Assembly (NCBI GenBank): GCA_040753875.1
Contig: JBFMDV010000005.1
Location: 124,001 to 188,000, forward strand
DNA from: Candidatus Zixiibacteriota bacterium
GTDB taxonomy: Bacteria > Zixibacteria > MSB-5A5 > GN15 > FEB-12
Length of the DNA stretch: 64,000 nucleotides
Reading direction: 5' to 3'
Part shown: positions 1 through 64,000 of the stretch, in pieces
Position numbering within the stretch: the stretch's first letter is position 1
Layout of the letters: the number at the start of each line of letters is the position of its first letter
Position numbers and translations under genes: made by a program
The notes under the pieces: model-generated
What the model saw: only the letters and a program-made list of their open reading frames with translations
Databases searched by the model: none
What the model was told of the DNA's origin: nothing

Positions 1-813
1 CACATGCCCTTTGGCCAATCCGGCGCCGAAGGAGAGATTGTCCCTGTCGTAGCCACAGCGCAACGCATAGTTCTCGTAGAATAGTAACTCACCACCGGCG
101 TGTATTTTGGTCGAGCGATGTTCAACCATTTCCAGATCACAAGTCGCCGTCAATTTCATGGTCCTCGACAGCCCCACGGAGTGCAGCGAGGCGCCGCCCA
201 CAACCGATAGCGGCACATCTTCAGTCGCCGAATCCAGCATAAGGCGTGGCGGGACCAGATCGTGCATGGCAAGCCCAAACGAGAGGTGATGATGCGGTGC
301 GATCTTGAAACCAAGATCGCCGCCGATGCCGTAGTCGGAAAACTCACCCAACGACTGATTGACTATTTTCAGGCTCAAACCGACCGAGATGTTCTGTTCG
401 AGCCGGCGACCGTACGACAGCAGGAACTGCCAGGTGGCATAGTCGAAACGGCCCAGATCGACATAGTTCCGACGGCGAATCAGATCTCCGGTCCCCGCCC
501 GCATGAAGCCAACGCCGAATCCGGTCCGCTGCGTGACCGGGTAGACCCAGGAGACGGCATCGAAAATGGTCCCCTCAAAAAGTGTCGCATGCATGAGAGA
601 AACCTGCTGGAAATCGACATCCGGCAATGCCGATGGATTGTAGTAGACAGCCGAGGCGTCGTTGGCCAGCGACGTATAGCCGCCTCCCATTCCAAGCGCC
701 CGCGAGCCGACGCCAAGCGAGAAAATGCTCTCACGTCCGGCATCATCAGCCATCGCGACAACCGGGACAGCAGAAAGGGCGCACAGCATCAGTAGCCGGT
801 AGCAGTGATTCAT
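1..813 (-). CDS. PorV-like outer-membrane beta-barrel protein (3' end cut by window edge)
   Basis: Open from its ATG at 813 to the window edge (271 codons, C-terminus missing). The first ~22 residues form a signal peptide (basic start, hydrophobic core, Ala-Met-Ala). Next comes the hallmark of the PorV/PorQ/UPF0164 barrel family, GVGSRALGMGGGYTSLANDA followed by a short Ser-Ala-Val-Tyr-Tyr-Asn-Pro stretch, and then alternating aromatic/glycine-rich strands typical of outer-membrane barrels. Its ATG overlaps the stop of the upstream 989-aa exoprotein gene (ATGA), so the two are translationally coupled. In type IX secretion, PorV-family proteins shuttle or anchor secreted substrates; a role with the neighbouring exoprotein is inference. 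It may also be a FadL-like or structural barrel. Confidence 0.82.
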   Translation of the reverse strand, partial: MNHCYRLLMLCALSAVPVVAMADDAGRESIFSLGVGSRALGMGGGYTSLANDASAVYYNPSALPDVDFQQVSLMHATLFEGTIFDAVSWVYPVTQRTGFGVGFMRAGTGDLIRRRNYVDLGRFDYATWQFLLSYGRRLEQNISVGLSLKIVNQSLGEFSDYGIGGDLGFKIAPHHHLSFGLAMHDLVPPRLMLDSATEDVPLSVVGGASLHSVGLSRTMKLTATCDLEMVEHRSTKIHAGGELLFYENYALRCGYDRDNLSFGAGLAKGHV

Positions 814-3779
814 TTGACTACCGCCAGTTTAAGCCTGCTTTCGACGCCGCTTCGAAGCGCCGTCAACGAGACGATATAGACACCGTTCAACACCGCATGT
901 CCGCTTCCATTTCGACCATCCCATTCAATGACGTGCGTGCCCACACCTGAAGCGCCATTTCCTTCGGGAATGGTGATCTCATATACCTGTTCCCCCTGGA
1001 GACTGAAAACGCGTAGCAAGACACCGGTCGGATCGGTGAGCACATAGCTGAATCGCGCCGGGCCTTCCCGCGGACGGTACGGGTTGTCCTGGACAACGAA
1101 TGAACTGGCAAAGTCCGCCACAGCCGTTGCAAACTGTGCACTTACCAGATCGGGGCCACCGGCAGCTCCCACCACTTTCACCGCGCTGTCCGCACGCGGC
1201 CCCTCGACAAAGCGTATGTCCACCGCTCCGGTATCGAGACGCAGACCGAACCCCCTTGGCGCGAGGGCCAGAATGAACGCGCGCAGATCGAGGGTTGATG
1301 TTTGTTGTTCTGGAATAATGAAGTCGGTGAACGTGAACGTGAGCAGACTATCTTGTGCCGAAGCTGAGGCCACCTTGGTGCCATTGGCGAACAAACCGGA
1401 CAGCGTAGGGTTTACGATCTGTCCGACTTCGACCGGACGCCCCTCGATATCGCTCATGCGAAAGGTAAGCTCATGCACGCGCACCGCCGTGGCCGACGAT
1501 TGTCCCCGGTTGGCCAGATGCAATCTGAGCAGGCGCGTCTCGGCACCTACTATGACGGTTCCCGGCGCTTGGTCCGAGACGGTCAACAGGAGGTCCCCCT
1601 GGGTACTGACCACCATCACCGGCAAATTAAACACTGGACCCTGAAGAGGCGCGGGCTGCAATGTATTCGAATCAAGCGGCTGCTCGATTACGGTGAAATT
1701 GATGGTGGTGGATAGATCCTGAAACGGCGCGTGAAAAATGAAACCAACCGGCTGACGTGCGTCAATCGAGCCTTCCAGCGAATCCGGGGACCCGAGGTCT
1801 GCGCCTCCGGTGGTGAGTCGGTACCGCCCCGGGCTGATACCGGAACGGCCAAAATTGGACAGCGTCACCGTAAGAGAAAAGGTCTCGCCATACGTGAAAT
1901 ACCCGGCGCTGCCGCCGACCACCGTATAGGTCAGCGCCAGCGAAGCTGGTCGCTCGACCGTCATCAACGCCACGTTGTCGACCGGGGGCAGTTGGCTGAC
2001 ATCAGGAGAGACTATATCGACACGGAATATTTCCGCCGGATCCTCGGTTTGGGCTGCAGTCACCGAGAACAACAGTTCCACCGTGTCATTGGCCGGGACG
2101 GAGGGAACTGTCAATAGCGGCGTGAAAGTCGAGGCGCCGGTCGTGGCAAGCCGAAGGTCAACGCTGTCCGAGGGAGCGGCAGTCAGGTTGGCGAGCAGGC
2201 AACTGATCTGAAAATGCTGCCCCGTGTTTACTTTGGGGACGTTCGGAGCCAGGGACGAGACCTGGAGAATCTGCACGACCGGTAGTTCACCGACCGGCAC
2301 CAACTGATTGTTGAAGGTCGTGAGGAAATTGAGATAGCTCGGCGACGCCGACCGGCGATAGTTGAACGTCAGAAGTACGGCTAGGTTCTGGCCCAACAGC
2401 GATGGCGGGATAAACACCGGCGCTGTCTGCACATGGTTCACTCCGGCCACCAACTGGGTGAAGGCGGCGCTCATGCTGACCGACGAACTGAATCCGCTGG
2501 TTGTCAGCGTGAACACGGATGATCCGGGCTGGATCTCGACCGGTACCGTTCCGGAGAAGACAAGGTCGAAACTGAATACGGCTTCAGCACCTGCGGCCAC
2601 CTGAGACGGTGCCAGGGTGCCGGTTACGTAGGCCAGAGGGTTACGGCGCAACAGAAATAGCGAGTCCTGCAAAATGGTGGTCACTGACAGAACGCTGCCG
2701 CCGGAAAGAACCCGATGGCTCAGGCGGATAGCGTAGGACTGCGAGACGAGCGCCAGCGCGGAATCTATGCGACCGACCAGAGCACCGTACGCAATGACAC
2801 CGTTGTTGAACGATGACGCCGATGCAGGTCCTTGACGGATGGTCGCCACCGGGAGCGTAGTTGCAGGATCAACGAGTTCCACTATCGTTGAGCTGCTGTC
2901 GATTGGCCCGTCGAAATTCGGCGCGGCAATGTCGTAGGACAGCGGGAAATCGACCCCGGCATACACGGAATCCGGTTGGAACGTACCGGCCACTGGGGCA
3001 AGGGTGACCGATGTCAGGATTGTGACCGGCAATAACTTTTCGTCGATTGTGGTCTCGGAGGCGCCATTGACCGGGAACACTGCTTCCGCCTGCAAGACCA
3101 ATGTGTCGGGGCCGGGCGTGAGTCCGGCAGTGGGCAAGGTGACGGTTATGGTATCCAGTTCACCCAAAGACGCAGGTGTGAATTGCGCCGTGGACTGGGT
3201 AGCGGAAGAACGGAAAGAAGCTCGGATCGTGGCCGGAGAGTTCGGTATCAGGTTCCCCTTGTTCTGGACTACCACACGAACGCTGGTCGGATTACCGGTG
3301 AAAATTTGACTAATTGGCGCACCAACATGATCGAGTCCGGCGAGAATATCATAGCCGCTAACGGTCACTGTCACGCTCGACGAACGAATCGTACCGTTCG
3401 TGGCATAAATGGCGACCTGCCCTGTCCTTCCCCAAAACCTGACGGAAGCAGGCAGAAAATCAATGATGCCGCTGTCAATAAGTGCGGGATTACTGAGTGT
3501 GTCGGGATCTAATTGTCCTCGGTCCGGCACCAGCCAGATCGGCTGGGCGGCAAGGTCGTAATCTGTTTGGAGGTTGTTGGCAGAATCGAGGAGGATTATT
3601 TCGGCGCCGGTCCGAAACGGTGCGCCTACGATTTGATTCGGCGAGATGTTGAGGATGATCTTCGCCAACTCACCGGCAGCCGGCGTGGCAGTTACTCCAG
3701 CCTCAACCGAATCAATCCCAAACGGGCTGTTTGCGCCCAACCAAAGGAATCCGACAAGGGCAGCTACAACAGTCTTCAC
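810..3779 (-). CDS. Large exported protein with repeated Ig/CARDB-like modules and a C-terminal FlgD-type Ig domain
   Basis: 989 aa, GTG start; an in-frame TAA lies directly upstream, so this is the first possible start. Residues ~1-28 are a signal peptide. Most of the protein is a series of Thr/Ser/Val-rich beta-sandwich modules of ~100-130 aa resembling CARDB/APHP adhesion domains (repeated phrases such as VVVQNKGN and LTVTLSNFG). The last ~95 residues (NPYRPREGP..., VFSLQGEQVYE, WDGRNGSG, LNGVYIV) match the FlgD Ig-like domain found at the end of many FCB-group exoproteins, where it acts as a sorting or surface domain. No catalytic motif is visible. It overlaps the downstream PorV-like gene by ATGA. 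Likely a cell-surface or secreted structural protein; exact role unknown. Confidence 0.8.
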   Translation of the reverse strand: MKTVVAALVGFLWLGANSPFGIDSVEAGVTATPAAGELAKIILNISPNQIVGAPFRTGAEIILLDSANNLQTDYDLAAQPIWLVPDRGQLDPDTLSNPALIDSGIIDFLPASVRFWGRTGQVAIYATNGTIRSSSVTVTVSGYDILAGLDHVGAPISQIFTGNPTSVRVVVQNKGNLIPNSPATIRASFRSSATQSTAQFTPASLGELDTITVTLPTAGLTPGPDTLVLQAEAVFPVNGASETTIDEKLLPVTILTSVTLAPVAGTFQPDSVYAGVDFPLSYDIAAPNFDGPIDSSSTIVELVDPATTLPVATIRQGPASASSFNNGVIAYGALVGRIDSALALVSQSYAIRLSHRVLSGGSVLSVTTILQDSLFLLRRNPLAYVTGTLAPSQVAAGAEAVFSFDLVFSGTVPVEIQPGSSVFTLTTSGFSSSVSMSAAFTQLVAGVNHVQTAPVFIPPSLLGQNLAVLLTFNYRRSASPSYLNFLTTFNNQLVPVGELPVVQILQVSSLAPNVPKVNTGQHFQISCLLANLTAAPSDSVDLRLATTGASTFTPLLTVPSVPANDTVELLFSVTAAQTEDPAEIFRVDIVSPDVSQLPPVDNVALMTVERPASLALTYTVVGGSAGYFTYGETFSLTVTLSNFGRSGISPGRYRLTTGGADLGSPDSLEGSIDARQPVGFIFHAPFQDLSTTINFTVIEQPLDSNTLQPAPLQGPVFNLPVMVVSTQGDLLLTVSDQAPGTVIVGAETRLLRLHLANRGQSSATAVRVHELTFRMSDIEGRPVEVGQIVNPTLSGLFANGTKVASASAQDSLLTFTFTDFIIPEQQTSTLDLRAFILALAPRGFGLRLDTGAVDIRFVEGPRADSAVKVVGAAGGPDLVSAQFATAVADFASSFVVQDNPYRPREGPARFSYVLTDPTGVLLRVFSLQGEQVYEITIPEGNGASGVGTHVIEWDGRNGSGHAVLNGVYIVSLTALRSGVESRLKLAVVK

Positions 3780-3864
3780 TTAATTCCATTCAAACCTGCG
3801 GTGCATTCTCGTTGTGCAAGTGTTATACAAACAGCAAAGCTTGTGCCTTTGCAGAACTTGCACA

Positions 3865-3900
3865 GTGAGGTTTTTCGGCCCTTTGGAAATTGAACCTCAC
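3865..3900. repeat. Inverted repeat in the 296-bp gap between folD and the exoprotein gene
   Basis: Perfect 8-bp arms GTGAGGTT (3865-3872) and AACCTCAC (3893-3900) with a 20-nt spacer. No T-run follows on the minus strand, so it is not a standard intrinsic terminator. It could be an operator or a weak hairpin upstream of the exoprotein gene. No convincing gene was found in the rest of 3780-4075. Confidence 0.45.
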
Positions 3901-4075
3901 CTACTGCCAACTACTATTTATCATTATGAATGACAATACGTTAGACGGACAGAAACGGCCATTTCGTGAAGGACCTGCGGATAAACGGTCCGAAGTCCTG
4001 GCGCTGGAAGTTCCCCCATATCCTGACGTGCACGAGCTTGCACATTTTCAGGAACTGATTGCAGCTCGTTGAGTT

Positions 4076-4969
4076 CTATCCGCGTACGCCGTGTGTGAGA
4101 TTTTCGGCAGCGGTAACCGTATTGGCCATGAGCATGGCGATAGTCATCGGTCCTACGCCACCTGGGACCGGCGTTATGTAGGAGGCCTTTGCTACGCAGG
4201 TACCAAAATCCACATCGCCGACCAGACGGTACCCTTTGGCCGAGGTCGCATCGTCGACCCGGTTGACACCCACATCGATCACCACTGCTCCTGGTTTGAT
4301 CATGTCACCGGTAATTGTCCGCGGTTTTCCGATCGCAGCGATCAGAATGTCGGCGCGACGAGTAATGCCCGGGAGATCCCTGGAATGCGAGTGAGCGATG
4401 GTGACCGTCGCATTGGCCATCTTCCCTTTCTGCATCAAGAGCGCGGCCACCGGTTTACCGACGATATTCGAGCGGCCCACGACCACTACTTCACGACCGG
4501 ATGGATCGATCTGATAATGTTCGAGCAACTTGATGATGCCGTGCGGCGTGCACGGCAAAAGCGTTCCACGACCGAGCAGCATCAGCCCAACGTTATACGG
4601 GTGGAAACCATCGACGTCCTTGGACGGATCTACGGCTAACGTTACAGTCAGTTCATCGAGGTGACCGGGCAGCGGTGACTGAACGAGAATGCCGTGGATC
4701 TCGGGACGGGCGTTCAGTTGCTTCACAATCCCGAAAAGCTCCTCCGGTGTCAGCGTCGCCGGCCGCCGGATCACTTCGGAATAGAGTCCTAGTTCCTGAC
4801 ATGCCTTGGCTTTGGCGTTGACATAAGTTTTGGAGGCAGGGTTGTCGCCCACCAGCACGGCAGCCAGGCCCGGCGTCACGCCGGACGCGGCAAGTGCCGC
4901 GATTCGCCCGTTCAGCTTTTTGCGGATTATATCGGCTACCAGCTTCCCGTCGATTATGACGCCGTCCAC
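4076..4969 (-). CDS. folD: Bifunctional methylenetetrahydrofolate dehydrogenase / methenyltetrahydrofolate cyclohydrolase FolD
   Basis: Interconverts 5,10-methylene-THF, 5,10-methenyl-THF and 10-formyl-THF with NADP(H) in cytosolic one-carbon metabolism. Signatures: the substrate-site region with SKTYVNAKAKACQELG (Lys in YVxxK is the catalytic lysine), ILVQSPLPGH, DVDGFHP, the NADP-binding VVVGRSNIVGKPVAALL, and the C-terminal TPVPGGVGPMTIAML. I chose the GTG at 4969 (297 aa, starting VDGVIIDGK) because it gives the usual family length. The longer TTG start at 5023 would overlap the upstream ymdB-like gene by 41 nt. Placed after rny and the ymdB-like gene, it is probably read through from them. 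Confidence 0.93.
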   Translation of the reverse strand: MDGVIIDGKLVADIIRKKLNGRIAALAASGVTPGLAAVLVGDNPASKTYVNAKAKACQELGLYSEVIRRPATLTPEELFGIVKQLNARPEIHGILVQSPLPGHLDELTVTLAVDPSKDVDGFHPYNVGLMLLGRGTLLPCTPHGIIKLLEHYQIDPSGREVVVVGRSNIVGKPVAALLMQKGKMANATVTIAHSHSRDLPGITRRADILIAAIGKPRTITGDMIKPGAVVIDVGVNRVDDATSAKGYRLVGDVDFGTCVAKASYITPVPGGVGPMTIAMLMANTVTAAENLTHGVRG

Positions 4970-4982
4970 AGGTACACCCGAC

Positions 4983-5810
4983 TCAATCTTCCACCTGAAT
5001 GGCGTTGGCACCGACCTTGGCAATATCGAAAGCTACCATGAAGCGTTCAATATGCGTGGCTCTGCCTGACTCCGGCTCCACCTTAACGATCACGCCGGAC
5101 AGCTTGACGTCCCCACTTGCAGTGGTGAACCGCTTGGGCATGCCGGTCAGAAACCGTCCCAGCGACGGTCCCTTTTCCATGCCGATGATAGAATCGTGCG
5201 GGCCGGTCATGCCGGCATCGGTAAGGTACGCGGTTCCCTTTTCGGAGATCTGCTCGTCGGCCGTCTGCACGTGTGTATGAGTTCCAATCACGGCTGACAC
5301 GCGACCATCAAGATAATACGCCATCGCTTGCTTCTCAGACGTGGCCTCAGCGTGAAAATCAACGAAAATGATATTCGTGCTGTTGGTCAACTGGGCAACC
5401 TCGCGCCGGGCGACCCGAAACGGGCAATCGGTGTCGCTCATGTAGGTCCGGCCCATCAGATTCACGACGCCGACCTTGAATTCACCGCACGTGTCGAGAT
5501 AGACGCCGGCACCGGGCACGCCGTATGGATAATTGGCCGGACGCAACAGTTTTGGGCGGGCCTCCAGATATTCGATAATGTCCACCCGGTCCCAGATGTG
5601 GTTGCCTGAGGTCTGTAGGTCAACGCCGTAGCTGAAGATTTTGCGAGACATCTCGGGTGTTACGCCAAACCCGCCGGCGGCGTTCTCGACATTGGCTATG
5701 ACATAATTCGCAGCATACTGTTCTTTGAGCGATTTGCACAGATGAGCGACTGCCTGCCGACCCGGGCGACCGCAAATATCGGCGATGAACATAATGGTGA
5801 ACTCGGACAT
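4983..5810 (-). CDS. ymdB: YmdB-family metallophosphoesterase (2',3'-cyclic nucleotide phosphodiesterase type)
   Basis: 275 aa, ATG start with no clear Shine-Dalgarno. N-terminal FIADICGRPGRQAV, then ANVENAAGGFGV, SGNHIWD, VDFHAEATSEK and GTHTHVQTADE give the metal-binding Asp, Glu, Asn and His ligands of the calcineurin-like TIGR00282/YmdB family. The Bacillus enzyme hydrolyses 2',3'-cAMP and affects biofilm formation and RNA-linked gene expression. The gene follows rny, the conserved partner order seen in many bacteria. A strong intrinsic terminator separates it from rny, so it may rely on read-through or on an unseen promoter in 5811-5880. Confidence 0.9.
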   Translation of the reverse strand: MSEFTIMFIADICGRPGRQAVAHLCKSLKEQYAANYVIANVENAAGGFGVTPEMSRKIFSYGVDLQTSGNHIWDRVDIIEYLEARPKLLRPANYPYGVPGAGVYLDTCGEFKVGVVNLMGRTYMSDTDCPFRVARREVAQLTNSTNIIFVDFHAEATSEKQAMAYYLDGRVSAVIGTHTHVQTADEQISEKGTAYLTDAGMTGPHDSIIGMEKGPSLGRFLTGMPKRFTTASGDVKLSGVIVKVEPESGRATHIERFMVAFDIAKVGANAIQVED

Positions 5811-5880
5811 GAGGAAACTTTCTAAGGCGGACTCGCGCGTACCGGGTCATCGCCGCCTGAATTGACCGGCACTATTCTCG

Positions 5881-5925
5881 AAAAAAACGCGTCGTGCGGA
5901 GTGTACGAAAACTCCCCACGACGCG
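5881..5925 (-). terminator. Intrinsic terminator after rny
   Basis: On the minus strand the transcript forms a 9-bp outer stem (5917-5925 with 5888-5896), one C/C mismatch, then a 5-bp inner stem (5911-5915 with 5898-5902), followed by seven U residues (5881-5887). This is a textbook rho-independent terminator placed 28 bp after the rny stop. Confidence 0.9.
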
Positions 5926-5953
5926 CAACGGCAATCTTGGACGCTCGGCGACT

Positions 5954-7519
5954 CTATTTGGCGAACTCGGTGGCGCGAGTCTCACGTATCACCGTCACTT
6001 TGATCTGTCCGGGATACTGCATCTCCGTTTCGATCTTGGCGGCGATGTCGCTCGCCAGCACGGCGCTGGCGAGGTCATCGATCACGTCGTGCTCTACGAT
6101 CACGCGGACCTCACGTCCGGCCTGGATGGCGTACGCCTTGGACACACCCTTGAAACTGTCCGCCAACTCCTCAAGCTGCTGCAGACGCTTGACGTAGGCC
6201 TCGAGCGGTTCGCGACGAGCGCCAGGACGGGCTCCGGAAATGGCGTCGGCCGCCTGGACCAGCACCGGATACGGGCTCAACATCGGCACGTCACCGTGGT
6301 GCGATTCGATGGCGTTGATCACGTACTCCGATTCCTTATATCGCCGAATGAAGTCGGCGCCGATCTGAGTGTGCGTCCCCTCCGTCTCGCGGTCGATGGC
6401 CTTGCCGACATCGTGCAGCAAGCCGCACCGTTTGGCCATTACCGCATCGAGTTCCAATTCAGCCGCCATGAGGCCGCACAGCATGGCCACTTCCTTGGAG
6501 TGAGCGAGGACATTCTGTCCGTACGAGGTCCGGTAATTCAGTTTTCCAAGCTGCTTGATAACGTCAAGGTGCAGACCGTGGATGCCGAGTTCAAAACAGG
6601 CTTGCTCCCCGGCCTCCCGCACGATCACATCCATTTCCCGCTTGGTCTTGTCGACCACTTCTTCGATACGGGTGGGATGAATGCGGCCGTCAGAAATGAG
6701 CTTTTCGAGTGACATGCGCGCGATCTCGCGGCGAACCGGGTCGTATCCGGATAGAATGACCGCCTCCGGTGTGTCATCGACGATAACATCTATGCCGGTG
6801 CAGGTTTCAAACGCCCTGATATTGCGACCTTCGCGCCCGATGATGCGCCCTTTCATCTCGTCGTTGGGCAGGTTCACCACCGAAACGGTCGACTCGACCG
6901 TGTGGTCGGCGGCGCAGCGATAAATCGACGACAGGATGATCTCCTTGGCCTCTTTTTCGGCGTTCTGCTCGGCCTGCTCGCGGATCTCCTTGATGTACGC
7001 CGCGGCCTCCATTTTGGCCTCGCTGACCATGTTCTCCATGAGCTGACGCTTGGCTTCTTCGGGGGTCATCTGGGCGATCTTCTGGAGTTTCTCATTCTGC
7101 GTGGAAATCATGCCGTCGAGCTCGGTCTCGCGGAGTGTGATCCCTTTCTCGCGAGCCTGCATTGCCTTCTCGCGGCCAACCAGGTCTCGCTCACGCGACT
7201 CGACAAAATCGAATTTCTTCTGGAGGGTGCCGTCCTTCTCGTCCAGCCGCTTTTCCAGCTTTTCGAGTTCGCGCCGCTTCTCCTCCATCTCCTTTTCGAA
7301 CGTGCTCTTTATCTTCAGCCACTCTTCTCGTGCCTCGAGAGCGGCCTCCTTTTTCTTCATCTGGGCTTCTTTTTCCGCCTCCGCCCGGATGCGCTTGGCC
7401 TCAACGCGAGCGTTCGCAACACTGCGTTCGCCCACGCGATGCGCCAGCACCCAGGCGACGACGAAAGCTGCTCCACCGACGAGCAGCGCCACCACCAGCG
7501 TTATGACGAGATTGTTCAC
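5954..7519 (-). CDS. rny: Ribonuclease Y
   Basis: 521 aa, GTG start preceded by a GGGAGGA Shine-Dalgarno. Architecture is that of RNase Y: an N-terminal transmembrane helix (residues ~5-27); a long charged coiled coil rich in Glu/Lys/Arg (~30-200); a KH RNA-binding domain with [15 protein letters not shown] (~225-245); and an HD domain with the metal-binding [10 protein letters not shown] and SHHGD signatures (~330-420). It is a membrane-bound endoribonuclease initiating mRNA decay. It follows zapA and precedes a ymdB-like phosphodiesterase, matching the widespread zapA-rny-ymdB order. Its transcript ends at the terminator at 5881-5925. Confidence 0.97.
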
Positions 7520-7603
7520 GATGTCCTCCCACCCGGGCAGTTGATCCGCCGGGTGAATCTATAATTCAAACTGGAAGGATAGGAAGGGAGCGGACGGGGT
7601 ATG

Positions 7604-7921
7604 TCAGCCCAGATTCAATGGTTCATGCGTCAGCGCCTTGTCCAGACGCGTCAGCAGGCCGTCGATCTCGGTGTTCCGGCTATCCGTGACGGACCGCAAC
7701 TGCTCGATTGTCTCATCGAGCTCCGATGCGATCGTCAATGCCGTCAATATGGCGACTTTGTCCCGGGCCTTCGATCGGCTGATCCGGGCAACCTCTCTCA
7801 TCTTGGCGTCAACGTACTCGGCAACCTTGTATATGTGCGCCGGGTCGCTCACACCAGTGATAGGGTACTCTTCACCAAATATCTTTACGATAACCTTGTT
7901 TTCCACACACGAGTCAGACAT
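7604..7921 (-). CDS. zapA: Cell division protein ZapA
   Basis: 105 aa from the ATG at 7921 (AAAGG Shine-Dalgarno; a GTG six codons upstream is less likely). The N-terminal VKIFGEEYPITG, followed by YKVAEYVDAKMREVA and a helical LTALTIASELDE stretch with a coiled-coil tail, is diagnostic for ZapA, which binds and bundles FtsZ filaments at the Z-ring. It has its own good sigma-70 promoter (7981-8009), separating its expression from the ribosomal/tRNA-synthetase block upstream, and is followed by rny. Confidence 0.9.
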   Translation of the reverse strand: MSDSCVENKVIVKIFGEEYPITGVSDPAHIYKVAEYVDAKMREVARISRSKARDKVAILTALTIASELDETIEQLRSVTDSRNTEIDGLLTRLDKALTHEPLNLG

Positions 7922-7980
7922 AGGGCCTTTCGCTACCACACCACGGGATGTTCCTGTCCTATCCGACTATCTTACAAAAT

Positions 7981-8009
7981 CTTATACCAATTTGGTCGTC
8001 TTATGTCAA
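7981..8009 (-). promoter_or_regulatory. Sigma-70 type promoter for zapA-rny
   Basis: Minus-strand TTGACA (8009-8004), 17-bp spacer, TATAAG (7986-7981). The -35 is a perfect consensus and the -10 differs at one base. Transcription would start near 7973, about 50 nt before the zapA ATG. Confidence 0.8.
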
Positions 8010-8017
8010 CAAAAAAC

Positions 8018-8260
8018 TTACCGGCTGATCTGCTCCAGTTCCTGAAGATGCGAGACGAGTATTTGCAGCCGGTCCTTGATCGCCTGGGAGTGGTCATTCT
8101 GATTTACGCGGAGTCGGTTCACTTCGCCCTGCACCCGGGATAACTCATTTCGGAGCTCCAGGTTCTCCGCTTTGGCGGTGCTGTTTTCGGTGCGCAGCTT
8201 CTCGACCAGCTGGACGAGCTGGTCAACTTTTTCTTCCAGCGCCTGCAGCTTGTCAGCCAT
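8018..8260 (-). CDS. Small coiled-coil protein, ZapB-like
   Basis: 80 aa, ATG at 8260, two bases after pheT. Almost the entire protein is a heptad-patterned coiled coil (LEEKVDQLVQLVEKLRTEN, ELRNELSRVQGEVNRLR). Length, composition and position beside zapA resemble ZapB, the ZapA-binding division factor that stabilises the Z-ring. Coiled coils of this size are easily confused by similarity, so the assignment rests mainly on context. Confidence 0.75.
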   Translation of the reverse strand: MADKLQALEEKVDQLVQLVEKLRTENSTAKAENLELRNELSRVQGEVNRLRVNQNDHSQAIKDRLQILVSHLQELEQISR

Positions 8261-8262
8261 GC

Positions 8263-10647
8263 TTACCTTTCCCGAATCTCAGCGTTGAACTTCTTTTTCA
8301 GCTCGGCGACGATCTTCTGTTGGACGACGTCCACCTCGTCACCGGCGAGACTTCGTTCGCGGGAGCGATATGTGATCGCTATCCCCACCGACTTTTTCCC
8401 CGCCCCGATCTGTTGGCCGGTGTAGAGATCGAACATATCGACGGACTCGGCAATCTCACCGGCCATAGTTCGAACCAGGTTGAGGATCTGGCCTACCGGC
8501 ACCTGCTCATCCACGATCACGGCAAGGTCGCGCGGAGCCGACGGGTACGCCGGAAGCGGCACGAACTGGCGTCGCTCGTGACTCAAATCCATCATAGCGG
8601 CAAGATTGAATTCAGCATAATACACCGTTTGCTTTATGTCAAATCGCTTGAGCGTTTCAGCGGAGATAAATCCGAGACTGCCGATCGTCGTGCTGCCAAG
8701 GGACGCTTTGAAGGACGCCGAACTCTCCAGGAACGGAACGGCAGTCAGCGCGAAGGTCATCTCCGGCCAGCCGTAATGACGCCCTATCGACGCAATCGCG
8801 CCTTGAAGATCGGCGAACTCGGCCGGGCGCGACTTGACTTTCCAGTTGCCGGGAATGTTACCGGTGGCGAGCAAAGACAAGCGGTCCTCCTCGACCCATT
8901 CCCCTTTGTCGTTGGGGGGCCAGTAGACAGCTCCAATCTCAAACAGCCGAATATCGGTAAGTCTATGGGCGATATTGTGCGATGCCGCGGTCAACGCCGT
9001 CTGGACAAGCGTGTTCCGCATGATGTCGAGTTCATCGGACACCGGGTTGACGAGCCGAACTTTCGGAAGCTCCGGATAGAGCTGTTCCGCAATCCGGCTG
9101 TCCGCCAAACCATGCCCCAGAATCTCGTCGAACCCGGCGGCAGTGAGAATGTGCCGCAAATCCGTTTCGAAGCGGTCACGCTCATGGATTGGCGTATAAA
9201 GGGGACCATTTGTTGAAACGGCGTCAGGGATGTTGGCCCAACCGATTATCCGCGCCACCTCCTCAATAAGGTCAATTTCATTTGCGATATCGGAGCGAAA
9301 CGTGGGAATCGTCACCTGAAGCTGGTTCCCTTCGGCAACGGGAAGACCCAGGGCATTCAGAATACCCGCGATCTTGTCGGTCGAGATGTCCGTACCGAGT
9401 GAGGCCCGGCATCGTTCCGGTCTGAGACCGATGCACTTCGGCCGCCGCGGCTCCGGGTAGGAATCCACCATACCGGTGAGCACCTCGCCGCCACAAAGCT
9501 CTTGAAACAGGAAAGCTGCCCGGTCCATGGCATACGGGATGCCGTTCGGATCAACGCCCCGCTCGAAACGATAGGAGGACTCGGTATTGAGACCAAGCTC
9601 GCGGCGCCCCTTGCGGATTACAACAGGGTCAAAATAGGCGGCCTCAAGGAGAATCGTGGAAGTTGTGTCCTGGACTCCCGACCTGAGGCCGCCCATCACC
9701 CCTGCTGCGGCTACACCCTCCACGCCATTCGTGATCAGGAGGACATGAGAACTCAGTGTGTGGGGTTGCTCGTCGAGCGTGACAAACTTCTCGCCTTCGC
9801 GGGCCCGCCGCACGACTACAGTGTTCGAACCGAAGAGCTCCAGATCGAACGCATGGAGCGGATTGCCGGATTCGAGCATGACCAGATTCGTAATATCGAC
9901 CACGTTGTTTATAGGCCGGATACCGGCCAACATGAGCTTCTTTTTCAACCACCATGGGGATGGACCGATCCTGACATTTCGTATGATCCGGGCCGCGTAT
10001 CGGGGGCAACCTTTTGGGTCCTCGATCTTCACACTGACAAATTCATTGGTGCCGGTTTTGGATTCGCGCAGAGCGATTGTCGGCAACTTGAGTGATACCC
10101 CACCCAGGGCAGCCAGGTCGCGCGCGATGCCGATAGCCGAAAGGAGGTCGCCGCGATTCGGCGTGACCTCAAATCCCATGATGTAGTCATCGAGATCCAA
10201 ATGCTCGATCAAGGGTTTGCCGACGGGGGCATCATTGTCGAGCACCATGATCCCCGAGTGATCGGCCGAGAGGCCAAGTTCCTTTTCAGAACAGATCATG
10301 CCCGAGGATTCGACGCCGCGGATCGTTACCTTCTTGATCTCCATATCGCCGGCGAGTCGGGCACCAACGTGGGCAAGCGGCACCTTCTGGCCGACTGCGA
10401 CATTGGGCGCCCCGCAGATCACCTGTAGTCGCTCGCGACCGGTGTCGACCGTCGCTTTCTGAATCTTGGAAGCACCCGGCACCGACTCCAGCGCTGTCAC
10501 TTGGCCAACTATGACATTTTTTAGATAAGCGCCTGCTGGCTCAATCGACTCGCAGGCGCAGCCGGATAGGGTGAGCCGCTCAGCCATTTCCGGTGCGGAC
10601 CAATTAAGCCCGGTCAGTTCTTTCAGCCAAAGGTACGAGAGCTGCAT
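8263..10647 (-). CDS. pheT: Phenylalanyl-tRNA synthetase beta subunit
   Basis: 794 aa, a normal length for bacterial PheT. It pairs with PheS as an alpha2beta2 enzyme charging tRNA-Phe. Domains in order: B1 and an EMAP/OB tRNA-binding domain (VIVGQVTALE, HVGARLAGDMEIKKV, ~40-150); the B3/B4 editing region (YAARIIRNVRIGPSPWW, NNVVDITNLVM, HAFD, ~210-280); B5 (~400-470); the catalytic-like core with IDLIEEVARIIG; and the C-terminal anticodon-binding FDX-ACB fold (PAYPSAPRDLAVIVDEQVP) in the last ~95 residues. It lies two bases downstream of pheS and is followed at once by the zapB-like gene. Confidence 0.97.
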   Translation of the reverse strand: MQLSYLWLKELTGLNWSAPEMAERLTLSGCACESIEPAGAYLKNVIVGQVTALESVPGASKIQKATVDTGRERLQVICGAPNVAVGQKVPLAHVGARLAGDMEIKKVTIRGVESSGMICSEKELGLSADHSGIMVLDNDAPVGKPLIEHLDLDDYIMGFEVTPNRGDLLSAIGIARDLAALGGVSLKLPTIALRESKTGTNEFVSVKIEDPKGCPRYAARIIRNVRIGPSPWWLKKKLMLAGIRPINNVVDITNLVMLESGNPLHAFDLELFGSNTVVVRRAREGEKFVTLDEQPHTLSSHVLLITNGVEGVAAAGVMGGLRSGVQDTTSTILLEAAYFDPVVIRKGRRELGLNTESSYRFERGVDPNGIPYAMDRAAFLFQELCGGEVLTGMVDSYPEPRRPKCIGLRPERCRASLGTDISTDKIAGILNALGLPVAEGNQLQVTIPTFRSDIANEIDLIEEVARIIGWANIPDAVSTNGPLYTPIHERDRFETDLRHILTAAGFDEILGHGLADSRIAEQLYPELPKVRLVNPVSDELDIMRNTLVQTALTAASHNIAHRLTDIRLFEIGAVYWPPNDKGEWVEEDRLSLLATGNIPGNWKVKSRPAEFADLQGAIASIGRHYGWPEMTFALTAVPFLESSASFKASLGSTTIGSLGFISAETLKRFDIKQTVYYAEFNLAAMMDLSHERRQFVPLPAYPSAPRDLAVIVDEQVPVGQILNLVRTMAGEIAESVDMFDLYTGQQIGAGKKSVGIAITYRSRERSLAGDEVDVVQQKIVAELKKKFNAEIRER

Positions 10648-10649
10648 GT

Positions 10650-11660
10650 TTACACGAATTGCCTGAGGAACCGAAGATTGTTATTGAAGAACAGTCGAAT
10701 GTCGTTAATGCGATATTTCAGGATCGCCGGGCGTTCCACTCCCATGCCAAACGCGAAGCCCGAGTAGATCTCGGGATCGTGTCCCGCCATGCGAAGCACG
10801 TTGGGGTGGATCATCCCGCTGCCAAGGATCTCCAGCCAGCCGGCGAACTTGCAAAGCTGGCACCCCTTGCCATGACAAAGGAAGCAGGAGATGTCGACCT
10901 CCGCTGAGGGCTCCGTGAACGGAAAGAACGACGGGCGGAACCTGAGCTTGACATCAGCACCGAAAAACGCCTTGCAGAAGGCATTCAGCGTCCCCTTGAG
11001 GTCCGCTACCGATACACCCTTGTCCACCAGGAAGCCATCGACCTGATGAAAGGAAATGTGCGATCGGGTGGAGACATCTTCGTGTCGGAACGTGCGCCCC
11101 GGCATGAGGATCTTCATGGGAGGCGTGCGTCGTTCAAGCTCCCTGGCCTGGACCGGCGTGGTGTGGGTGCGGAGCAGACGTCCCCCCTCGACGAAAAATG
11201 TATCGTGCTCATCGCGGGCCGGATGGTCCGGCGCGAAGTTGAGCGCTTCAAAATTGTAGTAGTCGGTTTCGATATGCGGGCCGCGAGCGATCTCGAAGCC
11301 CATACCGTGGAAAATGTCGCAGATCTCCCCCATCACCTGATTGATGATATGTACGGCGCCGATGTATTGGCCAATGCCGGGGAGCGTGGGGTCAACTGAT
11401 GGGCCAGCCGCTATCGCAAGTCTGGACGTAGTCTCTTCGATCGATTGTTCGAGCAGGGTGCGGACCCGGTTGGCTTCGGCGCCGACTGCTTTGCGCTCAT
11501 CGATCGGCAACGAACCGAGCGCTTTGAGCACGGCGGTCAACTGCCCCTTTTTGCCGAGATACTGGACCGAGAGCTCCCGTAACGAATCGAGCGAACCGGC
11601 CTGTCCGATTCGCTCGAGAGCTTCCCGTTCGATCGCTCGTATGTCGTCAACCAGCGCCAT
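10650..11660 (-). CDS. pheS: Phenylalanyl-tRNA synthetase alpha subunit
   Basis: 336 aa, the usual PheS length, ATG at 11660. Residues 1-90 form the N-terminal coiled coil. The class II catalytic core follows: motif 1 region around GMGFEIARGPHIETDYYNFEALN; motif 2 with HTTPVQARELE and GRTFRHEDVSTRSHISFHQVDG; and motif 3 with GFAFGMGVERPAILKY. It makes Phe-tRNA with PheT, encoded immediately downstream. It sits in the conserved thrS-infC-rpmI-rplT-pheST block. Confidence 0.97.
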   Translation of the reverse strand: MALVDDIRAIEREALERIGQAGSLDSLRELSVQYLGKKGQLTAVLKALGSLPIDERKAVGAEANRVRTLLEQSIEETTSRLAIAAGPSVDPTLPGIGQYIGAVHIINQVMGEICDIFHGMGFEIARGPHIETDYYNFEALNFAPDHPARDEHDTFFVEGGRLLRTHTTPVQARELERRTPPMKILMPGRTFRHEDVSTRSHISFHQVDGFLVDKGVSVADLKGTLNAFCKAFFGADVKLRFRPSFFPFTEPSAEVDISCFLCHGKGCQLCKFAGWLEILGSGMIHPNVLRMAGHDPEIYSGFAFGMGVERPAILKYRINDIRLFFNNNLRFLRQFV

Positions 11661-11675
11661 ACCGCGTTCAGCCGT

Positions 11676-12026
11676 CTACTTGCCCGAGGCGATATTGGCG
11701 AGGCTGGTGAACGTGGCCATATCACGGACGGCAATATCGGCGAGGGCTTTGCGATCCAGTTCCACCCCGGCCTTCTTGAGGCCGTGCATCAGGCTGGAAT
11801 AATTGAGACCGCACAGCTTGGCGGCGGCCGAGATTCGCGCGATCCAGAGAACGCGAAATTCCCGCTTTTTGGCGCGACGGTCGCGGTAGGAATACCGCAG
11901 ACCGCGGCGGACGGTCTCGAGGGCAGTCCGGTACAGACGGCTCCGCCCGCTGAAATTGCCGCGGGCTTTTTTCAGGACCTTGTTGTGGCGGCGCTTGGCC
12001 GCAACGTTGTTTTTGGCGCGAGGCAT
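11676..12026 (-). CDS. rplT: 50S ribosomal protein L20
   Basis: 116 aa. Highly basic N-terminal tail [20 protein letters not shown] that threads into 23S rRNA, followed by the globular part with [16 protein letters not shown] and [21 protein letters not shown]20 is needed for early 50S assembly and in several bacteria represses the rpmI-rplT mRNA. It lies between rpmI and pheS as is typical. Confidence 0.97.
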
Positions 12027-12062
12027 CTCTTCTGTATCTCCACTTTCTGTTTATTGTCGTGC

Positions 12063-12260
12063 TCAGTCGTTCGGCAGCATCCGCTTGACCCGTTTCAGGT
12101 CCGAATCGGACACCAGCGCCCCTTTGCGCAGATGGCGAATCCGCTTCGTGGACATCTTGGTCAGGATGTGCGTTTTGAAGGCGCGTTTGCGCTTGAACTT
12201 TCCGGTGGCGGTCTTCTTGAACCGCTTCGCCGCGCTGCGGCGTGTTTTGATCTTCGGCAT
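12063..12260 (-). CDS. rpmI: 50S ribosomal protein L35
   Basis: 65 aa and strongly basic: [41 protein letters not shown] and RHLRKGALV are the L35 signatures. It follows infC and precedes rplT, the universal operon order. Confidence 0.97.
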
Positions 12261-12290
12261 ACGATTTCCTTTATTCTCAGTTCTTCTTGC

Positions 12291-12920
12291 CTACGTTTGC
12301 GACAGAGTCTCGTCACCACTCTCTATTTCGATTTCGTCGACCAGCTGCTCCGGCGCGGCGGCCTCTTTCTTCTGGACCGCCTTGGATGCCTGTACCTTGC
12401 GAATGACTTCCGGCCTGGGACTGAGCACCATGCTCATGTTGTTCCCTTCCTGCTTCGGCGGCAGGTCCACCAGCGCGATATCGGCCAGGTCGGTGGTCAC
12501 ACGGTCGAGAATCTTGCGGCCGAATTCGGTGTGGGCCATCTCGCGTCCCCGAAAGAACACGAACACCTTCACCTTGCTCCCGGAGAGGAGGAATTCGCGT
12601 ACATGCTTGGTCTTGAACAGATAGTCGTGCTCATCGATCTTGGGTCGGTACCGCATTTCCTTCAATTGGAAGGTGTGCTGTTTCTTCTTGGCCTGCTTGT
12701 CCTTCTTGGACAATTCGTACTTGTACTTTCCGAAGTCAAGGATGCGGCACACCGGCGGGCGGCTGTTCGGGGCCACCTCCACCAGATCCAGACCCAATTC
12801 CCTTGCCCGGTCCAGGGCCTCGCGAGTCGGCACGATGCCGATCTGCTCACCGGCCGGACCAATCAGTCGCACCGGCGACACGCGGATACGATCGTTGACA
12901 CGTATGTCCTTAGTGGTGAT
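12291..12920 (-). CDS. infC: Translation initiation factor IF-3 with probable AUC start codon
   Basis: Binds the 30S subunit and checks start-codon/initiator-tRNA pairing. The conserved N-terminal part reads KDIRVNDRIRVSPVRLIGPA; it lies upstream of the first ATG/GTG/TTG in frame (GTG at 12881, which would delete it). Reading upstream there is an in-frame TAG at 12938-12936 and no canonical start, but a strong AGGAGG Shine-Dalgarno sits five bases before an ATC codon (12920-12918). Start at that ATC gives 209 aa. infC genes with AUU or AUC starts are known (E. coli, Myxococcus) and let IF-3 repress itself. Other signatures: the middle helix with FGKYKYELSKKDKQAKKK and the C-terminal DEHDYLFKTKHVREFL. 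A ~20-residue acidic tail follows the normal end. Confidence 0.93.
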   Translation of the reverse strand: MTTKDIRVNDRIRVSPVRLIGPAGEQIGIVPTREALDRARELGLDLVEVAPNSRPPVCRILDFGKYKYELSKKDKQAKKKQHTFQLKEMRYRPKIDEHDYLFKTKHVREFLLSGSKVKVFVFFRGREMAHTEFGRKILDRVTTDLADIALVDLPPKQEGNNMSMVLSPRPEVIRKVQASKAVQKKEAAAPEQLVDEIEIESGDETLSQT

Positions 12921-12949
12921 ACACTCCTCCTGTAACTACAGCGTCTTTC

Positions 12950-14875
12950 CTACGAGAGTCCTTTACCCGTAATTTCCTGTTTCAACATGCCGACAACCTC
13001 GCCAAGCGATTTCACTCCGAGGTCGCCGATACCATGCTTGCGCAACGCTATCGAACCGTTCTTCGACTCCCGTTCCCCGACAATAAACATGTAAGGGACC
13101 TTGGACATCTCGGCATCTCGTATCTTGGCGCCGATCTTCTCGGAACGGTCGTCAACAGCAGCCCGTATATCATCTTTCTTCAGAGCCTCAACCACACCAC
13201 GAGCATACTCGTTGAAGCCGTCGGTGATCGGCAGCACTTTCACCTGCACCGGCGCCAGCCACAGCGGGAACGAGCCAGCATAATGCTCTATCAACACGCC
13301 AAAGAACCTCTCGATCGATCCGAGCAATGCCCGGTGAATCATGTACGGCCGCTTTTGGTGGCCGTCCTGACCGACATAGGTCAGATCGAAGCGCTCCGGC
13401 AACGAAAAGTCGAACTGGATGGTCGAGCATTGCCAGCTTCGGCCGATCGCGTCTTTGATCTTAATGTCGATCTTGGGGCCGTAGAACGCCCCGCCGCCGG
13501 CATCGACCTGATAGGCCATACCGGCCTGCTCCAGTACTTTTCGCAAACCGTCCTCAGCCTTGATCCAATCGGCCGGATCGCCGACCGCTTTCTCCGACGG
13601 TCGGGTGGAAAGATACACATCGTAATTGGTAAAGCCAAACGATTTCAGAATGTGTACACAGAAATCCAAAAGCCAGACCAGCTCGGCCTCCATCCCCTCC
13701 TGCGTCACAAAATGGTGGGCATCATCCTGGGTGAATCCGCGCACGCGCATGAGCCCATGAAGCACGCCCGCCCGCTCATAGCGGTAGACAGTACCAAGTT
13801 CCGCCCACCGAAGCGGCAGGTCGCGATAGGACCAGAGTCGTGACTTGTACATCTGAATATGGAACGGGCAATTCATCGGCTTGAGCTGATACGGCCGCTC
13901 GTCCACCATGGTTGGTGCGTACATGTTCTCGATGTAGAAACCGGTATGGCCGCTCTTGTTCCAAAGGTCCAGATTGGCGATGTGCGGCGAAAACACCAGT
14001 TCATAGCCGTTTCGCAGATGCTCTGAGCGCCAGAAATCCTCTATAATGGTCCTGATACGCGCACCTTTCGGCAGCCACAGAATCAGGCCGGCTCCCACTT
14101 CTTCGGTGATATGGTACAACTCGAGCTGTTTGCCCAGCATGCGGTGATCCCGCTTCTTGGCTTCCTCGATGCGCGCCAGGTATTCATCGAGCATCGCCTT
14201 CTTGGGAAACGAAATCCCATAAATACGCTGAAGCATCTGCTTATGCTCATCACCGCGCCAGTAGGCGCCGCTGGTCGCGGTCAGCTTGAACGCCTTCACA
14301 ATCCCCGTGCGCGGGATGTGCGGTCCTCGACAGAGATCCTCGAAACGCGAATGATAATAGAACGTGACGGTATCGTCGGCTATCCCCTCAAGAAGCTCCA
14401 CTTTGTACGTAGCGCCCTTGGAGCGATAGTAATCCATCGATTGCTCCCGGCTTTTCACTTCGCAACGGAAAACGGCGTCCTCGGCAATAATCTGCCCCAT
14501 CCGCTCCTCTATCCGGGCCAGATCCTCCGGTGAAAACGGCTGTGGCACGTCGAAATCGTAATACCACCCTTCGTCGATGGGGGGGCCAATAGCCAGCTTG
14601 ACGCCCGGAAACAGTTCCTGTACCGCCTGGGCCATAATGTGCGATGACGAGTGCCAAAACACCTGACGCCCTTCGGGTTGATCGAAAGTCAGGATCTCCA
14701 CCGGAGCGCCCGCGGTGATCGGATAACTGAGGTCACGCACGACACCATCGACTTTGGCGGCAATAGCCTCTTTAGCCAACCGAGGCGAAATGGACTCGGC
14801 GATTTGGGCGCCGGTCACGCCGGAGCGGAACTCTTTGGCCGATCCGTTCGGAAATTGTATGCTCACCTGTGACAT
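12950..14875 (-). CDS. thrS: Threonyl-tRNA synthetase
   Basis: 641 aa from the ATG at 14875. Order of domains: TGS (residues ~1-65, SIQFPNGSAKEF); the N2 editing domain with HSSSHIMAQAVQELFPG and a CRGPHIP-type zinc/editing site (~66-240); the class II catalytic core with KPMNCPFHIQMYKSRLWSYR, where Cys and later His residues hold the zinc that recognises threonine; RYERAGVLHGLMRVRGFTQDD; and a C-terminal anticodon-binding domain (last ~110 aa). First protein gene of the thrS-infC-rpmI-rplT-pheS-pheT block and separated from tRNA-Val by a terminator; no promoter is evident between the two. Confidence 0.96.
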   Translation of the reverse strand: MSQVSIQFPNGSAKEFRSGVTGAQIAESISPRLAKEAIAAKVDGVVRDLSYPITAGAPVEILTFDQPEGRQVFWHSSSHIMAQAVQELFPGVKLAIGPPIDEGWYYDFDVPQPFSPEDLARIEERMGQIIAEDAVFRCEVKSREQSMDYYRSKGATYKVELLEGIADDTVTFYYHSRFEDLCRGPHIPRTGIVKAFKLTATSGAYWRGDEHKQMLQRIYGISFPKKAMLDEYLARIEEAKKRDHRMLGKQLELYHITEEVGAGLILWLPKGARIRTIIEDFWRSEHLRNGYELVFSPHIANLDLWNKSGHTGFYIENMYAPTMVDERPYQLKPMNCPFHIQMYKSRLWSYRDLPLRWAELGTVYRYERAGVLHGLMRVRGFTQDDAHHFVTQEGMEAELVWLLDFCVHILKSFGFTNYDVYLSTRPSEKAVGDPADWIKAEDGLRKVLEQAGMAYQVDAGGGAFYGPKIDIKIKDAIGRSWQCSTIQFDFSLPERFDLTYVGQDGHQKRPYMIHRALLGSIERFFGVLIEHYAGSFPLWLAPVQVKVLPITDGFNEYARGVVEALKKDDIRAAVDDRSEKIGAKIRDAEMSKVPYMFIVGERESKNGSIALRKHGIGDLGVKSLGEVVGMLKQEITGKGLS

Positions 14876-14892
14876 CAACTTACTTCTCTATC

Positions 14893-14939
14893 AAAAAAGG
14901 CGGGCGGCCGGCCGGAGTGAGACTCCATCGGCTTCCCGC
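14893..14939 (-). terminator. Intrinsic terminator after tRNA-Val
   Basis: On the minus strand GCGGG (14939-14935) pairs with CCCGC (14904-14900), with further GC-rich pairing and an inner GGAGT/ACTCC hairpin, followed by six T residues (14898-14893). It would end the tRNA transcript before thrS, or act as a leaky terminator/leader element for thrS. Confidence 0.75.
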
Positions 14940-14947
14940 AAAACTAA

Positions 14948-15024
14948 TGGTGGGCGATACTGGAATCGAACCAGTGACCCCTTGCATGTCAAGCAAGTAC
15001 TCTAACCATCTGAGCTAATCGCCC
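14948..15024 (-). tRNA. tRNA-Val (anticodon GAC)
   Basis: 77 nt including an encoded 3' CCA. The acceptor stem GGGCGAT pairs with ATCGCCC, the D-arm has AGCTCAGATGGTTAGAG, the anticodon stem CTTGC/GCAAG encloses TTGACAT (anticodon GAC), and the T-arm carries GGTTCGATTCC. All cloverleaf arms pair. Confidence 0.96.
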
Positions 15025-15071
15025 GTCCCGTATCAGGTTGTACGCCTGGCAAGGCCTGGACGCAGTCTTAA

Positions 15072-15100
15072 AGTTTACTTTGGATGGTCGCACTTGTCAA
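15072..15100 (-). promoter_or_regulatory. Sigma-70 type promoter for tRNA-Val
   Basis: Minus-strand TTGACA (15100-15095), 17-bp spacer, TAAACT (15077-15072). Start expected near 15064, about 40 nt before the tRNA. The rest of 15025-15286 shows no gene; I see no clear promoter for the plus-strand gene at 15287. Confidence 0.75.
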
Positions 15101-15286
15101 CTGTTATTTTGCGATGCAACAGCATACTTGACTGTTGGTTCCGCCAAATGCCTGACGTCGCCTCCCCTACGTCACCGGCCGCACCTTCAGCCGATGACCG
15201 CACGCGCCGATAACAATGGTATCGGACGAGGAATGTCAGAACTGTCCATCCCCTAAAGGAGTGGACTCGCAAGTGAGATAGGAACT

Positions 15287-15853
15287 ATGCCATCAAGCAG
15301 CGCCCAGCAGATCAGCACCATCGTTGAAATAATCCGCGCCACCAAACCAAAGTCGGTCCTCGATATCGGCATCGGGTTCGGCAAGTACGGTTTCCTGTGC
15401 CGGGAGTATCTCGAACTCTGGGACGGACGCGACCGATACAACGACTGGCAGACTCAAATCGACGGAATTGAGGCATTCGAGGAGTATGTCACGCCGCTGC
15501 ATCGCCTCATCTACAGCAATATACATATCGGAGATGCGCTGGTTGCTGTCCCCCGGCTCACCACATACTACGATCTTATCCTTCTCATTGATGTCATCGA
15601 GCATTTCTCGATTGAGGACGGCCAACGCTTGTTGCGGGATTGCGCACATCGTGGGCGCGCCTGTCTCGTGTCTACGCCTCTCGAGGTTTCGGCTCAGGGG
15701 AGCGCGTTCGGCAACGCCTATGAAACGCATCGCTCGCAATGGTCACGCGATCATTTCGCCGAGTTCCCGGAGCACATCATTATTCCCAACCCGCAGTCGC
15801 TGCTCTGTTACTTGAGATTCGATGGCGCGCGCGTGGCATCCGCGTCTGCCTGA
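15287..15853 (+). CDS. Class I SAM-dependent methyltransferase, small
   Basis: 188 aa, ATG preceded by AGGA five bases upstream (AGGAACT-ATG). Residues ~22-40 hold the SAM-binding motif I, SVLDIGIGFGKYGF. An acidic residue in DGIEAFEEYV fits motif II, and DLILLIDVIEHF fits motif III/IV of Rossmann-fold methyltransferases such as UbiE/type 11. Substrate unknown. One of only two plus-strand genes in the window; its 3' end faces the HDOD gene and shares the hairpin at 15896-15917 with it. Not obviously part of the neighbouring operons. Confidence 0.8.
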   Translation: MPSSSAQQISTIVEIIRATKPKSVLDIGIGFGKYGFLCREYLELWDGRDRYNDWQTQIDGIEAFEEYVTPLHRLIYSNIHIGDALVAVPRLTTYYDLILLIDVIEHFSIEDGQRLLRDCAHRGRACLVSTPLEVSAQGSAFGNAYETHRSQWSRDHFAEFPEHIIIPNPQSLLCYLRFDGARVASASA

Positions 15854-15886
15854 AACGGGACATACGGTCACTCCGTCACATCGCCC

Positions 15887-15917
15887 AAAAGAAAACGCCT
15901 CCCCATTAGGAGAGGCG
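15887..15917 (-). terminator. Intrinsic terminator ending the fliC-flgM-HDOD unit
   Basis: Minus-strand hairpin CGCCTC/GAGGCG (15917-15912 with 15901-15896) with inner CC/GG pairing, followed by TTTTCTTTT (15895-15887). It lies 27 bp beyond the HDOD stop. Read from the plus strand it may also stop the methyltransferase transcript. Confidence 0.8.
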
Positions 15918-15944
15918 CCAATCACGCACGTCGACGCGCCACGC

Positions 15945-16829
15945 TTAGCTGATGCCGGCCATTTTCATGAACGTCTCGGCCTTCACGTACTCCTCGCGGA
16001 GGGCCTGGCTGAAGCCTTCCAGGTCTTCGATGCCGACGCCAAGGACTTGCAGGGTCGATTGGTCCCACCCGCCCACCAGGTGCGCTTCATCCCGATCATA
16101 AAACGTCTTCTTGGCAATGTAGTTGGCCAGGTGAACGGTATGGATGAGCGGCTCAGGGGCCGGGCTCTCGGCAGGGTGATGGTGATAGGTAATAGCTTCG
16201 CCGAGCCGTGAGGGGAGCTTCCACTGGACAGCCAGCAGTGAGCCAATCTGGCAATGGGTGTAACCGAGCACTTGTTCTTCTACTTTGTAGGTCTCGGATT
16301 GATTGTCGGTAACACGAACTTCTTTGAATCGACGGTACTCTTCCGGTAGGAACGCGCACAAAATGATCTTGCCGATATCATGAAGCAGCCCGGCCGAAAA
16401 GGCAGCGTCGGGATCGACCATGGCATTGCCCTGGACCTTCCGCGCCATCAAACGACAGCAGAAAGCCGTGGCCAGCGAATGACGCCAGAATTTCTCCTCG
16501 AATTCCTGGTCGATGTTCTTCCCCTTGAACATGTCCAGCACTGACGCTGACAAGACGAGATTCTTGATTGCCTCGAGTCCGACGATGACGACCGCTTGTT
16601 TGACGGAATCAACCTCCCGTGTTAAGCCGTAGAAGGCCGAGTTAGTCAGTTTGAGCACCTTGACCGACATCGCCGGGTCCTCGGATAGTATCGATGCTAT
16701 CTGGCCCGCCGACGTTCTGGGGTCATTGATGACTTTTTGGATTTGATGAAATACAATCGGTGGCGTCGGCAGATTACGAATGTTGGAAACAATCTGCTTT
16801 ACCCGGTTGTCTACAGTCACCGTCGTCAT
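15945..16829 (-). CDS. HDOD-domain protein
   Basis: 294 aa. The HDOD domain (residues ~15-215) shows NLPTPPIVFHQIQKVINDP, SILSEDPAMSVKVLKLTNSA and AGLLHDIGKIIL. HDOD proteins resemble HD phosphohydrolases that have generally lost activity and act in signalling, often with chemotaxis, c-di-GMP or flagellar systems. No receiver or GGDEF domain is attached. It is the last gene of the flagellin/flgM unit, 24 bp after flgM, suggesting a flagellar regulatory role (inference). Confidence 0.88.
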   Translation of the reverse strand: MTTVTVDNRVKQIVSNIRNLPTPPIVFHQIQKVINDPRTSAGQIASILSEDPAMSVKVLKLTNSAFYGLTREVDSVKQAVVIVGLEAIKNLVLSASVLDMFKGKNIDQEFEEKFWRHSLATAFCCRLMARKVQGNAMVDPDAAFSAGLLHDIGKIILCAFLPEEYRRFKEVRVTDNQSETYKVEEQVLGYTHCQIGSLLAVQWKLPSRLGEAITYHHHPAESPAPEPLIHTVHLANYIAKKTFYDRDEAHLVGGWDQSTLQVLGVGIEDLEGFSQALREEYVKAETFMKMAGIS

Positions 16830-16853
16830 AGCTCATGCACCCCGTCGTCTGTC

Positions 16854-17177
16854 TTATACATCATCGGCAAGATGGTCGGCAATCTGTTCCTTAATCTCGG
16901 GCCGCCCGTAATAACCTTCTTCGATACGGCGCTTCACTTCGGCGATGCGCTTGTTGCCGGCCAGATCGCGTGCCGGATTTCCGCCGTCAGCCTGGTCCTG
17001 CCCGAGGAGTTCATCGCGGGCCACCGCGGCCAATTGCGACAATCGACGGCGCGCGTCGTCTGTAATCGTCACATTGTCGCAGTGTTTTTGCGCGCCGGCA
17101 ACGTTATCGCTACTGGCTGTAACGGCCGGACGATTCGGCTTCGAAGCTCCACCCGGCGTGGTCGGTCCTATCTTCAT
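16854..17177 (-). CDS. flgM: Anti-sigma-28 factor FlgM
   Basis: 107 aa with a GGAGGGTG Shine-Dalgarno. The first ~50 residues are low-complexity and probably disordered; the C-terminal half (LAGNKRIAEVKRRIEEGYYG) matches the sigma-binding helices of FlgM, including the near-universal R-I-x-x-G-Y/F-Y segment. FlgM holds FliA inactive until it is exported through the finished hook. It lies behind fliS and an FlgN-like chaperone gene in the late flagellar unit. Confidence 0.88.
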   Translation of the reverse strand: MKIGPTTPGGASKPNRPAVTASSDNVAGAQKHCDNVTITDDARRRLSQLAAVARDELLGQDQADGGNPARDLAGNKRIAEVKRRIEEGYYGRPEIKEQIADHLADDV

Positions 17178-17251
17178 ACATCACCCTCCTTACATCCTAT
17201 ATTAGGGCGATCGCTGTCGGCCGGCGACATCAGCCACGGCCGCAGCGCATA

Positions 17252-17704
17252 TTATTTCCTGCCGTCGACAAATTGCGGCGACGGCTCTTCCTGTCGAAAG
17301 TACTGGAGAATTTTGTCGCTTCCGCGCAGCTCTTCCAGTTCACGGCGAATGCGGTCCTGGCGCTCCTGGACATACGCCTCGTTTTCGCTCACCAAATTGA
17401 TGTTCTTCTTCACCAGCGTAGTGATACAGTTCACCATTTTCCGTACTTCGGAGCTGTCCGAAGCGGCCTGGAATACCGACGGCGTCTTACCGCGCAGCTC
17501 CACGAGCTTCTTTTCGGATTCCTTGATCCGGACATGACACCGCTCGATCTCGGCAAACAGATCAAGCAAATGCTCATCGCGGTCATACTTGATGAGGTCC
17601 CGCTGCTTGTCCAGGAGCAGATACAGGGACTGGTAAAACGAGTACTCCTCGTTCAGTAGGCGAACGAGCTCACGCTCCATTTGGCTGACATTGGTCTCTT
17701 TCAT
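17252..17704 (-). CDS. FlgN/FliT-like flagellar export chaperone
   Basis: 150 aa, almost all alpha-helical with heptad leucines (MERELVRLLNEEYSFYQSLY, LLDKQRDLIKYDRDEHLLDL), the layout of FlgN family chaperones. FlgN chaperones carry hook-associated proteins (FlgK, FlgL); FliT caps FliD. Its place directly after fliS is the usual slot of fliT, so it may serve FliD instead. A second FlgN-type gene lies at 31588, beside flgK, which is the more likely FlgK/FlgL chaperone. Confidence 0.75.
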   Translation of the reverse strand: MKETNVSQMERELVRLLNEEYSFYQSLYLLLDKQRDLIKYDRDEHLLDLFAEIERCHVRIKESEKKLVELRGKTPSVFQAASDSSEVRKMVNCITTLVKKNINLVSENEAYVQERQDRIRRELEELRGSDKILQYFRQEEPSPQFVDGRK

Positions 17705-17714
17705 AGGTGCGCTC

Positions 17715-18152
17715 TCAGGCCGAGGCCTCGAATTGTCCGGCGGAAGCCATTGATTCGGAGACCGACTGTCCTTCCTCAGTTTCCGGTAACTGCCGCTTCA
17801 GACCGGCCCAGCCATCGCGAAGATTTCGCATGACGGCAACGTTCTTGTCAAGTTGTTTGAGATCGTGTGTGGCCTCTACCAGGTTGATCTGGTTGAGTGT
17901 GAAGGCATACAAGTGCCCCAGCCGGTCCGCCACTTCGCCACCCCGTTCGAAATCCAGCGTTGTGTACAGGTGCATCAGGAACCGCTTGGCCCTTTCGAGC
18001 TCCTGGTAGCCGGATTCGGTATCCTGCGTCTGGTAGCAGGTGCGGGCGCGTTCAAACGACCTCAGCGCACCGTCGTAGACCTGGATGATCAGGTCGAGTT
18101 GCGATTTTCCGAGCGTATCGATTGTCTTGTAGGTGTCGAGCTTGGTGTCCAT
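17715..18152 (-). CDS. fliS: Flagellin export chaperone FliS
   Basis: 145 aa; DTYKTIDTLGKSQLDLIIQV, LYDGAL-like VYDGALRSFERA and LGHLYAFTLNQINLVEATHD are FliS helices. FliS binds the C-terminus of flagellin and keeps it unfolded for export. Immediately downstream of fliD as usual. The last ~25 residues are an extra acidic/Ser-rich tail. Confidence 0.92.
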   Translation of the reverse strand: MDTKLDTYKTIDTLGKSQLDLIIQVYDGALRSFERARTCYQTQDTESGYQELERAKRFLMHLYTTLDFERGGEVADRLGHLYAFTLNQINLVEATHDLKQLDKNVAVMRNLRDGWAGLKRQLPETEEGQSVSESMASAGQFEASA

Positions 18153-18178
18153 CGCCGTTCCGTTCTTCCTATGTTACA

Positions 18179-20533
18179 TCAACTATTGTTGCTCGAAGTC
18201 GAATTGTTATTGAACGACCAGTTGGCGCTGAGCGCATTGAGCTGTCCGGTCAGATACTGACCTTCGGTGCTGAATTGCGCCAGCGCTTCTTCCATCGCAA
18301 TAAACTGCGCCAGCAGCCTCTCACGACGTGAGGCCAGCCGCTTGTCGAAATCCTCGACCCGCTCTTTCAGGTCGGCGATCTGATTTTCGTATCCGCGTAT
18401 ACGACGGTCGATCAATCCATCTCCGGATCTGGTAAGGCTGCTGGTGAGGTCGTACATTTTGGAGGCCACGCCTTTGGCCAGCGTGATCGAACCATCCTCC
18501 CCTGACAGCATCTGTTGCGACGTCAACGTGACTTTCAGCTTCAACCCCTCGGTGCTCGTATTGCCGGTCTTGCCCGTCAAGAGTTGGCCGATCCCCTCGG
18601 CTTCTTCGCCGTTGATGGTCCCCGCCACGTCAGTACCGGTCTGGCTGATGCCGGTGTCTAAGCCGAGGGCGCTGGTGGCACTGTTGGAAATCGCCACCGT
18701 GTTAACACGAGACGATGCGCCGTAGCTCGAACTGCGAAAATCAAGGTAACCCGTGCCAACACCGGCATCGACCCAGGTCACGACAACACCACGGCTGCCG
18801 ATTGTACTGTCGGCACTTATGCGATCCTGGAGTTCCTGCACCAGCTCGCTGGTGGTGGCGTACGTTTTTTCCGCCAGCACGATTTCAGCGGAGGTTAGAC
18901 CGTCGACGGTTAGCTTGAGGCGATTGTTGCTGCTGGTCAGGGTGAGCGGCGTCGAAGCCGGACTCGCCATACTGCCGCCGCGGAAGCCGCCACGGGTGGC
19001 CACCCTGGTGATGTCAACCACGTAATCCTCACCGACTTTGGTCTTGTCTGTCGAGGAGACAAATTCGATGCCGGTGTTGGTCGAGGAACCGGAACTCGTG
19101 AACAACTTTATGACATCATCGAGGTTGCTCGTAAGCGCGGAATCGAATTTGGACTGGTCGCGTATGCTCAGTTTGCCGTCGGTCCCGGAGCGAATACCCA
19201 TAGCGGCCAGCTGATTGTAGTTGCCGGTGAGCCCAGCGACACGCGACCCGATGACGGCGCGCAGGGAGATTTGCATCGACTGCAGCGAATAATCGCCGAA
19301 CAACACGCCCGATTCCTTGGAGTCGCTGTTGTACTTGTTCTGCTCGTTGATGTAATCAATGATATCGTTATACCGCTTGATGAATTGATTAACTTTGTCT
19401 TTCAGGCCAGAGGTGTCTACATCCGCCTGAATAGTGACGGCGGTACCCGGGTCGGAGACCTTACGCACATTCAGTGTCACGCCACCGATGACATCCTTGA
19501 ATTCGTTGGTTTTCGACGAGACCGTGATGGGAGAACCGTCCCCGCCGGTGGAGCCGAGGGCGATGCGGGCATCGGCAGCCTGCTGCAAGAGCGGCGAGAA
19601 TGTACCCACCTGAAATTTGTCTCCGCCGTACAGGACGCCCGAACCGAGTGATATTTTTAACCCGTCGGCGCCGGTCCCAACCAGCGCTACCTCGGTGTCG
19701 GCTTGAGTGACCAGAATGGAGCCGCTGTTGATGCCATCGCTCCAGTTGAGCGTGATATTGTTGGTTCCCACGGTCTGAGCACCGGTACCGGCAACTGTGA
19801 ACGTGTAGATCTTGTTGCTGCTGCCCGTGTACGAGGCAGTGCCGCCCAGCGTGATCTGCGCCGTGGACGACGAATTGCGGATCAGCGATTCCGGACTGTC
19901 GAAGGTCGACGTGCTGAAATTCAGCCCTGTACCGCCCGTAAGACTCGCCGAGAACGTAATCGCGTTCGTTTGACCTGTTTTGTCACCGGAGAGCACCAAC
20001 CGGTAGGGGTCGGAGGAGGAACCATCGTTCACGATAGACGCCGTAACGCCAACCTTGGCGTCGTTGATGGCCTTGCGAATCCCTTCGAGGGAGTTATTGG
20101 TACTGTCAACCGTTATGGTCCTGGCCGAACCGGTGCCGATCTGGATCGTGATAGTGCCGGTACCGAGCAAAGCCAGCGACTGGTCTGAAATACCCTGGCT
20201 GGCAATCTGGTGGTTACGGGCCACCGAAAGTACTTGAACATCGTACGATCCGGTGCTCACCCGACCAGTACTGGTAGCGGTCAAGACCGTGTCATCGGAT
20301 ACGTTCAGAGAGTAGGCTTCAAAGGAAGAGCGCTTGGTCAACTGGTTGGCCTCGGTGACCAGCGCCAGCAGCTTCGCCTGAAACGCCTTCCAGGCCGAGA
20401 CGATATTCGTCTTCTCGGTCTGCTCCGCTTCCATAAGGGCGGCCGGGCGACGTTCCACCTGAATAATGGAGTCGATGATTTCGGTAGTGTTCAGGCCGGA
20501 GCTGAGTCCGTCAATTGAAGTAAGCGCAGCCAT
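18179..20533 (-). CDS. fliD: Flagellar filament capping protein FliD
   Basis: 784 aa, longer than the ~470-aa enterobacterial protein because of an enlarged Ser/Thr/Gly-rich central region. N-terminal FliD_N (SIDGLSSGLNTTEIIDSIIQ, MEAEQTEKTNIVSAWKAFQA); then a flagellin hook IN-like repeat around TVDSTNNSLEGIRKAINDA; and C-terminal FliD_C ending in RIRGYENQIADLKERVEDFD and a coiled coil (FIAMEEALAQ). It forms the pentamer/hexamer cap that folds flagellin at the filament tip. It lies 99 bp after fliC with a strong hairpin in between, then fliS. Confidence 0.95.
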   Translation of the reverse strand: MAALTSIDGLSSGLNTTEIIDSIIQVERRPAALMEAEQTEKTNIVSAWKAFQAKLLALVTEANQLTKRSSFEAYSLNVSDDTVLTATSTGRVSTGSYDVQVLSVARNHQIASQGISDQSLALLGTGTITIQIGTGSARTITVDSTNNSLEGIRKAINDAKVGVTASIVNDGSSSDPYRLVLSGDKTGQTNAITFSASLTGGTGLNFSTSTFDSPESLIRNSSSTAQITLGGTASYTGSSNKIYTFTVAGTGAQTVGTNNITLNWSDGINSGSILVTQADTEVALVGTGADGLKISLGSGVLYGGDKFQVGTFSPLLQQAADARIALGSTGGDGSPITVSSKTNEFKDVIGGVTLNVRKVSDPGTAVTIQADVDTSGLKDKVNQFIKRYNDIIDYINEQNKYNSDSKESGVLFGDYSLQSMQISLRAVIGSRVAGLTGNYNQLAAMGIRSGTDGKLSIRDQSKFDSALTSNLDDVIKLFTSSGSSTNTGIEFVSSTDKTKVGEDYVVDITRVATRGGFRGGSMASPASTPLTLTSSNNRLKLTVDGLTSAEIVLAEKTYATTSELVQELQDRISADSTIGSRGVVVTWVDAGVGTGYLDFRSSSYGASSRVNTVAISNSATSALGLDTGISQTGTDVAGTINGEEAEGIGQLLTGKTGNTSTEGLKLKVTLTSQQMLSGEDGSITLAKGVASKMYDLTSSLTRSGDGLIDRRIRGYENQIADLKERVEDFDKRLASRRERLLAQFIAMEEALAQFSTEGQYLTGQLNALSANWSFNNNSTSSNNS

Positions 20534-20591
20534 GAAACTCCTGTCAGAACCATGACATCACTGTTGGTGTGCGGTTCGTGGTCCTATTCGG

Positions 20592-20619
20592 TTCGGAGGA
20601 GACTTTCGTCTCCTCCGAA
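20592..20619 (-). repeat. Perfect 12-bp hairpin between fliC and fliD
   Basis: TTCGGAGGAGAC and GTCTCCTCCGAA flank a TTTC loop, 14 bp after the fliC stop. No U-run follows on the minus strand, so rather than a classic terminator it may be a 3' stabiliser of the fliC message or a partial attenuator that raises fliC over fliD. Confidence 0.7.
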
Positions 20620-20632
20620 ACTCATGTTCCTA

Positions 20633-22819
20633 TTACTGGAAGAGCGACAGAACCACCTGCGGCATCTGGTTGGCCTGCGCCAGCATGGCGGTGCCGGCCT
20701 GCACCAGAATCTGATTCTTGGTGAATTCTGACATCTCTTCAGCCATATCAGTGTCACGAATCTGCGACTCGGAAGCCGTCAGGTTCTGAGCGGCAATCCG
20801 CAGGTTACGCAGGTTGGATTCCAGAGTGTTTTTCTGGAAGCTTCCCAGCGTGCCACGGGCCGTCGACACCTCGTTGATCGACGCATCGATGAGAACCTGG
20901 GCATCCTGAGCGCCCAACACGGTGGTCACATCGATCTGCGCCAGCGATGCGAACGAATTGCCCGGCTGACCCTTGCCCAGGGACGAAGCGGACATGTTCC
21001 GGATACCAATCGCGGTCGTCTGACCGACATTGGCGCCGATCTGGAAGACCAGGGACTGATCGGTGTTGTTGATCGTCTCCGTGCCGCCCTGAGAGGTCAG
21101 CGCGTAGTTGAGAATGACGGACTGCGTACGGTCAGCCGTGAAGATGGTGGTGTTGACACCAGCTGACACGGAGGTCGCAGGACCGCCGTCGAGACGGACG
21201 TCAAACTTGGCCGCCTTCACGTCCAGAAGCAGGTTGCCGACATTCACGCCGTTCAGGGCGGTGGCTATCGTCAAACCGATCGAACCGCGACCCGCGGCGC
21301 CGACCGCCTTGTTGTACAGCGTCACCGCGTTGGTGGCGTTGTACTTCACCTTGGTGACGTTGTTGGTATAGCCGTCGAAGCTCACCAGGGCGTCACGACC
21401 GGTGACCGCCAGCGAGTCGGTCGTCAGCTTCAGAACGTTGATCAGGTTGCCGAAACCGGCCACACCGGCATTCAACTTAATCGAATAATCAGACCCCTCA
21501 TCGCGCGTGGCGAACTGGATCTGGTTGGTGTTAACCACAGCGGCCTCGATATCATTGACTCCGGCAACGATCACACCAAAACCGCCGGTACCACCGGTGG
21601 TGGCCAGAGCGGTGTTGATCGCGGTCACCAGACTTGCCAGCGAGCTGTAGGAAGCAGCCGCAACGGTGGCATTGGCAGTGCGCCCGCTGGCCCACTTGTC
21701 GGTGACGACCGTGAAGTTCAGCAGGTTCGCCGATACGCCGCGCGCGTCACCGGCCGCCACTGAGAAGTACCCCTGGCTGGCCGTGGTCGATGAGGCCGCG
21801 GTGGCCAACGAGTACTGAGCGCCCTGATTGGCGGTCTTGATGCGGAGCGGGTTGGTACCCGCGGTCGCCGTCACGACCACTTTGCCGGAGAGCGCCGTGT
21901 TCAGGTTGATCTGCGTCTGCAGCTTGGCTGCGATAGTGGCGGAAGTGTCACCAACGACCACGTCGACGTTCAACGTCTGGTTGCCGGTCGGAGACTCGCC
22001 GTTCTCCTGGTAATTGATAACGAAGGTATACGTGCCGGCGTTGCTGGCGGTAGCCGCCGCACCCACGGCTGCGGTCGATGACAGCATCGCCACGGTGGCC
22101 GCAGCAGCCAGAGTCAGGTCGTTGCCGAAGGCGTCGGCCAGCGTGACGCTGCCGGAAACCTTCTTGGCCACGTCCGACGCCTGCACGACGTCCAGATTGT
22201 GGATCTTCTCGGACAGATTGTAGGGATCGCCGTCGGTGTTGGTCAGGCTGATACCCAGCGACGTGGTGTTCAGACCGGCGGTCGAGTCGGCGGTCTTGGT
22301 GGCCGTGATGGAGTGCGCACCGGTCCTCATGTTCGACTGCTTGATGGTCAAACCGGACGAGTTGGCGCTGGTGATGGTCGCAATGTTGTCTTTGGAACCA
22401 TCGAGGATCTTCTTCGTGCCGAACTGTGTGTTGGCCGCGATACGATCGATGGTCTTCAACGCGTTGGCGATTTCAGCCTGATCGGCAGCCAGCTGGTCGG
22501 TGTCGTTGAACCCTTCGTTGGCCGCGTGGATGGCCAGTTCGCGCATCGAGATCAACAGGTTGTTGATTTCGGTCAACGCGCCCTCGGCCGTCTGAATCAT
22601 GCTGATCGATCCTTCGGAGTTCTGAATCGCGCGATTCAGACCTGCGATCTGCGAGCGGAACTGCTCGGAAATCACCAGACCGGCCGGATCGTCGGCAGCC
22701 GCGTTAATGCGGAAACCGGACGACAGCTTCTGCATCGACTTGGACATCATGCCGGTCGTCTGTTTCAGATTGCGGTTGGCATTAAGCGCCGCAAGGTTGT
22801 GGTTGATGCGAAGTGACAT
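20633..22819 (-). CDS. fliC: Flagellin FliC, large variant
   Basis: 728 aa. N-terminal D0/D1 (MSLRINHNLAALNANRNLKQ, KLSSGFRINAAADDPAGLVI, NSEGSISMIQTAEGALTEI) and C-terminal D1/D0 (NLRNLRIAAQNLTASESQIR, ending ANQMPQVVLSLFQ) are canonical; residues ~165-630 form a very large Thr/Ala/Val-rich exposed region. Rich in Ser/Thr and encoded directly after two glycosyltransferase genes, this region is a candidate for glycosylation. The gene has its own sigma-28 promoter and a leader with GGA motifs expected to bind CsrA. Only one flagellin is seen in the window. Confidence 0.96.
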   Translation of the reverse strand: MSLRINHNLAALNANRNLKQTTGMMSKSMQKLSSGFRINAAADDPAGLVISEQFRSQIAGLNRAIQNSEGSISMIQTAEGALTEINNLLISMRELAIHAANEGFNDTDQLAADQAEIANALKTIDRIAANTQFGTKKILDGSKDNIATITSANSSGLTIKQSNMRTGAHSITATKTADSTAGLNTTSLGISLTNTDGDPYNLSEKIHNLDVVQASDVAKKVSGSVTLADAFGNDLTLAAAATVAMLSSTAAVGAAATASNAGTYTFVINYQENGESPTGNQTLNVDVVVGDTSATIAAKLQTQINLNTALSGKVVVTATAGTNPLRIKTANQGAQYSLATAASSTTASQGYFSVAAGDARGVSANLLNFTVVTDKWASGRTANATVAAASYSSLASLVTAINTALATTGGTGGFGVIVAGVNDIEAAVVNTNQIQFATRDEGSDYSIKLNAGVAGFGNLINVLKLTTDSLAVTGRDALVSFDGYTNNVTKVKYNATNAVTLYNKAVGAAGRGSIGLTIATALNGVNVGNLLLDVKAAKFDVRLDGGPATSVSAGVNTTIFTADRTQSVILNYALTSQGGTETINNTDQSLVFQIGANVGQTTAIGIRNMSASSLGKGQPGNSFASLAQIDVTTVLGAQDAQVLIDASINEVSTARGTLGSFQKNTLESNLRNLRIAAQNLTASESQIRDTDMAEEMSEFTKNQILVQAGTAMLAQANQMPQVVLSLFQ

Positions 22820-22827
22820 TACTCAAT

Positions 22828-22860
22828 TCCTCCGTGAAATGTTTGGACTCCTTGCCAAAC
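22828..22860 (-). promoter_or_regulatory. Probable dual CsrA-binding site in the fliC leader
   Basis: In the mRNA sense, GTTTGG and CCAAAC (22860-22855 and 22846-22841) pair to form a 6-bp stem presenting CAAGGAGT in the loop, a typical CsrA GGA-loop. Eight bases closer to the gene lies CACGGAGGA (22836-22828), which is both the Shine-Dalgarno and a second CsrA-type motif. The same two-site layout controls Bacillus hag. csrA and fliW lie in the operon upstream. Confidence 0.7.
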
Positions 22861-23026
22861 CATTCTGTTGTTCATTCCGGATTCGTCACTTCCAATGTTC
22901 GTGCATCGTAAGGGTGCCCCACTCCAATTGACACCTGAACCTTGACTTCGTTCTGGAAACCCTCCTTCGCTTTTTTGGTTGAGCATGTTTATGGTTGTTC
23001 ATAGAGATTATGATTTCATGCTTTCA

Positions 23027-23053
23027 TCATCGGCAAATCTTTGGCAGACTTTA
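23027..23053 (-). promoter_or_regulatory. Sigma-28 (FliA) promoter of fliC
   Basis: Minus-strand TAAA (23053-23050), 15-bp spacer, GCCGATGA (23034-23027): one mismatch from TAAA-N15-GCCGATAA. Start expected around 23018-23020, giving a leader of about 200 nt with at least six GGA motifs before the fliC ATG. The remainder of 22820-23097 contains no gene. Confidence 0.8.
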
Positions 23054-23097
23054 CGCTTTGTGGACAGACCCGACTGCTTTCAGGAGGGCAGGCAGGG

Positions 23098-25659
23098 TCA
23101 AAGGGTTGGAGCGGGGTCTTGAAGTTCCTGAAGCCGCCTAGCCGCTGCGGGATGGCCAGGGTGGAACCGGAGAACTTGCTCATATCCGAGGATCGCCGCA
23201 TCTTTATGTCCCATTTGAAGATAGCAGTCGGCGAGGGCCAGCAAAGCATCGGTGTCCAGAGCCTCGACCTTGAGAATGGCCTCAAGGTGTGGGAGCGCTC
23301 GCGCCGGATCTCCGTCGGCTCGATGAAAATCGGCCACCAAGCGCCGGATTTCGACATCTTCCGAGCCGGCTTTGAGGTACCGCTCGAACGGTTCGACTGC
23401 CGCACTGCGGCGGCCCTGACGAGCCAGCACGAGTCCGTAGTTGCGATAGGCCGAGGGTGCGACCGGAACAGTCTCTGTGGCTCGACGGTAGTACCGTTCG
23501 GCCTCATCGAATTCTCCAAGCCTGAAATAGCAATTCCCGAGGTCGTTGAAGTTCTCCGACGAGCCGCTGTCCCTCCCAAGGGGGCGCTCGTAATATGAGA
23601 TGGCTTCGCGATAAAACCCGGCGCGTGAGTACGATTCAGCGATTTCGACGGTTCTTGCCGGATCGGCTTGGCTTGCTCGGTTGAAATATGCGCGCGCAAC
23701 ATCCGCACTCCCCGATCGAAGTGAAATCTGTCCCAGCCGTATCAGCGCCATGACCTGGTGATCGTCGATCTCCAGTATCTGGTGAAAATACCTCTCGGCA
23801 TCGGAAAACGCATGCTCCTGCATGGAAATGTAGCCAAGGCCGAGGAGTGCGTCTATGGAATCCGGAGTTGTCCGCAACTGGCGCAGGAAGCAGTTCTTCG
23901 CCTCGGCCAGGTCCCCATCACCCAGCAGGAGCCTCCCCAGATTGGCGTTGGCCTCAAGATGCCCGGACTTGACGGCCAGCGTCTGCTCATAAAGTTCTCG
24001 CGCCTGATCCGGGTGGTTGGTAAGCTCGGCGATCACCGCCAGGCCATAGAGCGCCTGGGCACGGCTGTCGATATGCATCAGGATGATGTTCTCGGTCTCC
24101 AGTGAACTGTCATATTCCGATTGCAGCTTGAGATACTTGGTATACCATTGTGTGGCCTGATCATAGTTCTGCATTCGGGCATAAACATGTCCCAGTAATA
24201 GCAGCGGATCGAGATAATCCGGCTTGAGTGAAAGCGCGCGACCTGCGTACTGCACGGCATCGTCGTACTTCTTCAAGTACATGTTCACCCAGCCAAGTTG
24301 GTCAAGGCACATCAAATGAATGTGCCGTTGCGATGGGTCATCGGGGTTCGTGAGTGAAACCGCCCGGCCTGCCGATTCGAGTATCTTCGGAGCATGGAGT
24401 TCAAGCGAATTCTCCCCGGCCCCCCGCAGAAGCTGGGCATAATTGAAGAGCGCGAACGGATTGTCCGGATCGGCGGCCAACTGCGACTCCAACAAGGCGC
24501 GCGACCGCTCGAATTTCTGTTTCATCTTATCGGGTGAAAGGTCGTAGCCGTAGTGCTTAAGGCGCGCCGAAACACGGGCGACCGACGCATTGGGCGGAAG
24601 CAACAGCGTATTGTGGACAATTCCCTCGTAACGAAGTCCAAGTCGACGGCGAAAGAGACGGATCGACGGCAGAAACGTGGTGGTGGCTTCATCGCTGCCG
24701 TACACGTTAAACACGTTGATGGAGATGATATCAACATCGTCCGAGTCGAGCGCGGCTCTCACCTTAGGCCGGTCATCCGCGCAGAACTGTTCGTCGGCAT
24801 CGATGATGAAGATCCAATCCCCGGTGGCCTGGTCAAGTGAGTGATTGCGGTGCTTGGAGAAGTCTCCTTCCCAGGGCTGGTGAAAAACCCGGGCACCGTA
24901 GGAGGTCGCAATTTCCACGGTTTTGTCTGAGGAACCGGTGTCCACAATGACAATTTCGTCCACCCAATCACGAATCGAATCAAGGCAGTGGGGCAGTTGA
25001 TCTTCTTCGTTTTTCACGATCATGCAGGCAGATACCGTCGCATGTGGCTTCAGAATCGCCGACAGCATCCCGAGCTCAGTTGCTTCGGGACACTGTTTTG
25101 ATCCGCGAGCTACAACCTTTTCTGCCTCCGGGATCCTGTTCTGCCGCCGGTAGAGCCAAGCCAGGCCAAGATAGGCCGACTGGTTGTGTGGCTGAATGCT
25201 GATGGCACGCTCGAAATGCGTGATAGCACTGTCGGCAGCGCCGGTTTGCTCATTGGCAATTCCAAGTAACGCGTACAAGCGCGCCCGCAGATTGGGACTA
25301 TCCGTCAGTGCTGATTGCACCGGGGTCGCAGCGCTCGGTAATTCCAACAGTTCCAAACAGCGTCGTCCCGAGTCAATAGCCTGACGATACTCGCCCAATT
25401 GCACGGCCACGGCGCATCTGACGTAATAACAATCTGGGTTTCCGGGATGCAGGTCGAGCGCACGAATAGCTGCGGCCTCGGCTTCGGGCAGGAGCTTTGA
25501 ATCGAGGTATTGAAACGCCAGCGCTCGTGGATCGTTTGGATCGGCGGCCAATGCCTCAAGCCACCATGTCCGAGATTCGGCGTTCGCCGACAACCGGATT
25601 GCTGCTCCCTGGCGTTTTGCTCCCGATTCGGTGCGTGATTTTTTTCTTCGTTTACTCAT
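23098..25659 (-). CDS. TPR-containing family 2 glycosyltransferase, probable flagellin glycosyltransferase
   Basis: 853 aa. N-terminal TPR repeats (~40-195, e.g. SAYLGLAWLYRRQNRIPEAE), a GT-A family 2 domain (~205-335) with SACMIVKNEEDQLPHCLDSI, VDEIVIVDTGSSDKTVEIA and the metal-site IDADE, then ~12 more TPRs to the C-terminus (e.g. NFNDLGNCYFRLGEFDEAE). TPR domains in such enzymes dock protein acceptors, as in O-GlcNAc transferase-like proteins. It overlaps the upstream glycosyltransferase by 8 nt and ends just before the fliC promoter, so modification of flagellin Ser/Thr is the likeliest role; sugar unknown. Confidence 0.85.
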   Translation of the reverse strand: MSKRRKKSRTESGAKRQGAAIRLSANAESRTWWLEALAADPNDPRALAFQYLDSKLLPEAEAAAIRALDLHPGNPDCYYVRCAVAVQLGEYRQAIDSGRRCLELLELPSAATPVQSALTDSPNLRARLYALLGIANEQTGAADSAITHFERAISIQPHNQSAYLGLAWLYRRQNRIPEAEKVVARGSKQCPEATELGMLSAILKPHATVSACMIVKNEEDQLPHCLDSIRDWVDEIVIVDTGSSDKTVEIATSYGARVFHQPWEGDFSKHRNHSLDQATGDWIFIIDADEQFCADDRPKVRAALDSDDVDIISINVFNVYGSDEATTTFLPSIRLFRRRLGLRYEGIVHNTLLLPPNASVARVSARLKHYGYDLSPDKMKQKFERSRALLESQLAADPDNPFALFNYAQLLRGAGENSLELHAPKILESAGRAVSLTNPDDPSQRHIHLMCLDQLGWVNMYLKKYDDAVQYAGRALSLKPDYLDPLLLLGHVYARMQNYDQATQWYTKYLKLQSEYDSSLETENIILMHIDSRAQALYGLAVIAELTNHPDQARELYEQTLAVKSGHLEANANLGRLLLGDGDLAEAKNCFLRQLRTTPDSIDALLGLGYISMQEHAFSDAERYFHQILEIDDHQVMALIRLGQISLRSGSADVARAYFNRASQADPARTVEIAESYSRAGFYREAISYYERPLGRDSGSSENFNDLGNCYFRLGEFDEAERYYRRATETVPVAPSAYRNYGLVLARQGRRSAAVEPFERYLKAGSEDVEIRRLVADFHRADGDPARALPHLEAILKVEALDTDALLALADCYLQMGHKDAAILGYEQVLRFHPGHPAAARRLQELQDPAPTL

Positions 25660-27319
25660 ATGTCAACGTTTCAGCCCGACGCCCTTCGTCCGTGCCGGCC
25701 ATGAGAACTTCGCACAACAAAGATTCGATCTCTTCTTGTTTGCGTCGCTGGTCGTACTGTTTGCAAACAAAGACTCTATTGGCCTCCGCCCTTGATGCCC
25801 TGTCTTCCTGCTCCAAAGTCTGAAGCAGTTTCAAACAGTCATCCGGGTCGCCAAACAGATACTCCGAGGGATACACCATATCTGCCCCGTACCAATCATG
25901 GATGAGCGGCATGAGACCGCACGCCATTCCTTCGGCGATGGAGTAGTGAAACGACTCGAAGAGCGAGGTCGAGATGACAAAATCTTTGTTGGCATACCAG
26001 GCAGGCATGTCGGTAACCCAACCGTCGAAACGAACCGGCAGCGGGTGACGCCTCAGGAAGTTGTCTATGTACAGTTGCATGCGGGGATCCTGGTGCTCGC
26101 CGGCGATGTGCAAAGTGTAGGCAGGATCATATTCATGGATCTTCTTGAAGCAATACAAGAGGAGCGGCGTGTTTTTCTTGTAGTTGATATAGCCGACCGA
26201 CGCGATTCTTTTGCCGTATCTCTTCCGTGCGGGAATCCGGAATCTGTCCAGGTCGACGCCGTTGGTTATCACATGCGTTTTAACGCGCCCACGGAGTTGC
26301 GGCTCGACCAGGCGTCGCACCGCTTCACTGACAAACAGGAGCCGGTCGATCTTGCTCCAATCAACCCGCGACGGCATATCGGTGAATGCTTCGTAGCTGT
26401 GAAGGCGACAGATGACCGGACATCTTCTGGACCATTTCGTGGCTTGTATGACAAGTTCGTCGCACCATTCAAACCAGGCCAGATCCGCCCAGCGCAGAAG
26501 CTGCTTCATGTCGTCGGCACTGCCGGATCTGAACAATCGTACCAGGTTGTGCTGACCCACTCCGGCCATGATGTCCTTGATGAATGTCTGATGTGACGCA
26601 AAAAAGGCCAGCTTGCGACCGGTCAACCTTTGGCTGAAAGCGCGAATTGGCACATCGACAACGGCGTTGGCAGGGGTGCCGGTTGAAGTCGGCCGGTCAT
26701 GCTCCAGCAGTCTTTCTCGCCATCGAGCGATCTCCGTCCGCGAGGCGGCAGAGACATTGTGTAACGTCTCGTTCCAATCAAGGAACCGCCCTGCTTCCAC
26801 GAGCAGATTGTTATCCAGGTAGAATTCGAGTGCGGCATCGCGTGGCTTGCTCAAGTTGGGATCTGCCCGCAGCGCTCGGCGAAAATAACCGAGGGCGCGC
26901 CCGGTACGACCCTGTGTCATGAGAATGACCCCGAGATCGCTCAAAAGCTCATGGTGGTCTGGGTTGTTTTTCAAGAGTGTCCGAATATGCTCCTCAGCCT
27001 GATCAGGCGACCCAGACATCAGCTCGATCAAGGCAAGATTGTAGCGGGCATCGAAATCCAGTGGTGATTTGGCGAGCGCTTGGTTGAAATAGGTTCGGCT
27101 CTGGTCGAACTCGCGTCTTTCTGCCGCAAGGATGCCGGCTGCGACACACGAGCGAACCGACGCTTCGGGCCTGGCTGTTATCTGCTCCAGAAATTCAAAC
27201 GCGACAGTGTTGTCATTCCGCGCCAGGGCCTCATTTGCTAACTTGGTTAACTCGACGAGATCGGTCGAAGTTGCTGGCAGGCGAGATTGAGTGATGTCGA
27301 TGTTGGACAGAACGGGCAT
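25652..27319 (-). CDS. TPR-containing group 1 glycosyltransferase, probable flagellin glycosyltransferase
   Basis: 555 aa. Residues ~20-190 are TPR-like helices (DARYNLALIELMSGSPDQAE, LSDLGVILMTQGRTGRALGY). The rest is a GT-B fold with LVIQATKWSRRCPVICRLHS, a nucleotide-sugar domain ending FVISTSLFESFHYSIAEGMA and GLMPLIHDWYGADMVYPSEY (the group 1 E-x7-E region). It follows fliW by 63 bp and overlaps the next glycosyltransferase gene. Both enzymes share the TPR-plus-GT plan; together they look like a sequential flagellin glycosylation pair (inference). Confidence 0.83.
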   Translation of the reverse strand: MPVLSNIDITQSRLPATSTDLVELTKLANEALARNDNTVAFEFLEQITARPEASVRSCVAAGILAAERREFDQSRTYFNQALAKSPLDFDARYNLALIELMSGSPDQAEEHIRTLLKNNPDHHELLSDLGVILMTQGRTGRALGYFRRALRADPNLSKPRDAALEFYLDNNLLVEAGRFLDWNETLHNVSAASRTEIARWRERLLEHDRPTSTGTPANAVVDVPIRAFSQRLTGRKLAFFASHQTFIKDIMAGVGQHNLVRLFRSGSADDMKQLLRWADLAWFEWCDELVIQATKWSRRCPVICRLHSYEAFTDMPSRVDWSKIDRLLFVSEAVRRLVEPQLRGRVKTHVITNGVDLDRFRIPARKRYGKRIASVGYINYKKNTPLLLYCFKKIHEYDPAYTLHIAGEHQDPRMQLYIDNFLRRHPLPVRFDGWVTDMPAWYANKDFVISTSLFESFHYSIAEGMACGLMPLIHDWYGADMVYPSEYLFGDPDDCLKLLQTLEQEDRASRAEANRVFVCKQYDQRRKQEEIESLLCEVLMAGTDEGRRAETLTYE

Positions 27320-27382
27320 CCCATTCCCTTTCCTTCGATCTGGTACTCGGGCCGGGTTCCGTCCCTGCCCGGATCGGTTCGA

Positions 27383-27856
27383 CTATACGGTGACCAGTTT
27401 GTGACGCCGTTCGGTCTGGCGTTCAGCCACAGGTTCAGCGAACAGCAGGTGGCGCACCGTGTATTCCGAATTGACCAGCACCAGTTGCTTGGCCAGGTTG
27501 TTTTCCGTGTTGATCAGGACCGGTCCCTGCAGATTCACCGAAGTCTGGCGGGGATCGTCGGTCATCGTAATGATGACGTACGTTTCGACCGACGCCACTT
27601 TGGCCACCCTAAGTTCGGCGATCTCATTGGGATTCACCTCTATCCGGTAGTCGGGATAAATGCAGCGCGGATTGACCACCAGGAACGCCACCGCCGGGTC
27701 CTCCATCGACTGCAGCCACATCATTGGGGACATGTCGTCACGCTCGACCAGACAGAAAGTGGTAAGGTGCTCAAACCCAAGGATGGGGCGTTCCATATAT
27801 ATGACTTTGTCATCCGGAATCTGCACCGGTCCGAAACGGTGGGTATTGATGGTCAT
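27383..27856 (-). CDS. fliW: Flagellar assembly factor FliW
   Basis: 157 aa. DKVIYMERPILGFEHLTTFC, PMMWLQSMEDPAVAFLVVNP and the C-terminal QGPVLINTENNLAKQLVLVN are FliW signatures. FliW binds flagellin or CsrA: when flagellin is used up by export, FliW releases from it and sequesters CsrA, which frees fliC mRNA for translation. It is encoded with csrA and flgL, the same triad as in Bacillus. Confidence 0.95.
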   Translation of the reverse strand: MTINTHRFGPVQIPDDKVIYMERPILGFEHLTTFCLVERDDMSPMMWLQSMEDPAVAFLVVNPRCIYPDYRIEVNPNEIAELRVAKVASVETYVIITMTDDPRQTSVNLQGPVLINTENNLAKQLVLVNSEYTVRHLLFAEPVAERQTERRHKLVTV

Positions 27857-27880
27857 GGGTCCTATCCCCTCACTTTCTCA

Positions 27881-29806
27881 TCACCTCAGGAAGTCCAGGA
27901 GGCTTGGCTGCACAATGAGTGCCGACGCATTCAAGGCAGCCTTATAGTTGTTTTCATATGTGGCCAGGTCGGTTACCAGTGTCGTAAGGTCCGCATCCTC
28001 GACCTCCGAGAGCAGCTTGGTGAACCCCTCGAACATGTCGGAAAGTCGGTTATCAGTAGCTTCGAGCTTCTGGGCCCGGGCTCCCACGATGGCTCGCTGG
28101 TTCAGTACGTGTTGAATAGAATTGTCCAGATTCCCAAGCAGCATGCCGGTTCCTTCCTGATCGTCGCGCTTGAGAGCATTGAGCAGCACAAGCATTGTCC
28201 CCATCGTATCGCTCGAACCGAACAAGCCCATGTCCTTTGCCGCCCGTCCGGCGCCGACGTCTTCGATGGTGAAGCTCTTGTTGGGATCATCGTTGTTGAT
28301 CTGGATACCGGTGCCGGCGGCGTTGATCGACGCCGTAACGGTCAGGCCGGACGCATTGATAGCATCAATCAGGTCCTGAACCGTGACAAGCGACGGGCTG
28401 GACAAATCTATAGTCGCGTTAGAGCCCCCTTGCCACATCACGAAACTGGAACGGTCCACTCCGGAACCATTGCGGAAACTGGTAAGGAGGGCATCCGACG
28501 TGAGCCTGGGATTAAGGTCGCCGCCCGAGAAATCGGCCGAGAACTCACCCTGAATCGTCAGGTCAGCAGCAGTCGTACCGGTAGTATCAGCCACGGAGAA
28601 GAACACTGCCGGGTTGAGCGCCGCGCCGGTCATGGCTGCCCCCACCTGACCTGCAATGCCAAGCATGGCCGCGGTCTGTTCCTGATCCGAGGTTTCCGAG
28701 ATGGTCAGATTCAGCGGCACACCATTCGTGTCGGTGATCGCCAACCCGGTCTGTGTTCCATTGATCGACATGGTGACATTCGCCACACCGTTCGCCGCTA
28801 ACTGCGTGTTGAATTTGGTTATGATGTCATCAACCGTGAGCGAACCGGACAGATCGACAATAACGTCCACTCCAGCCCCGTTGCTGACGCGGATATTCCC
28901 GGGATTCAGATCGACCCCATTGCCGCTGTTGAGTTTTGACAATTGCGTGCTGGTTGAGATAAGCCCGTTCGGCGTTGAATCCAGTAGGATATTGTTCCCT
29001 TCGGCGCCGAGCGTCGCCGTCAGATTGGTGATACCGTCAGCGGCCAACTGCGCGTTGATCGCGGCGAGGGCATCCCCGAGGGTGGTCGCACCGCTTAAAT
29101 CGATAGTGGAAGTGATATTCAGGTTTCTGTCGGTGATGGTGAACGTCCCCGGCACCTGACTGATGCCGGCGCCGCCATTCAAGTCGGCAAGGAGCGTCGA
29201 CGATGTTACCCCGACATTCAGATCCGCATCTTCGCCGAGCGGCCCGAATTGACGCAAAAACAGTTCGGCGCCGTCCAGATTGACGATTGTCCGGCTGCCC
29301 GGTTCGATCTCGAATTCGAACTTGCCGGTATCACCGCGGTATGCCACACCGTTGGCATAGAGCGCCAGCGGCTCGGTTTTCGTTCTAAAACCGCTGAATA
29401 CCTGCCGACCTTCCAGTTCCGTGCCCGACAGTTGGATCAGTTGATCGAACAGCAACTGGACCTCATTGGCCGAGGACTGCCGAGCGATATCATCGTAATG
29501 GCCGTTTGCCATGGCGATTGCGATCTCTTTGGCGGTGGAGACGAGGTCCTTGGCTTCGTTCAGCGCCGACTCGTAGGTGGCCTGCCAGTTTTGTCCCTGT
29601 GAGATGTTCTTCTGGTACTGCTCGATCCGAGCCAGTTCCGCGCGATAGTTGAGATCGCGGACCGCTCCCAGCGGGTCATCCGACGGCAAATTGATTCGGC
29701 GGCCGGTGGACATGTTGGTTTGCAGATTGAGATAACGGCGGATCGACCGCTGCAAATTGAACACCACGCGGCCAGAGATCATCTCGTTGGTTACTCGCAA
29801 TGCCAT
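27881..29806 (-). CDS. flgL: Hook-filament junction protein FlgL
   Basis: 641 aa, about twice the usual length. The N-terminal MALRVTNEMISGRVVFNLQR with LQTNMSTGRRINLPSDDPLG and the C-terminal helix VEDADLTTLVTDLATYENNY are FlgL-type D0/D1 segments. The middle (~190-560) holds flagellin hook IN-like repeats (e.g. DLSGATTLGDALAAINAQL) that expand the exposed domain. It forms the second junction layer between FlgK and flagellin. Placed between csrA and fliW. Confidence 0.93.
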   Translation of the reverse strand: MALRVTNEMISGRVVFNLQRSIRRYLNLQTNMSTGRRINLPSDDPLGAVRDLNYRAELARIEQYQKNISQGQNWQATYESALNEAKDLVSTAKEIAIAMANGHYDDIARQSSANEVQLLFDQLIQLSGTELEGRQVFSGFRTKTEPLALYANGVAYRGDTGKFEFEIEPGSRTIVNLDGAELFLRQFGPLGEDADLNVGVTSSTLLADLNGGAGISQVPGTFTITDRNLNITSTIDLSGATTLGDALAAINAQLAADGITNLTATLGAEGNNILLDSTPNGLISTSTQLSKLNSGNGVDLNPGNIRVSNGAGVDVIVDLSGSLTVDDIITKFNTQLAANGVANVTMSINGTQTGLAITDTNGVPLNLTISETSDQEQTAAMLGIAGQVGAAMTGAALNPAVFFSVADTTGTTAADLTIQGEFSADFSGGDLNPRLTSDALLTSFRNGSGVDRSSFVMWQGGSNATIDLSSPSLVTVQDLIDAINASGLTVTASINAAGTGIQINNDDPNKSFTIEDVGAGRAAKDMGLFGSSDTMGTMLVLLNALKRDDQEGTGMLLGNLDNSIQHVLNQRAIVGARAQKLEATDNRLSDMFEGFTKLLSEVEDADLTTLVTDLATYENNYKAALNASALIVQPSLLDFLR

Positions 29807-29815
29807 AGTGATCCG

Positions 29816-30154
29816 CTATCCTTTATTCGAGGCTCCGGCCGCGTCATCTGGGCCGTCGCCACGCCGCTTGGGTTGGTCCTTGTAATCGACGGTCGGCGCA
29901 TCGGCCGGCCGGGGAGTTCCCTTGATCTTGCCTTTCAACAGACTTACCATCCCCATCAGGTCCCCTTTCACGGTCTTGGAGGCCTTCCGGTTCTCCGCCT
30001 GTATCTTGACATAGATTTCCTCACGGTGAACCACCACTTTTGCCGGCGCCTCGATACCGAGCCGTACCTGGCGCCCGCGAATCCCCAGCACCGACACCTT
30101 GATGTCGTCGCCAATGGTGATCGATTCACCCAACTTCCGTGTCAGAATCAGCAC
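29816..30154 (-). CDS. csrA: Carbon storage regulator CsrA with extended C-terminus
   Basis: 112 aa, GTG start after GGAGGG. The N-terminal ~60 residues are a complete CsrA ([36 protein letters not shown], with the RNA-contacting Leu4 and the HREE arginine). Usual CsrA is 61-75 aa; here residues ~62-112 add a Lys/Gly/Pro-rich, probably disordered tail. In FliW-regulated CsrAs the FliW contact includes the C-terminal extension, so the tail may be part of that interface (inference). CsrA represses translation by binding GGA motifs; the fliC leader holds strong candidates. Confidence 0.93.
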
Positions 30155-30193
30155 TGTGCCCTCCGTGGAGGCGAGCTCCCACTGGAGCCGCCG

Positions 30194-31591
30194 CTACGAT
30201 CGTCCTACTATGCCCATGCCGTTGATGACCACATCGAGCGCCTCATCCATGGTCGTGATCACCCGTGCTGCGGCGTCATAGGCGTGCTGGTACTTGATGA
30301 GATTGGTCATCTCTTCGTCCAGCGACACCCCCTGCACCGCTTGTCGTTGATTCTCGATCTGCTGCACGAGCAGTTCGAAATTCTCGGAAAACGACTTCGA
30401 CTCGTGCGTCTCGATGCCCAGATTCCCTACCAGGCTGTTGTAATACTCATTTATCGAGGTCGTATTGCTGTTCATCGTTCGCTTGTTGCGGAGCTCGCTG
30501 AGTGCCAGCGCGATCAGGTTGTCCCCGTCCTGTCCCTGCGATGCCACCACTCTGGTGGGATCGAGCTGGATCAGGTTGTTCACCCGGATGGTGGCGGCAT
30601 CGGTGAAATTCGGATCGAAAAACGCCACGCCCGTGGAGCCATCCTGTGCATAGCCGGCGACATGAAGCGCATTCACCTCTTCGACCAGCGTCCGCGTGAG
30701 TTCATTCAGTTGTTCGATATACCGCGGGATGACCACGTCGCGTGATTCGAGCAGCCCGCTCAGTTGGCCGTTGTAATTCTGCAATTCGACATCGGTTCCA
30801 GCCCAGACAAACTGGTGACTGAACTGGCCGTCTTCGCTGACGGCATTGACGCCGATATCGAACGAATCGGAGCCGTCCACGAGCACCATCGCTCCCATGT
30901 AGACCATCGTCTCGCCGTTCGCCTTTTCGCGCGTACGCACGTCGATGATTTGTGACAGCTGATCGGTTAGCAGGTCCCTTTGGTCGCGCAGGTCGTTGGC
31001 CGAATTCCCGCCTAATTCCGCGGTCTTGATCTGCTGGTTCAGATTGGCGATCTCGGCCGTCAGGCGGTTAACTTCGTTAGTGAAATTCGTCAGATCGCTG
31101 TCGATCGATTGGCGAAGACTCTCAAGTTGGTTGGCCAGTTGATGGATACCGTCGACCAGCTTGTTGGCCTGGGCCACGACATTGGACCGGTTACTGGATG
31201 AGTCGGCGTTGGTAGACAGATCCGACCAGGCATCCCAGAATCCGTTTAGCAGATCCCCGACGGCGTTATCCTGCGGTTCATTGACGGCAGCCTCGATCTG
31301 TGAGAGGGTGCTGTATTTGTACGACCATTGGCCCAGCGACTTCTGCGCCTCGCGATACTGAGCGGTCAGGAACAGGTCCCGCACCTGCCGGACATTGTCG
31401 GCTTTCATACCAGTACCGACCGAACCGAAAGTCAGATTCTCCGGCATGGTCGTCGATATAGAAACACGCTGACGGCTGTAGCCGGGCGTGTTCACATTGG
31501 CGATGTTATGTCCTGCCGTCTGTAGTGAAAACTGGTGCGCCAGAAGCGCCCGTTTCCCCAATTCCAATCCCTGGAACAGCCCCGGCATCAT
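30194..31591 (-). CDS. flgK: Hook-associated protein FlgK
   Basis: 465 aa. N-terminal MPGLFQGLELGKRALLAHQF, TAGHNIANVNTPGYSRQRV and C-terminal VSLDEEMTNLIKYQHAYDAA, ARVITTMDEALDVVINGMG are the FlgK/FlgG-type rod-axial helices. First hook-filament junction protein. Its ATG overlaps the flgN stop (ATGA). Preceded by AGGAGGG. Confidence 0.95.
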   Translation of the reverse strand: MMPGLFQGLELGKRALLAHQFSLQTAGHNIANVNTPGYSRQRVSISTTMPENLTFGSVGTGMKADNVRQVRDLFLTAQYREAQKSLGQWSYKYSTLSQIEAAVNEPQDNAVGDLLNGFWDAWSDLSTNADSSSNRSNVVAQANKLVDGIHQLANQLESLRQSIDSDLTNFTNEVNRLTAEIANLNQQIKTAELGGNSANDLRDQRDLLTDQLSQIIDVRTREKANGETMVYMGAMVLVDGSDSFDIGVNAVSEDGQFSHQFVWAGTDVELQNYNGQLSGLLESRDVVIPRYIEQLNELTRTLVEEVNALHVAGYAQDGSTGVAFFDPNFTDAATIRVNNLIQLDPTRVVASQGQDGDNLIALALSELRNKRTMNSNTTSINEYYNSLVGNLGIETHESKSFSENFELLVQQIENQRQAVQGVSLDEEMTNLIKYQHAYDAAARVITTMDEALDVVINGMGIVGRS

Positions 31592-32073
31592 GCCCTCCTG
31601 TCGACGGCAACCGCCGCCGGTTGGTCGGTGGTTTCGGCGCCTCGGCCGTATCCCGTGTCCGCGGTGTGCATCTGCGACAGCATGATCATGATGCGGCTGA
31701 TGAATTCCCGCGATCGGTTGACCAGCATGGCGTTGCTGTTGCGCGTCTGTATGATCTGCTCGTTGAGATTCTGGATCGTCTCGCGAAGCGTGCGCAGTTG
31801 ATTGGCCTGCCCTTCGTCCAGCAGCGACAACAGGCGAGTGATCGTGACGTCGCCGTCAAGGCTGTTGGCTGCCTTGATCTGTGCTATCAACTCCTCGCGT
31901 TGACGATTGAGCAGGCGGCTTTCCACCAGCTTCTCACGCTGCTTGTCCGTGACAACCCTCAATCCCTCCAGATCGTTGGTCACGAGCATCTGCTTTTGCT
32001 GTTGAAGCAGGTCCAGAAAAGATTCAAACAAGGCCGCTTCCTTGCCTATGATTCCGATCAATTGGTTGATCAT
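31588..32073 (-). CDS. flgN: FlgN family flagellar chaperone
   Basis: 161 aa from the ATG at 32073 (AGGA just upstream); a TTG 48 nt earlier is unlikely. An extended helical protein: IIGKEAALFESFLDLLQQQK, ESRLLNRQREELIAQIKAAN and QNLNEQIIQTRNSNAMLVNR. FlgN binds the C-termini of FlgK and FlgL and delivers them to the export gate; it is adjacent to flgK and coupled to it. A short acidic/Ala tail follows. Similar in plan to the gene at 17252, but the two share little sequence. Confidence 0.85.
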   Translation of the reverse strand: MINQLIGIIGKEAALFESFLDLLQQQKQMLVTNDLEGLRVVTDKQREKLVESRLLNRQREELIAQIKAANSLDGDVTITRLLSLLDEGQANQLRTLRETIQNLNEQIIQTRNSNAMLVNRSREFISRIMIMLSQMHTADTGYGRGAETTDQPAAVAVDRRA

Positions 32074-32117
32074 AATCCTATCACCGAGGTCGCATGTCCT
32101 CGTATCTCCGTTATCGG

Positions 32118-33065
32118 TCAATCCTTAGCGTTCTTTAGGCGCGCGTCGGTCGCTTCGCTTAGAAATCCCGTGACTTTCGCCACATATTCCTGCGTTTCCC
32201 GAAAAGGCGGGATCCCGCCATACTTGTCGACATTGCCGGGACCGGCGTTGTACGCAGCCAGCGCCAGCTTCACATCCTGGTACTTGTCCAGCAGGTATTT
32301 GAGGAATTTGCTGCCGGCTTCAATGTTCTCTTTTGGATCGAAACTGTTGGTCACACCGTAGGTCTGCGCAGTCGAATCCGCCAACTGCATGAGTCCTTTG
32401 GCTCCCTTGGGTGAGACCGCCTGGGGATTGCCGCCCGATTCCGCACGGATGACCGAGAGAATGAGACTTGAATCCACCGCATGTTTCTCCGCAGCATCCT
32501 CAATATGTGCGCCGAACTGTCGAAGGATCGGATCGGTGCTTGTCTCGGGCTTGGTATCGGGTGTTTTTGGTGGCGTGATCGGGCGGAAGAGCGGCTCCGC
32601 CGCCGTCGGCACTGCCTTTGTTTCGGTCGCTTTCGGCAGCGAGATCGACTCCTGCTTCAATTCGATAGGAACGCGTTTGGCGCGTGCAACCGGAATCTGC
32701 TCTGGCGTCTCGGTCGGAGTGCGATACTGTGCCTCGACGATCTTCTCAAGCGAGTGGTACATGATGTCGCCGATCGACCGGTTTCCGGCTCGGGCCATCG
32801 TACGGGAAACTTCCATATCAAACATGTCCGTGAACAGTTCTTTGCCCATGCCGTCCTGCATCGGAAGTGCATCCGCCAGAGCACTTTTGGGGATGGTCTG
32901 GCGCATGGTCTTGAGCAGGTAGTAAGTGAAAAACGACTCGAACTCCTTCGTTGCCTTGCGAAGCCGCGCTTTCTCGCCTTCAAGCGAACCCACGCGCTGA
33001 CCCTTCAGTCGTTCGATATCGCCGTATGGATTGGGCGGCGCCGCTATGGGAACAGTTAGTTTCAT
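32118..33065 (-). CDS. flgJ: FlgJ-type rod-binding protein fused to a lytic transglycosylase domain
   Basis: 315 aa from the ATG at 33065, which overlaps the flgI stop (TAATG). Residues ~25-105 are a FlgJ rod-binding domain (LRKATKEFESFFTYYLLKTM, QDGMGKELFTDMFDMEVSRT). After a Pro/Thr-rich linker, residues ~185-300 form a soluble lytic transglycosylase/GH23-type domain with VIRAESGGNPQAVSPKGAKG, GLMQLADSTAQ and LALAAYNAGPGNVDKYGG (catalytic Glu in AESGG). Enterobacterial FlgJ carries a GH73 glucosaminidase instead. The fusion would bore the peptidoglycan for rod passage. No Sec signal peptide, consistent with export through the flagellar gate. Confidence 0.92.
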   Translation of the reverse strand: MKLTVPIAAPPNPYGDIERLKGQRVGSLEGEKARLRKATKEFESFFTYYLLKTMRQTIPKSALADALPMQDGMGKELFTDMFDMEVSRTMARAGNRSIGDIMYHSLEKIVEAQYRTPTETPEQIPVARAKRVPIELKQESISLPKATETKAVPTAAEPLFRPITPPKTPDTKPETSTDPILRQFGAHIEDAAEKHAVDSSLILSVIRAESGGNPQAVSPKGAKGLMQLADSTAQTYGVTNSFDPKENIEAGSKFLKYLLDKYQDVKLALAAYNAGPGNVDKYGGIPPFRETQEYVAKVTGFLSEATDARLKNAKD

Positions 33066-34198
33066 TACATGATTACCAGCTCGCAACGGAGGGCACCGGC
33101 CTGTTTAAGAGCCTGGAAAATTGCCACGATATCTCGCGGCGTGGCGCCGATTTTGTTAAGAGCGTTGGCCACATCGGCCAACTTGACGCTCGCGTCGAGT
33201 TCTACCACCCGTGCAGCTTCCTGATCGACCGTAATCTCCGATTCACGCGTCACGACTGTCTGACCCTGGCTGAACGGTTCCGGCTGTGATACTAGCGGGT
33301 GCGACTTGATATTGACCGTGATAGTGCCGTGGGCGATCGCTACCGGTTCGATCATTACGTTCTGCCCGGCCACGATGGTGCCAGTGCGCTCGTTGATAAC
33401 CACCCGCGCGTTGGCGTCCGGAACTATGGCCAACTGCCCGACATCCGACAGAAACTTGGTTCTCAGGCCCGGTGCAGCGAGCGAATCCGGCACGTGCAGC
33501 TTCACACTGCCGCCATCGACAGCATACGCCGTGGTACCATATTCGATATTTATCTGGTCGGCGATGCGCTGGGCCGTCGTCACGTCGGGATCATGTACCG
33601 AAAGAATGACCTCCTTGCTCGCCTCGTCAGCCGTAAGGACTCTTGTTACCTTGCCTCCCCCGGGCACACGCCCCACCAGGGTGTAGTTGTTGACGATCCG
33701 GTTGGTCTCGTCGACCTGAACGTTGAATCCACCGATCGACACCGCTCCCTGCCCCACACCGTACACGACACCGTCGGGGCCGGATAGCGGCGTCAGAAGC
33801 AGCGTGCCCCCTTGAAGAGAACTGGCATCGCCGATCGACGACACCGTGACGTCGAAATAGGCACCGTCCGTCATCCGGCTCGAAAGCCGCGCGGTCACGA
33901 TGACAGCCGCGATGTTCTTGACTTTGACTTTGTTGGCATCAACCGTCAGCCCCATTCGCTGCATCATGTTGACCAGCGACTGCGTGGTGAACTGGGTTCC
34001 GTTGCCGTCGCCGGAACCGTCGAGGCCGATCACCAGCCCATAGCCGACCAGGTCAAGTTCGCGGCCATCCTGAAATGTACAGATATCCTTCACCCGCACC
34101 TGAGCCGCATCCACAGGCGTGCAGATGAGCATCAGCAGGAACAGGATAAAGAAGAATCCAGCCGGTGTGGCCAGTCGCATGTACAACCCCTGTACCAT
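33065..34198 (-). CDS. flgI: Flagellar P-ring protein FlgI
   Basis: 377 aa from the ATG at 34198, chosen because AAGGAG lies eight bases upstream; a GTG 45 nt earlier lacks support. Signal peptide (~1-31, hydrophobic FFFILFLLMLICTPV). Core FlgI motifs: ICTFQDGRELDLVGYGLVIG, GLDGSGDGNGTQFTTQSL, NMMQRMGLT and NALNKIGATPRDIVAIFQAL at the C-terminus. Forms the periplasmic P-ring bushing around the rod. Lies between flgH and flgJ. Confidence 0.95.
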   Translation of the reverse strand: MVQGLYMRLATPAGFFFILFLLMLICTPVDAAQVRVKDICTFQDGRELDLVGYGLVIGLDGSGDGNGTQFTTQSLVNMMQRMGLTVDANKVKVKNIAAVIVTARLSSRMTDGAYFDVTVSSIGDASSLQGGTLLLTPLSGPDGVVYGVGQGAVSIGGFNVQVDETNRIVNNYTLVGRVPGGGKVTRVLTADEASKEVILSVHDPDVTTAQRIADQINIEYGTTAYAVDGGSVKLHVPDSLAAPGLRTKFLSDVGQLAIVPDANARVVINERTGTIVAGQNVMIEPVAIAHGTITVNIKSHPLVSQPEPFSQGQTVVTRESEITVDQEAARVVELDASVKLADVANALNKIGATPRDIVAIFQALKQAGALRCELVIM

Positions 34199-34209
34199 CG
34201 GTGTGCTCC

Positions 34210-34800
34210 TTAGAAAAACCAGCTTACCAGTCTGGCAAACCACCCCGGACGAGTCCCCGTGTCAACATTTCCCTTGCCTGTGTATTTGATCTCGGCATCG
34301 GCTATTTGATATGAGTTGACGGTATTATCCGGGCTTACATCCTTGGTGCGCACGACGCCGCTGAGGCTGATCGTCTCGCGGTCGTGCGAGATTCCCAACA
34401 CCCGCGATCCCTCGATAATCAGATCACCGTTGTCCTTCACTCCCACCACCGTCACCGACATGCGGGCGCGAAGCGAGCCGTTCCGCAGGTTCTGCCCTTT
34501 GCCGTTGAAATTCACTTCGGATTCGGCATCCATGCTGAAAGCGGGAATGAATCTCAGGAGAGGCCCAACACCGGGGCCACCCTTGGTGGAGGCATCGTTG
34601 CTCTTCTCAGTTTTGGTCTGTACTTGATTCGAGGCCTGATTCTGTTCGTAGATCAACACCGTCAGTACGTCACCGACTTTGTGCGCTTTGATATCACTAA
34701 ATAGCGACTGACTCTGTCCAAAATCCTGCCCCTTGCCCTTGAACGCAAACGGCAAAAGCAGCAGTATCAGAATGAACAGAAGTATGCGGCTGGCTTTCAT
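34210..34800 (-). CDS. flgH: Flagellar L-ring protein FlgH
   Basis: 196 aa. Signal-like N-terminus (~1-24, very hydrophobic ILLFILILLLLPFAF), then SLFSDIKAHKVGDVLTVLIY, TVVGVKDNGDLIIEGSRVLG and SPDNTVNSYQIADAEIKYTG, all FlgH landmarks. Most FlgH proteins are lipoproteins with a lipobox cysteine; no cysteine is present anywhere in this sequence, so anchoring must differ. Forms the outer-membrane L-ring. Confidence 0.92.
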   Translation of the reverse strand: MKASRILLFILILLLLPFAFKGKGQDFGQSQSLFSDIKAHKVGDVLTVLIYEQNQASNQVQTKTEKSNDASTKGGPGVGPLLRFIPAFSMDAESEVNFNGKGQNLRNGSLRARMSVTVVGVKDNGDLIIEGSRVLGISHDRETISLSGVVRTKDVSPDNTVNSYQIADAEIKYTGKGNVDTGTRPGWFARLVSWFF

Positions 34801-34825
34801 GTCTTGCTCCTTGCATCCTATGACG

Positions 34826-35518
34826 TCACGGCATCACGGTGACGGTGGTCTGGTCGATCACTTTGGCGACCACGATTTTGCCGGATGTCCTATTTTTGAC
34901 TCGCACATACTCACCGGCACGCCCCTTCTGAAGTGCCTGCCCCGAAGCGGTAACCGTGATAGCTCCGTCCGTGCAGACGATTGCCACCTCCCGCCCGACC
35001 TCAATGTCAGGGATTGGTTCGAGCGCACCGGCAGTGATTATCTGTCCTTTGCCGAGCGCGCGGCTCAGGCGCCGTCCGCTCAGTTCCTGCCACGAAACGA
35101 TCGGCTGATCGTACACGGCGCTGATCTCCCTCCGCTGAAGCTCGGCATTCTCAGGAGAAACAAGCTCGTGTCGCCCGACCGGCCCACGGGCCACGAGCAC
35201 ATCGGCGAATTTTCTTATCTTCAGATTGACCTGCCCGGACTCCACGACACTGTCTTGTCGCTCGACCGCGACATACACGGTGTACAGACCAAGCGGCTCC
35301 TTGGTGCCGATGGGGCGTACGGTAGCCGTCAGGTCACCCATATCCGTCGTCTTCAACCGGTTCGAAATGACCTGTATTTCGTAGTAGTTCGCATCGAGAT
35401 GATTCTGCGCGAGCACCTGCTGCGCGATTGTCTCATCCAGCGTCACTGCCTCCACGGAGACGGTCATGACCAAAGCCAGCATCACTTTACAGGCGGTGAA
35501 AGGAAATCCTCGTTTCAT
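34826..35518 (-). CDS. flgA: P-ring assembly chaperone FlgA
   Basis: 230 aa. Signal-like N-terminus, then a SAF-type region (VARGPVGRHELVSPENAELQ, GRRLSRALGKGQIITAGALE) and the C-terminal IVCTDGAITVTASGQALQKG, RVKNRTSGKIVVAKVID, which are FlgA signatures. Periplasmic chaperone for FlgI, encoded just upstream of flgH and flgI. Confidence 0.92.
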   Translation of the reverse strand: MKRGFPFTACKVMLALVMTVSVEAVTLDETIAQQVLAQNHLDANYYEIQVISNRLKTTDMGDLTATVRPIGTKEPLGLYTVYVAVERQDSVVESGQVNLKIRKFADVLVARGPVGRHELVSPENAELQRREISAVYDQPIVSWQELSGRRLSRALGKGQIITAGALEPIPDIEVGREVAIVCTDGAITVTASGQALQKGRAGEYVRVKNRTSGKIVVAKVIDQTTVTVMP

Positions 35519-35521
35519 AGA

Positions 35522-36310
35522 TCATCTCTTGAGGTTGTTGGCGATCTGCGCCATGTCATCGGCCGTCTGGATCGCCTTGGAGTTCATTTCGTACGCTCGC
35601 TGGGCGACAATCATGTTCACCATTTCATCCACCACCGAGACATTGGACATTTCCAGATACCCCTGATCGATCGTTCCCAATCCGCCCTGGGTCGGCACGT
35701 TGGTAGTGGCCGTGCCCGATGCCGCCGTGGGAACCAGCAGGTTCTTGCCAATCGCTGACAGACCAGCCGGATTGATGAACCGAGCCAATTCCAATTGCCC
35801 GAGTTGCGCGGGTGTATCCTGTCCGAACTGGATGACTTCGATCATGCCGTCCCCTCCCACTGCTATTGAGGTCGTGTTGTCTGGAATTGTGATCTGCGGC
35901 AATAGAAAGTAACCGTCGGACGTCACCACTCGACCATCTGCAGAAATCTTGAACGACCCGTCGCGCGTGTAGGCGGTGGTGCCGTCCGGTCGCTGAATCT
36001 GGAAAAACCCGTCACCATCGATCGCCAGATCGAGCGGGTTGCCGGTTTGCTGCAGATCGCCGGGGGAAAATTCGCGGGTACTCGATGCCGGGCGGGTCCC
36101 ATAGCCGACCGCCAGGCCGGTTGGCACCTGTGCGCCGACGGCCGACGCAGACCCCGCTTTGCGGTAGTTCTGGTACAGCACGTCCTGAAATTCCAGTTTG
36201 CTTTTCTTAAAGCCGCTCGTGTTGACGTTCGCCAGGTTGTTGGCGATGTTGTCAACATTCATCTGCTGCGCCATCATGCCCGATGCAGCCGTTCGCATTG
36301 CTTTAATCAT
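35522..36310 (-). CDS. flgG: Distal rod protein FlgG
   Basis: 262 aa, the normal FlgG length. MIKAMRTAASGMMAQQMNVD, NIANNLANVNTSGFKKSKLE at the N-terminus, the central DLAIDGDGFFQIQRPDGTTA, and C-terminal GYLEMSNVSVVDEMVNMIVA, RAYEMNSKAIQTADDM. FlgG makes the distal rod that runs through the P- and L-rings. Directly after flgF. Confidence 0.96.
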   Translation of the reverse strand: MIKAMRTAASGMMAQQMNVDNIANNLANVNTSGFKKSKLEFQDVLYQNYRKAGSASAVGAQVPTGLAVGYGTRPASSTREFSPGDLQQTGNPLDLAIDGDGFFQIQRPDGTTAYTRDGSFKISADGRVVTSDGYFLLPQITIPDNTTSIAVGGDGMIEVIQFGQDTPAQLGQLELARFINPAGLSAIGKNLLVPTAASGTATTNVPTQGGLGTIDQGYLEMSNVSVVDEMVNMIVAQRAYEMNSKAIQTADDMAQIANNLKR

Positions 36311-36343
36311 GGCACGTGTCCTTTATGTCCTATTGTTTGTTCT

Positions 36344-37075
36344 CTATCCGTTACCGGCGACCCGCTTGAACAGCGTGTCCAGCGATTCATCCTGCACCTG
36401 AAGCGCCTTGGCATTCGTTTCATAGGTGCGGTATGCTATCATCATGTCCACCATCTCGCGGACGATGTCTACATTGGAGGTTTCCAAATACCCTTGGCGA
36501 AGCATCGCATTGGCCGCCGGCGAAGTCTGCACGCCATCCGGCACCCGGAACAGTGAGCCCCCCACTTTCTCGAGTTTGTCCATATTGTCAACGGTCATTG
36601 GGATTATCCGTCCAGTCTGATTGCCGTCCACTTCGATTTCCCCACCCTGTCCTACATTGACCGCACCGTTGCCGACCAGTAACGGCCCGCTTTCGCCGAT
36701 CACCCTGAAGCCCCCGGGATAGCTAAGGAAGCCGGCATTGTCGACCTGAAATGTGCCGGAGCGGGTCAGGAACTCGTTCCCATCCTGATCCTGCAAGCGA
36801 AAGAAACCGTCGCCGTCGATAGCCAGGTCTAACGGATTGTCGGTGCGATCAAATGTCCCCGGCGTGTAATCAACATAGGTCTCATTGACCATTGGTTTCT
36901 GCCAGTCGGTCTGCTTGGGGGTGAGTTTCTGCTCAGCTTTCGAGAGTTCCCGTATGAATATGGCGTCCTTCTTGTAGCCCGCAGTGGCGGCATTGGCGAC
37001 GTTATTCGCCACCAGTTCCTGCTTCTTCACGCGCGGGATCATACCGGACGCCGAGGTGTACATACCCTTGATCAT
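36344..37075 (-). CDS. flgF: Proximal rod protein FlgF
   Basis: 243 aa from the ATG at 37075 (GGAG six bases upstream). Extending to the upstream start at 37171 would run through the sigma-54 promoter. MIKGMYTSASGMIPRVKKQE, ANNVANAATAGYKKDAIFIR, DLAIDGDGFFRLQDQDGNEF and C-terminal RQGYLETSNVDIVREMVDMM follow the FlgF/FlgG rod plan. First gene of the second sigma-54 unit (flgF through the glycosyltransferases). Confidence 0.92.
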   Translation of the reverse strand: MIKGMYTSASGMIPRVKKQELVANNVANAATAGYKKDAIFIRELSKAEQKLTPKQTDWQKPMVNETYVDYTPGTFDRTDNPLDLAIDGDGFFRLQDQDGNEFLTRSGTFQVDNAGFLSYPGGFRVIGESGPLLVGNGAVNVGQGGEIEVDGNQTGRIIPMTVDNMDKLEKVGGSLFRVPDGVQTSPAANAMLRQGYLETSNVDIVREMVDMMIAYRTYETNAKALQVQDESLDTLFKRVAGNG

Positions 37076-37097
37076 ATAGTTCTCCGTCAGACGATTG

Positions 37098-37113
37098 AGC
37101 ATGGCGCGTGCCA
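37098..37113 (-). promoter_or_regulatory. Sigma-54 promoter of the flgF operon
   Basis: Minus-strand TGGCACG-N4-ATGCT (37113-37098): GG and GC separated by exactly 10 bp, close to consensus TGGCACG-N4-TTGCA. Start expected near 37087, leaving a ~12-nt leader containing the GGAG of flgF. Confidence 0.85.
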
Positions 37114-37250
37114 CCGGGTCTGCGACGCACCTAACTCGTTGCTTCAACCGGAGATAACCGACTCGGTGCATATTGTGCGGTCGCCGGCAACAGAGAAATG
37201 GGGAATTATTTTCGGAGAGGATGAAGAAAGATTTTCGATTCGAGGCGGCG

Positions 37251-37457
37251 TTACTGAGGGATCTTCTCGAATTTTGCCTTGGTCTTGTTGATCAAGGTAT
37301 CCATCGCTTCATGGAACTTCTCTTCACTGTACGATTCGCCGTTGGACTGCTGATAGAGTACGCAATCGGTCTTATAACCGAAGCATTTAAGCGACTCGGC
37401 GAGATAGCAGCAGCGCAGATAGGCGCACCGCTCGGTCTTTTGTTTGGACTCGGCCAT
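37251..37457 (-). CDS. Small cysteine-rich protein of unknown function
   Basis: 68 aa, ATG at 37457. Five cysteines (residues ~11, 16, 17, 25, 32) in the N-terminal half, with spacing C-x4-CC-x7-C-x6-C, then a charged helical half (KFHEAMDTLINKTKAKFEK). I do not recognise the family. It occupies the space between fliJ and the flgF promoter, where fliK, flgD and flgE lie in many bacteria. Could be a small metal- or disulfide-containing protein; coding status is plausible but not certain. Confidence 0.55.
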   Translation of the reverse strand: MAESKQKTERCAYLRCCYLAESLKCFGYKTDCVLYQQSNGESYSEEKFHEAMDTLINKTKAKFEKIPQ

Positions 37458-37530
37458 AAGCTATGTCAGGAATATCGGCAGTCGGTTGCGAAACATTGAG
37501 AGTCGTTTCAGAGCCTGCGCGAAGCACTCG

Positions 37531-37983
37531 CTATCTGCATCTTGCTCTGGCCGTGTACGACCGCCCGGCAATTTCGTCAGACTCCTTCCTTTCGGATGAA
37601 TTCGCTTCCCGATAGAATGCTTCCTGTCGCCGCTCTTTCAGTTTCTCGAAGATCTTTTTCTGCTTGGTGGCCTCGACCAGGCGGAGGCGTCGCTTTTCAG
37701 CTTCGCGCTCGAGACCTTTCAGAAGCTCCCCGCCAGTCAGGGAATCCCGTTTCAGCTTGAGCAGGTATCGGGAGGTCATCTGCAGGCGGAATGCCGCAAT
37801 GCCCACTTCGGAATACCGTCGCTGAATATCCATGGTGGCGCCTCGCGCATTCTCGATCTCAGCCAGATGCTGTTCTTGTCGTTGGACCTGCAGAATCGCC
37901 ACAGCATGCTCTTTTTGACGCTGTTTCTCCAGATGTTCCCGGAGACGCAGAAGCGGCTCCAGCCGATACTTGAACTTCTTCAT
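37531..37983 (-). CDS. fliJ: Flagellar export protein FliJ
   Basis: 150 aa, antiparallel coiled coil (KKFKYRLEPLLRLREHLEKQ, KLKRDSLTGGELLKGLEREA, EKRRLRLVEATKQKKIFEKL). Twelve bases after fliI. FliJ links the FliI ATPase ring to the export gate FlhA. Basic, Arg-rich C-terminal tail. Confidence 0.85.
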   Translation of the reverse strand: MKKFKYRLEPLLRLREHLEKQRQKEHAVAILQVQRQEQHLAEIENARGATMDIQRRYSEVGIAAFRLQMTSRYLLKLKRDSLTGGELLKGLEREAEKRRLRLVEATKQKKIFEKLKERRQEAFYREANSSERKESDEIAGRSYTARARCR

Positions 37984-37994
37984 GGGAAATCTGC

Positions 37995-39311
37995 TCAGGA
38001 ATTGACGATCGCCGCCAATCCCTCAACCGCCTGTGCATGTTCGCACTGCTCGTATATCGCCTGACGGAAGAACGCATTCAGCGCGTCATATTTGGCTATC
38101 GCCAGATCGATCTTCGCGTTTGACCCTTTGACATACGCGCCGATGTTGATGAGATCTTCGGCCTCACGGTAGGTTGCAAACAGCTCACGCACTTTCGCCG
38201 CCAGTGCCATCTCTTCGGCCGTCGACACATCTTTCATCAGACGGCTGATGGAATCAAGACAGTCCACAGCCGGATACTGGTTCAGCGCCGCAAGTTTTCT
38301 GGAGAGCGCGACGTGACCGTCGAGAATCGAGCGCACGGCATCCGATATCGGCTCGTTGAAATCGTCCCCTTCCACCAGCACCGTGTAAAGTCCGGTGATC
38401 GAGCCGCGCTCGCTGGTGCCGGCCCGTTCGAGCAGGCCAGGCAACATCGCAAACACCGAAGGCGTGTACCCCTTGGTGGCGGGCGGCTCCCCCACGGCCA
38501 GACCGATCTCACGCTGGGCCATGGCCAAACGCGTCACCGAATCCATCAGGAGCATGACATCGTTTCCCTGGTCACGAAAATATTCGGCGATAGTGGTCGC
38601 CACCAGCGCCCCCTTGATACGTATCAACGCCGGTTGGTCAGAGGTCACAGCGACAACAACCGAACGCTCCATTCCTTTGGGACCGAGATCGCGTTCGATG
38701 AACTCGCGCACCTCTCTCCCCCGTTCGCCGACCAATGCTATCACGTTGACGTCGGCTGATGAGCTTCTCGCCATCATGCCCAACATGACCGATTTGCCAA
38801 TACCGGAGCCGGCAAAAATACCCATCCTCTGCCCTTTTCCGACAGTTGATAAGAGATCGATCGCTTTGATACCGGTCCGGAGCGGCTGGGTGATTCGCTG
38901 GCGTGCCAGGGCTGCGATCGCGCGGCCATTGACAGCTCGGGTGGTCGAACTGGCAATCGGTCCTTTGCCGTCAAGTGGCTGCCCCAGACCCCCCAGCACC
39001 CGCCCGATGAGACGTGATGACACCGGCACACGCAACTGCTCGCCGGTCGAGGTCACTATCGCCCCCGGCGTAATACCCGAGATCGGTCCGAGCGGCATCA
39101 AAAGCAAACGGTTGTCGCGAAACCCGACAACCTCAGCTTTGATATAGGAACCGTCTTCCTGGTTTTCGATGCGGCAAAGCCGGCCGATGGAAACGGCCGG
39201 ACCGATCGATTCGATGACCAGTCCGACTACCTGGGAGACTCTGCCAAACTGCTTGACCGTGCTGGCGCGCGCAATCCGGTCGGCGTACATGTCGTACGGC
39301 ACAACACTCAA
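37995..39311 (-). CDS. fliI: Flagellum-specific ATPase FliI
   Basis: 438 aa, TTG start (GAGGAG six bases upstream) overlapping the fliH stop by four bases. Rotary-type ATPase fold: Walker A GIFAGSGIGKSVMLG (~165-175), GERGREVREFIERDL, Walker B DVMLLMDSVTRLAMAQ, and GEPPATKGYTPSVFAMLPGL typical of FliI/type III ATPases. Energises substrate unfolding at the export gate. Confidence 0.96.
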   Translation of the reverse strand: MSVVPYDMYADRIARASTVKQFGRVSQVVGLVIESIGPAVSIGRLCRIENQEDGSYIKAEVVGFRDNRLLLMPLGPISGITPGAIVTSTGEQLRVPVSSRLIGRVLGGLGQPLDGKGPIASSTTRAVNGRAIAALARQRITQPLRTGIKAIDLLSTVGKGQRMGIFAGSGIGKSVMLGMMARSSSADVNVIALVGERGREVREFIERDLGPKGMERSVVVAVTSDQPALIRIKGALVATTIAEYFRDQGNDVMLLMDSVTRLAMAQREIGLAVGEPPATKGYTPSVFAMLPGLLERAGTSERGSITGLYTVLVEGDDFNEPISDAVRSILDGHVALSRKLAALNQYPAVDCLDSISRLMKDVSTAEEMALAAKVRELFATYREAEDLINIGAYVKGSNAKIDLAIAKYDALNAFFRQAIYEQCEHAQAVEGLAAIVNS

Positions 39312-40009
39312 GCCGACTCCTCGGCGCCGACCAGCGTGTCGGCGATCACGTCAAACTGCGATTCGATCCTGGCGTCAATATCGCCGGTGGGAGTTTCGAT
39401 AAAACAGCCGCCGTGGCGGACCCTGGGGTCCGCCTCGAAGGTTATCTCTTTGATCGCGGCCGAACTGCTCAGGAATCGGTTCATATTCTGTTCCATGATC
39501 GGAAGAAAGTCCGGGTGCACTCGGATTTTGAGCCGGGACCGATCGATGAGCTGATTGATGACGCCGTTGATGAGCTCGACCGTCGCCTCGCGGTCAGCCT
39601 CGATGGCATCGAATGTCACTTTGCGACTTACTTGCAGCACCAGTTCGAGAATGCGCGACTTCGCTTGCTGCAGGAGGGTCTCGCGCTGCGTCACTGCATC
39701 TTTGATGGCCTGGTCGAATCGCGCCAGTACCTGGCGGGCCTCGTCGAGCCCTTTGCGCACCCCGGCCTCATGCCCCGATTGGTATCCTTCATCCCGCGCA
39801 GACTCCTGCGCCTGCTGTAATGCCCGTTCGAACTTGACGACTTCGGTGATCGGGATGAACTTAACGTCGTCGCCGCTGGTAATGCACTCGACTGTCGGAT
39901 AATGCTCGGCCAGGATGCGGACAGCTTTCGTCTCAGCTTGCAGGTCTCGTTGCCGTTCGCCGATAAACACCACCGGCGCGTCCGTGACATTTCGGACAAT
40001 CTTAGACAA
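39308..40009 (-). CDS. fliH: Flagellar assembly protein FliH
   Basis: 233 aa, TTG start with AGAGGA upstream. Long helical stalk (KFERALQQAQESARDEGYQS, GLDEARQVLARFDQAIKDAV) and a C-terminal globular domain (LVLQVSRKVTFDAI, DRSRLKIRVHPDFLPIME, FEADPRVRHGGCFIETPTGD) matching FliH/V-type stalk homologues. It regulates FliI and docks it to FliN. Between fliG and fliI, overlapping both. Confidence 0.9.
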   Translation of the reverse strand: MSKIVRNVTDAPVVFIGERQRDLQAETKAVRILAEHYPTVECITSGDDVKFIPITEVVKFERALQQAQESARDEGYQSGHEAGVRKGLDEARQVLARFDQAIKDAVTQRETLLQQAKSRILELVLQVSRKVTFDAIEADREATVELINGVINQLIDRSRLKIRVHPDFLPIMEQNMNRFLSSSAAIKEITFEADPRVRHGGCFIETPTGDIDARIESQFDVIADTLVGAEESA

Positions 40010-41012
40010 TGATATCCTCTTTGCCGCCGCGGCCGGAAATGAATATCTGGCCTTCTTCTTCGAGGCGACGTACCGCTTCGACTATTCTCCCTTGTGCCGC
40101 CTCCACGTCAGAAAGGCGTGTTGGCCCCATGAATTCCATCTCTTCTTTGATCATGACCGCCACACGTTCGGAGACGTTGGCGAATATCTTCCCCTTGACC
40201 TCGTCGCTGGCCGCCTTGAGCGCAATCGACAGGTCCTTCGTCTCCACTTCTTTGAGCACCCGCTGGATGGAGCGGTCATCAAGCAACACGAGGTCGTCAA
40301 ACACGAACATCATGTTCTTGATTTCAGCCGCCAGGTCCGGGTCCTCAGCCTCAAGCGATTGAAGAATATTTTTTTCCGCGGTGGTATCGATCAGGTTAAG
40401 GATTTCCGCGATAGCCTTGGCGCCTCCAGATACGGATAGGTCGCGACTCGATGACGCCCCGAAATGGCTTTCCAGCGTCCCTTCGATTTCCTTCAGAATC
40501 TCAGGAGAAATCTTCTCCATCGTGGCGATTCGAAGCGCTACTTCCGCCTGAAGCTCCGGCGTCAGTTCCGAAAGGACCGCCGCCGCCTGCTGCGGGCTCA
40601 GTTGCGTCATGACCAGCGAGATGGTCTGTGGGTGTTCATTCTGAAAGAACGCGCTGAGCTGCTTGGGGTCGATATCCTTAAGAAGCGAAAACCCTTTTGA
40701 TTTGAACGAGGACTCGAGCCGGTGCAGGATCTCCTTGGCCTTGTGCGGGCCAACCGCTTTCTCGAGAATCTGCGAGGCAAAATCGACACCGCCCTGCGAG
40801 ATGTACTGGCGCGCCATGAATATCTGATGGCACTCCTCGATTACCTTCTGCTCGATCTCGGGGGGGACGTCGCGTAGGTTGGCAATTTCCACCGTCACTT
40901 TTTCAAGATCGGCTTCCGACATCCCCTTCAGAACCAGCGCTGAAACCTCGGGACCGAAAGCCACCAGGGCAACTGCCGCCTTCTGCTGTGGTGTCATTAC
41001 CTCGTATTCCAT
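40002..41012 (-). CDS. fliG: Flagellar motor switch protein FliG
   Basis: 336 aa. N-terminal FliF-binding domain, middle domain with the EHPQT motif (FFQNEHPQTISLVMTQLSP), and C-terminal torque helix with the MoT A-contacting charged residues (DVEAAQGRIVEAVRRLEEEG). AVALVAFGPEVSALVLKGM and FVFDDLVLLDDRSIQRVLKE are diagnostic. Cytosolic C-ring component that couples stator torque to rotation. Confidence 0.96.
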   Translation of the reverse strand: MEYEVMTPQQKAAVALVAFGPEVSALVLKGMSEADLEKVTVEIANLRDVPPEIEQKVIEECHQIFMARQYISQGGVDFASQILEKAVGPHKAKEILHRLESSFKSKGFSLLKDIDPKQLSAFFQNEHPQTISLVMTQLSPQQAAAVLSELTPELQAEVALRIATMEKISPEILKEIEGTLESHFGASSSRDLSVSGGAKAIAEILNLIDTTAEKNILQSLEAEDPDLAAEIKNMMFVFDDLVLLDDRSIQRVLKEVETKDLSIALKAASDEVKGKIFANVSERVAVMIKEEMEFMGPTRLSDVEAAQGRIVEAVRRLEEEGQIFISGRGGKEDIIV

Positions 41013-41020
41013 ACCGACCT

Positions 41021-42571
41021 CTACTCAATCATGAGCGTCTTAATGACCTTGGCCACTTCTTCCGGCTTTTCCTTGGCCACGTGCTGCATCTGATCAACCA
41101 GGCGCGGCTTGCGCGGCTCCATCGCTATCGGCCCCGACTCTTCTTCGCCTCCCTGTTGCGCCTGCGCCCTTACCTGACGGGGCACTGAAGGCGGCAAAAT
41201 CTGACCGAGTGCCGAAAACAGTTTCTTCGATTTACGCTTGAGATACAAGAGCGCCATGATGACCAGAAGTACGATGCCGACTTTCTTGGCAATTTCCCAG
41301 TAGAACTCCCGCTGATACATGGTATCAAGCTGCTGTTGTTCCACCTGAATCTGATCACGGTTGAATGGCACGTTGAACAGCTCGATCTGATCGTTTCGCT
41401 GTGAATCGAATCCGACAGCGTTTCGCACGACCGCCGCCAGGCGATCCAGTTCTTCCTGCGACCGCGGCTGGTACACTTTCTCGCCGGCCTCGCCGCCCGC
41501 GGCTTGCTCGGAATAGGTGCCGTCGACCGTGACGGCCACCGACAGCCGGTTGATCGTTCCGACTGCGTTGACTATATGCTCGACCGTCTTGTTCAACTCG
41601 TAGTTGGTGACATAGGTCTCTGAGTTTTCCTGCTGGGAACTACCAACACTGTCCTGGGCTTTGTTGCTTGAGTTGTTGGTCGTCTTGGTGTGCTCTTCAC
41701 TCCGGATCTGCGAATTGTCCGGGTCGAACTTCTCTTCCGTCCGTTCCAGCTGCTGGAAATTCAATTCTGCCGTGACCCGCACGATTGCCTTGCCGGGTCC
41801 AAGCACGCCGTCCAGCATAGACTGAGCTTTTTCTTCGAGATACTTTTCCACCTGTTGCCGGACATCGAGCTGCGAACTTGACATACCGGCCAACGGGTCC
41901 GCTTTCTGGCCACCCGAGATCAGATTCCCCTCATAATCGACTATGGTGATGTTGCCTGGACTCAGACCTTCGACCGATGATGCTACCAGATGGGTGATTC
42001 CATTCACCTGCTGCCGCCCTAATTGCGAATGCCCCTTTAGCTTCAGTAATACTGAGGCGGTCGCCTCACGTTTGTCTTCCTTGAACAGCCGGTCCTTGGG
42101 AATGACGATATGCACCCGCGCCGCCTGTACTTCGGAAAGCTGCATGATCGTCTTGGTCAGTTCCCCTTCCAGCGCGCGCCGGAAATTGAGATTCTGAAGG
42201 AAATCGGTCATCCCCAGATTGTTCTTGTCGAATATGGAGTACCCCATCACGCCCCCCTTGGGCAGCCCTTCGGCGGCCAGCGAAATGCGGGTCTTGTATA
42301 CCTGGTCCGAGGGAACTTCAATCGAGGTTCCGTTGTCGGTCAGTTTGTATGGGATCTTCTGGTCGCCGAGATAGGAGACTATCTCGCCGGCTTCACCTTC
42401 GTCCAGATGGGTGTAGAGGCGAGCATAGTTGACATCCTTCACCCAGCCGACCACAAAGAAGATACCAACGATAGTACCACCCGCCAGGCCAAACAGCATC
42501 ATCACCTGGCTTGCCGTCATGTTGGCCACATAGGCGGAGAAGTTCTTAAAGCCGCTTTTCAGATCGTTCAT
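41021..42571 (-). CDS. fliF: Flagellar MS-ring protein FliF
   Basis: 516 aa. Two membrane helices (~22-42 and ~440-460) bracket periplasmic ring-building domains; GEAGEIVSYLGDQKIPYKLT, GVMGYSIFDKNNLGMTDFLQ and RALEGELTKTIMQLSEVQAA are YscJ/FliF signatures. The C-terminal cytosolic tail (MEPRKPRLVDQMQHVAKEKP) ends in the FliG-binding helix. Base on which the whole basal body is built. Confidence 0.96.
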   Translation of the reverse strand: MNDLKSGFKNFSAYVANMTASQVMMLFGLAGGTIVGIFFVVGWVKDVNYARLYTHLDEGEAGEIVSYLGDQKIPYKLTDNGTSIEVPSDQVYKTRISLAAEGLPKGGVMGYSIFDKNNLGMTDFLQNLNFRRALEGELTKTIMQLSEVQAARVHIVIPKDRLFKEDKREATASVLLKLKGHSQLGRQQVNGITHLVASSVEGLSPGNITIVDYEGNLISGGQKADPLAGMSSSQLDVRQQVEKYLEEKAQSMLDGVLGPGKAIVRVTAELNFQQLERTEEKFDPDNSQIRSEEHTKTTNNSSNKAQDSVGSSQQENSETYVTNYELNKTVEHIVNAVGTINRLSVAVTVDGTYSEQAAGGEAGEKVYQPRSQEELDRLAAVVRNAVGFDSQRNDQIELFNVPFNRDQIQVEQQQLDTMYQREFYWEIAKKVGIVLLVIMALLYLKRKSKKLFSALGQILPPSVPRQVRAQAQQGGEEESGPIAMEPRKPRLVDQMQHVAKEKPEEVAKVIKTLMIE

Positions 42572-42638
42572 GGCAATTCCTATTGTCTATCACGGTTCAG
42601 CCGTCCCTGGCTGAATGGCGTGCCGCTGGTCGTTCTGA

Positions 42639-42962
42639 CTAAATCGGCATGCGCATAAGTTCGTTATAGGCATTCAACAGCTTGTTCCGGATCTCCAAGA
42701 GGAGATCCATCGTCAGCCCTGCTTCCTCCGCTTTGATCATCACATCGTGCAGCTCGATCGGCTCGCCGGACATGAACGCCTGCTGCGCCTGTCCCGCCGA
42801 GTGCTGCGCGTCGTTGACGCCGTTCAGGAAATTTGAGAACATTTCGGTGAAATTGGCCTGGGCCGCCCCTTCCGGCGCCATCTCGTCGAGCACCGTCTTC
42901 CGTCCAAGCCGCTCGACCAGCCCAGGTACGAGCCGCGTGACATTGTTCACCGGTGTCGCCAT
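42639..42962 (-). CDS. fliE: Hook-basal body complex protein FliE
   Basis: 107 aa from the ATG at 42962; a GTG two codons earlier overlaps the preceding stop (GTGA) and is also possible. NFTEMFSNFLNGVNDAQHSA, GEPIELHDVMIKAEEAGLTM and DLLLEIRNKLLNAYNELMRM are FliE. Links MS-ring to proximal rod and gates early export. It precedes fliF. Confidence 0.93.
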   Translation of the reverse strand: MATPVNNVTRLVPGLVERLGRKTVLDEMAPEGAAQANFTEMFSNFLNGVNDAQHSAGQAQQAFMSGEPIELHDVMIKAEEAGLTMDLLLEIRNKLLNAYNELMRMPI

Positions 42963-42964
42963 GG

Positions 42965-43294
42965 TCACACTTTCACGTCGATGATCTGCCCGACCATCGG
43001 ATCTGGCGCTTCGGCGGCGGCAGTTGCCTTATAGCCGGTCCCGAACCGCTGGTTGTCTTTGAATCGGGCGAATAGAAGTTCGAGTGCTTTTTGTTCGTCG
43101 ACCGACAGAAAATCGGCGTAGCTCCCCTTGGGCGCCGTCACGGCCAGTTTCGATCCCGAAGTGCCTTCCTGCGGTTCAATAACAACGGTAGCATCGTTCG
43201 TCGGTCGTGCGGCCGGATCCTGAGTGACCGGCAGTTGGTTGTCCCGACGATTGACCTGCTGGTACGATTGTATGCCGACTTGGTTGATGTTCAT
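42965..43294 (-). CDS. Unknown flagellar-locus protein between flgC and fliE
   Basis: 109 aa from the ATG at 43294 (GAGAGAG upstream). N-terminal half is Gln/Asn-rich and probably disordered (MNINQVGIQSYQQVNRRD). The second half has a helical segment, SYADFLSVDEQKALELLFAR, that looks like a small conserved domain, then an Ala/Pro stretch and a hydrophobic end (VGQIIDVKV). No signal peptide. Wedged between the rod gene flgC and fliE in the early unit, so it may be a rod-export or basal-body accessory protein. I do not recognise the family. Confidence 0.72.
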   Translation of the reverse strand: MNINQVGIQSYQQVNRRDNQLPVTQDPAARPTNDATVVIEPQEGTSGSKLAVTAPKGSYADFLSVDEQKALELLFARFKDNQRFGTGYKATAAAEAPDPMVGQIIDVKV

Positions 43295-43304
43295 ATTATC
43301 TCTC

Positions 43305-43808
43305 TCACTTTCCCGATATCTCGATAGCATCTCTGGCCATCTGTTTGGCGGCGGCGATCGCGTTGGCATTCGCTTCATACGCCCGGCTGGCCGACATCAT
43401 GTCCACCATCTCATTGATGATCTCCACGTCCGGCATTTTCACGTATCCTTGTTCGTCCGCATCCGGATTGGTTGGATCATACACCAGCTTGAAACTCGAG
43501 GCCGGATCGGTGACCTCGCGTGGCTTGGCCGATGACATCTCAAGTTGGTCTCGAATGATGAGTGACTTACCCGGCCGATGTCCAGGATCAGTCTGCGCCA
43601 GCGGTGTTTGGGCCTGTTGCAGAAATGACTCGAACGACCCGGGCTCCTTCTGCTCCGCCACCAGAACGCGCTTGCGCCGGTACGGCCCACCCTCGGTCGT
43701 TTCGGTCGTCTCGGCGTTGGCGATATTCTCCGCCACCACGTTCATTTTCAATCGTTGGACCGTGAGACCCTGGGATGAGACTTCTATGGAATGGAATATG
43801 CCGCCCAT
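43305..43808 (-). CDS. flgC: Proximal rod protein FlgC
   Basis: 167 aa. MGGIFHSIEVSSQGLTVQRL, MNVVAENIANAETTETTEGG and C-terminal DVEIINEMVDMMSASRAYEA, NANAIAAAKQMARDAIEISGK are FlgC rod signatures. Directly after flgB. Confidence 0.95.
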   Translation of the reverse strand: MGGIFHSIEVSSQGLTVQRLKMNVVAENIANAETTETTEGGPYRRKRVLVAEQKEPGSFESFLQQAQTPLAQTDPGHRPGKSLIIRDQLEMSSAKPREVTDPASSFKLVYDPTNPDADEQGYVKMPDVEIINEMVDMMSASRAYEANANAIAAAKQMARDAIEISGK

Positions 43809-43818
43809 GATGATCTCC

Positions 43819-44232
43819 TTATTCGCTCTTTATCGCGTTGCGAAGACCGGCGAACTTCATCTGGAGCAGCCGCGCCGCCACCGAGTACGCCAGTTGGTTC
43901 TGCACCATGCCGGCCATCTCGTGATCCACGTCAATAGAGTTCATATCGCCATTCGCGATCCGTGCTTCTTTCACATCCGGCGTCCGTTCCTGATGCGCTC
44001 CGATGGGCAAGTGGTGGACATCGGTGCGAGTCCCCGCAAGATGGTTGGACTTGGCGGTCAGGCGATTGAACTCCCCCTGGAAATCGATATCGCGCGATTC
44101 ATAGCCGGGCGTGGCGACGTTGGCCAGATTGCCGCTGATGAGTTTCTGTCGAAACGAGCCGAGATTGAGATATTTCCGAAAGGTGGGCACCGCCATCTTG
44201 TCGAAAATGAACTGCGTCAGCTTGTTGTCCAT
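43819..44232 (-). CDS. flgB: Proximal rod protein FlgB
   Basis: 137 aa from the ATG at 44232 (AAGG nearby). A longer reading to 44322 would run across the sigma-54 promoter, so it is rejected. FRKYLNLGSFRQKLISGNLA, NVATPGYESRDIDFQGEFN and the C-terminal NSIDVDHEMAGMVQNQLAYS are FlgB. First gene of the early unit. Confidence 0.93.
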   Translation of the reverse strand: MDNKLTQFIFDKMAVPTFRKYLNLGSFRQKLISGNLANVATPGYESRDIDFQGEFNRLTAKSNHLAGTRTDVHHLPIGAHQERTPDVKEARIANGDMNSIDVDHEMAGMVQNQLAYSVAARLLQMKFAGLRNAIKSE

Positions 44233-44270
44233 ACCTTCGTTTTCGTATACACGATCTCCGACCGGTGCAA

Positions 44271-44287
44271 AGCAAGGGCGGTGCCAA
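44271..44287 (-). promoter_or_regulatory. Sigma-54 promoter of the flgB operon
   Basis: Minus-strand TTGGCAC-N5-TTGCT (44287-44271), GG and GC 10 bp apart: essentially consensus. Start expected near 44260, 28 nt upstream of the flgB ATG. No gene lies in 44233-44414. Confidence 0.88.
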
Positions 44288-44414
44288 GCTCCCGCGTGAT
44301 GCGGTAATGCTATGCGAATCAATTGAATAGCGGCGACGAGGCAGTGCGCTCGGCCGGCGTCAAAGGTAGTTATCGGAAACGATTTCCAACGATGATGGAA
44401 GATTTGTATCGGTG

Positions 44415-45170
44415 CTACAAGGTGTCACCCGCCGCGACGGCAGGATAGTATAGTTGCGATGATGGCTCTTTGAGGGTCTGTTCCATCGTCAATATCACGA
44501 TATCCACCCGGCGGTTTTGGGCGCGGTTTTCGATGGAGTTGTTCGGTCTGACCGGACGGTACTCACCATAGCCGAGCGCCGATATTTGATCCGGTTTGAC
44601 CGCCCCCTCGTCGACAAAGAACCGTACCACTGAGGTTGCCCGCGCTGACGATAACTCCCAGTTCGACGGATACTGGATCGTACTGATAGGGCGGTCATCG
44701 GTGTGTCCTTCGATACGGATATGATTGGGCAGGCCGCTGATCTTGCCCGCGATGAGGTCGAGCATCTCCACCGCACGCAGTTCGAGATTGGCGGAGGCTT
44801 CCTTGAACAGCGCCGACTCCATAATATGCACCACCAATCCGCGCTCGGTGATCTCGGCTTTGAATTCGTTCTGGCGGTTGACTTCCTTGAACCGCTCCGC
44901 AAGCTGCTTTTGGATCATATTCAGGTCACCGAGCTTGAGCACGCCGTGACCGGTTTTACTCTTTTCCGCAGGGCGTTTAACCAACTGGTCCCCACCCTTC
45001 AGCACACCTTGAAGCGCCTCTGCCATCTTGCCGAATTTTTTGGCATCGATCTGCGACATGGAGTACATAACCACGAAAAAGGCCAGGAGTAATGTGATCA
45101 AGTCGGCGTAGGTGAGCAGCCAGCGTTCGAGGTTCTCGTGGCCGTCATGCTTCTTACGGGTACGGCGCAC
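44415..45170 (-). CDS. motB: Flagellar stator protein MotB
   Basis: 251 aa, GTG start. Single transmembrane helix with the proton-accepting Asp in TYADLITLLLAFFVVMYSM (~19-37), followed by a plug region, then an OmpA-like peptidoglycan-binding domain (IRIEGHTDDRPISTI, SSARATSVVRFFV, LGYGEYRPVRPNNSIENRAQ). Anchors the stator to peptidoglycan. Three bases after motA. Confidence 0.95.
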   Translation of the reverse strand: MRRTRKKHDGHENLERWLLTYADLITLLLAFFVVMYSMSQIDAKKFGKMAEALQGVLKGGDQLVKRPAEKSKTGHGVLKLGDLNMIQKQLAERFKEVNRQNEFKAEITERGLVVHIMESALFKEASANLELRAVEMLDLIAGKISGLPNHIRIEGHTDDRPISTIQYPSNWELSSARATSVVRFFVDEGAVKPDQISALGYGEYRPVRPNNSIENRAQNRRVDIVILTMEQTLKEPSSQLYYPAVAAGDTL

Positions 45171-45173
45171 GGC

Positions 45174-45938
45174 TCAGACCTCGCCGCGGCGGTGCTGCGG
45201 AGCAATAAATGAATGGAGACGAGTCCGGATATTTCGCGGATTGTCGCCGGACTGGATCGCCACAACCCCCTCTGTGATCAATTCGAGATGGGCCATTTCC
45301 TCCTCGTGACGAAGGCGCAGCTTGTCCGAGACCGGTAGGAAAAACAGGTTGGCCAATCCCACTCCCCAGAGCGTGGCAATGAAAGCGGCAGCTATCGAAG
45401 CTGCCATGCGACTGGCATCGGAAGTGTTCCCCAGTGTGTGCACCAGACCGAGTACAGTTCCCAAGATTCCCAATGTTGGCGCAAACCCGCCGGCTTTTTG
45501 GAAAAACGTGATACCTCGCTTGTGACGTTCCTCGACATACGCCATCTCGGTCTCCAGTATCTCCCGCAATACCGTGACTTCCGTGCCATCGATCACCAGT
45601 TGAACCCCCTTACGATAGAACGGATCGTGGATCCGCTTGAGATCCCCTTCGAGTCCCAGAATCCCCTCGCGTCGCGCCTTCTCCGCCATGCGGACGATTG
45701 ATTCGATGGTCGCAGTGAGAGGATGAGACGGGCCAAAGAAAGCCAGTCGGAGATAGCTTGGAACCCTCTTCACCGTATGTATAGACGTCGTAATGATGGT
45801 CGCCCCAAGCGTGCCACCGATCACCAGGAGAATAGGGGCGGTGATGAAAATGGCGTCAAGCTCGCCCCCTTCCAACTTGAAGGCACCCAGGACCGCACCG
45901 AATGCGAGAATCAGACCGATGGCTGTTGCAAGATCCAT
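45174..45938 (-). CDS. motA: Flagellar stator protein MotA
   Basis: 254 aa. Four membrane helices: residues ~5-20, ~30-50, and the pair around GGFAPTLGILGTVLGLVHTL and MAASIAAAFIATLWGVGLAN. The two conserved prolines sit in this pair (one in FAPTLG), and the cytosolic loop contains RREGILGLEGDLKRIHDPFY with the charged residues that contact FliG. Proton (or sodium) channel partner of MotB. Confidence 0.95.
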   Translation of the reverse strand: MDLATAIGLILAFGAVLGAFKLEGGELDAIFITAPILLVIGGTLGATIITTSIHTVKRVPSYLRLAFFGPSHPLTATIESIVRMAEKARREGILGLEGDLKRIHDPFYRKGVQLVIDGTEVTVLREILETEMAYVEERHKRGITFFQKAGGFAPTLGILGTVLGLVHTLGNTSDASRMAASIAAAFIATLWGVGLANLFFLPVSDKLRLRHEEEMAHLELITEGVVAIQSGDNPRNIRTRLHSFIAPQHRRGEV

Positions 45939-46000
45939 GACCGACGGTGTCCGTTCCGTTTATCGTGACCTGTTTATTATTTGCGCATTTTGTGCGCACA

Positions 46001-46017
46001 ACGGGGCTTTACCCCGT
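46001..46017 (-). terminator. GC hairpin between the sigma-54 regulator and motA (possible terminator)
   Basis: ACGGGG/CCCCGT stem with a five-base loop, 80 bp after the regulator stop; only a weak TTGT follows. It overlaps by one base a perfect 12-bp palindrome TTGTGCGCACAA (45990-46001) that could be an operator for motAB. Confidence 0.4.
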
Positions 46018-46025
46018 CTGGCATA

Positions 46026-46055
46026 ATATCGGCAGGAAATCCGGTTTATAAAGCC
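46026..46055 (-). promoter_or_regulatory. Possible sigma-28 promoter of motAB
   Basis: Minus-strand GCCGATAT (46033-46026) is a good -10 element, but the TAAA ahead of it is only 11 bp away and the sequence 15 bp upstream (TTTA) is a poor -35. Listed because late-class expression of motAB would be expected. Confidence 0.35.
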
Positions 46056-46096
46056 GGGTGATGTGTGATCTCCAGCGGGTCCAGGTGGAAGGCGGC

Positions 46097-47449
46097 CTAC
46101 GTGGCTTTCTCGTCTTCGTATTCGGCCAGTTTGTTGCGGATGGTGCGGGTGGTGATACCGAGCGCCTCGGCGGCCCTGGTCTTGTTGCCGTTGAACTTCT
46201 CCAAGGTCTTGAGAATCAGATATTTGCTCCCCTCTTCGAGCTTCATCGGAATCTTCAACATCGGCATGTCATCGGGCATCTGTCCGAGCGCCAGCTCGAC
46301 GGGAAAATCATCTTCGGTCAGGAGTTCGGCGCGCGAAGTAACCACGGCACGCTCGATGAGATTCTCCAGCTCTCGAACGTTACCCGGCCAGTGATATTTC
46401 ACGAACAGCCGCAGCGCGGCATCGTTCAGCCCTTTGACCTGCTTGTGGTTCTCGCGATTGTACCGCTCGACGAAGTGGTTCACCAGCGGTGCAATGTCTT
46501 CCTTTCGATCGTTCAGTCGCGGCAAATAAATGGGAATGACATTCAACCGATAAAACAGATCTTCCCGAAACAGCCCGGCTGAGATGAACTCCTTCAGGTT
46601 CCTGTTTGAGGTCGCAATGATGCGTACATCGACAGAAATAGTGGTGCTGGAACCGACGCGTTCAAACTCCCGTTCCTGGATGACCCGAAGCAGCTTCGAT
46701 TGCAGATTGAGCGGCATCTCGGAGATTTCATCCAGAAGCAGCGTACCGCCATCGGCCAGTTCGAACCGGCCCCGATTAGTTTTTTTAGCGTCGGTGAATG
46801 CCCCCTTCTCATAGCCGAACAGCTCCGCCTCGACCAATGATTCCGGCAATGCGGCACAGTTCAGCTTCACGAATGGGCCCTCACGACGGTTGGATGCATA
46901 ATGGATCGCCCGTGCGACCAGCTCCTTGCCGGTACCGGACGCCCCGGTGATCATCACGGTGGAGCGGGCATCGGCCACCGACTGGATGAGGTCGAATATC
47001 TCCTTCATGATCTTGGATTTGCCGATGATATTCTGAAACCGGTCGGCCAGATCTCTGCGAAGCAGGCTGTTCTCAGTCTTAAGGTGGATCAACTCGGCGA
47101 TGCGGGACATGATATGCTCGACAGCATCCGGCGAGACCGGCTTCAGGAGAAAATCGTAGGCGCCCCGTTTGATCGCCTTCACCGCCGTCTCCACCGTGCC
47201 GTATGCCGTCATGATCACGACCACTACTTCCGGATTCAACCGTTTGAGATGATCCAGAAGCGCCAGTCCGTCGATCTCCTTCATTTTCAAATCAGTCAGC
47301 ACGATATCGAAAGAGCGGGCTTTGAATTTCACCAACGCCTCCTCACCGGAGAGTACCGACACACAGTCGTACCCGGCGCGAGCCAGAGTCTCGGTGAGGT
47401 AATCGTTCACCAGTCTGTCGTCGTCGACGACCAACACGGAATACTTCAT
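46097..47449 (-). CDS. NtrC-family sigma-54-dependent response regulator, probable flagellar master activator (FlrC/FleR-like)
   Basis: 450 aa. Receiver domain (~1-120: DDDRLVNDYLTETLA, phospho-Asp in DIVLTDLKMKEIDGL); AAA+ domain (~145-380) with Walker A GASGTGKE, sigma-54 contact loop KGAFTDA (GAFTGA family), and Walker B GGTLLLDEISEMPL; Fis-type HTH (~405-445: NKTRAAEALGITTRTIRNKL). It overlaps its kinase gene by four bases. Two sigma-54 flagellar promoters lie in the window and are its likely targets. Equivalent to FlrC/FleR by context; specific orthology not provable here. Confidence 0.92.
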   Translation of the reverse strand: MKYSVLVVDDDRLVNDYLTETLARAGYDCVSVLSGEEALVKFKARSFDIVLTDLKMKEIDGLALLDHLKRLNPEVVVVIMTAYGTVETAVKAIKRGAYDFLLKPVSPDAVEHIMSRIAELIHLKTENSLLRRDLADRFQNIIGKSKIMKEIFDLIQSVADARSTVMITGASGTGKELVARAIHYASNRREGPFVKLNCAALPESLVEAELFGYEKGAFTDAKKTNRGRFELADGGTLLLDEISEMPLNLQSKLLRVIQEREFERVGSSTTISVDVRIIATSNRNLKEFISAGLFREDLFYRLNVIPIYLPRLNDRKEDIAPLVNHFVERYNRENHKQVKGLNDAALRLFVKYHWPGNVRELENLIERAVVTSRAELLTEDDFPVELALGQMPDDMPMLKIPMKLEEGSKYLILKTLEKFNGNKTRAAEALGITTRTIRNKLAEYEDEKAT

Positions 47450-48792
47450 AGTCCCTGCTCCCTGTTCACATGATCCATTTTGACCGGCAGCAAAATGCGG
47501 AATCGCGCGCCCCCTTCGGGTCGGTTGTCCGCCACGAGGTCACCGCCATGTGCCTTTATGATCTTCCAAGCCACCGCGAGTCCCAGGCCGTTTCCATCAA
47601 GTTTGGTGGTGAAGAACGGCGCGAATATCCGGTCAATATGCTCCGGCGCAATTCCGGGTCCGCTATCCGCAACGGTAGTTTCCAAAACGGTGTCATCAAG
47701 CCCGAGCAGAAGTCGCTCACCGTACAGATGTGTCGCGCGCTGCCTGCTCAGCCGCTCGCACCCGATTTCGACCCGGCCGCTCTCGCCGCACGCCTCAAGC
47801 GCGTTCTGGAACAGGTTGAACAGAAGTTGCCGCATCAACATGGGATCGATCCACACCGTTGATGATGCACCATCCGATCCGACCGAACCGCGCACCACGA
47901 TACTGAGCGGGGCTGCTCGTTCGGCGTTGTCGCGCCTGAACTGCTCGATAGTCCGATGAAGGAACTCTTCGATATTTGTTTCTTCCTTGTTGACCTCGTC
48001 AAACCGGGAATAATTGAGAAGCGTGGTGACTGTTTTGTTGAGACTCTCTACCCCGTGCATGATCTTCTCGACCAGCGCGCGGCGAGCATCATCATCGGGA
48101 AGGTCTCGAAGCAACAAGGCCGCAAAACCACCTATCCCCGCCAGCGGGTTGCGGACCTCATGGGCGATAGTCGCCGCCATTTCACCCAGCGCCGCCAGCG
48201 TGTTCAGCCGCGCCAGTTCATGTTCCATCCGCTTGAGCTTGGTCAGATCATGGAGCACCTCAACCGCTCCCGCCGGACGGCCCTCGTTATCCCGCAACAG
48301 CGCCGTCGAAGCCGAGAGGTGCAGCCGCGCGCCATCGGCCAGATTGATAACTCGTTCGACCGAATCGACCGCGCGCCCGGTCTCCGCCGCTCTCAGACAG
48401 TTGGCGTCGATAGGGGTACCGGGAGTGATGATATCTCTATATGGCCTCCCCAACGGCTCCTCAAGCGGCAGTCCGAATAACAGGGATGCCGCCGGGTTGA
48501 AATGCGTGATCCGGCCGCTCTGGTCCACCGCGATCACGCCGACTCCCAGCGAGTTGAGAATGCCGTTGAGAAACTCCGTGGCCGCGAGGTTCTTTTGCGT
48601 CATTTCGACCAGTTTGCGGTTAGTCTCCGCCAGACGGTCATTCTGCGCGGTGAACTCTTCCTTCAGCTCGAGATATTGCCGCTGCAGGCCGTTGATTATC
48701 CGGTTGAATGAGGCATACGACTCGGCAAACTGCGCCACATTCGGTTCTGCGTCTATGGCTGTCGGGGTAAACTCTGCCTGCTGCTCATCCAT
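47446..48792 (-). CDS. Cytosolic PAS-domain histidine kinase, partner of the sigma-54 activator (FlrB/FleS-like)
   Basis: 448 aa without membrane helices. N-terminal coiled region (~20-70), PAS (~75-190: FLNGILNSLGVGVIAVDQSG, RITHFNPAASLLFGL), HisKA with phospho-His in ATIAHEVRNPLAGIGGFAA (~215), and HATPase_c (NALEACGESGRVEIG, DSGPGIAPEHIDRIFAPFFT, NGLGLAVAWKIIKAHGG). Soluble PAS kinases coupled to sigma-54 activators sense basal-body assembly in polar flagellates, which suits this position. Confidence 0.9.
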   Translation of the reverse strand: MDEQQAEFTPTAIDAEPNVAQFAESYASFNRIINGLQRQYLELKEEFTAQNDRLAETNRKLVEMTQKNLAATEFLNGILNSLGVGVIAVDQSGRITHFNPAASLLFGLPLEEPLGRPYRDIITPGTPIDANCLRAAETGRAVDSVERVINLADGARLHLSASTALLRDNEGRPAGAVEVLHDLTKLKRMEHELARLNTLAALGEMAATIAHEVRNPLAGIGGFAALLLRDLPDDDARRALVEKIMHGVESLNKTVTTLLNYSRFDEVNKEETNIEEFLHRTIEQFRRDNAERAAPLSIVVRGSVGSDGASSTVWIDPMLMRQLLFNLFQNALEACGESGRVEIGCERLSRQRATHLYGERLLLGLDDTVLETTVADSGPGIAPEHIDRIFAPFFTTKLDGNGLGLAVAWKIIKAHGGDLVADNRPEGGARFRILLPVKMDHVNREQGL

Positions 48793-48859
48793 GGGAACAA
48801 TGGTCCTCCATTGCAGCGAGAGTAGGCCAGATTTGGCGTCTATTCAACAAAAACTTTGA

Positions 48860-49978
48860 TCAGAAGTAGCTGGCTAGTTCGGCGGCAATATCCTCTATGG
48901 GCACGATATGGTCGGCGATGCCGGCTTCGATGACGGCTCTCGGCATCCCATACACCACGCAGGTGGCTTCGTTTTGGGCGATCACTACGCCCCCCTTCTG
49001 CTTGAGATTGGTCAAACCGACCACCCCGTTGTTCCCCATGCCGGTCAGGATAATCCCCATTGCTGTGGAGGTATAGCTTTCGGCGACTGAGTTCATCATG
49101 ACGTCAACGCACGGCCGGTAGAGGGTGTTGGCAGGCTGGTCGGAAACAATCACGGTGGCCGAGCCTCCCCGTTTTCGCACGGTTATCTGGCGCCCGCCGG
49201 GCGCCAGCAGCACGACTCCCGGCTGGACTGATTCGCCGTCGACCGCTTCACGCACGGCCACCTGCGAAAGGCCATCCAACCGCTCCGCCAGTGACTTGGT
49301 AAACATGGGCGGTATGTGTTGGGCGATGACAATACCCACCGGGAGGTTGCGCGGCAATTTCGGAATGATGCCCTGAAGCGCGGGCGGTCCGCCGGTCGAG
49401 GAGCCGATCGCAACGATGCCGATCGGGTGGTTTCGCCGACGGGTTGTCCGTATCGAAGCAGGTGTTGCGGTTGTGGCCACAGCCAGGTTGCCAACACCGA
49501 GCTTGCCCCTGGCACCAGTCCCGCCCAATTGTCGCTGCCGGTGACGAGCCATGAGCAGGTGCTTGCGCCTGGCGATATCCTTGATCTTGGCCAGCAATTC
49601 TCCTTTGATCTTCACAATGTCCAAACTCACGAATGACATCTGCTTGGGAATGAAATCAACAGCTCCCAGGTCAAGCGCCTCAAACGTGGCATGCGCCCCT
49701 TCGGTCGTCAGCGATGACACCATCATGACCGGCACCGGATCGGTGGCCATGATCTGACGCAATGCAGTCAGGCCGTCCATCCGCGGCATTTCGATATCCA
49801 TGGTGACCAAATCCGGCTTGAGCAGACGGACCTTCTCGATCGCCTCCTCGCCGTCCCGCGCGGTCCCGACAACTTTGATCGTAAGGTCCGACTCGAGCAT
49901 AAGCGTGAGGGCCTTACGCATAAAGGCGGAATCATCCACCACCACAACGTTTATTGTCTTCTCCGGCACGCTGCTCAT
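48860..49978 (-). CDS. cheB: Chemoreceptor glutamate methylesterase CheB
   Basis: 372 aa. Receiver domain (~1-130, phospho-Asp in DLVTMDIEMPRMDGL), linker, then methylesterase domain (~175-372) with the catalytic Ser in AIGSSTGGPPALQ and His in AQHIPPMFTKSLAERL. The third triad residue lies in the normally GMGxDG motif; here it reads GMGNNG, with Asn where the Asp is expected. Demethylates receptors in adaptation. Just after cheA. Confidence 0.93.
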   Translation of the reverse strand: MSSVPEKTINVVVVDDSAFMRKALTLMLESDLTIKVVGTARDGEEAIEKVRLLKPDLVTMDIEMPRMDGLTALRQIMATDPVPVMMVSSLTTEGAHATFEALDLGAVDFIPKQMSFVSLDIVKIKGELLAKIKDIARRKHLLMARHRQRQLGGTGARGKLGVGNLAVATTATPASIRTTRRRNHPIGIVAIGSSTGGPPALQGIIPKLPRNLPVGIVIAQHIPPMFTKSLAERLDGLSQVAVREAVDGESVQPGVVLLAPGGRQITVRKRGGSATVIVSDQPANTLYRPCVDVMMNSVAESYTSTAMGIILTGMGNNGVVGLTNLKQKGGVVIAQNEATCVVYGMPRAVIEAGIADHIVPIEDIAAELASYF

Positions 49979-49990
49979 CGAACCATCATC

Positions 49991-51742
49991 CTACGCCAGT
50001 CGATGTGCGATATTGAACAAACCCAACAGGTCGACTATCAACCTAATCCGTCCATCCCCAAGTATGGTGGCACCGGCAATTCCTTCGGTGGCACCGAAAT
50101 ACTGGCCCAGTGACTTAATGACCACTTCTTCCTGGCCCAGGAACCGATCGATATTGATGCCCAACTTCTTGTCGGCCAGCCCGACCACCACCACATACGG
50201 CTTTTCCGCCAGGGACAGACCGCGGCGGTTTCGTCGCAACACATCACCGACATTGATCACCGGGATGACCTCGTCGCGGAGCCGCAGAACGGGGCGGCCA
50301 TTGACGAAGGAAATGTCCGCCTGGTTCGCTTTCACGGTTTCGAACACCGACGACAACGGCAGGACAAACATCTCGCCGTCGGATTCGATAAGCAGTCCCT
50401 GGATAATGGCCAGCGTCAGCGGAAGTTTGATTGTCAAGGTCGTTCCCCGATCGCGGGCCGACTCCAGTTCGATCAATCCGCTTAGCTTCTCGATATTGGT
50501 TCGGACGACATCCATCCCCACGCCGCGGCCGGACACACCGGACACCACCTTGGCCGTGGAAAAACCCGGCTCGAAGATGAACCGGAACAGTTCCTTTTCC
50601 GACATGCGGTCAACTTCGGCTCGCCCGGCCATTCCCCGTTCCACCGCCTTGTTCCGGATGGCAGCGACATCGAGCCCCTTCCCGTCATCCTGTATACGCA
50701 GCACGATATTCGAGCCCTCCTGGCTCGCTTGCATAGTGATCGTTCCTTTTGCGGGCTTCCCTTTGGCTATCCGGTCCTCAGGTGATTCGATACCGTGATC
50801 GCAGGAGTTCCGTATGATATGCACCAGCGGATCCCCGATCTCTTCGATAACCGACTTATCGAGTTCGGTGTCCTCTCCCGACATGATTAGTTCGATCTGT
50901 TTGTGGCTGTCGCGACTGAGATCGCGAACCAGGCGCGGAAACTTGCTGAACACTTTTCCGACCGGCTGCATGCGCATCTTCATTACCGCCATTTGTAACT
51001 CGGTCGTGATGTAGTTCACGGAGGCCGCCGCCTGATTGAGCTGTTGCACCTGCGCGTTGCCTTCGAACGCCGAGGTGATACGCGAGATCGTCTGCATGAG
51101 GCTGTTCCGGCCGAGCACCAGTTCACCCATCAGGTTCATGAGCGAATCAAGTCGATTCACATCCACGCGGATGGTCTGGTCCGCGGAAACCTTCTTGTCG
51201 ACTCCTGGCTTGGGCTGGGCGGCCACCGCCAACGGCTCTGCCGCCGGTGCCGGAGTCGCTACGTCCTCTGCAGGTGACGCTTTGATCGCAGCGACTTCAA
51301 CGACCGGGGAAGCCTCCGGCAACACCGGAGCGGACCCGCCAGTCTGTATCGCCACCAGATTTGCTACGATCTGAGTGAGATCGAGCCGCTCCGTATTGCG
51401 AGCTCTGACATTCTCGATCAACGTCATGAGCAGGTCGAGCGACGCCAGCAGGACGTCCATTATCTCAGGCGTCACCGCCAGTTCAGCTTTACGCAGCTTA
51501 TTCAGGACGTCTTCCATTTTGTGGGTCAACTCGGTGACCTGATCGAAGCCAAGGAAACTCGAGGTCCCTTTGATCGTGTGCGCGGCGCGGAAAATTTCGT
51601 TCAACAGATTTAAGTCCGACGGCATCGTCTCCAGTTTCACCAGGTTGGTATCCAGTGAATGCAGGAGTTCATCGGTCTCGACCAGGAAATCGTCGATGAT
51701 TTCCTTCATTTCGTCCAGTTGGAGTTCCGTCTCGTTGGACAT
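49991..51742 (-). CDS. cheA: Chemotaxis histidine kinase CheA
   Basis: 583 aa from the ATG at 51742 (AAGGGGGA upstream); a 66-residue upstream extension overlaps cheZ in another frame and is spurious. P1/Hpt domain with phospho-His55 in AAHTIKGTSSFLGF; a short linker rather than a clear P2 CheY-binding domain; P3 dimer helices (DVNRLDSLMNLMGELVLGRN); P4 kinase (HIIRNSCDHGIESPEDRIAK, GVSGRGVGMDVVRTNIEKL); P5 CheW-like end (LPLSSVFETVKANQADISFV). Phosphorylates CheY and CheB. Confidence 0.94.
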   Translation of the reverse strand: MSNETELQLDEMKEIIDDFLVETDELLHSLDTNLVKLETMPSDLNLLNEIFRAAHTIKGTSSFLGFDQVTELTHKMEDVLNKLRKAELAVTPEIMDVLLASLDLLMTLIENVRARNTERLDLTQIVANLVAIQTGGSAPVLPEASPVVEVAAIKASPAEDVATPAPAAEPLAVAAQPKPGVDKKVSADQTIRVDVNRLDSLMNLMGELVLGRNSLMQTISRITSAFEGNAQVQQLNQAAASVNYITTELQMAVMKMRMQPVGKVFSKFPRLVRDLSRDSHKQIELIMSGEDTELDKSVIEEIGDPLVHIIRNSCDHGIESPEDRIAKGKPAKGTITMQASQEGSNIVLRIQDDGKGLDVAAIRNKAVERGMAGRAEVDRMSEKELFRFIFEPGFSTAKVVSGVSGRGVGMDVVRTNIEKLSGLIELESARDRGTTLTIKLPLTLAIIQGLLIESDGEMFVLPLSSVFETVKANQADISFVNGRPVLRLRDEVIPVINVGDVLRRNRRGLSLAEKPYVVVVGLADKKLGINIDRFLGQEEVVIKSLGQYFGATEGIAGATILGDGRIRLIVDLLGLFNIAHRLA

Positions 51743-51752
51743 GCTGTCCCCC

Positions 51753-52355
51753 TTACCGCGACTTCGCTTTGGCAAACATCGAATCGATATCGGTCTGCCG
51801 GGCCTGTTTGTTGGCCAAGTCGGCGTGCGGGTCGAATGCCCGCGTCGGACGAGTCCTCGCTGGATCCTCGCCGGACGCTGATGACCCGCCCGGACCGAAT
51901 CCGCCGAGTATATTCTGCAGACGGTCCTCGATGTCTTCAAGTAACGAGGCCGCGTGGTTCATTTGCTGCGAGGTGATGTCCTGAAACTGGAGTGCCTCCA
52001 TGATCGCATAGGCGTCGTTCAGATTCGACTCAGCTTTTTGTCGGATCGCGGTGATCAGCATGGCGACATCGGCCTGCTGCCGTGCATCGATCATGGCGAT
52101 CAACTGCGCCAGACCGGTGATCACGTCTTCTTCCCGCTGCGTGATATGTTCGACCACGTCGAGCATCCGGTGCGCCGCCGCCTCTGTCTGCGCCGATATT
52201 TTGTCGAGCTGGTTGGTGGCCTGCGGCACCTTCTGCTGCGATTCAACCAGCGGCTCGCGGATCTGTCGCACAGCTTCAAGGAGTCCGCTCACCGACAAGG
52301 CGATCGAACTCAGCTCGCTTTGCAGCCGGCCGTAGATGTCTTGCGTGTCAGTCAT
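51753..52355 (-). CDS. cheZ: CheY-P phosphatase CheZ
   Basis: 200 aa. Long helical hairpin; the catalytic motif of CheZ (LQFQDITSQQMNHAASLLED, with Asp and Gln that activate water in CheY-P hydrolysis) lies at ~125-145. A Pro/Gly/Ala linker leads to the C-terminal DIDSMFAKAKSR peptide, likely the CheY-docking tail. Between cheY and cheA. Confidence 0.85.
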   Translation of the reverse strand: MTDTQDIYGRLQSELSSIALSVSGLLEAVRQIREPLVESQQKVPQATNQLDKISAQTEAAAHRMLDVVEHITQREEDVITGLAQLIAMIDARQQADVAMLITAIRQKAESNLNDAYAIMEALQFQDITSQQMNHAASLLEDIEDRLQNILGGFGPGGSSASGEDPARTRPTRAFDPHADLANKQARQTDIDSMFAKAKSR

Positions 52356-52373
52356 TCCTGCCTCCCATGTGCA

Positions 52374-52748
52374 TCAGCCGGCCAGCACCTGGTCGATCTT
52401 CGCCTTCAATGTCTCCGGCGTGAACGGCTTCACGATATAGTTGTTCACACCCGCCTTCATCGCCTCAATGATATCCTCTTTGACCGACCGCGTCGTCACC
52501 ATCAAGACCGGGAGCGCCTTGTATTCGTCCATCGACCGCAACGTGGTGACGAACGCCAGGCCGTCCATCTCCGGCATGTTCCAGTCGGTGATTACGAAAT
52601 TCACCTTCTCCTCTTTCAGTTTACCCAGCGCGTCCTTCCCGTCGGTGGCCTCGACCACGTTCTCGAAACCGGCCCGTTTGAGCGTATTGATAATGATCCG
52701 CCGCATGGTGGGGCTGTCGTCAACCGCCAGTATTTTGAGATCCGCCAT
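52374..52748 (-). CDS. cheY: Chemotaxis response regulator CheY
   Basis: 124 aa stand-alone receiver. Acidic pair Asp10/Asp11, phospho-Asp55 in FVITDWNMPEMDGLAF (the classic chemotaxis CheY signature), Thr in MVTTRSVKEDI and Lys in NYIVKPFTPETL. Binds the FliM/FliN switch when phosphorylated. First of two adjacent single receivers, and the better CheY match. Confidence 0.92.
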   Translation of the reverse strand: MADLKILAVDDSPTMRRIIINTLKRAGFENVVEATDGKDALGKLKEEKVNFVITDWNMPEMDGLAFVTTLRSMDEYKALPVLMVTTRSVKEDIIEAMKAGVNNYIVKPFTPETLKAKIDQVLAG

Positions 52749-52775
52749 ATATCCTCCTGTCGATGGTGTCCTGCT

Positions 52776-53150
52776 CTATTGGTGTAACTGCCTGGCTATC
52801 TCATCGAGAAGCCGCGATGATTTGAACGGCTTGACCAGATAGGAGCTGGCTCCCACGGCCAGCCCGCGTTCGCGATCGTCCTCCCCCTCTTCGGAAGAGA
52901 GGATGATGATCGGCGTATCGCGATACGTTTCATTCTTGCGCAGCGTATCGATCAACGAATAACCATCCAGATTTGGCATGTTCAGATCCGTTATTACCAG
53001 ATCCACTGGGGACGACAGACGCGAGATCTTCTCAATCGCATCCATACCATCCGATGCCGTCACGACTTCGAAGCCGCTGTTCTTGAGCGAGAACGAAACG
53101 AACTTGACGATGGTCGGTGAATCGTCGACAATCAGTATTTTCTGGCTCAT
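52776..53150 (-). CDS. Second CheY-like single-domain response regulator
   Basis: 124 aa. Asp9/Asp10, phospho-Asp55 in DLVITDLNMPNLDGYSLI, Ser in IILSSEEGEDD and Lys in SYLVKPFKSSRLL. Between cheR and cheY. It could be an alternative CheY or a phosphate sink; its sequence is less CheY-like than its neighbour. Confidence 0.88.
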   Translation of the reverse strand: MSQKILIVDDSPTIVKFVSFSLKNSGFEVVTASDGMDAIEKISRLSSPVDLVITDLNMPNLDGYSLIDTLRKNETYRDTPIIILSSEEGEDDRERGLAVGASSYLVKPFKSSRLLDEIARQLHQ

Positions 53151-53181
53151 ACGACCTGTCCCGTCTGGTGACGGTTCCCCG

Positions 53182-54192
53182 TTACTTCCTCACTGTCACC
53201 GGTTTGATTTTGCTCAACAGTTCCATCGCCCGGGTAGCGCCGTCGGCCGCGCTCGTGCTCCTAGCCGCCAGTGGAGATGCCGCCGTCCGAACGGTGCATG
53301 GCGCCTGACGGGCCGGTTCGGCGGTGGTTACGGCCGCAGCTTCTTTCTGGTACACCAGGGCGTTCTTGAAGTACACGAGCTTGAACGCCTTGCTGATGCC
53401 GTGCAACGTCTCGGAATGTCCGATGAACAGATAGCCGCCCGGTCGCAGCGCATTGTAGAACCCGCGCACGATCTGCCGCTTCACGTCGTCGGAGAAGTAG
53501 ATCATGACATTGCGGCAGAACACCATGTCCATGCCGCTCACCATGGCCAGCTTGCGCGAGTCATTCAGATTCATATGTGAAAACTTCACCAGCGCTTTGA
53601 CTTCCGGATTCACTCGATAGCTGTCACCGGATCGCGAGAAGTATCGGGCAAGCAGGTCCGGTCGGACGCCTCTCATGGTTATGCCTGAATACTCCCCCAA
53701 ACGCGCTTTCTGGAGCACCTGTTCGGAAATGTCGTTGGCGACGATCTCAATGTTCCAGCCTGCCGCATTCCGCAACCGCTCGAGAATGATGATGGCCAGG
53801 GTATACGGTTCCTCTCCGGTCGAACACCCGGCCGACCAGATGCGAAGCGTCCTGTTCCCCTTGCGGGTTGACTGCTCATTGATCACCAACGGGAGAGCCT
53901 CATCCGAGAAGCACTGCAACTGCGGTTCGTTGCGAAAGAAACTCGTTTCATTGGTAGTCACCAGGTCCATCAGGCGGTGGAACTCTTTCAGAGAGAGGTC
54001 GTACTTCACGTGGTAGAAATAGTCGCGGACGGTCTTGATCTGAAGATCCTCCATCCGCCTGGCCAGTCTGTTCTTGACCAGATACATTTTATTCTCAGGG
54101 AAAAAGATGCCGCTCCGTTCATGGATGAAATCCCGGATCAACCCAAACTCCTCAGCCGTCATTTCGATGTCGCCGTCCAATTGGCCCTGCAT
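53182..54192 (-). CDS. cheR: Chemotaxis protein methyltransferase CheR
   Basis: 336 aa. N-terminal helical domain (EMTAEEFGLIRDFIHERSGI, ...MEDLQIKTVRDYFYHVKYDL), then SAM-binding fold: VTTNETSFFRNEPQLQCFSD, LRIWSAGCSTGEEPYTLAII (GxGxxxGEE), FCRNVMIYFSDDVKRQIVRG, and LFIGHSETLHGISKAFKLV. Methylates receptor glutamates. An extra ~60-residue Ala/Thr tail follows the usual end. Confidence 0.95.
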   Translation of the reverse strand: MQGQLDGDIEMTAEEFGLIRDFIHERSGIFFPENKMYLVKNRLARRMEDLQIKTVRDYFYHVKYDLSLKEFHRLMDLVTTNETSFFRNEPQLQCFSDEALPLVINEQSTRKGNRTLRIWSAGCSTGEEPYTLAIIILERLRNAAGWNIEIVANDISEQVLQKARLGEYSGITMRGVRPDLLARYFSRSGDSYRVNPEVKALVKFSHMNLNDSRKLAMVSGMDMVFCRNVMIYFSDDVKRQIVRGFYNALRPGGYLFIGHSETLHGISKAFKLVYFKNALVYQKEAAAVTTAEPARQAPCTVRTAASPLAARSTSAADGATRAMELLSKIKPVTVRK

Positions 54193-54229
54193 ACTGGTTC
54201 CTTCGTGCCTGAACGTTCAGACTGAGAGA

Positions 54230-54601
54230 TCACTGCTGACGTTTGACGGTCGCCTCGGCAAGTTTGTACAGTTGGTTAATGTTGAACGGCTTGATGATAT
54301 AATCCACTACCCGGCTCCGCAACGCAGAGACCGCGCTGTCAACTGACGGAAATCCGGTCATCAGAATGACAGGGATACTCGGATACTCTTGTTTCAATTC
54401 GGCCGTCAGGGCCAGACCATCCATCTGCGGCATTTTGATATCACTTAGGACCAGGTCCACCGAACGGTCATGGAGGATCTCCAACGCCTTTTCGCCGTTT
54501 TCGGCAACGGCGATCTGCCACCCCTGTCCTGAAAAGAAATCATAGAGGAGATCGCGGATGAGCAGTTCGTCATCGACAACCAGGATTGACGGTTTAGACA
54601 T
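54230..54601 (-). CDS. Single-domain response regulator following the HEAT-repeat gene
   Basis: 123 aa from the ATG at 54601 (AAGGAG upstream). Receiver with phospho-Asp in DLVLSDIKMPQMDGLALTAE, Thr in VILMTGFPSVDSAV and Lys in DYIIKPFNINQL; this surface resembles NtrC receivers more than CheY. It overlaps the HEAT gene by 8 nt, so the two are probably made together. Confidence 0.9.
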   Translation of the reverse strand: MSKPSILVVDDELLIRDLLYDFFSGQGWQIAVAENGEKALEILHDRSVDLVLSDIKMPQMDGLALTAELKQEYPSIPVILMTGFPSVDSAVSALRSRVVDYIIKPFNINQLYKLAEATVKRQQ

Positions 54602-56531
54602 GGTCGGCTCCTTCAAGCGTCGACACTGCCATGCCGATGGCAGTCTCCACATCTTTGTTGGTGTCGCTCCTCAATGAATGGAGAGCCGGCAATGCGTCGA
54701 TCGCCCGCATCTGGGCCAGTCCCTTGATGACGGCGATCTTGACAATATCCTGCGAATCGGTCAGGTACGGCAGCACCAGCGCCGCGAGTGAGGGGTCCCG
54801 CAATTCCGCCAGTGCGTTGATGGCGTGGTAGCGCACCCAGACATCTTCGTCGTCCAGCAGGCATTTGATATCGCGAACTGCCACCCGGCCACAGAGCGCC
54901 ACGAGCGCCGAAATGGCCGCTTTGCGCACACTGCTGTTCTCGTCGTTGAGCGCCACCCGTATAGGCTCCGGATCGCACACCGGTCCCAGCCGCGCCAGCG
55001 CGTTGATCGCGCTCTGGCGCACTGTCGCTTCGGGGTGATTGATCGCTTTGATGAGCGGGTCCACCACGTCCGCCTCCCCTATCATACCGAGGGCCGAGAC
55101 CGCCAGACGTTGTCGCTCGGCGTTTTCGTGGTAGAGGTCGGCCGTGAACTTGGCGACCACCCGTGGCCCGCCAATAACGATCAGCGCGCCGAGGGCGGCC
55201 TCGCGCACGTCGCGATACACGTCATCGAGTCCGGAAAAAATGAAATCGACATCCTGCTCGGAGCATAACCAGCCGAGCGAGAAAAAGGCAGCCGAGCGGA
55301 CATGACCGTTGGCATCCATCGCCAGACGTTTGAGCGTGGTCACGGCTCCGTTGAAGCCGCTGATCCCCAGCACCTGCGCTACCTTGCGCCGAACACCCGG
55401 ATCGGTGTCATCGGCGACAGGAACGAGCATGGCGGCTACCGAATCGTCGACAATCTCCTTGACGATATCGAGAAGAACGATCTTGGCTTCCGGCGCAGCA
55501 CCGCGGAGGCGGTCAAAAAACACTTCTATGGCAGGCTGACCGAGACCGGACAGCAGTTCCGACAGGCGGTGGTGATTCTCTTCAGGCAAGAATGGAATGG
55601 CGTCGACCAGACCGGCTAAAGAGGCGGCCGAAAGCCACCACGAGGGCCTCATCAGCGCGAAGTCGATCATCGCCTGGTCGCCGTTTCGCATGCCTTCAAG
55701 AACCGCTGCCAGAAACCGTTCGAGCGGAATATCACACTCGACAGCCCCGCGATTGCGTGCGTGAATTCTCACCACCGCAGCCAGCGCCGCCTCAGCGATC
55801 GACTGGTCTTTGTGGTCCAGAAATGGCAGGAGGTGAGGGACCGAGTCGGCGAGACCGATCTGCCCTATTGCGTCTATGACGGCGAACAACAACACCGGGT
55901 CGTCGGCAACAAGCCCGGCATACAACTGATGCAGCGTTTCTGATGTACCGATCTTACCGAGCGCCTCGACAACCGACAGGCGGATCTCCTCCCGCGTTTC
56001 AAAAGCGGCCATGAGGTGAGGAACAGCCCTGTTGTCTCGGATCTCTCCCAGCGCCTCCGCGGCGGAACACGCCACATTGCTGTTGGCGTCGCCAAGCCGG
56101 TCGCAGAGCGCTTCGACCGCCTGCGGGTCACCGATCAAACCGAGGACATCAACCACGAACTTGCGGACATCGTGGTCATCGACAGTAATGTTGGCCAGCA
56201 GCGCCGGTACCGCCTCACGACCAATTCGCACGAGAATCTCGGAGGCCAGGTTGCGGGTGCCGATATCCTGATGCTCCAGAAATCGAATCAGGAGGTGCGA
56301 GACGGTGGGACGGTTGGCGCGCACGAGCGAGTCGGCCGCCAGTTCGCGTATACCCAGGTCTGGGTCCTCCAGCGCCAGTACCAGACCGGCCAGCGCTTCA
56401 TCCTGGGCGTAGGTCGCCAGTTCCCGCACCGCCAGTTCACGCGTCGTGAACTCGGGAGACTGCAATCCTGCCAGCAGCTCAACAACCCGTGTAGACGTAT
56501 CCCGCATTCCTTCCACCCCCGCCAATGACAC
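54594..56531 (-). CDS. HEAT-repeat scaffold protein in the chemotaxis/partner-switch operon
   Basis: 645 aa. From ~25 onward almost all residues form ~19-20 HEAT/PBS-lyase type helical repeats of ~31 aa (e.g. DPDLGIRELAADSLVRANRP, DANSNVACSAAEALGEIRDN, DENSSVRKAAISALVALCGR), with one non-repeat segment near 260-340. No catalytic domain. Start is GTG at 56531 or ATG at 56507; both are possible. Sits between STAS and receiver genes and overlaps the latter, suggesting an adaptor for signalling proteins (inference). Confidence 0.85.
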   Translation of the reverse strand: MSLAGVEGMRDTSTRVVELLAGLQSPEFTTRELAVRELATYAQDEALAGLVLALEDPDLGIRELAADSLVRANRPTVSHLLIRFLEHQDIGTRNLASEILVRIGREAVPALLANITVDDHDVRKFVVDVLGLIGDPQAVEALCDRLGDANSNVACSAAEALGEIRDNRAVPHLMAAFETREEIRLSVVEALGKIGTSETLHQLYAGLVADDPVLLFAVIDAIGQIGLADSVPHLLPFLDHKDQSIAEAALAAVVRIHARNRGAVECDIPLERFLAAVLEGMRNGDQAMIDFALMRPSWWLSAASLAGLVDAIPFLPEENHHRLSELLSGLGQPAIEVFFDRLRGAAPEAKIVLLDIVKEIVDDSVAAMLVPVADDTDPGVRRKVAQVLGISGFNGAVTTLKRLAMDANGHVRSAAFFSLGWLCSEQDVDFIFSGLDDVYRDVREAALGALIVIGGPRVVAKFTADLYHENAERQRLAVSALGMIGEADVVDPLIKAINHPEATVRQSAINALARLGPVCDPEPIRVALNDENSSVRKAAISALVALCGRVAVRDIKCLLDDEDVWVRYHAINALAELRDPSLAALVLPYLTDSQDIVKIAVIKGLAQMRAIDALPALHSLRSDTNKDVETAIGMAVSTLEGADHV

Positions 56532-56538
56532 CTCTCTC

Positions 56539-56889
56539 TCAGAGCGTAGTGACCGGCTGATACGACGAAAGCGCTTCCTCTTCAGAGGAGAAGATCTCGA
56601 AAATGTGCGACAACTGCGTGATATCGAAGATCTCCTGCACGTAGTTAGCCAGGTTGGACAACGTCAGGCGCCCTTTGAACATCCTGACTTCTTTCATGAT
56701 CGACACCAGCGCCCCCAGTCCGGAGCTGTTGATGAAATCGACTCCGGTGAGGTTCAGGTGTACGCAGGTGGTGTTCTTCCCCAGCAGCTTCTTCACCTGT
56801 TCCTTCAGGATCGTGCCGCTGGCCAGATCCAGCCTGCCGTTGAGCTGCAGTACCGTCACCGGTCCCTGCTGCCGCGTTGAAATCTCCAT
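56539..56889 (-). CDS. STAS-domain anti-anti-sigma factor (RsbV/SpoIIAA-like)
   Basis: 116 aa from the ATG at 56889 (GGAGGA upstream). STAS fold: VTVLQLNGRLDLASGTILKE, HLNLTGVDFINSSGLGALVS (conserved Ser55/Ser56 as phospho-acceptor) and the EIFDITQLSHIFEIFSSEEE end. It follows a HATPase kinase and PP2C-type phosphatase, completing an Rsb-like switch. Confidence 0.9.
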   Translation of the reverse strand: MEISTRQQGPVTVLQLNGRLDLASGTILKEQVKKLLGKNTTCVHLNLTGVDFINSSGLGALVSIMKEVRMFKGRLTLSNLANYVQEIFDITQLSHIFEIFSSEEEALSSYQPVTTL

Positions 56890-56907
56890 AGCGTCCTCCG
56901 CTTGCAC

Positions 56908-57336
56908 TTATAAAGCAACCGTGTTCTTCTCGCGTTTCACCCTGATAGTGACCGTCAGACCGCCGCCGGCGTTTTCCCGAAACGAGACCTCGCTCGAACA
57001 GTGCCGAATCAGATCTATCCCGCGGCCCCCTTCCGCCAGCAGGCCGGGCGGGCTCTTTCGCTCAATCGCCTTCACTCCTCCAACCCCTTCGTCCGTTATA
57101 TCGGCACTTATCTCCGTTTCGTTTACCGCGATGTCCACGAGGATTCTCTTATCCGGTTGTCGCCGGTTGGCGTGTACCAGTGCATTGGTAAACGCCTCGG
57201 ACATGGCCAGCATGAGCCGCTGAGCCGGTGTTGCCTCGACGTGGTATTTCCTCAAAACCCTCTCAACATCATCCAGAAACCGGCCTTCCGATTCGCTTAT
57301 CGACGGATAGCTGAATTGATATCGCTGCGTCGTCAT
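56908..57336 (-). CDS. RsbW/SpoIIAB-like serine kinase (HATPase_c anti-sigma type)
   Basis: 142 aa from the ATG at 57336, which overlaps the preceding stop (ATGA). GHKL kinase motifs: N-box RLMLAMSEAFTNALVHANRR, G1 ITDEGVGGV, G2 LLAEGGRGIDLIRHCSSEVS. These enzymes bind and phosphorylate a STAS partner and, in free form, bind a sigma factor or another target. Target here unknown. Confidence 0.9.
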   Translation of the reverse strand: MTTQRYQFSYPSISESEGRFLDDVERVLRKYHVEATPAQRLMLAMSEAFTNALVHANRRQPDKRILVDIAVNETEISADITDEGVGGVKAIERKSPPGLLAEGGRGIDLIRHCSSEVSFRENAGGGLTVTIRVKREKNTVAL

Positions 57337-58622
57337 TTCACCCACACCTGCAGCACCGTGAAATCATCGTGAGTGTCATCCGGCGCGCCTTTGGAGAACG
57401 CGTCCACCGTCTCTTTCATCTTCTGACAGAAGGCCGACGGCGCCAGCTCCAGTCCGGCTACAAAGGCCTGTTCGGCCCGCTCCCGGCCGAACAACTGGCC
57501 ATAGATGTCTGCTGCCTCTGTCAAACCGTCTGTGAAAAGAAATAGCCTGTCGCCGGTCCTCAACTGACACTCCTCTTGTATAAAAGCACAGCCCGGGAAC
57601 TGCCCGACAATCGGTCCGCCTGCCGCAAGATTGCGCACTTGCCTGGCGGTACTGTCCCAAAACAGGCCTGGCAGGTGCCCGGCATTACAGTAGCTCAGCG
57701 TCCGGGCGGCAACATCGACCCTGGCCAGAAACAGCGTGACATACATCTCGCGGTCCTTGACAATGCTGCTGGCCAGGAGATCGTTGAGCGCCCCCGCCAG
57801 TTCCGCCATGGTTATGGCAGGATTGGTGCACAGCAGCGACCGGATGATGCCAGACGCCGCCGACATCACCAGCGCCGCCGGCACCCCCTTGTTGGACACA
57901 TCGCCCAGCAACACGACAAACGACGAGTTATCCAATCTTGCGATATCATAGAAGTCCCCACCGACTTCGCGGGCCGGGTGGTACACGCTTCCAATCTCCA
58001 CCCCTTCAACTGCCTGAAGATTCTGTGGGAGAATCGTCTCTTGCACCTGCCGGGCGATCTGCATCTCCTGTTCGACCTTCTGGCGCCTCAAAGTCTCTTT
58101 CATCAGGAGGGCGTTGTCGACCGCCACGGCCACGAAATTCAGGAGCATCTCCAGGATCTCCTGGTCTTGCGAATTGTAGGGGCCGCCGTTCGCCTTGTTT
58201 ATGATGATCATGACGCCAAAGCATTTCTCGGCGGTCCGGATCGGCAGCGCTATCAGTGAGTTGAGCGCAATTCCTTCGGTACGAAGCCCGATATCGTTCT
58301 GAACGATCGCCTGGCCCGAGCTGAAACAGAAGCTCGGCAGATCCATCTGCTCGCCGTGCTTGAGCGAACGGGCGAATGTCTCGCTCACTCCCCACGAGAT
58401 CTTGGGCTTCAGTTCCCCCTCTTCTTCCATCATGATAAGCCCGACCTCACCGTCAACCAGGCGGATCGCCATGTCCATAACCACCGACAAGACCTTGTCG
58501 ATCTCATGTATCGATGTAATGACCGCCCCCATGGTGGTCAGGTCGCAGAGCTGCGCCTTCTGAACCCCAAGGCGGGCTTCCAGTTGCTCGATCTGTGATT
58601 CCCAGTTGTACACGGTAGCCAT
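57333..58622 (-). CDS. GAF-SpoIIE PP2C-type serine phosphatase (RsbU-like)
   Basis: 429 aa. N-terminal coiled coil (~5-30), GAF domain (~35-175: LVDGEVGLIMMEEEGELKPK, AEKCFGVMIIINKANG), linker helix with EQEMQIARQVQETILPQ, then SpoIIE/PP2C (~215-429) with EVGGDFYDIARLD, LLGDVSNKGVPAALVMSAAS, NAGHLPGLFW and DDTHDDFTVLQV carrying metal-binding Asp residues. Would dephosphorylate the STAS protein in response to a GAF-sensed signal. First gene of the partner-switch/chemotaxis run; no Shine-Dalgarno is visible. Confidence 0.92.
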   Translation of the reverse strand: MATVYNWESQIEQLEARLGVQKAQLCDLTTMGAVITSIHEIDKVLSVVMDMAIRLVDGEVGLIMMEEEGELKPKISWGVSETFARSLKHGEQMDLPSFCFSSGQAIVQNDIGLRTEGIALNSLIALPIRTAEKCFGVMIIINKANGGPYNSQDQEILEMLLNFVAVAVDNALLMKETLRRQKVEQEMQIARQVQETILPQNLQAVEGVEIGSVYHPAREVGGDFYDIARLDNSSFVVLLGDVSNKGVPAALVMSAASGIIRSLLCTNPAITMAELAGALNDLLASSIVKDREMYVTLFLARVDVAARTLSYCNAGHLPGLFWDSTARQVRNLAAGGPIVGQFPGCAFIQEECQLRTGDRLFLFTDGLTEAADIYGQLFGRERAEQAFVAGLELAPSAFCQKMKETVDAFSKGAPDDTHDDFTVLQVWVK

Positions 58623-58631
58623 ATGCCAACT

Positions 58632-58659
58632 GTATCGGCAGGTCGAGAAGATTGGTTTA
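58632..58659 (-). promoter_or_regulatory. Sigma-28 type promoter of the partner-switch/chemotaxis operon
   Basis: Minus-strand TAAA (58659-58656), 16-bp spacer, GCCGATAC (58639-58632). The expected start (~58624) is two or three bases from the ATG at 58622, implying leaderless translation, consistent with the missing Shine-Dalgarno. Confidence 0.65.
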
Positions 58660-58748
58660 TAGATGAACAGGACAATAGGGCACTCAGAAATTCCGGCAAC
58701 AACCTCACTGAGCGATCATCCGAAGATGCGAGATTTGTAAGTTGGAGA

Positions 58749-60062
58749 TCACTTGCTGCGAAACCGAAGGCGAATTGGCACGCCCTCGAAACCGAACTGC
58801 TCTCGAAGCTGATTGGTCAGATACTGGATATAGGTCTTATCGACCAGCTTGGGGTGATTGGTGAAAAACATGAAAGTCGGCGGCGCCGTGTCGGTCTGTG
58901 TCAGATACTTGAACTGAATATGCTTCCCCTGCCGTGCCGGAGGTTTGCGCCGACCAACCGTCCTTTGCAAAAACTCATTAAGCTCCGCCGTTCCTACTCG
59001 GCGATTATGCTCGGCGTGAACCTCTCTGACCAGACTGAGTACCTTAGCGACACGCTGACCGCTAATCGCTGAAATGTACATGATCGGCACGAACTCATGC
59101 TGCGCCAGAATCTCTTTTAACTCGGCTGTGAACTTGTCGGCCGTCTTGGCGTCCTTTTCAATCAGGTCCCACTTGTTGACCGCCACCACCGCCGCTCGGC
59201 GATTCTCAAGCACTTCGGCCAGTATGCGCTGGTCCTGTGTCGTTATTCCCGCGGCAGCGTCCACAATCACTACTCCGACATCGCAATTTTCGATAGCACG
59301 CGCCGTCCGAAGCGTCGTGTAGAACTCGATACTCTCCGCCACTTTGTACCGCCGGCGAAGTCCTGCCGTGTCGATCAGCACAAACTTCTGCCCATCCACT
59401 TCGATAGGCGTATCGACCGAATCCCGCGTCGTCCCCGCTATCGGCGAGACGATCAGTCGCTCCTGCCCGAGCAGTTTGTTGATGAACGAGGACTTCCCCA
59501 CATTCGGCCGTCCCACAACTGCCACCCGAATCACACCGATCTCGGCCTCCGACTTCGCCTCGGGTACCGGCAGCCTGGCCACTAATTCGTCCATCAGGTC
59601 GCCGATACCGCGTCCTTCAGAGGCGGATACCTGCCACGGTTCCCCCATTCCGAGCTTCACGAACTCATAGCTGCCGGCAGAATAATCTTCAGTGTCAACT
59701 TTGTTGGCGACCAACAGACACGTCTTCTTAGCTTTCACCAAACTGCGTGCAATCTGCTGATCCGAGGTGTCGATTCCTACCTGAGCATCCACCATTAACA
59801 GCACCAAATCCGATTCGTTGATGGCGAAATCGGTCTGATCCAAAATCAGTTTTTCCATCATGTCTTTGGTGCCCGGCACCATGCCGCCGGTGTCCACGAG
59901 CAGGAATGAAACGCCGTTCCAATCACACGTGGCGTAATTGCGGTCCCGCGTAATGCCGGCCTGCGCATCCACCACCGCCAACTTCTTCCGAAGGAACCGG
60001 TTAAAAAGCGAGGACTTCCCCACGTTGGGGCGCCCCACAATCGCGACTACCGGGAGACTCAT
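58749..60062 (-). CDS. der: Ribosome assembly GTPase Der (EngA)
   Basis: 437 aa. Two tandem GTPase domains: first with GRPNVGKSSLFNRF (~9-22), DTGGMVPG and the VANKVDTED G4; second with GRPNVGKSSFINKL (~185), DTAGLRRRYKVAESIEFY and VNKWDLIEKD. A C-terminal KH-like domain closes the protein (LNEFLQRTVGRRKPPARQGK). Matures the 50S subunit. ATGA overlap with the upstream DUF512 gene, a frequent pairing. Confidence 0.97.
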   Translation of the reverse strand: MSLPVVAIVGRPNVGKSSLFNRFLRKKLAVVDAQAGITRDRNYATCDWNGVSFLLVDTGGMVPGTKDMMEKLILDQTDFAINESDLVLLMVDAQVGIDTSDQQIARSLVKAKKTCLLVANKVDTEDYSAGSYEFVKLGMGEPWQVSASEGRGIGDLMDELVARLPVPEAKSEAEIGVIRVAVVGRPNVGKSSFINKLLGQERLIVSPIAGTTRDSVDTPIEVDGQKFVLIDTAGLRRRYKVAESIEFYTTLRTARAIENCDVGVVIVDAAAGITTQDQRILAEVLENRRAAVVAVNKWDLIEKDAKTADKFTAELKEILAQHEFVPIMYISAISGQRVAKVLSLVREVHAEHNRRVGTAELNEFLQRTVGRRKPPARQGKHIQFKYLTQTDTAPPTFMFFTNHPKLVDKTYIQYLTNQLREQFGFEGVPIRLRFRSK

Positions 60063-61342
60063 GAAAAGGCTTCTTTGATCGTGGCAGCCAGGTTGTACTG
60101 GCCCACCAGTACCGGCTTGCCGAGCGAGCGCTCGAACTGCGCCAGCGAGAGATTATCGAGAAAGAGATCGTCGGCATTCAGGCAATTGGGTGGAAGCACG
60201 ATCGTATCATATACGTCGATTCGGCTCCGTGCTTCTCGAAGCAGGTCCTGCCCGGTCAACAGCCCGGACACCGTCACGCTCTCCCCCCAGAATCGATTCA
60301 CGACCGGTTGAACGCTGACTTTCAGCTTCAACTCTTGGGTGACGAACGGCAGAACCTCCGAATTCAAAAACGGTTGCGCCGAATATCCGGTCAAAAACAA
60401 AACGCGTTTCTTAGAGCGAATAGCGCGGAGTCGGCTCCGTCGCCGATTGAACATCGTGATAAACTCACGCGCCATCCCGATCCCGTTTTCGAACTGGTTC
60501 ATCTCTTCGTAGGTATGCCTGGGCGGAAACGGCCGCCTCGCCGCAACATAGAACTCATCCGCCGCCCAGACAAATCGTGTCCCGTGTTCTCGCAGATACT
60601 CGTTCTGCTGGCTCTCGATGTAATCAATGATCGGACCCGCCTCCTCCGGCGTGTATGTCCGCAGATTCGGCAGGTCGTCGCGATATTTCGTCAACCCTAC
60701 CGGCACCACGGCAAGCGTCTCGACACCCGGATATATCCCGACCAGATCATTGACCGTTTTTTCAAGTTGCGGCCCATCATTGATGCCGGGGCACAGCACC
60801 ACCTGCGTGTGCACGGTAATACCCCCCTCGGCCAGTTGCCTGATACGCGGCACAATCGGCGCCAGCTTCTCGTTTTTCAACATGCATCGCCGAAGTTTGT
60901 CATCGGTGGCGTGCACTGAGATGTAAATCGGCGACAGCCGCTGCTCGATAATCCTCGCAATATCCTCGTCGGTGGTATTCGAAAGAGTAACAAAGTTACC
61001 GTGCGTAAACGACAGCCGGTAATCCTCGTCCTTGATATACAGAGCTCGCCGCATCCCCTGCGGCTGCTGGCGGATGAAACAGAAGATACAGTCGTTCTTA
61101 CAGGTCCGGACTTTGTGGTCATCAAGTGTCAACCCCAGATCCCCCGCGCCGACATCATCGAACTGGAACGCCAGTTCCCGCCCGGCGTCATCGGCAAACA
61201 GGATATTCACGCGCTCCTCGGCGATTCGAAACCGGAAATCGATCACATCTTCGACCTTCGATCCGTTCACGGCGACCAGCGAATACCCCGGCCGCACATA
61301 ACCAAACAGCGGCGACCCGGGCGATACATCCAGAATTCTCAT
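60059..61342 (-). CDS. DUF512 radical-SAM/PDZ protein
   Basis: 427 aa. N-terminal PDZ-like (~1-60: DVSPGSPLFGYVRPGYSLVA), then a radical-SAM region with the CxxxCxxC iron-sulfur motif in RTCKNDCIFCFIRQQPQGMR (~80), THGNFVTLSNTTDEDIARII, ISVHATDDKLRRCMLKNEK and LCPGINDGPQLEKTV; DUF512 core toward the C-terminus (VLFLTGYSAQPFLNSEVLP, VLVGQYNLAAT). Function not established; often next to der. Confidence 0.92.
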   Translation of the reverse strand: MRILDVSPGSPLFGYVRPGYSLVAVNGSKVEDVIDFRFRIAEERVNILFADDAGRELAFQFDDVGAGDLGLTLDDHKVRTCKNDCIFCFIRQQPQGMRRALYIKDEDYRLSFTHGNFVTLSNTTDEDIARIIEQRLSPIYISVHATDDKLRRCMLKNEKLAPIVPRIRQLAEGGITVHTQVVLCPGINDGPQLEKTVNDLVGIYPGVETLAVVPVGLTKYRDDLPNLRTYTPEEAGPIIDYIESQQNEYLREHGTRFVWAADEFYVAARRPFPPRHTYEEMNQFENGIGMAREFITMFNRRRSRLRAIRSKKRVLFLTGYSAQPFLNSEVLPFVTQELKLKVSVQPVVNRFWGESVTVSGLLTGQDLLREARSRIDVYDTIVLPPNCLNADDLFLDNLSLAQFERSLGKPVLVGQYNLAATIKEAFS

Positions 61343-61369
61343 TACGTCCTATATCTGCCAACACAATAA

Positions 61370-61387
61370 ACGGGCCTTGTGGCCCGT
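61370..61387 (-). terminator. Hairpin in the leader of the DUF512-der unit (possible attenuator)
   Basis: ACGGGCC/GGCCCGT, perfect 7-bp stem with a four-base loop, followed on the minus strand by TTTATTG. It lies between the putative promoter at 61412-61439 and the ATG at 61342, so it could attenuate the operon or end an upstream transcript. Confidence 0.6.
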
Positions 61388-61411
61388 CGCTTTCACGCTA
61401 ATTGCTTGGGG

Positions 61412-61439
61412 AATATAGACAAACACGGTCGGAAGTCAA
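61412..61439 (-). promoter_or_regulatory. Sigma-70 type promoter of DUF512-der
   Basis: Minus-strand TTGACT (61439-61434), 16-bp spacer, TATATT (61417-61412). Start near 61405, ~63 nt upstream of the ATG. Confidence 0.7.
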
Positions 61440-61467
61440 GGGGGGCAGACTCAGATATCGATCAGTC

Positions 61468-62259
61468 ATGAACTTCAACTTGACTTCAACGGAGGATTCA
61501 ATATCTCTTCCGTCGGTGACCTTCCGCATAAATAAGGAAGACGAAGTGCGTATTTGGATAGCATACATCGATGAAAGTGGCACACATGGGAATTCATCAC
61601 ATGTTGTAGTTGCATCTGTGCTTGCCGCAGCTAACGCCTGGCAGGAGCTACGTCCCAGGTGGGAACATGCCTTGAAATCCCGCGGGCTCACGCGCTATCA
61701 TGCGCAGGAATTCAATCGCAGATCAGGTGAGTACGCACAGTTAACGAGTCAAGAATTGAATTCGTGTGCCGCCGAGCTACTGCAGGCGGTAAATGACACT
61801 CAGATACAGTACGTCGTGTATGTCATTGAAAGATCGCTGTTCGAATCAAAAAAGCCAACCATTTCGGTATATGACTACTTGCTGGCCACAACCATAGCAG
61901 ATTTAATGATCAAGGGCGAGGCTGATGGCATTGATGCTTTGTTTGTAATCATTGAGCAGGGGTCCGGTTTGGACACCACTCTGTGCGATTTGTTAACGAG
62001 AGCGGCTTATGCACGTAGATTGGGACCTGTGGGACATATTAGCTGGCGCCCTAAGGAACCAGAACTATTCCAACTGCAGGTAGCCGACATGATTGCCTTC
62101 GAATCATACAAATATATAACATCACCCACCAAAGCGGTGAGAAGGTCCTACCAAGCAATCACTAGTGGACACCCACTCGCACCATATCTGATTCATGCCA
62201 GTATGCTGGATTGCGATTTGCCCAAAGCACGAGAGTTCTTGGATAGATTTCAGAAATGA
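61468..62259 (+). CDS. DUF3800 domain protein
   Basis: 263 aa from the ATG at 61468; a GTG at 61546 (AAGGA seven bases upstream) would put the hallmark YIDESGTHG near the start as in most family members and may be the true start. Other conserved parts: RYHAQEFN, FVIIEQGSGLD and LQVADMIAFESYKY (Asp near end of family core). DUF3800 proteins have an RNase H-like acidic set and are frequent in mobile or defence contexts; activity unproved. Lower GC than the neighbours, opposite strand, beside a tRNA gene: probable acquired gene. Confidence 0.82.
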   Translation: MNFNLTSTEDSISLPSVTFRINKEDEVRIWIAYIDESGTHGNSSHVVVASVLAAANAWQELRPRWEHALKSRGLTRYHAQEFNRRSGEYAQLTSQELNSCAAELLQAVNDTQIQYVVYVIERSLFESKKPTISVYDYLLATTIADLMIKGEADGIDALFVIIEQGSGLDTTLCDLLTRAAYARRLGPVGHISWRPKEPELFQLQVADMIAFESYKYITSPTKAVRRSYQAITSGHPLAPYLIHASMLDCDLPKAREFLDRFQK

Positions 62260-62477
62260 AAAATGCGTTCCTGATAGACCGGTTCCGTCCTCAGCTTCCG
62301 TTCCCCTGCAACACCCCACGTTTCATAATACTTTGAACCCTTAATACCCAAAATTGGGTACTTACAGTTCAAACTATATGGCCCCGGCTCTTGGCAGTCA
62401 AGAATCAACAATTGCCGATGACAGAACGACGATCAGATTTGGTTCAGCGCTGATAAGCGGATTGGAAACTCGATACA

Positions 62478-62549
62478 AGCGGGCGATGGGACTCGAACCC
62501 ACGACGTCAAGCTTGGGAAGCTTGCATTCTACCACTGAATTACGCCCGC
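62478..62549 (-). tRNA. tRNA-Gly (anticodon CCC)
   Basis: 72 nt. Acceptor GCGGGCG pairs with CGCCCGC, D-arm ATTCAGTGGTAGAAT, anticodon stem CAAGC/GCTTG around TTCCCAA (anticodon CCC), T-arm GGGTTCGAGTCCC. CCA is not encoded, unlike the tRNA-Val gene here. The 218 bp between it and the DUF3800 gene hold nothing recognisable. Confidence 0.95.
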
Positions 62550-62566
62550 GTGGTAAACCGTAACCG

Positions 62567-62595
62567 AATCTAACCTTCCGCTCCCCCCTTGTCAA
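62567..62595 (-). promoter_or_regulatory. Sigma-70 type promoter for tRNA-Gly
   Basis: Minus-strand TTGACA (62595-62590), 17-bp spacer, TAGATT (62572-62567). Start near 62559, about ten bases before the tRNA 5' end. Confidence 0.75.
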
Positions 62596-62616
62596 CTGCC
62601 GCCCCCCGGCGAAACT

Positions 62617-63366
62617 CTAACCCTTCTTCCCCGTAATCCGGACCGTTATAATCGATATTTCATACAGCACATACAGCGGCACCGCCAGAAGCAATTGCGT
62701 GAAGACATCAGGAGTCGGTGTCAGAAAAGCCGCCACGACTAAAATAATCACGACCGCAAACCGCCTCCCCTTCGCGAGAGTTGACGAACTGATCACCCCA
62801 AACCGCCCCAGTATGTATGCGACAATTGGTAATTCAAATCCTGCCCCAAAGCCGAGCATCAACATGCCGGTAAATGTCAAATAGCTGTTAACCGTGATAA
62901 TCGGGCTGAGCAAATCGCCGGAAAACCCAATCATGAACTGCAGCGACCACGGCAGTACAACGTAGTAACAAAACAGCGCCCCCGCCACGAACAGCACGGT
63001 AGCCGAACCAACAACGGCCAGCGTCAGCTTCCGCTCTTTTTGGTAAAGTCCGGGCGATACAAACGCCCAGAGCTGGTAGAATACAATCGGCAGCGCCGCA
63101 ATAAGCCCGGTTATCAACGCCACTTTCAGGTACGCCGTAAACGACCCGGTCACCTCGGTAACATGCAGCTTAATATTCCCCAGCGGCGCCACAAACCAGC
63201 GCATGATCGGGTCGGCAAAATACAGCGCCGCCATTGCCGTCAGAATCACCGCCCCAAACGCTTTGAGCAGCCGTTTCCGCAGCTCTTCCAGATGGTCCAG
63301 AAACGGCATCGATCCAAACAAGCGCTGTTCGGGCTGATTCTCCGGTTGGTCGATTGGCTTGCTCAT
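62617..63366 (-). CDS. tatC: Sec-independent protein translocase TatC
   Basis: 249 aa. MPFLDHLEELRKRLLKAFGA (N-terminal signal-recognition part), six membrane helices, periplasmic loop with FVSPGLYQKERKLTLAVVGS, central GFSGDLLSPIITVNSYLTFT, GFGAGFELPIVAYILGRFGV and C-terminal LTPTPDVFTQLLLAVPLYVL. Core receptor for twin-arginine substrates. No tatA/tatB adjacent in the window. Confidence 0.96.
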   Translation of the reverse strand: MSKPIDQPENQPEQRLFGSMPFLDHLEELRKRLLKAFGAVILTAMAALYFADPIMRWFVAPLGNIKLHVTEVTGSFTAYLKVALITGLIAALPIVFYQLWAFVSPGLYQKERKLTLAVVGSATVLFVAGALFCYYVVLPWSLQFMIGFSGDLLSPIITVNSYLTFTGMLMLGFGAGFELPIVAYILGRFGVISSSTLAKGRRFAVVIILVVAAFLTPTPDVFTQLLLAVPLYVLYEISIITVRITGKKG

Positions 63367-63434
63367 ACCGCCGACAAAAAGCGGGGATAGGACGGAAATG
63401 TCAATTCAATAAGGAGCGACGTAAAGGCGTCGTA

Positions 63435-63538
63435 GGTCGGGTTCCGAGCACGTCTCAATATGTATCTGAAATGATAGCCCGAAGCGAGATTCGAAGGAGT
63501 ATGCAAGTTTGGCACTACCTCAGCGAGAAACCCGACAC
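63435..63538. repeat. Extragenic inverted-repeat unit 1 (GTCGGGTTCC ... GAAACCCGAC)
   Basis: GGTCGGGTTCC (63435-63445) and GAAACCCGACACC (63526-63538) form complementary ends of a ~100-bp unit. The gap 63367-63786 carries no gene and is built of such palindromic units. Confidence 0.6.
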
Positions 63539-63555
63539 CGTAGGCCAATGTTGTC

Positions 63556-63579
63556 ATTCCGGCCGCCGAGAGCCGGAAT
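63556..63579. repeat. Small hairpin ATTCCGGC/GCCGGAAT
   Basis: Perfect 8-bp arms (63556-63563, 63572-63579), preceded by GTC and followed by CCAG, a form commonly seen as a dispersed hairpin in uncultured genomes. Confidence 0.6.
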
Positions 63580-63588
63580 CCAGCCGTC

Positions 63589-63650
63589 GGTCGGGTTCCG
63601 AAGTGAGCTTAAATGGTCTGAGCGCAGCGCGAACGCAGAAACCCGACACC
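63589..63650. repeat. Extragenic inverted-repeat unit 2 (GTCGGGTTCC ... GAAACCCGAC)
   Basis: Second copy of the unit ends: GGTCGGGTTCCG (63589-63600) and GAAACCCGACACC (63638-63650), with a shorter, different centre from unit 1. Confidence 0.6.
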
Positions 63651-63660
63651 GGAGGCTCTT

Positions 63661-63768
63661 GTGAGTCATTGCGAGACGACGCGCTTCGCGGCGGCGAAGT
63701 CAATCTCGACCTCGTGCTAAGCACATTCGAGATTGCTTCGGCGAAGCGCCTCGCAATGACTGCTCACG
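63661..63768. repeat. Long palindromic element with TCATTGCGAG/CTCGCAATGA ends
   Basis: GTGAGTCATTGCGAG (63661-63675) faces CTCGCAATGACTGCTCAC (63750-63767), with nested complementary segments inside (CAATCTCGA/TCGAGATTG and CGCTTCGC/GCGAAGCG). Resembles dispersed REP/MITE-type palindromes; no transposase present. Confidence 0.65.
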
Positions 63769-63786
63769 GATTTTCGCAACACTCCC

Positions 63787-64000
63787 CTACGTTGCGGGCC
63801 CCTCTTTCGGGCGCATCGTCGATTTCTGTTTCCGAAGCTTGTTCATCTCCGACATGAACTCGTTAATATCCTGGAAATCCCGATACACCGAGGCGAATCG
63901 GATATACGCCACCTCATCGGCTTCACGGAGTCTGGCTATCACCATCTCGCCGATCTCTTTGCTCTCAATCTCCCCCTTGCCGGCTGCATGAATCGAGGCC
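63787..64000 (-). CDS. nrdR: Transcriptional repressor NrdR (5' part beyond window)
   Basis: C-terminal 70 codons plus stop: [40 protein letters not shown] and [20 protein letters not shown] match the end of the NrdR ATP-cone and tail. NrdR represses ribonucleotide reductase genes. The N-terminal zinc ribbon lies off the edge. Confidence 0.9.

Follow-up and report, generated by a model that had tools for sequence, protein, structure and literature searches.

Partner switches of the Rsb/SpoII type, typified by RsbU/RsbW/RsbV and SpoIIE/SpoIIAB/SpoIIAA of Bacillus, combine a phosphatase and a kinase with a shared target; in the Bacillus systems a SigB/SigF-type sigma gene lies alongside. In Pseudomonas aeruginosa, the HsbR-HsbA system of phosphatase, GHKL kinase and STAS protein is encoded in the flagellar region and controls motility, although the module includes no sigma gene of its own (PMC5085249, PMC6482189). 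Flagellar regulation of a different kind is seen with FleSR, FlrBC and FlgSR, where a PAS kinase and an NtrC-type sigma54 activator are encoded side by side and sigma54 promoters are found on the rod/basal-body operon (PMC7064773). As for chemotaxis, the HEAT_PBS protein OE2401F of Halobacterium, encoded in the chemotaxis region adjoining che genes, is required for flagellar switching and taxis (PMC2666748).

The DNA analyzed here, a stretch of 64,000 nucleotides referred to as the window, derives from Candidatus Zixiibacteriota, an uncultured phylum. Its minus strand carries, in order, genes for GAF-SpoIIE, an RsbW-like kinase, a STAS protein, a HEAT-repeat protein and the receiver RR1, then cheR-RR2-cheY-cheZ-cheA-cheB, a FleS-like histidine kinase (HK), an NtrC-type sigma54 activator, motAB and flagellar genes (Table 1), such that the partner switch is located within a flagellum gene block. 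All genes of the switch, HEAT, receiver and che set were found at the place and on the strand given by the original prediction and had been correctly described, and the overlapping junctions that it reported, ATGA for SpoIIE/RsbW and 8 nt (ATGTCTAA) for HEAT/RR1, were seen in the window sequence. This gene order was repeated in most of 31 relatives with HEAT, far beyond chance. The prediction gave no weight to the next genes, those of the PAS kinase and the NtrC-type activator (46097-48792).

Table 1. Features of the locus with their positions in the window
Feature	Position	Strand	Evidence
Sigma28-type promoter TAAA-N16-GCCGATAC, directly before SpoIIE gene	58632..58659	-	11/12 consensus matches; -10 box ends ~10 nt before ATG
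GAF-SpoIIE (PP2C-type) serine phosphatase, 429 aa	57333..58622	-	Pfam SpoIIE 4.9e-40, GAF 3.7e-10; metal-binding Asp motifs kept in relatives
RsbW/SpoIIAB-like serine kinase (HATPase_c_2)	56908..57334	-	Pfam 3.7e-19; SEAFTNA, DEG and GRG boxes conserved
STAS-only anti-anti-sigma-type protein	56539..56907, likely start ATG 56889	-	Pfam STAS 5.8e-20; TIGR00377 above cut-off
HEAT-repeat protein, 645 aa	54594..56531, likely start ATG 56507	-	Pfam HEAT_2 1.2e-70
RR1, single-domain receiver of NtrC/AtoC type, signature VDDELLIRDLLYDFF	54230..54601	-	Pfam Response_reg 5.8e-30
cheR methyltransferase	53182..54192	-	Pfam CheR 1.1e-61
RR2, CheY-like receiver of che set	52776..53150	-	Pfam; always accompanies che set
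cheY	52374..52748	-	Best NCBIfam model CheY, 5e-41
cheZ	51753..52355	-	Pfam CheZ 3.4e-11
cheA with Hpt, dimerisation, ATPase and CheW-like domains	49991..51745	-	Pfam
cheB	48860..49978	-	Receiver and methylesterase sequence; position conserved
HK, FleS/FlrB-like PAS histidine kinase	47446..48792	-	Pfam PAS, HisKA, HATPase_c; constant neighbour of switch
FleR/FlrC-like sigma54 activator (receiver, AAA+, Fis HTH)	46097..47449	-	Pfam Sigma54_activat 5.5e-72, HTH_8
motA and motB	44415..45938	-	Sequence; position conserved
Sigma54 promoter TGGCACCGCCCTTGCT before flgBC-fliEFGHI	44271..44286	-	23/25 homologous upstream regions, 0 on control strand
Second sigma54-like promoter TGGCACGCGCCATGCT before flgF/flgG-type gene	37098..37113	-	Window sequence
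Divergent FlgM candidate (anti-sigma28)	16854..17177	-	Weak Pfam 0.042; synteny

The switch draws on the same three enzyme and target families as the Bacillus systems, with every catalytic and acceptor motif kept. Metal-binding residues D223, D241, D365 and D419/D420 of SpoIIE were conserved across 23 sequences, while residues E50, N54, D85, G87 and GRG107-109 of the RsbW-like kinase, whose best solved-structure relatives are SpoIIAB, were conserved among relatives, meaning that the N, G1 and G2 boxes of a GHKL kinase are present. The STAS protein carries the phospho-acceptor loop INSSGLG, in which SSGLG is invariant among relatives; STAS and RR1 were also better conserved (median identity 62%) than the kinase (39%). 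Natural fusions join GAF-SpoIIE to the HATPase domain in one family and RsbW to STAS in several, showing that the three proteins act together. Judged by its sequence, the module is a partner switch of the Rsb/SpoII type, with partner exchange itself predicted. In contrast to Bacillus, no cognate sigma gene of the sigB/sigF-operon type was recognized, either in the module of the window or in the gene orders surveyed at homologous loci, and the operon bears a sigma28-type promoter. The layout also differs from that of HsbR, a single receiver-phosphatase-kinase protein, as the sensor here is a GAF domain and the parts are mostly separate, including the kinase in the window. Further partner-switch modules are present elsewhere in the genome and could share targets.

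A link to the flagellum was evident from the co-occurrence of STAS and FliG, which agreed in 91 of 98 genomes (77 with both and 14 with neither, against 5 and 2 with one alone). The original prediction is supported insofar as it saw a complete partner switch that is linked to motility and has no sigma gene next to it. Across 55 complete homologous loci, with or without che and HEAT, RR1 was found in 53 and NtrC in 48, and the order STAS-RR1-HK-NtrC is constant across the class. Helix alpha1 of RR1 is near-invariant and resembles that of NtrC, not those of CheY, RR2 or CheB. Just as in FleSR, FlrBC and FlgSR, the PAS kinase lies beside an NtrC-type activator in the flagellar region and sigma54 promoters precede flgB, but in the present loci a serine partner switch and a lone receiver constantly come before the pair, an arrangement that to our knowledge is found in none of the described systems. 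Moreover, two near-complete genomes without FliG keep STAS-RR1-RR1'-HK-NtrC, with adjacent SpoIIE and RsbW missing; this retention favors the HK/NtrC pair over the motor as the target. In most loci lacking che, HK follows RR1 at a distance of 60-277 nt and could have its own promoter; the conserved adjacency may reflect operon hitch-hiking. Overall, the switch seems to form part of flagellum control and not of chemotaxis.

Promoter-like sites place the switch in the flagellar hierarchy. Sigma28-type sites with at least 10 of 12 matches were found upstream of SpoIIE in 24 of 53 homologous loci, che-less loci included, compared to a mean of 0.7 and a maximum of 2 in shuffles; from these we infer that sigma28-type promoters drive the switch operon. 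Sites of this type also preceded motA in 19 of 32 relatives, with no clear one in the window, and those upstream of HK, cheR, HEAT, cheA and flgB did not rise above shuffles. Sigma54 promoters were not found before SpoIIE, STAS or cheR in the homologous loci, and were near background before HK (2/60) and motA (1/34).

The absence of a sigma factor noted in the original prediction holds for the window but not for the genome, as FliA is encoded elsewhere, adjoining an FlhG-like gene; only one other protein in the genome has Sigma70_r3. Similarly, cheW and receptors are absent from the window, yet two MCPs and one CheW are encoded outside it, completing a chemotaxis system with full-domain CheA, CheR, CheB, CheY and CheZ. 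Pfam searching had suggested that FlgM was lacking, a result revised after synteny yielded a divergent candidate, which is flanked by an FlgN-like and an HDOD gene, the place that profile-positive FlgM occupies in two relatives, and is 35% identical over 40 aa to the FlgM of one of them. The statement that the usual output is missing was therefore too strong, given the FleSR-like sigma54 pair as constant neighbour, the sigma28-type promoters on the switch operon and FliA in the genome.

Our preferred reading, put tentatively at slightly less than an even chance, is that of a flagellar partner switch made late, under sigma28, with STAS as an output that works in concert with RR1 on the FleSR-like sigma54 system. 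FliA would transcribe the switch late, together with motor genes, and the opposing activities of the GAF-SpoIIE phosphatase and the RsbW-like kinase would set phosphorylation of a STAS serine (Ser61 or Ser62, in the SSGL loop), with free STAS protein as the output. STAS and RR1 would then act on the FleS-like kinase and FleR-like activator that would drive the sigma54-dependent rod and basal-body operon, and in this way a GAF-sensed signal arriving late in the flagellar program would exert feedback on its middle stage.

A switch controlled by sigma28 is just as compatible with feedback on FliA/FlgM. Dephosphorylated STAS would in that case bind FlgM, as HsbA does in the direct precedent HsbR-HsbA-FlgM of P. 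aeruginosa (PMC6482189, PMC5085249, PMC8256260), or the RsbW-like kinase would serve as anti-sigma factor for FliA, with late flagellar expression set by a loop that is a feedback loop because the switch operon is itself sigma28-driven. The FliA gene, the near lack of other Sigma70_r3 proteins, the FlgM candidate and the sigma28-type promoter all accord with this alternative, a close rival that we nonetheless consider unlikely: in the loci examined the switch was never beside fliA or flgM and nearly always adjoined RR1-HK-NtrC, which persists with STAS in the FliG-less genomes.

The original prediction joined the switch with HEAT and CheA in one unit, in which the switch may act directly on the HEAT protein as a scaffold, on CheA or on the motor and link a GAF signal to tumbling or swimming. 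Relatives with the module away from chemotaxis genes, which it had named as telling against it, make up 28 of the 55 complete loci, where the kinase/NtrC pair comes immediately after the switch and RR1, without HEAT or cheR; of the remainder, 25 have both genes, two (L057 and L222) retain HEAT without cheR, and none has cheR alone. Conversely, in about 38 loci of Ignavibacteria and related bacteria, the che operon begins with HEAT and has no switch in its vicinity. Because of this double dissociation, we reject the switch as being, in general, part of chemotaxis. The HEAT gene is inserted between those of STAS and RR1, shares 8 nt with the latter in an interleaved order maintained in many families, and is kept in L057 and L222; together with the Halobacterium precedent, these points speak for direct control and may indicate a HEAT-switch link, but against the dissociation we regard the model as improbable. 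We conclude that HEAT functionally belongs to the set HEAT-cheR-RR2-cheY-cheZ-cheA-cheB, which is probably an older unit, interleaved with the switch unit in this lineage, and that HEAT is a probable unrecognized chemotaxis component in Zixiibacteriota and Ignavibacteria. Comparison of HEAT with solved structures was uninformative, returning mostly artificial alphaRep proteins, and one HEAT fused to a ClpC-like N-terminus was taken as a chimeric MAG contig, as its first ~230 aa look like Clp protease.

Least probable, and in our view rather remote, is that RR1 serves solely as a phosphate sink, either for the HK/NtrC pair or for CheA, and that the switch target is encoded elsewhere, for example as a diguanylate cyclase: several partner switches do have targets that are not a cognate sigma factor (HsbA-HsbD, PMC5085249; reviewed in PMC8256260) and the additional modules in this genome could share theirs, but the class-wide adjacency of STAS and RR1 suggests a local target.

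The open-access literature yielded nothing on this arrangement, on flagellar regulation in Zixibacteria or on HEAT with che in Ignavibacteria, and motility-steering partner switches could be traced chiefly to Pseudomonas. Here, a partner switch is near-universal among flagellated members of an uncultured phylum, beside sigma54 flagellar regulators and with sigma28-type promoters. For HEAT as a probable chemotaxis component, haloarchaea offer a functional precedent, although OE2401F works with an archaeal flagellum and CheF partners whereas HEAT precedes cheR in Zixiibacteriota and Ignavibacteria, any orthology between the two being putative. Returning to the late flagellar switch that we favor, a broader form of it, possible but somewhat doubtful, is a class-wide, inbuilt third layer of the sigma54/sigma28 program, in which a sigma28-made switch would signal through STAS and RR1 to the FleSR-like pair initiating the sigma54 stage, would couple Ser/Thr with His/Asp phospho-signaling and would have the HEAT-chemotaxis set optionally interleaved. 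With its sigma54 regulators and sigma28-type promoters, the locus offers a concrete, testable way of tying serine phospho-switching to the hierarchy of flagellar genes.

All the genes that the original prediction had joined into one system, namely a GAF-SpoIIE phosphatase, an RsbW-like kinase and a STAS protein (the partner switch), a 645-aa HEAT-repeat protein, a lone NtrC-type receiver (RR1) and the chemotaxis genes, were found in the window sequence on the minus strand with the overlaps described; the window is part of a 550-kb contig, the genome totals 3.29 Mb, and relatives of the HEAT protein assign it to Candidatus Zixiibacteriota. Catalytic and acceptor motifs of the three switch proteins are intact in the window and conserved among relatives. 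The same operon-like run continues downstream with a PAS histidine kinase (HK) and then an NtrC-type sigma54 activator, and extends to motAB and flgB-flgC-fliE-fliF-fliG-fliH-fliI. Two TPR-glycosyltransferase proteins encoded between flagellin-type genes of the window probably serve flagellin glycosylation. A DUF3800 gene on the opposite strand, between the DUF512 gene and tatC, was not seen at that place in the relatives examined.

Among 61 relatives, the HEAT gene was found in 32 and FliG in 55. The order around HEAT is, with few exceptions, tatC-DUF512-der-SpoIIE-RsbW-STAS-HEAT-RR1-cheR-RR2-cheY-cheZ-cheA-cheB-HK-NtrC-motAB (RR2, a CheY-like receiver). HEAT-less flagellated relatives carry der-SpoIIE-RsbW-STAS-RR1-HK-NtrC-motAB-flgBC in the same chromosomal slot, without HEAT or cheR, and a few retain a cheY-like gene or CheA remnant; both layouts also occur in other families of the class. 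Of 55 loci in which the STAS-to-HK stretch is complete, 25 have HEAT together with cheR, 2 have only HEAT, none has only cheR and 28 lack both (Fisher p = 1e-13, which overstates independence because the genomes are related), and RR1 is present in 53. RR1 is often followed by a second receiver (RR1′), not present in the window, which shares the alpha1 signature of RR1 and has a coiled-coil-looking C-terminal extension. One relative (G024) encodes a CheZ-like region and CheA as a single 775-aa open frame, and 309-aa CheA-like proteins adjoining cheY in two relatives have phosphotransfer and ATPase regions without dimerisation or CheW-like domains. Several che-less relatives (G039, G048, G052 and further members of family f4) have a distant CheA at another place in the genome (about 800 aa, about 40% identical), so that a different chemosensory system may replace the window-type set in them. 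A HEAT frame fused to a ClpC-like N-terminus was set aside, as its MAG contig is most likely chimeric.

Scanning GTDB genomes with the HEAT profile recovered homologues in Ignavibacteria, Melioribacteraceae, other Bacteroidota-labelled MAGs and KSB1, usually ordered HEAT-cheR-RR2-cheY-cheZ-cheA-cheB-flgB-flgC-fliF, and no SpoIIE, RsbW or STAS gene was found in the retrieved flanks of these loci. Two loci (L129, L130) read cheB-HEAT-cheR-RR2-cheA (about 950 aa)-cheB with no flagellar genes in view; HEAT is thus also found in a chemosensory system that is possibly non-flagellar. Each thus occurs without the other, HEAT going with the che set and the switch with RR1-HK-NtrC. The window has both units in interleaved form, as STAS-HEAT-RR1-cheR. 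A single switch-HEAT-chemotaxis unit, as originally predicted, is not supported, given the 28 of 55 loci with the switch but neither HEAT nor cheR and the other lineages with HEAT-che but no switch nearby. The neighbourhood search thus found the arrangement named beforehand as refuting, a switch apart from chemotaxis genes.

Coordinates of features in the window and in homologous or additional loci
Feature	Location	Position	Strand
RR1′	L223	9101-9625	+
RR1′	L224	9298-9828	+
RR1′	L225	6551-7057	-
CheZ-like/CheA frame	L090	735-3062	+
309-aa CheA-like	L053	12226-13155	+
309-aa CheA-like	L079	8370-9299	-
ClpC-like/HEAT frame	L063	8932-11541	-
Further SpoIIE/STAS module	L227	3428-5923	-
Further SpoIIE/STAS module	L228	3773-6480	-
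FlgM candidate	window	16854-17177	-
TPR-glycosyltransferase pair	window	23098-27319	-
DUF3800 gene	window	61402-62259	+

Phosphatase, kinase and STAS are one device: GAF-SpoIIE and kinase are fused (about 575 aa) in one family, and kinase and STAS (about 265-300 aa) in several others. Median pairwise identity is 62% for STAS and RR1 versus 39% for the kinase, which is what one would expect if STAS had another conserved partner in addition to the kinase. The window's genome has at least two further SpoIIE/STAS modules, one adjoining a GGDEF protein and a polysaccharide-export-like gene, and cross-talk with the window switch is possible.

In 98 genomes from Zixiibacteriota, the phylum to which the search for the switch was confined, STAS and FliG occur together in 77, are both missing from 14 and disagree in 7 (Fisher p = 4e-11, again overstating independence among related genomes), absence of flagella being judged by FliG alone. 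The genomes compared throughout are mostly MAGs, and the relatives are not independent of one another. Promoters were called as consensus matches with shuffle controls. A sigma28-type promoter (TAAA-N14-16-GCCGATAA) upstream of the SpoIIE gene reaches at least 10/12 in 24 of 53 loci, che-less loci included, whereas shuffles average 0.7 and never exceed 2; most sites end the -10 box 8-12 nt from the start codon, suggesting near-leaderless transcripts. Such promoters precede motA in 19 of 32 loci, with none above shuffles for HK, cheR, HEAT, cheA or flgB, while a sigma54 promoter precedes flgB in 23 of 25 (control strand, 0). From layout and promoters, we therefore predict that NtrC/sigma54 drives the rod/basal-body operon and sigma28 the switch, chemotaxis and motor genes.

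For the mechanism beyond STAS, we infer that its output would act on the HK/NtrC pair. Adjacency of the pair to the switch is constant, and RR1, whose helix alpha1 (VDDELLIRDLLYDFF) is NtrC-like, unlike che receivers, lies between them. Two near-complete genomes without FliG (G105, G107; the related G108 has FliG) still hold STAS-RR1-RR1′-HK-NtrC with the INSSGLG acceptor loop intact. FlgM/FliA may instead be the target, by analogy with Pseudomonas aeruginosa, in which dephosphorylated HsbA binds FlgM, releasing FliA (PMC6482189, PMC5085249, PMC8256260): FliA is encoded in the genome, the switch itself appears to be under sigma28-type control, and the window holds a very divergent FlgM candidate, missed by Pfam alone, with the same gene order in L173 and L174. 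A chemotaxis target would fit the interleaving and, by analogy, a haloarchaeal HEAT_PBS protein without which flagella are unable to switch direction (PMC2666748).

Of the switch-chemotaxis interpretation, a complete partner switch tied to the flagellum stands, but the HEAT-che unit is separable from it. Conservation of gene content and promoter sites is strong. Set against FleSR systems (PMC7064773), the FleSR-like HK/NtrC regulator of the flagellum here has a partner switch of sigma28 type attached to it across a candidate phylum, and a HEAT-chemotaxis unit that can be separated from them lies alongside.
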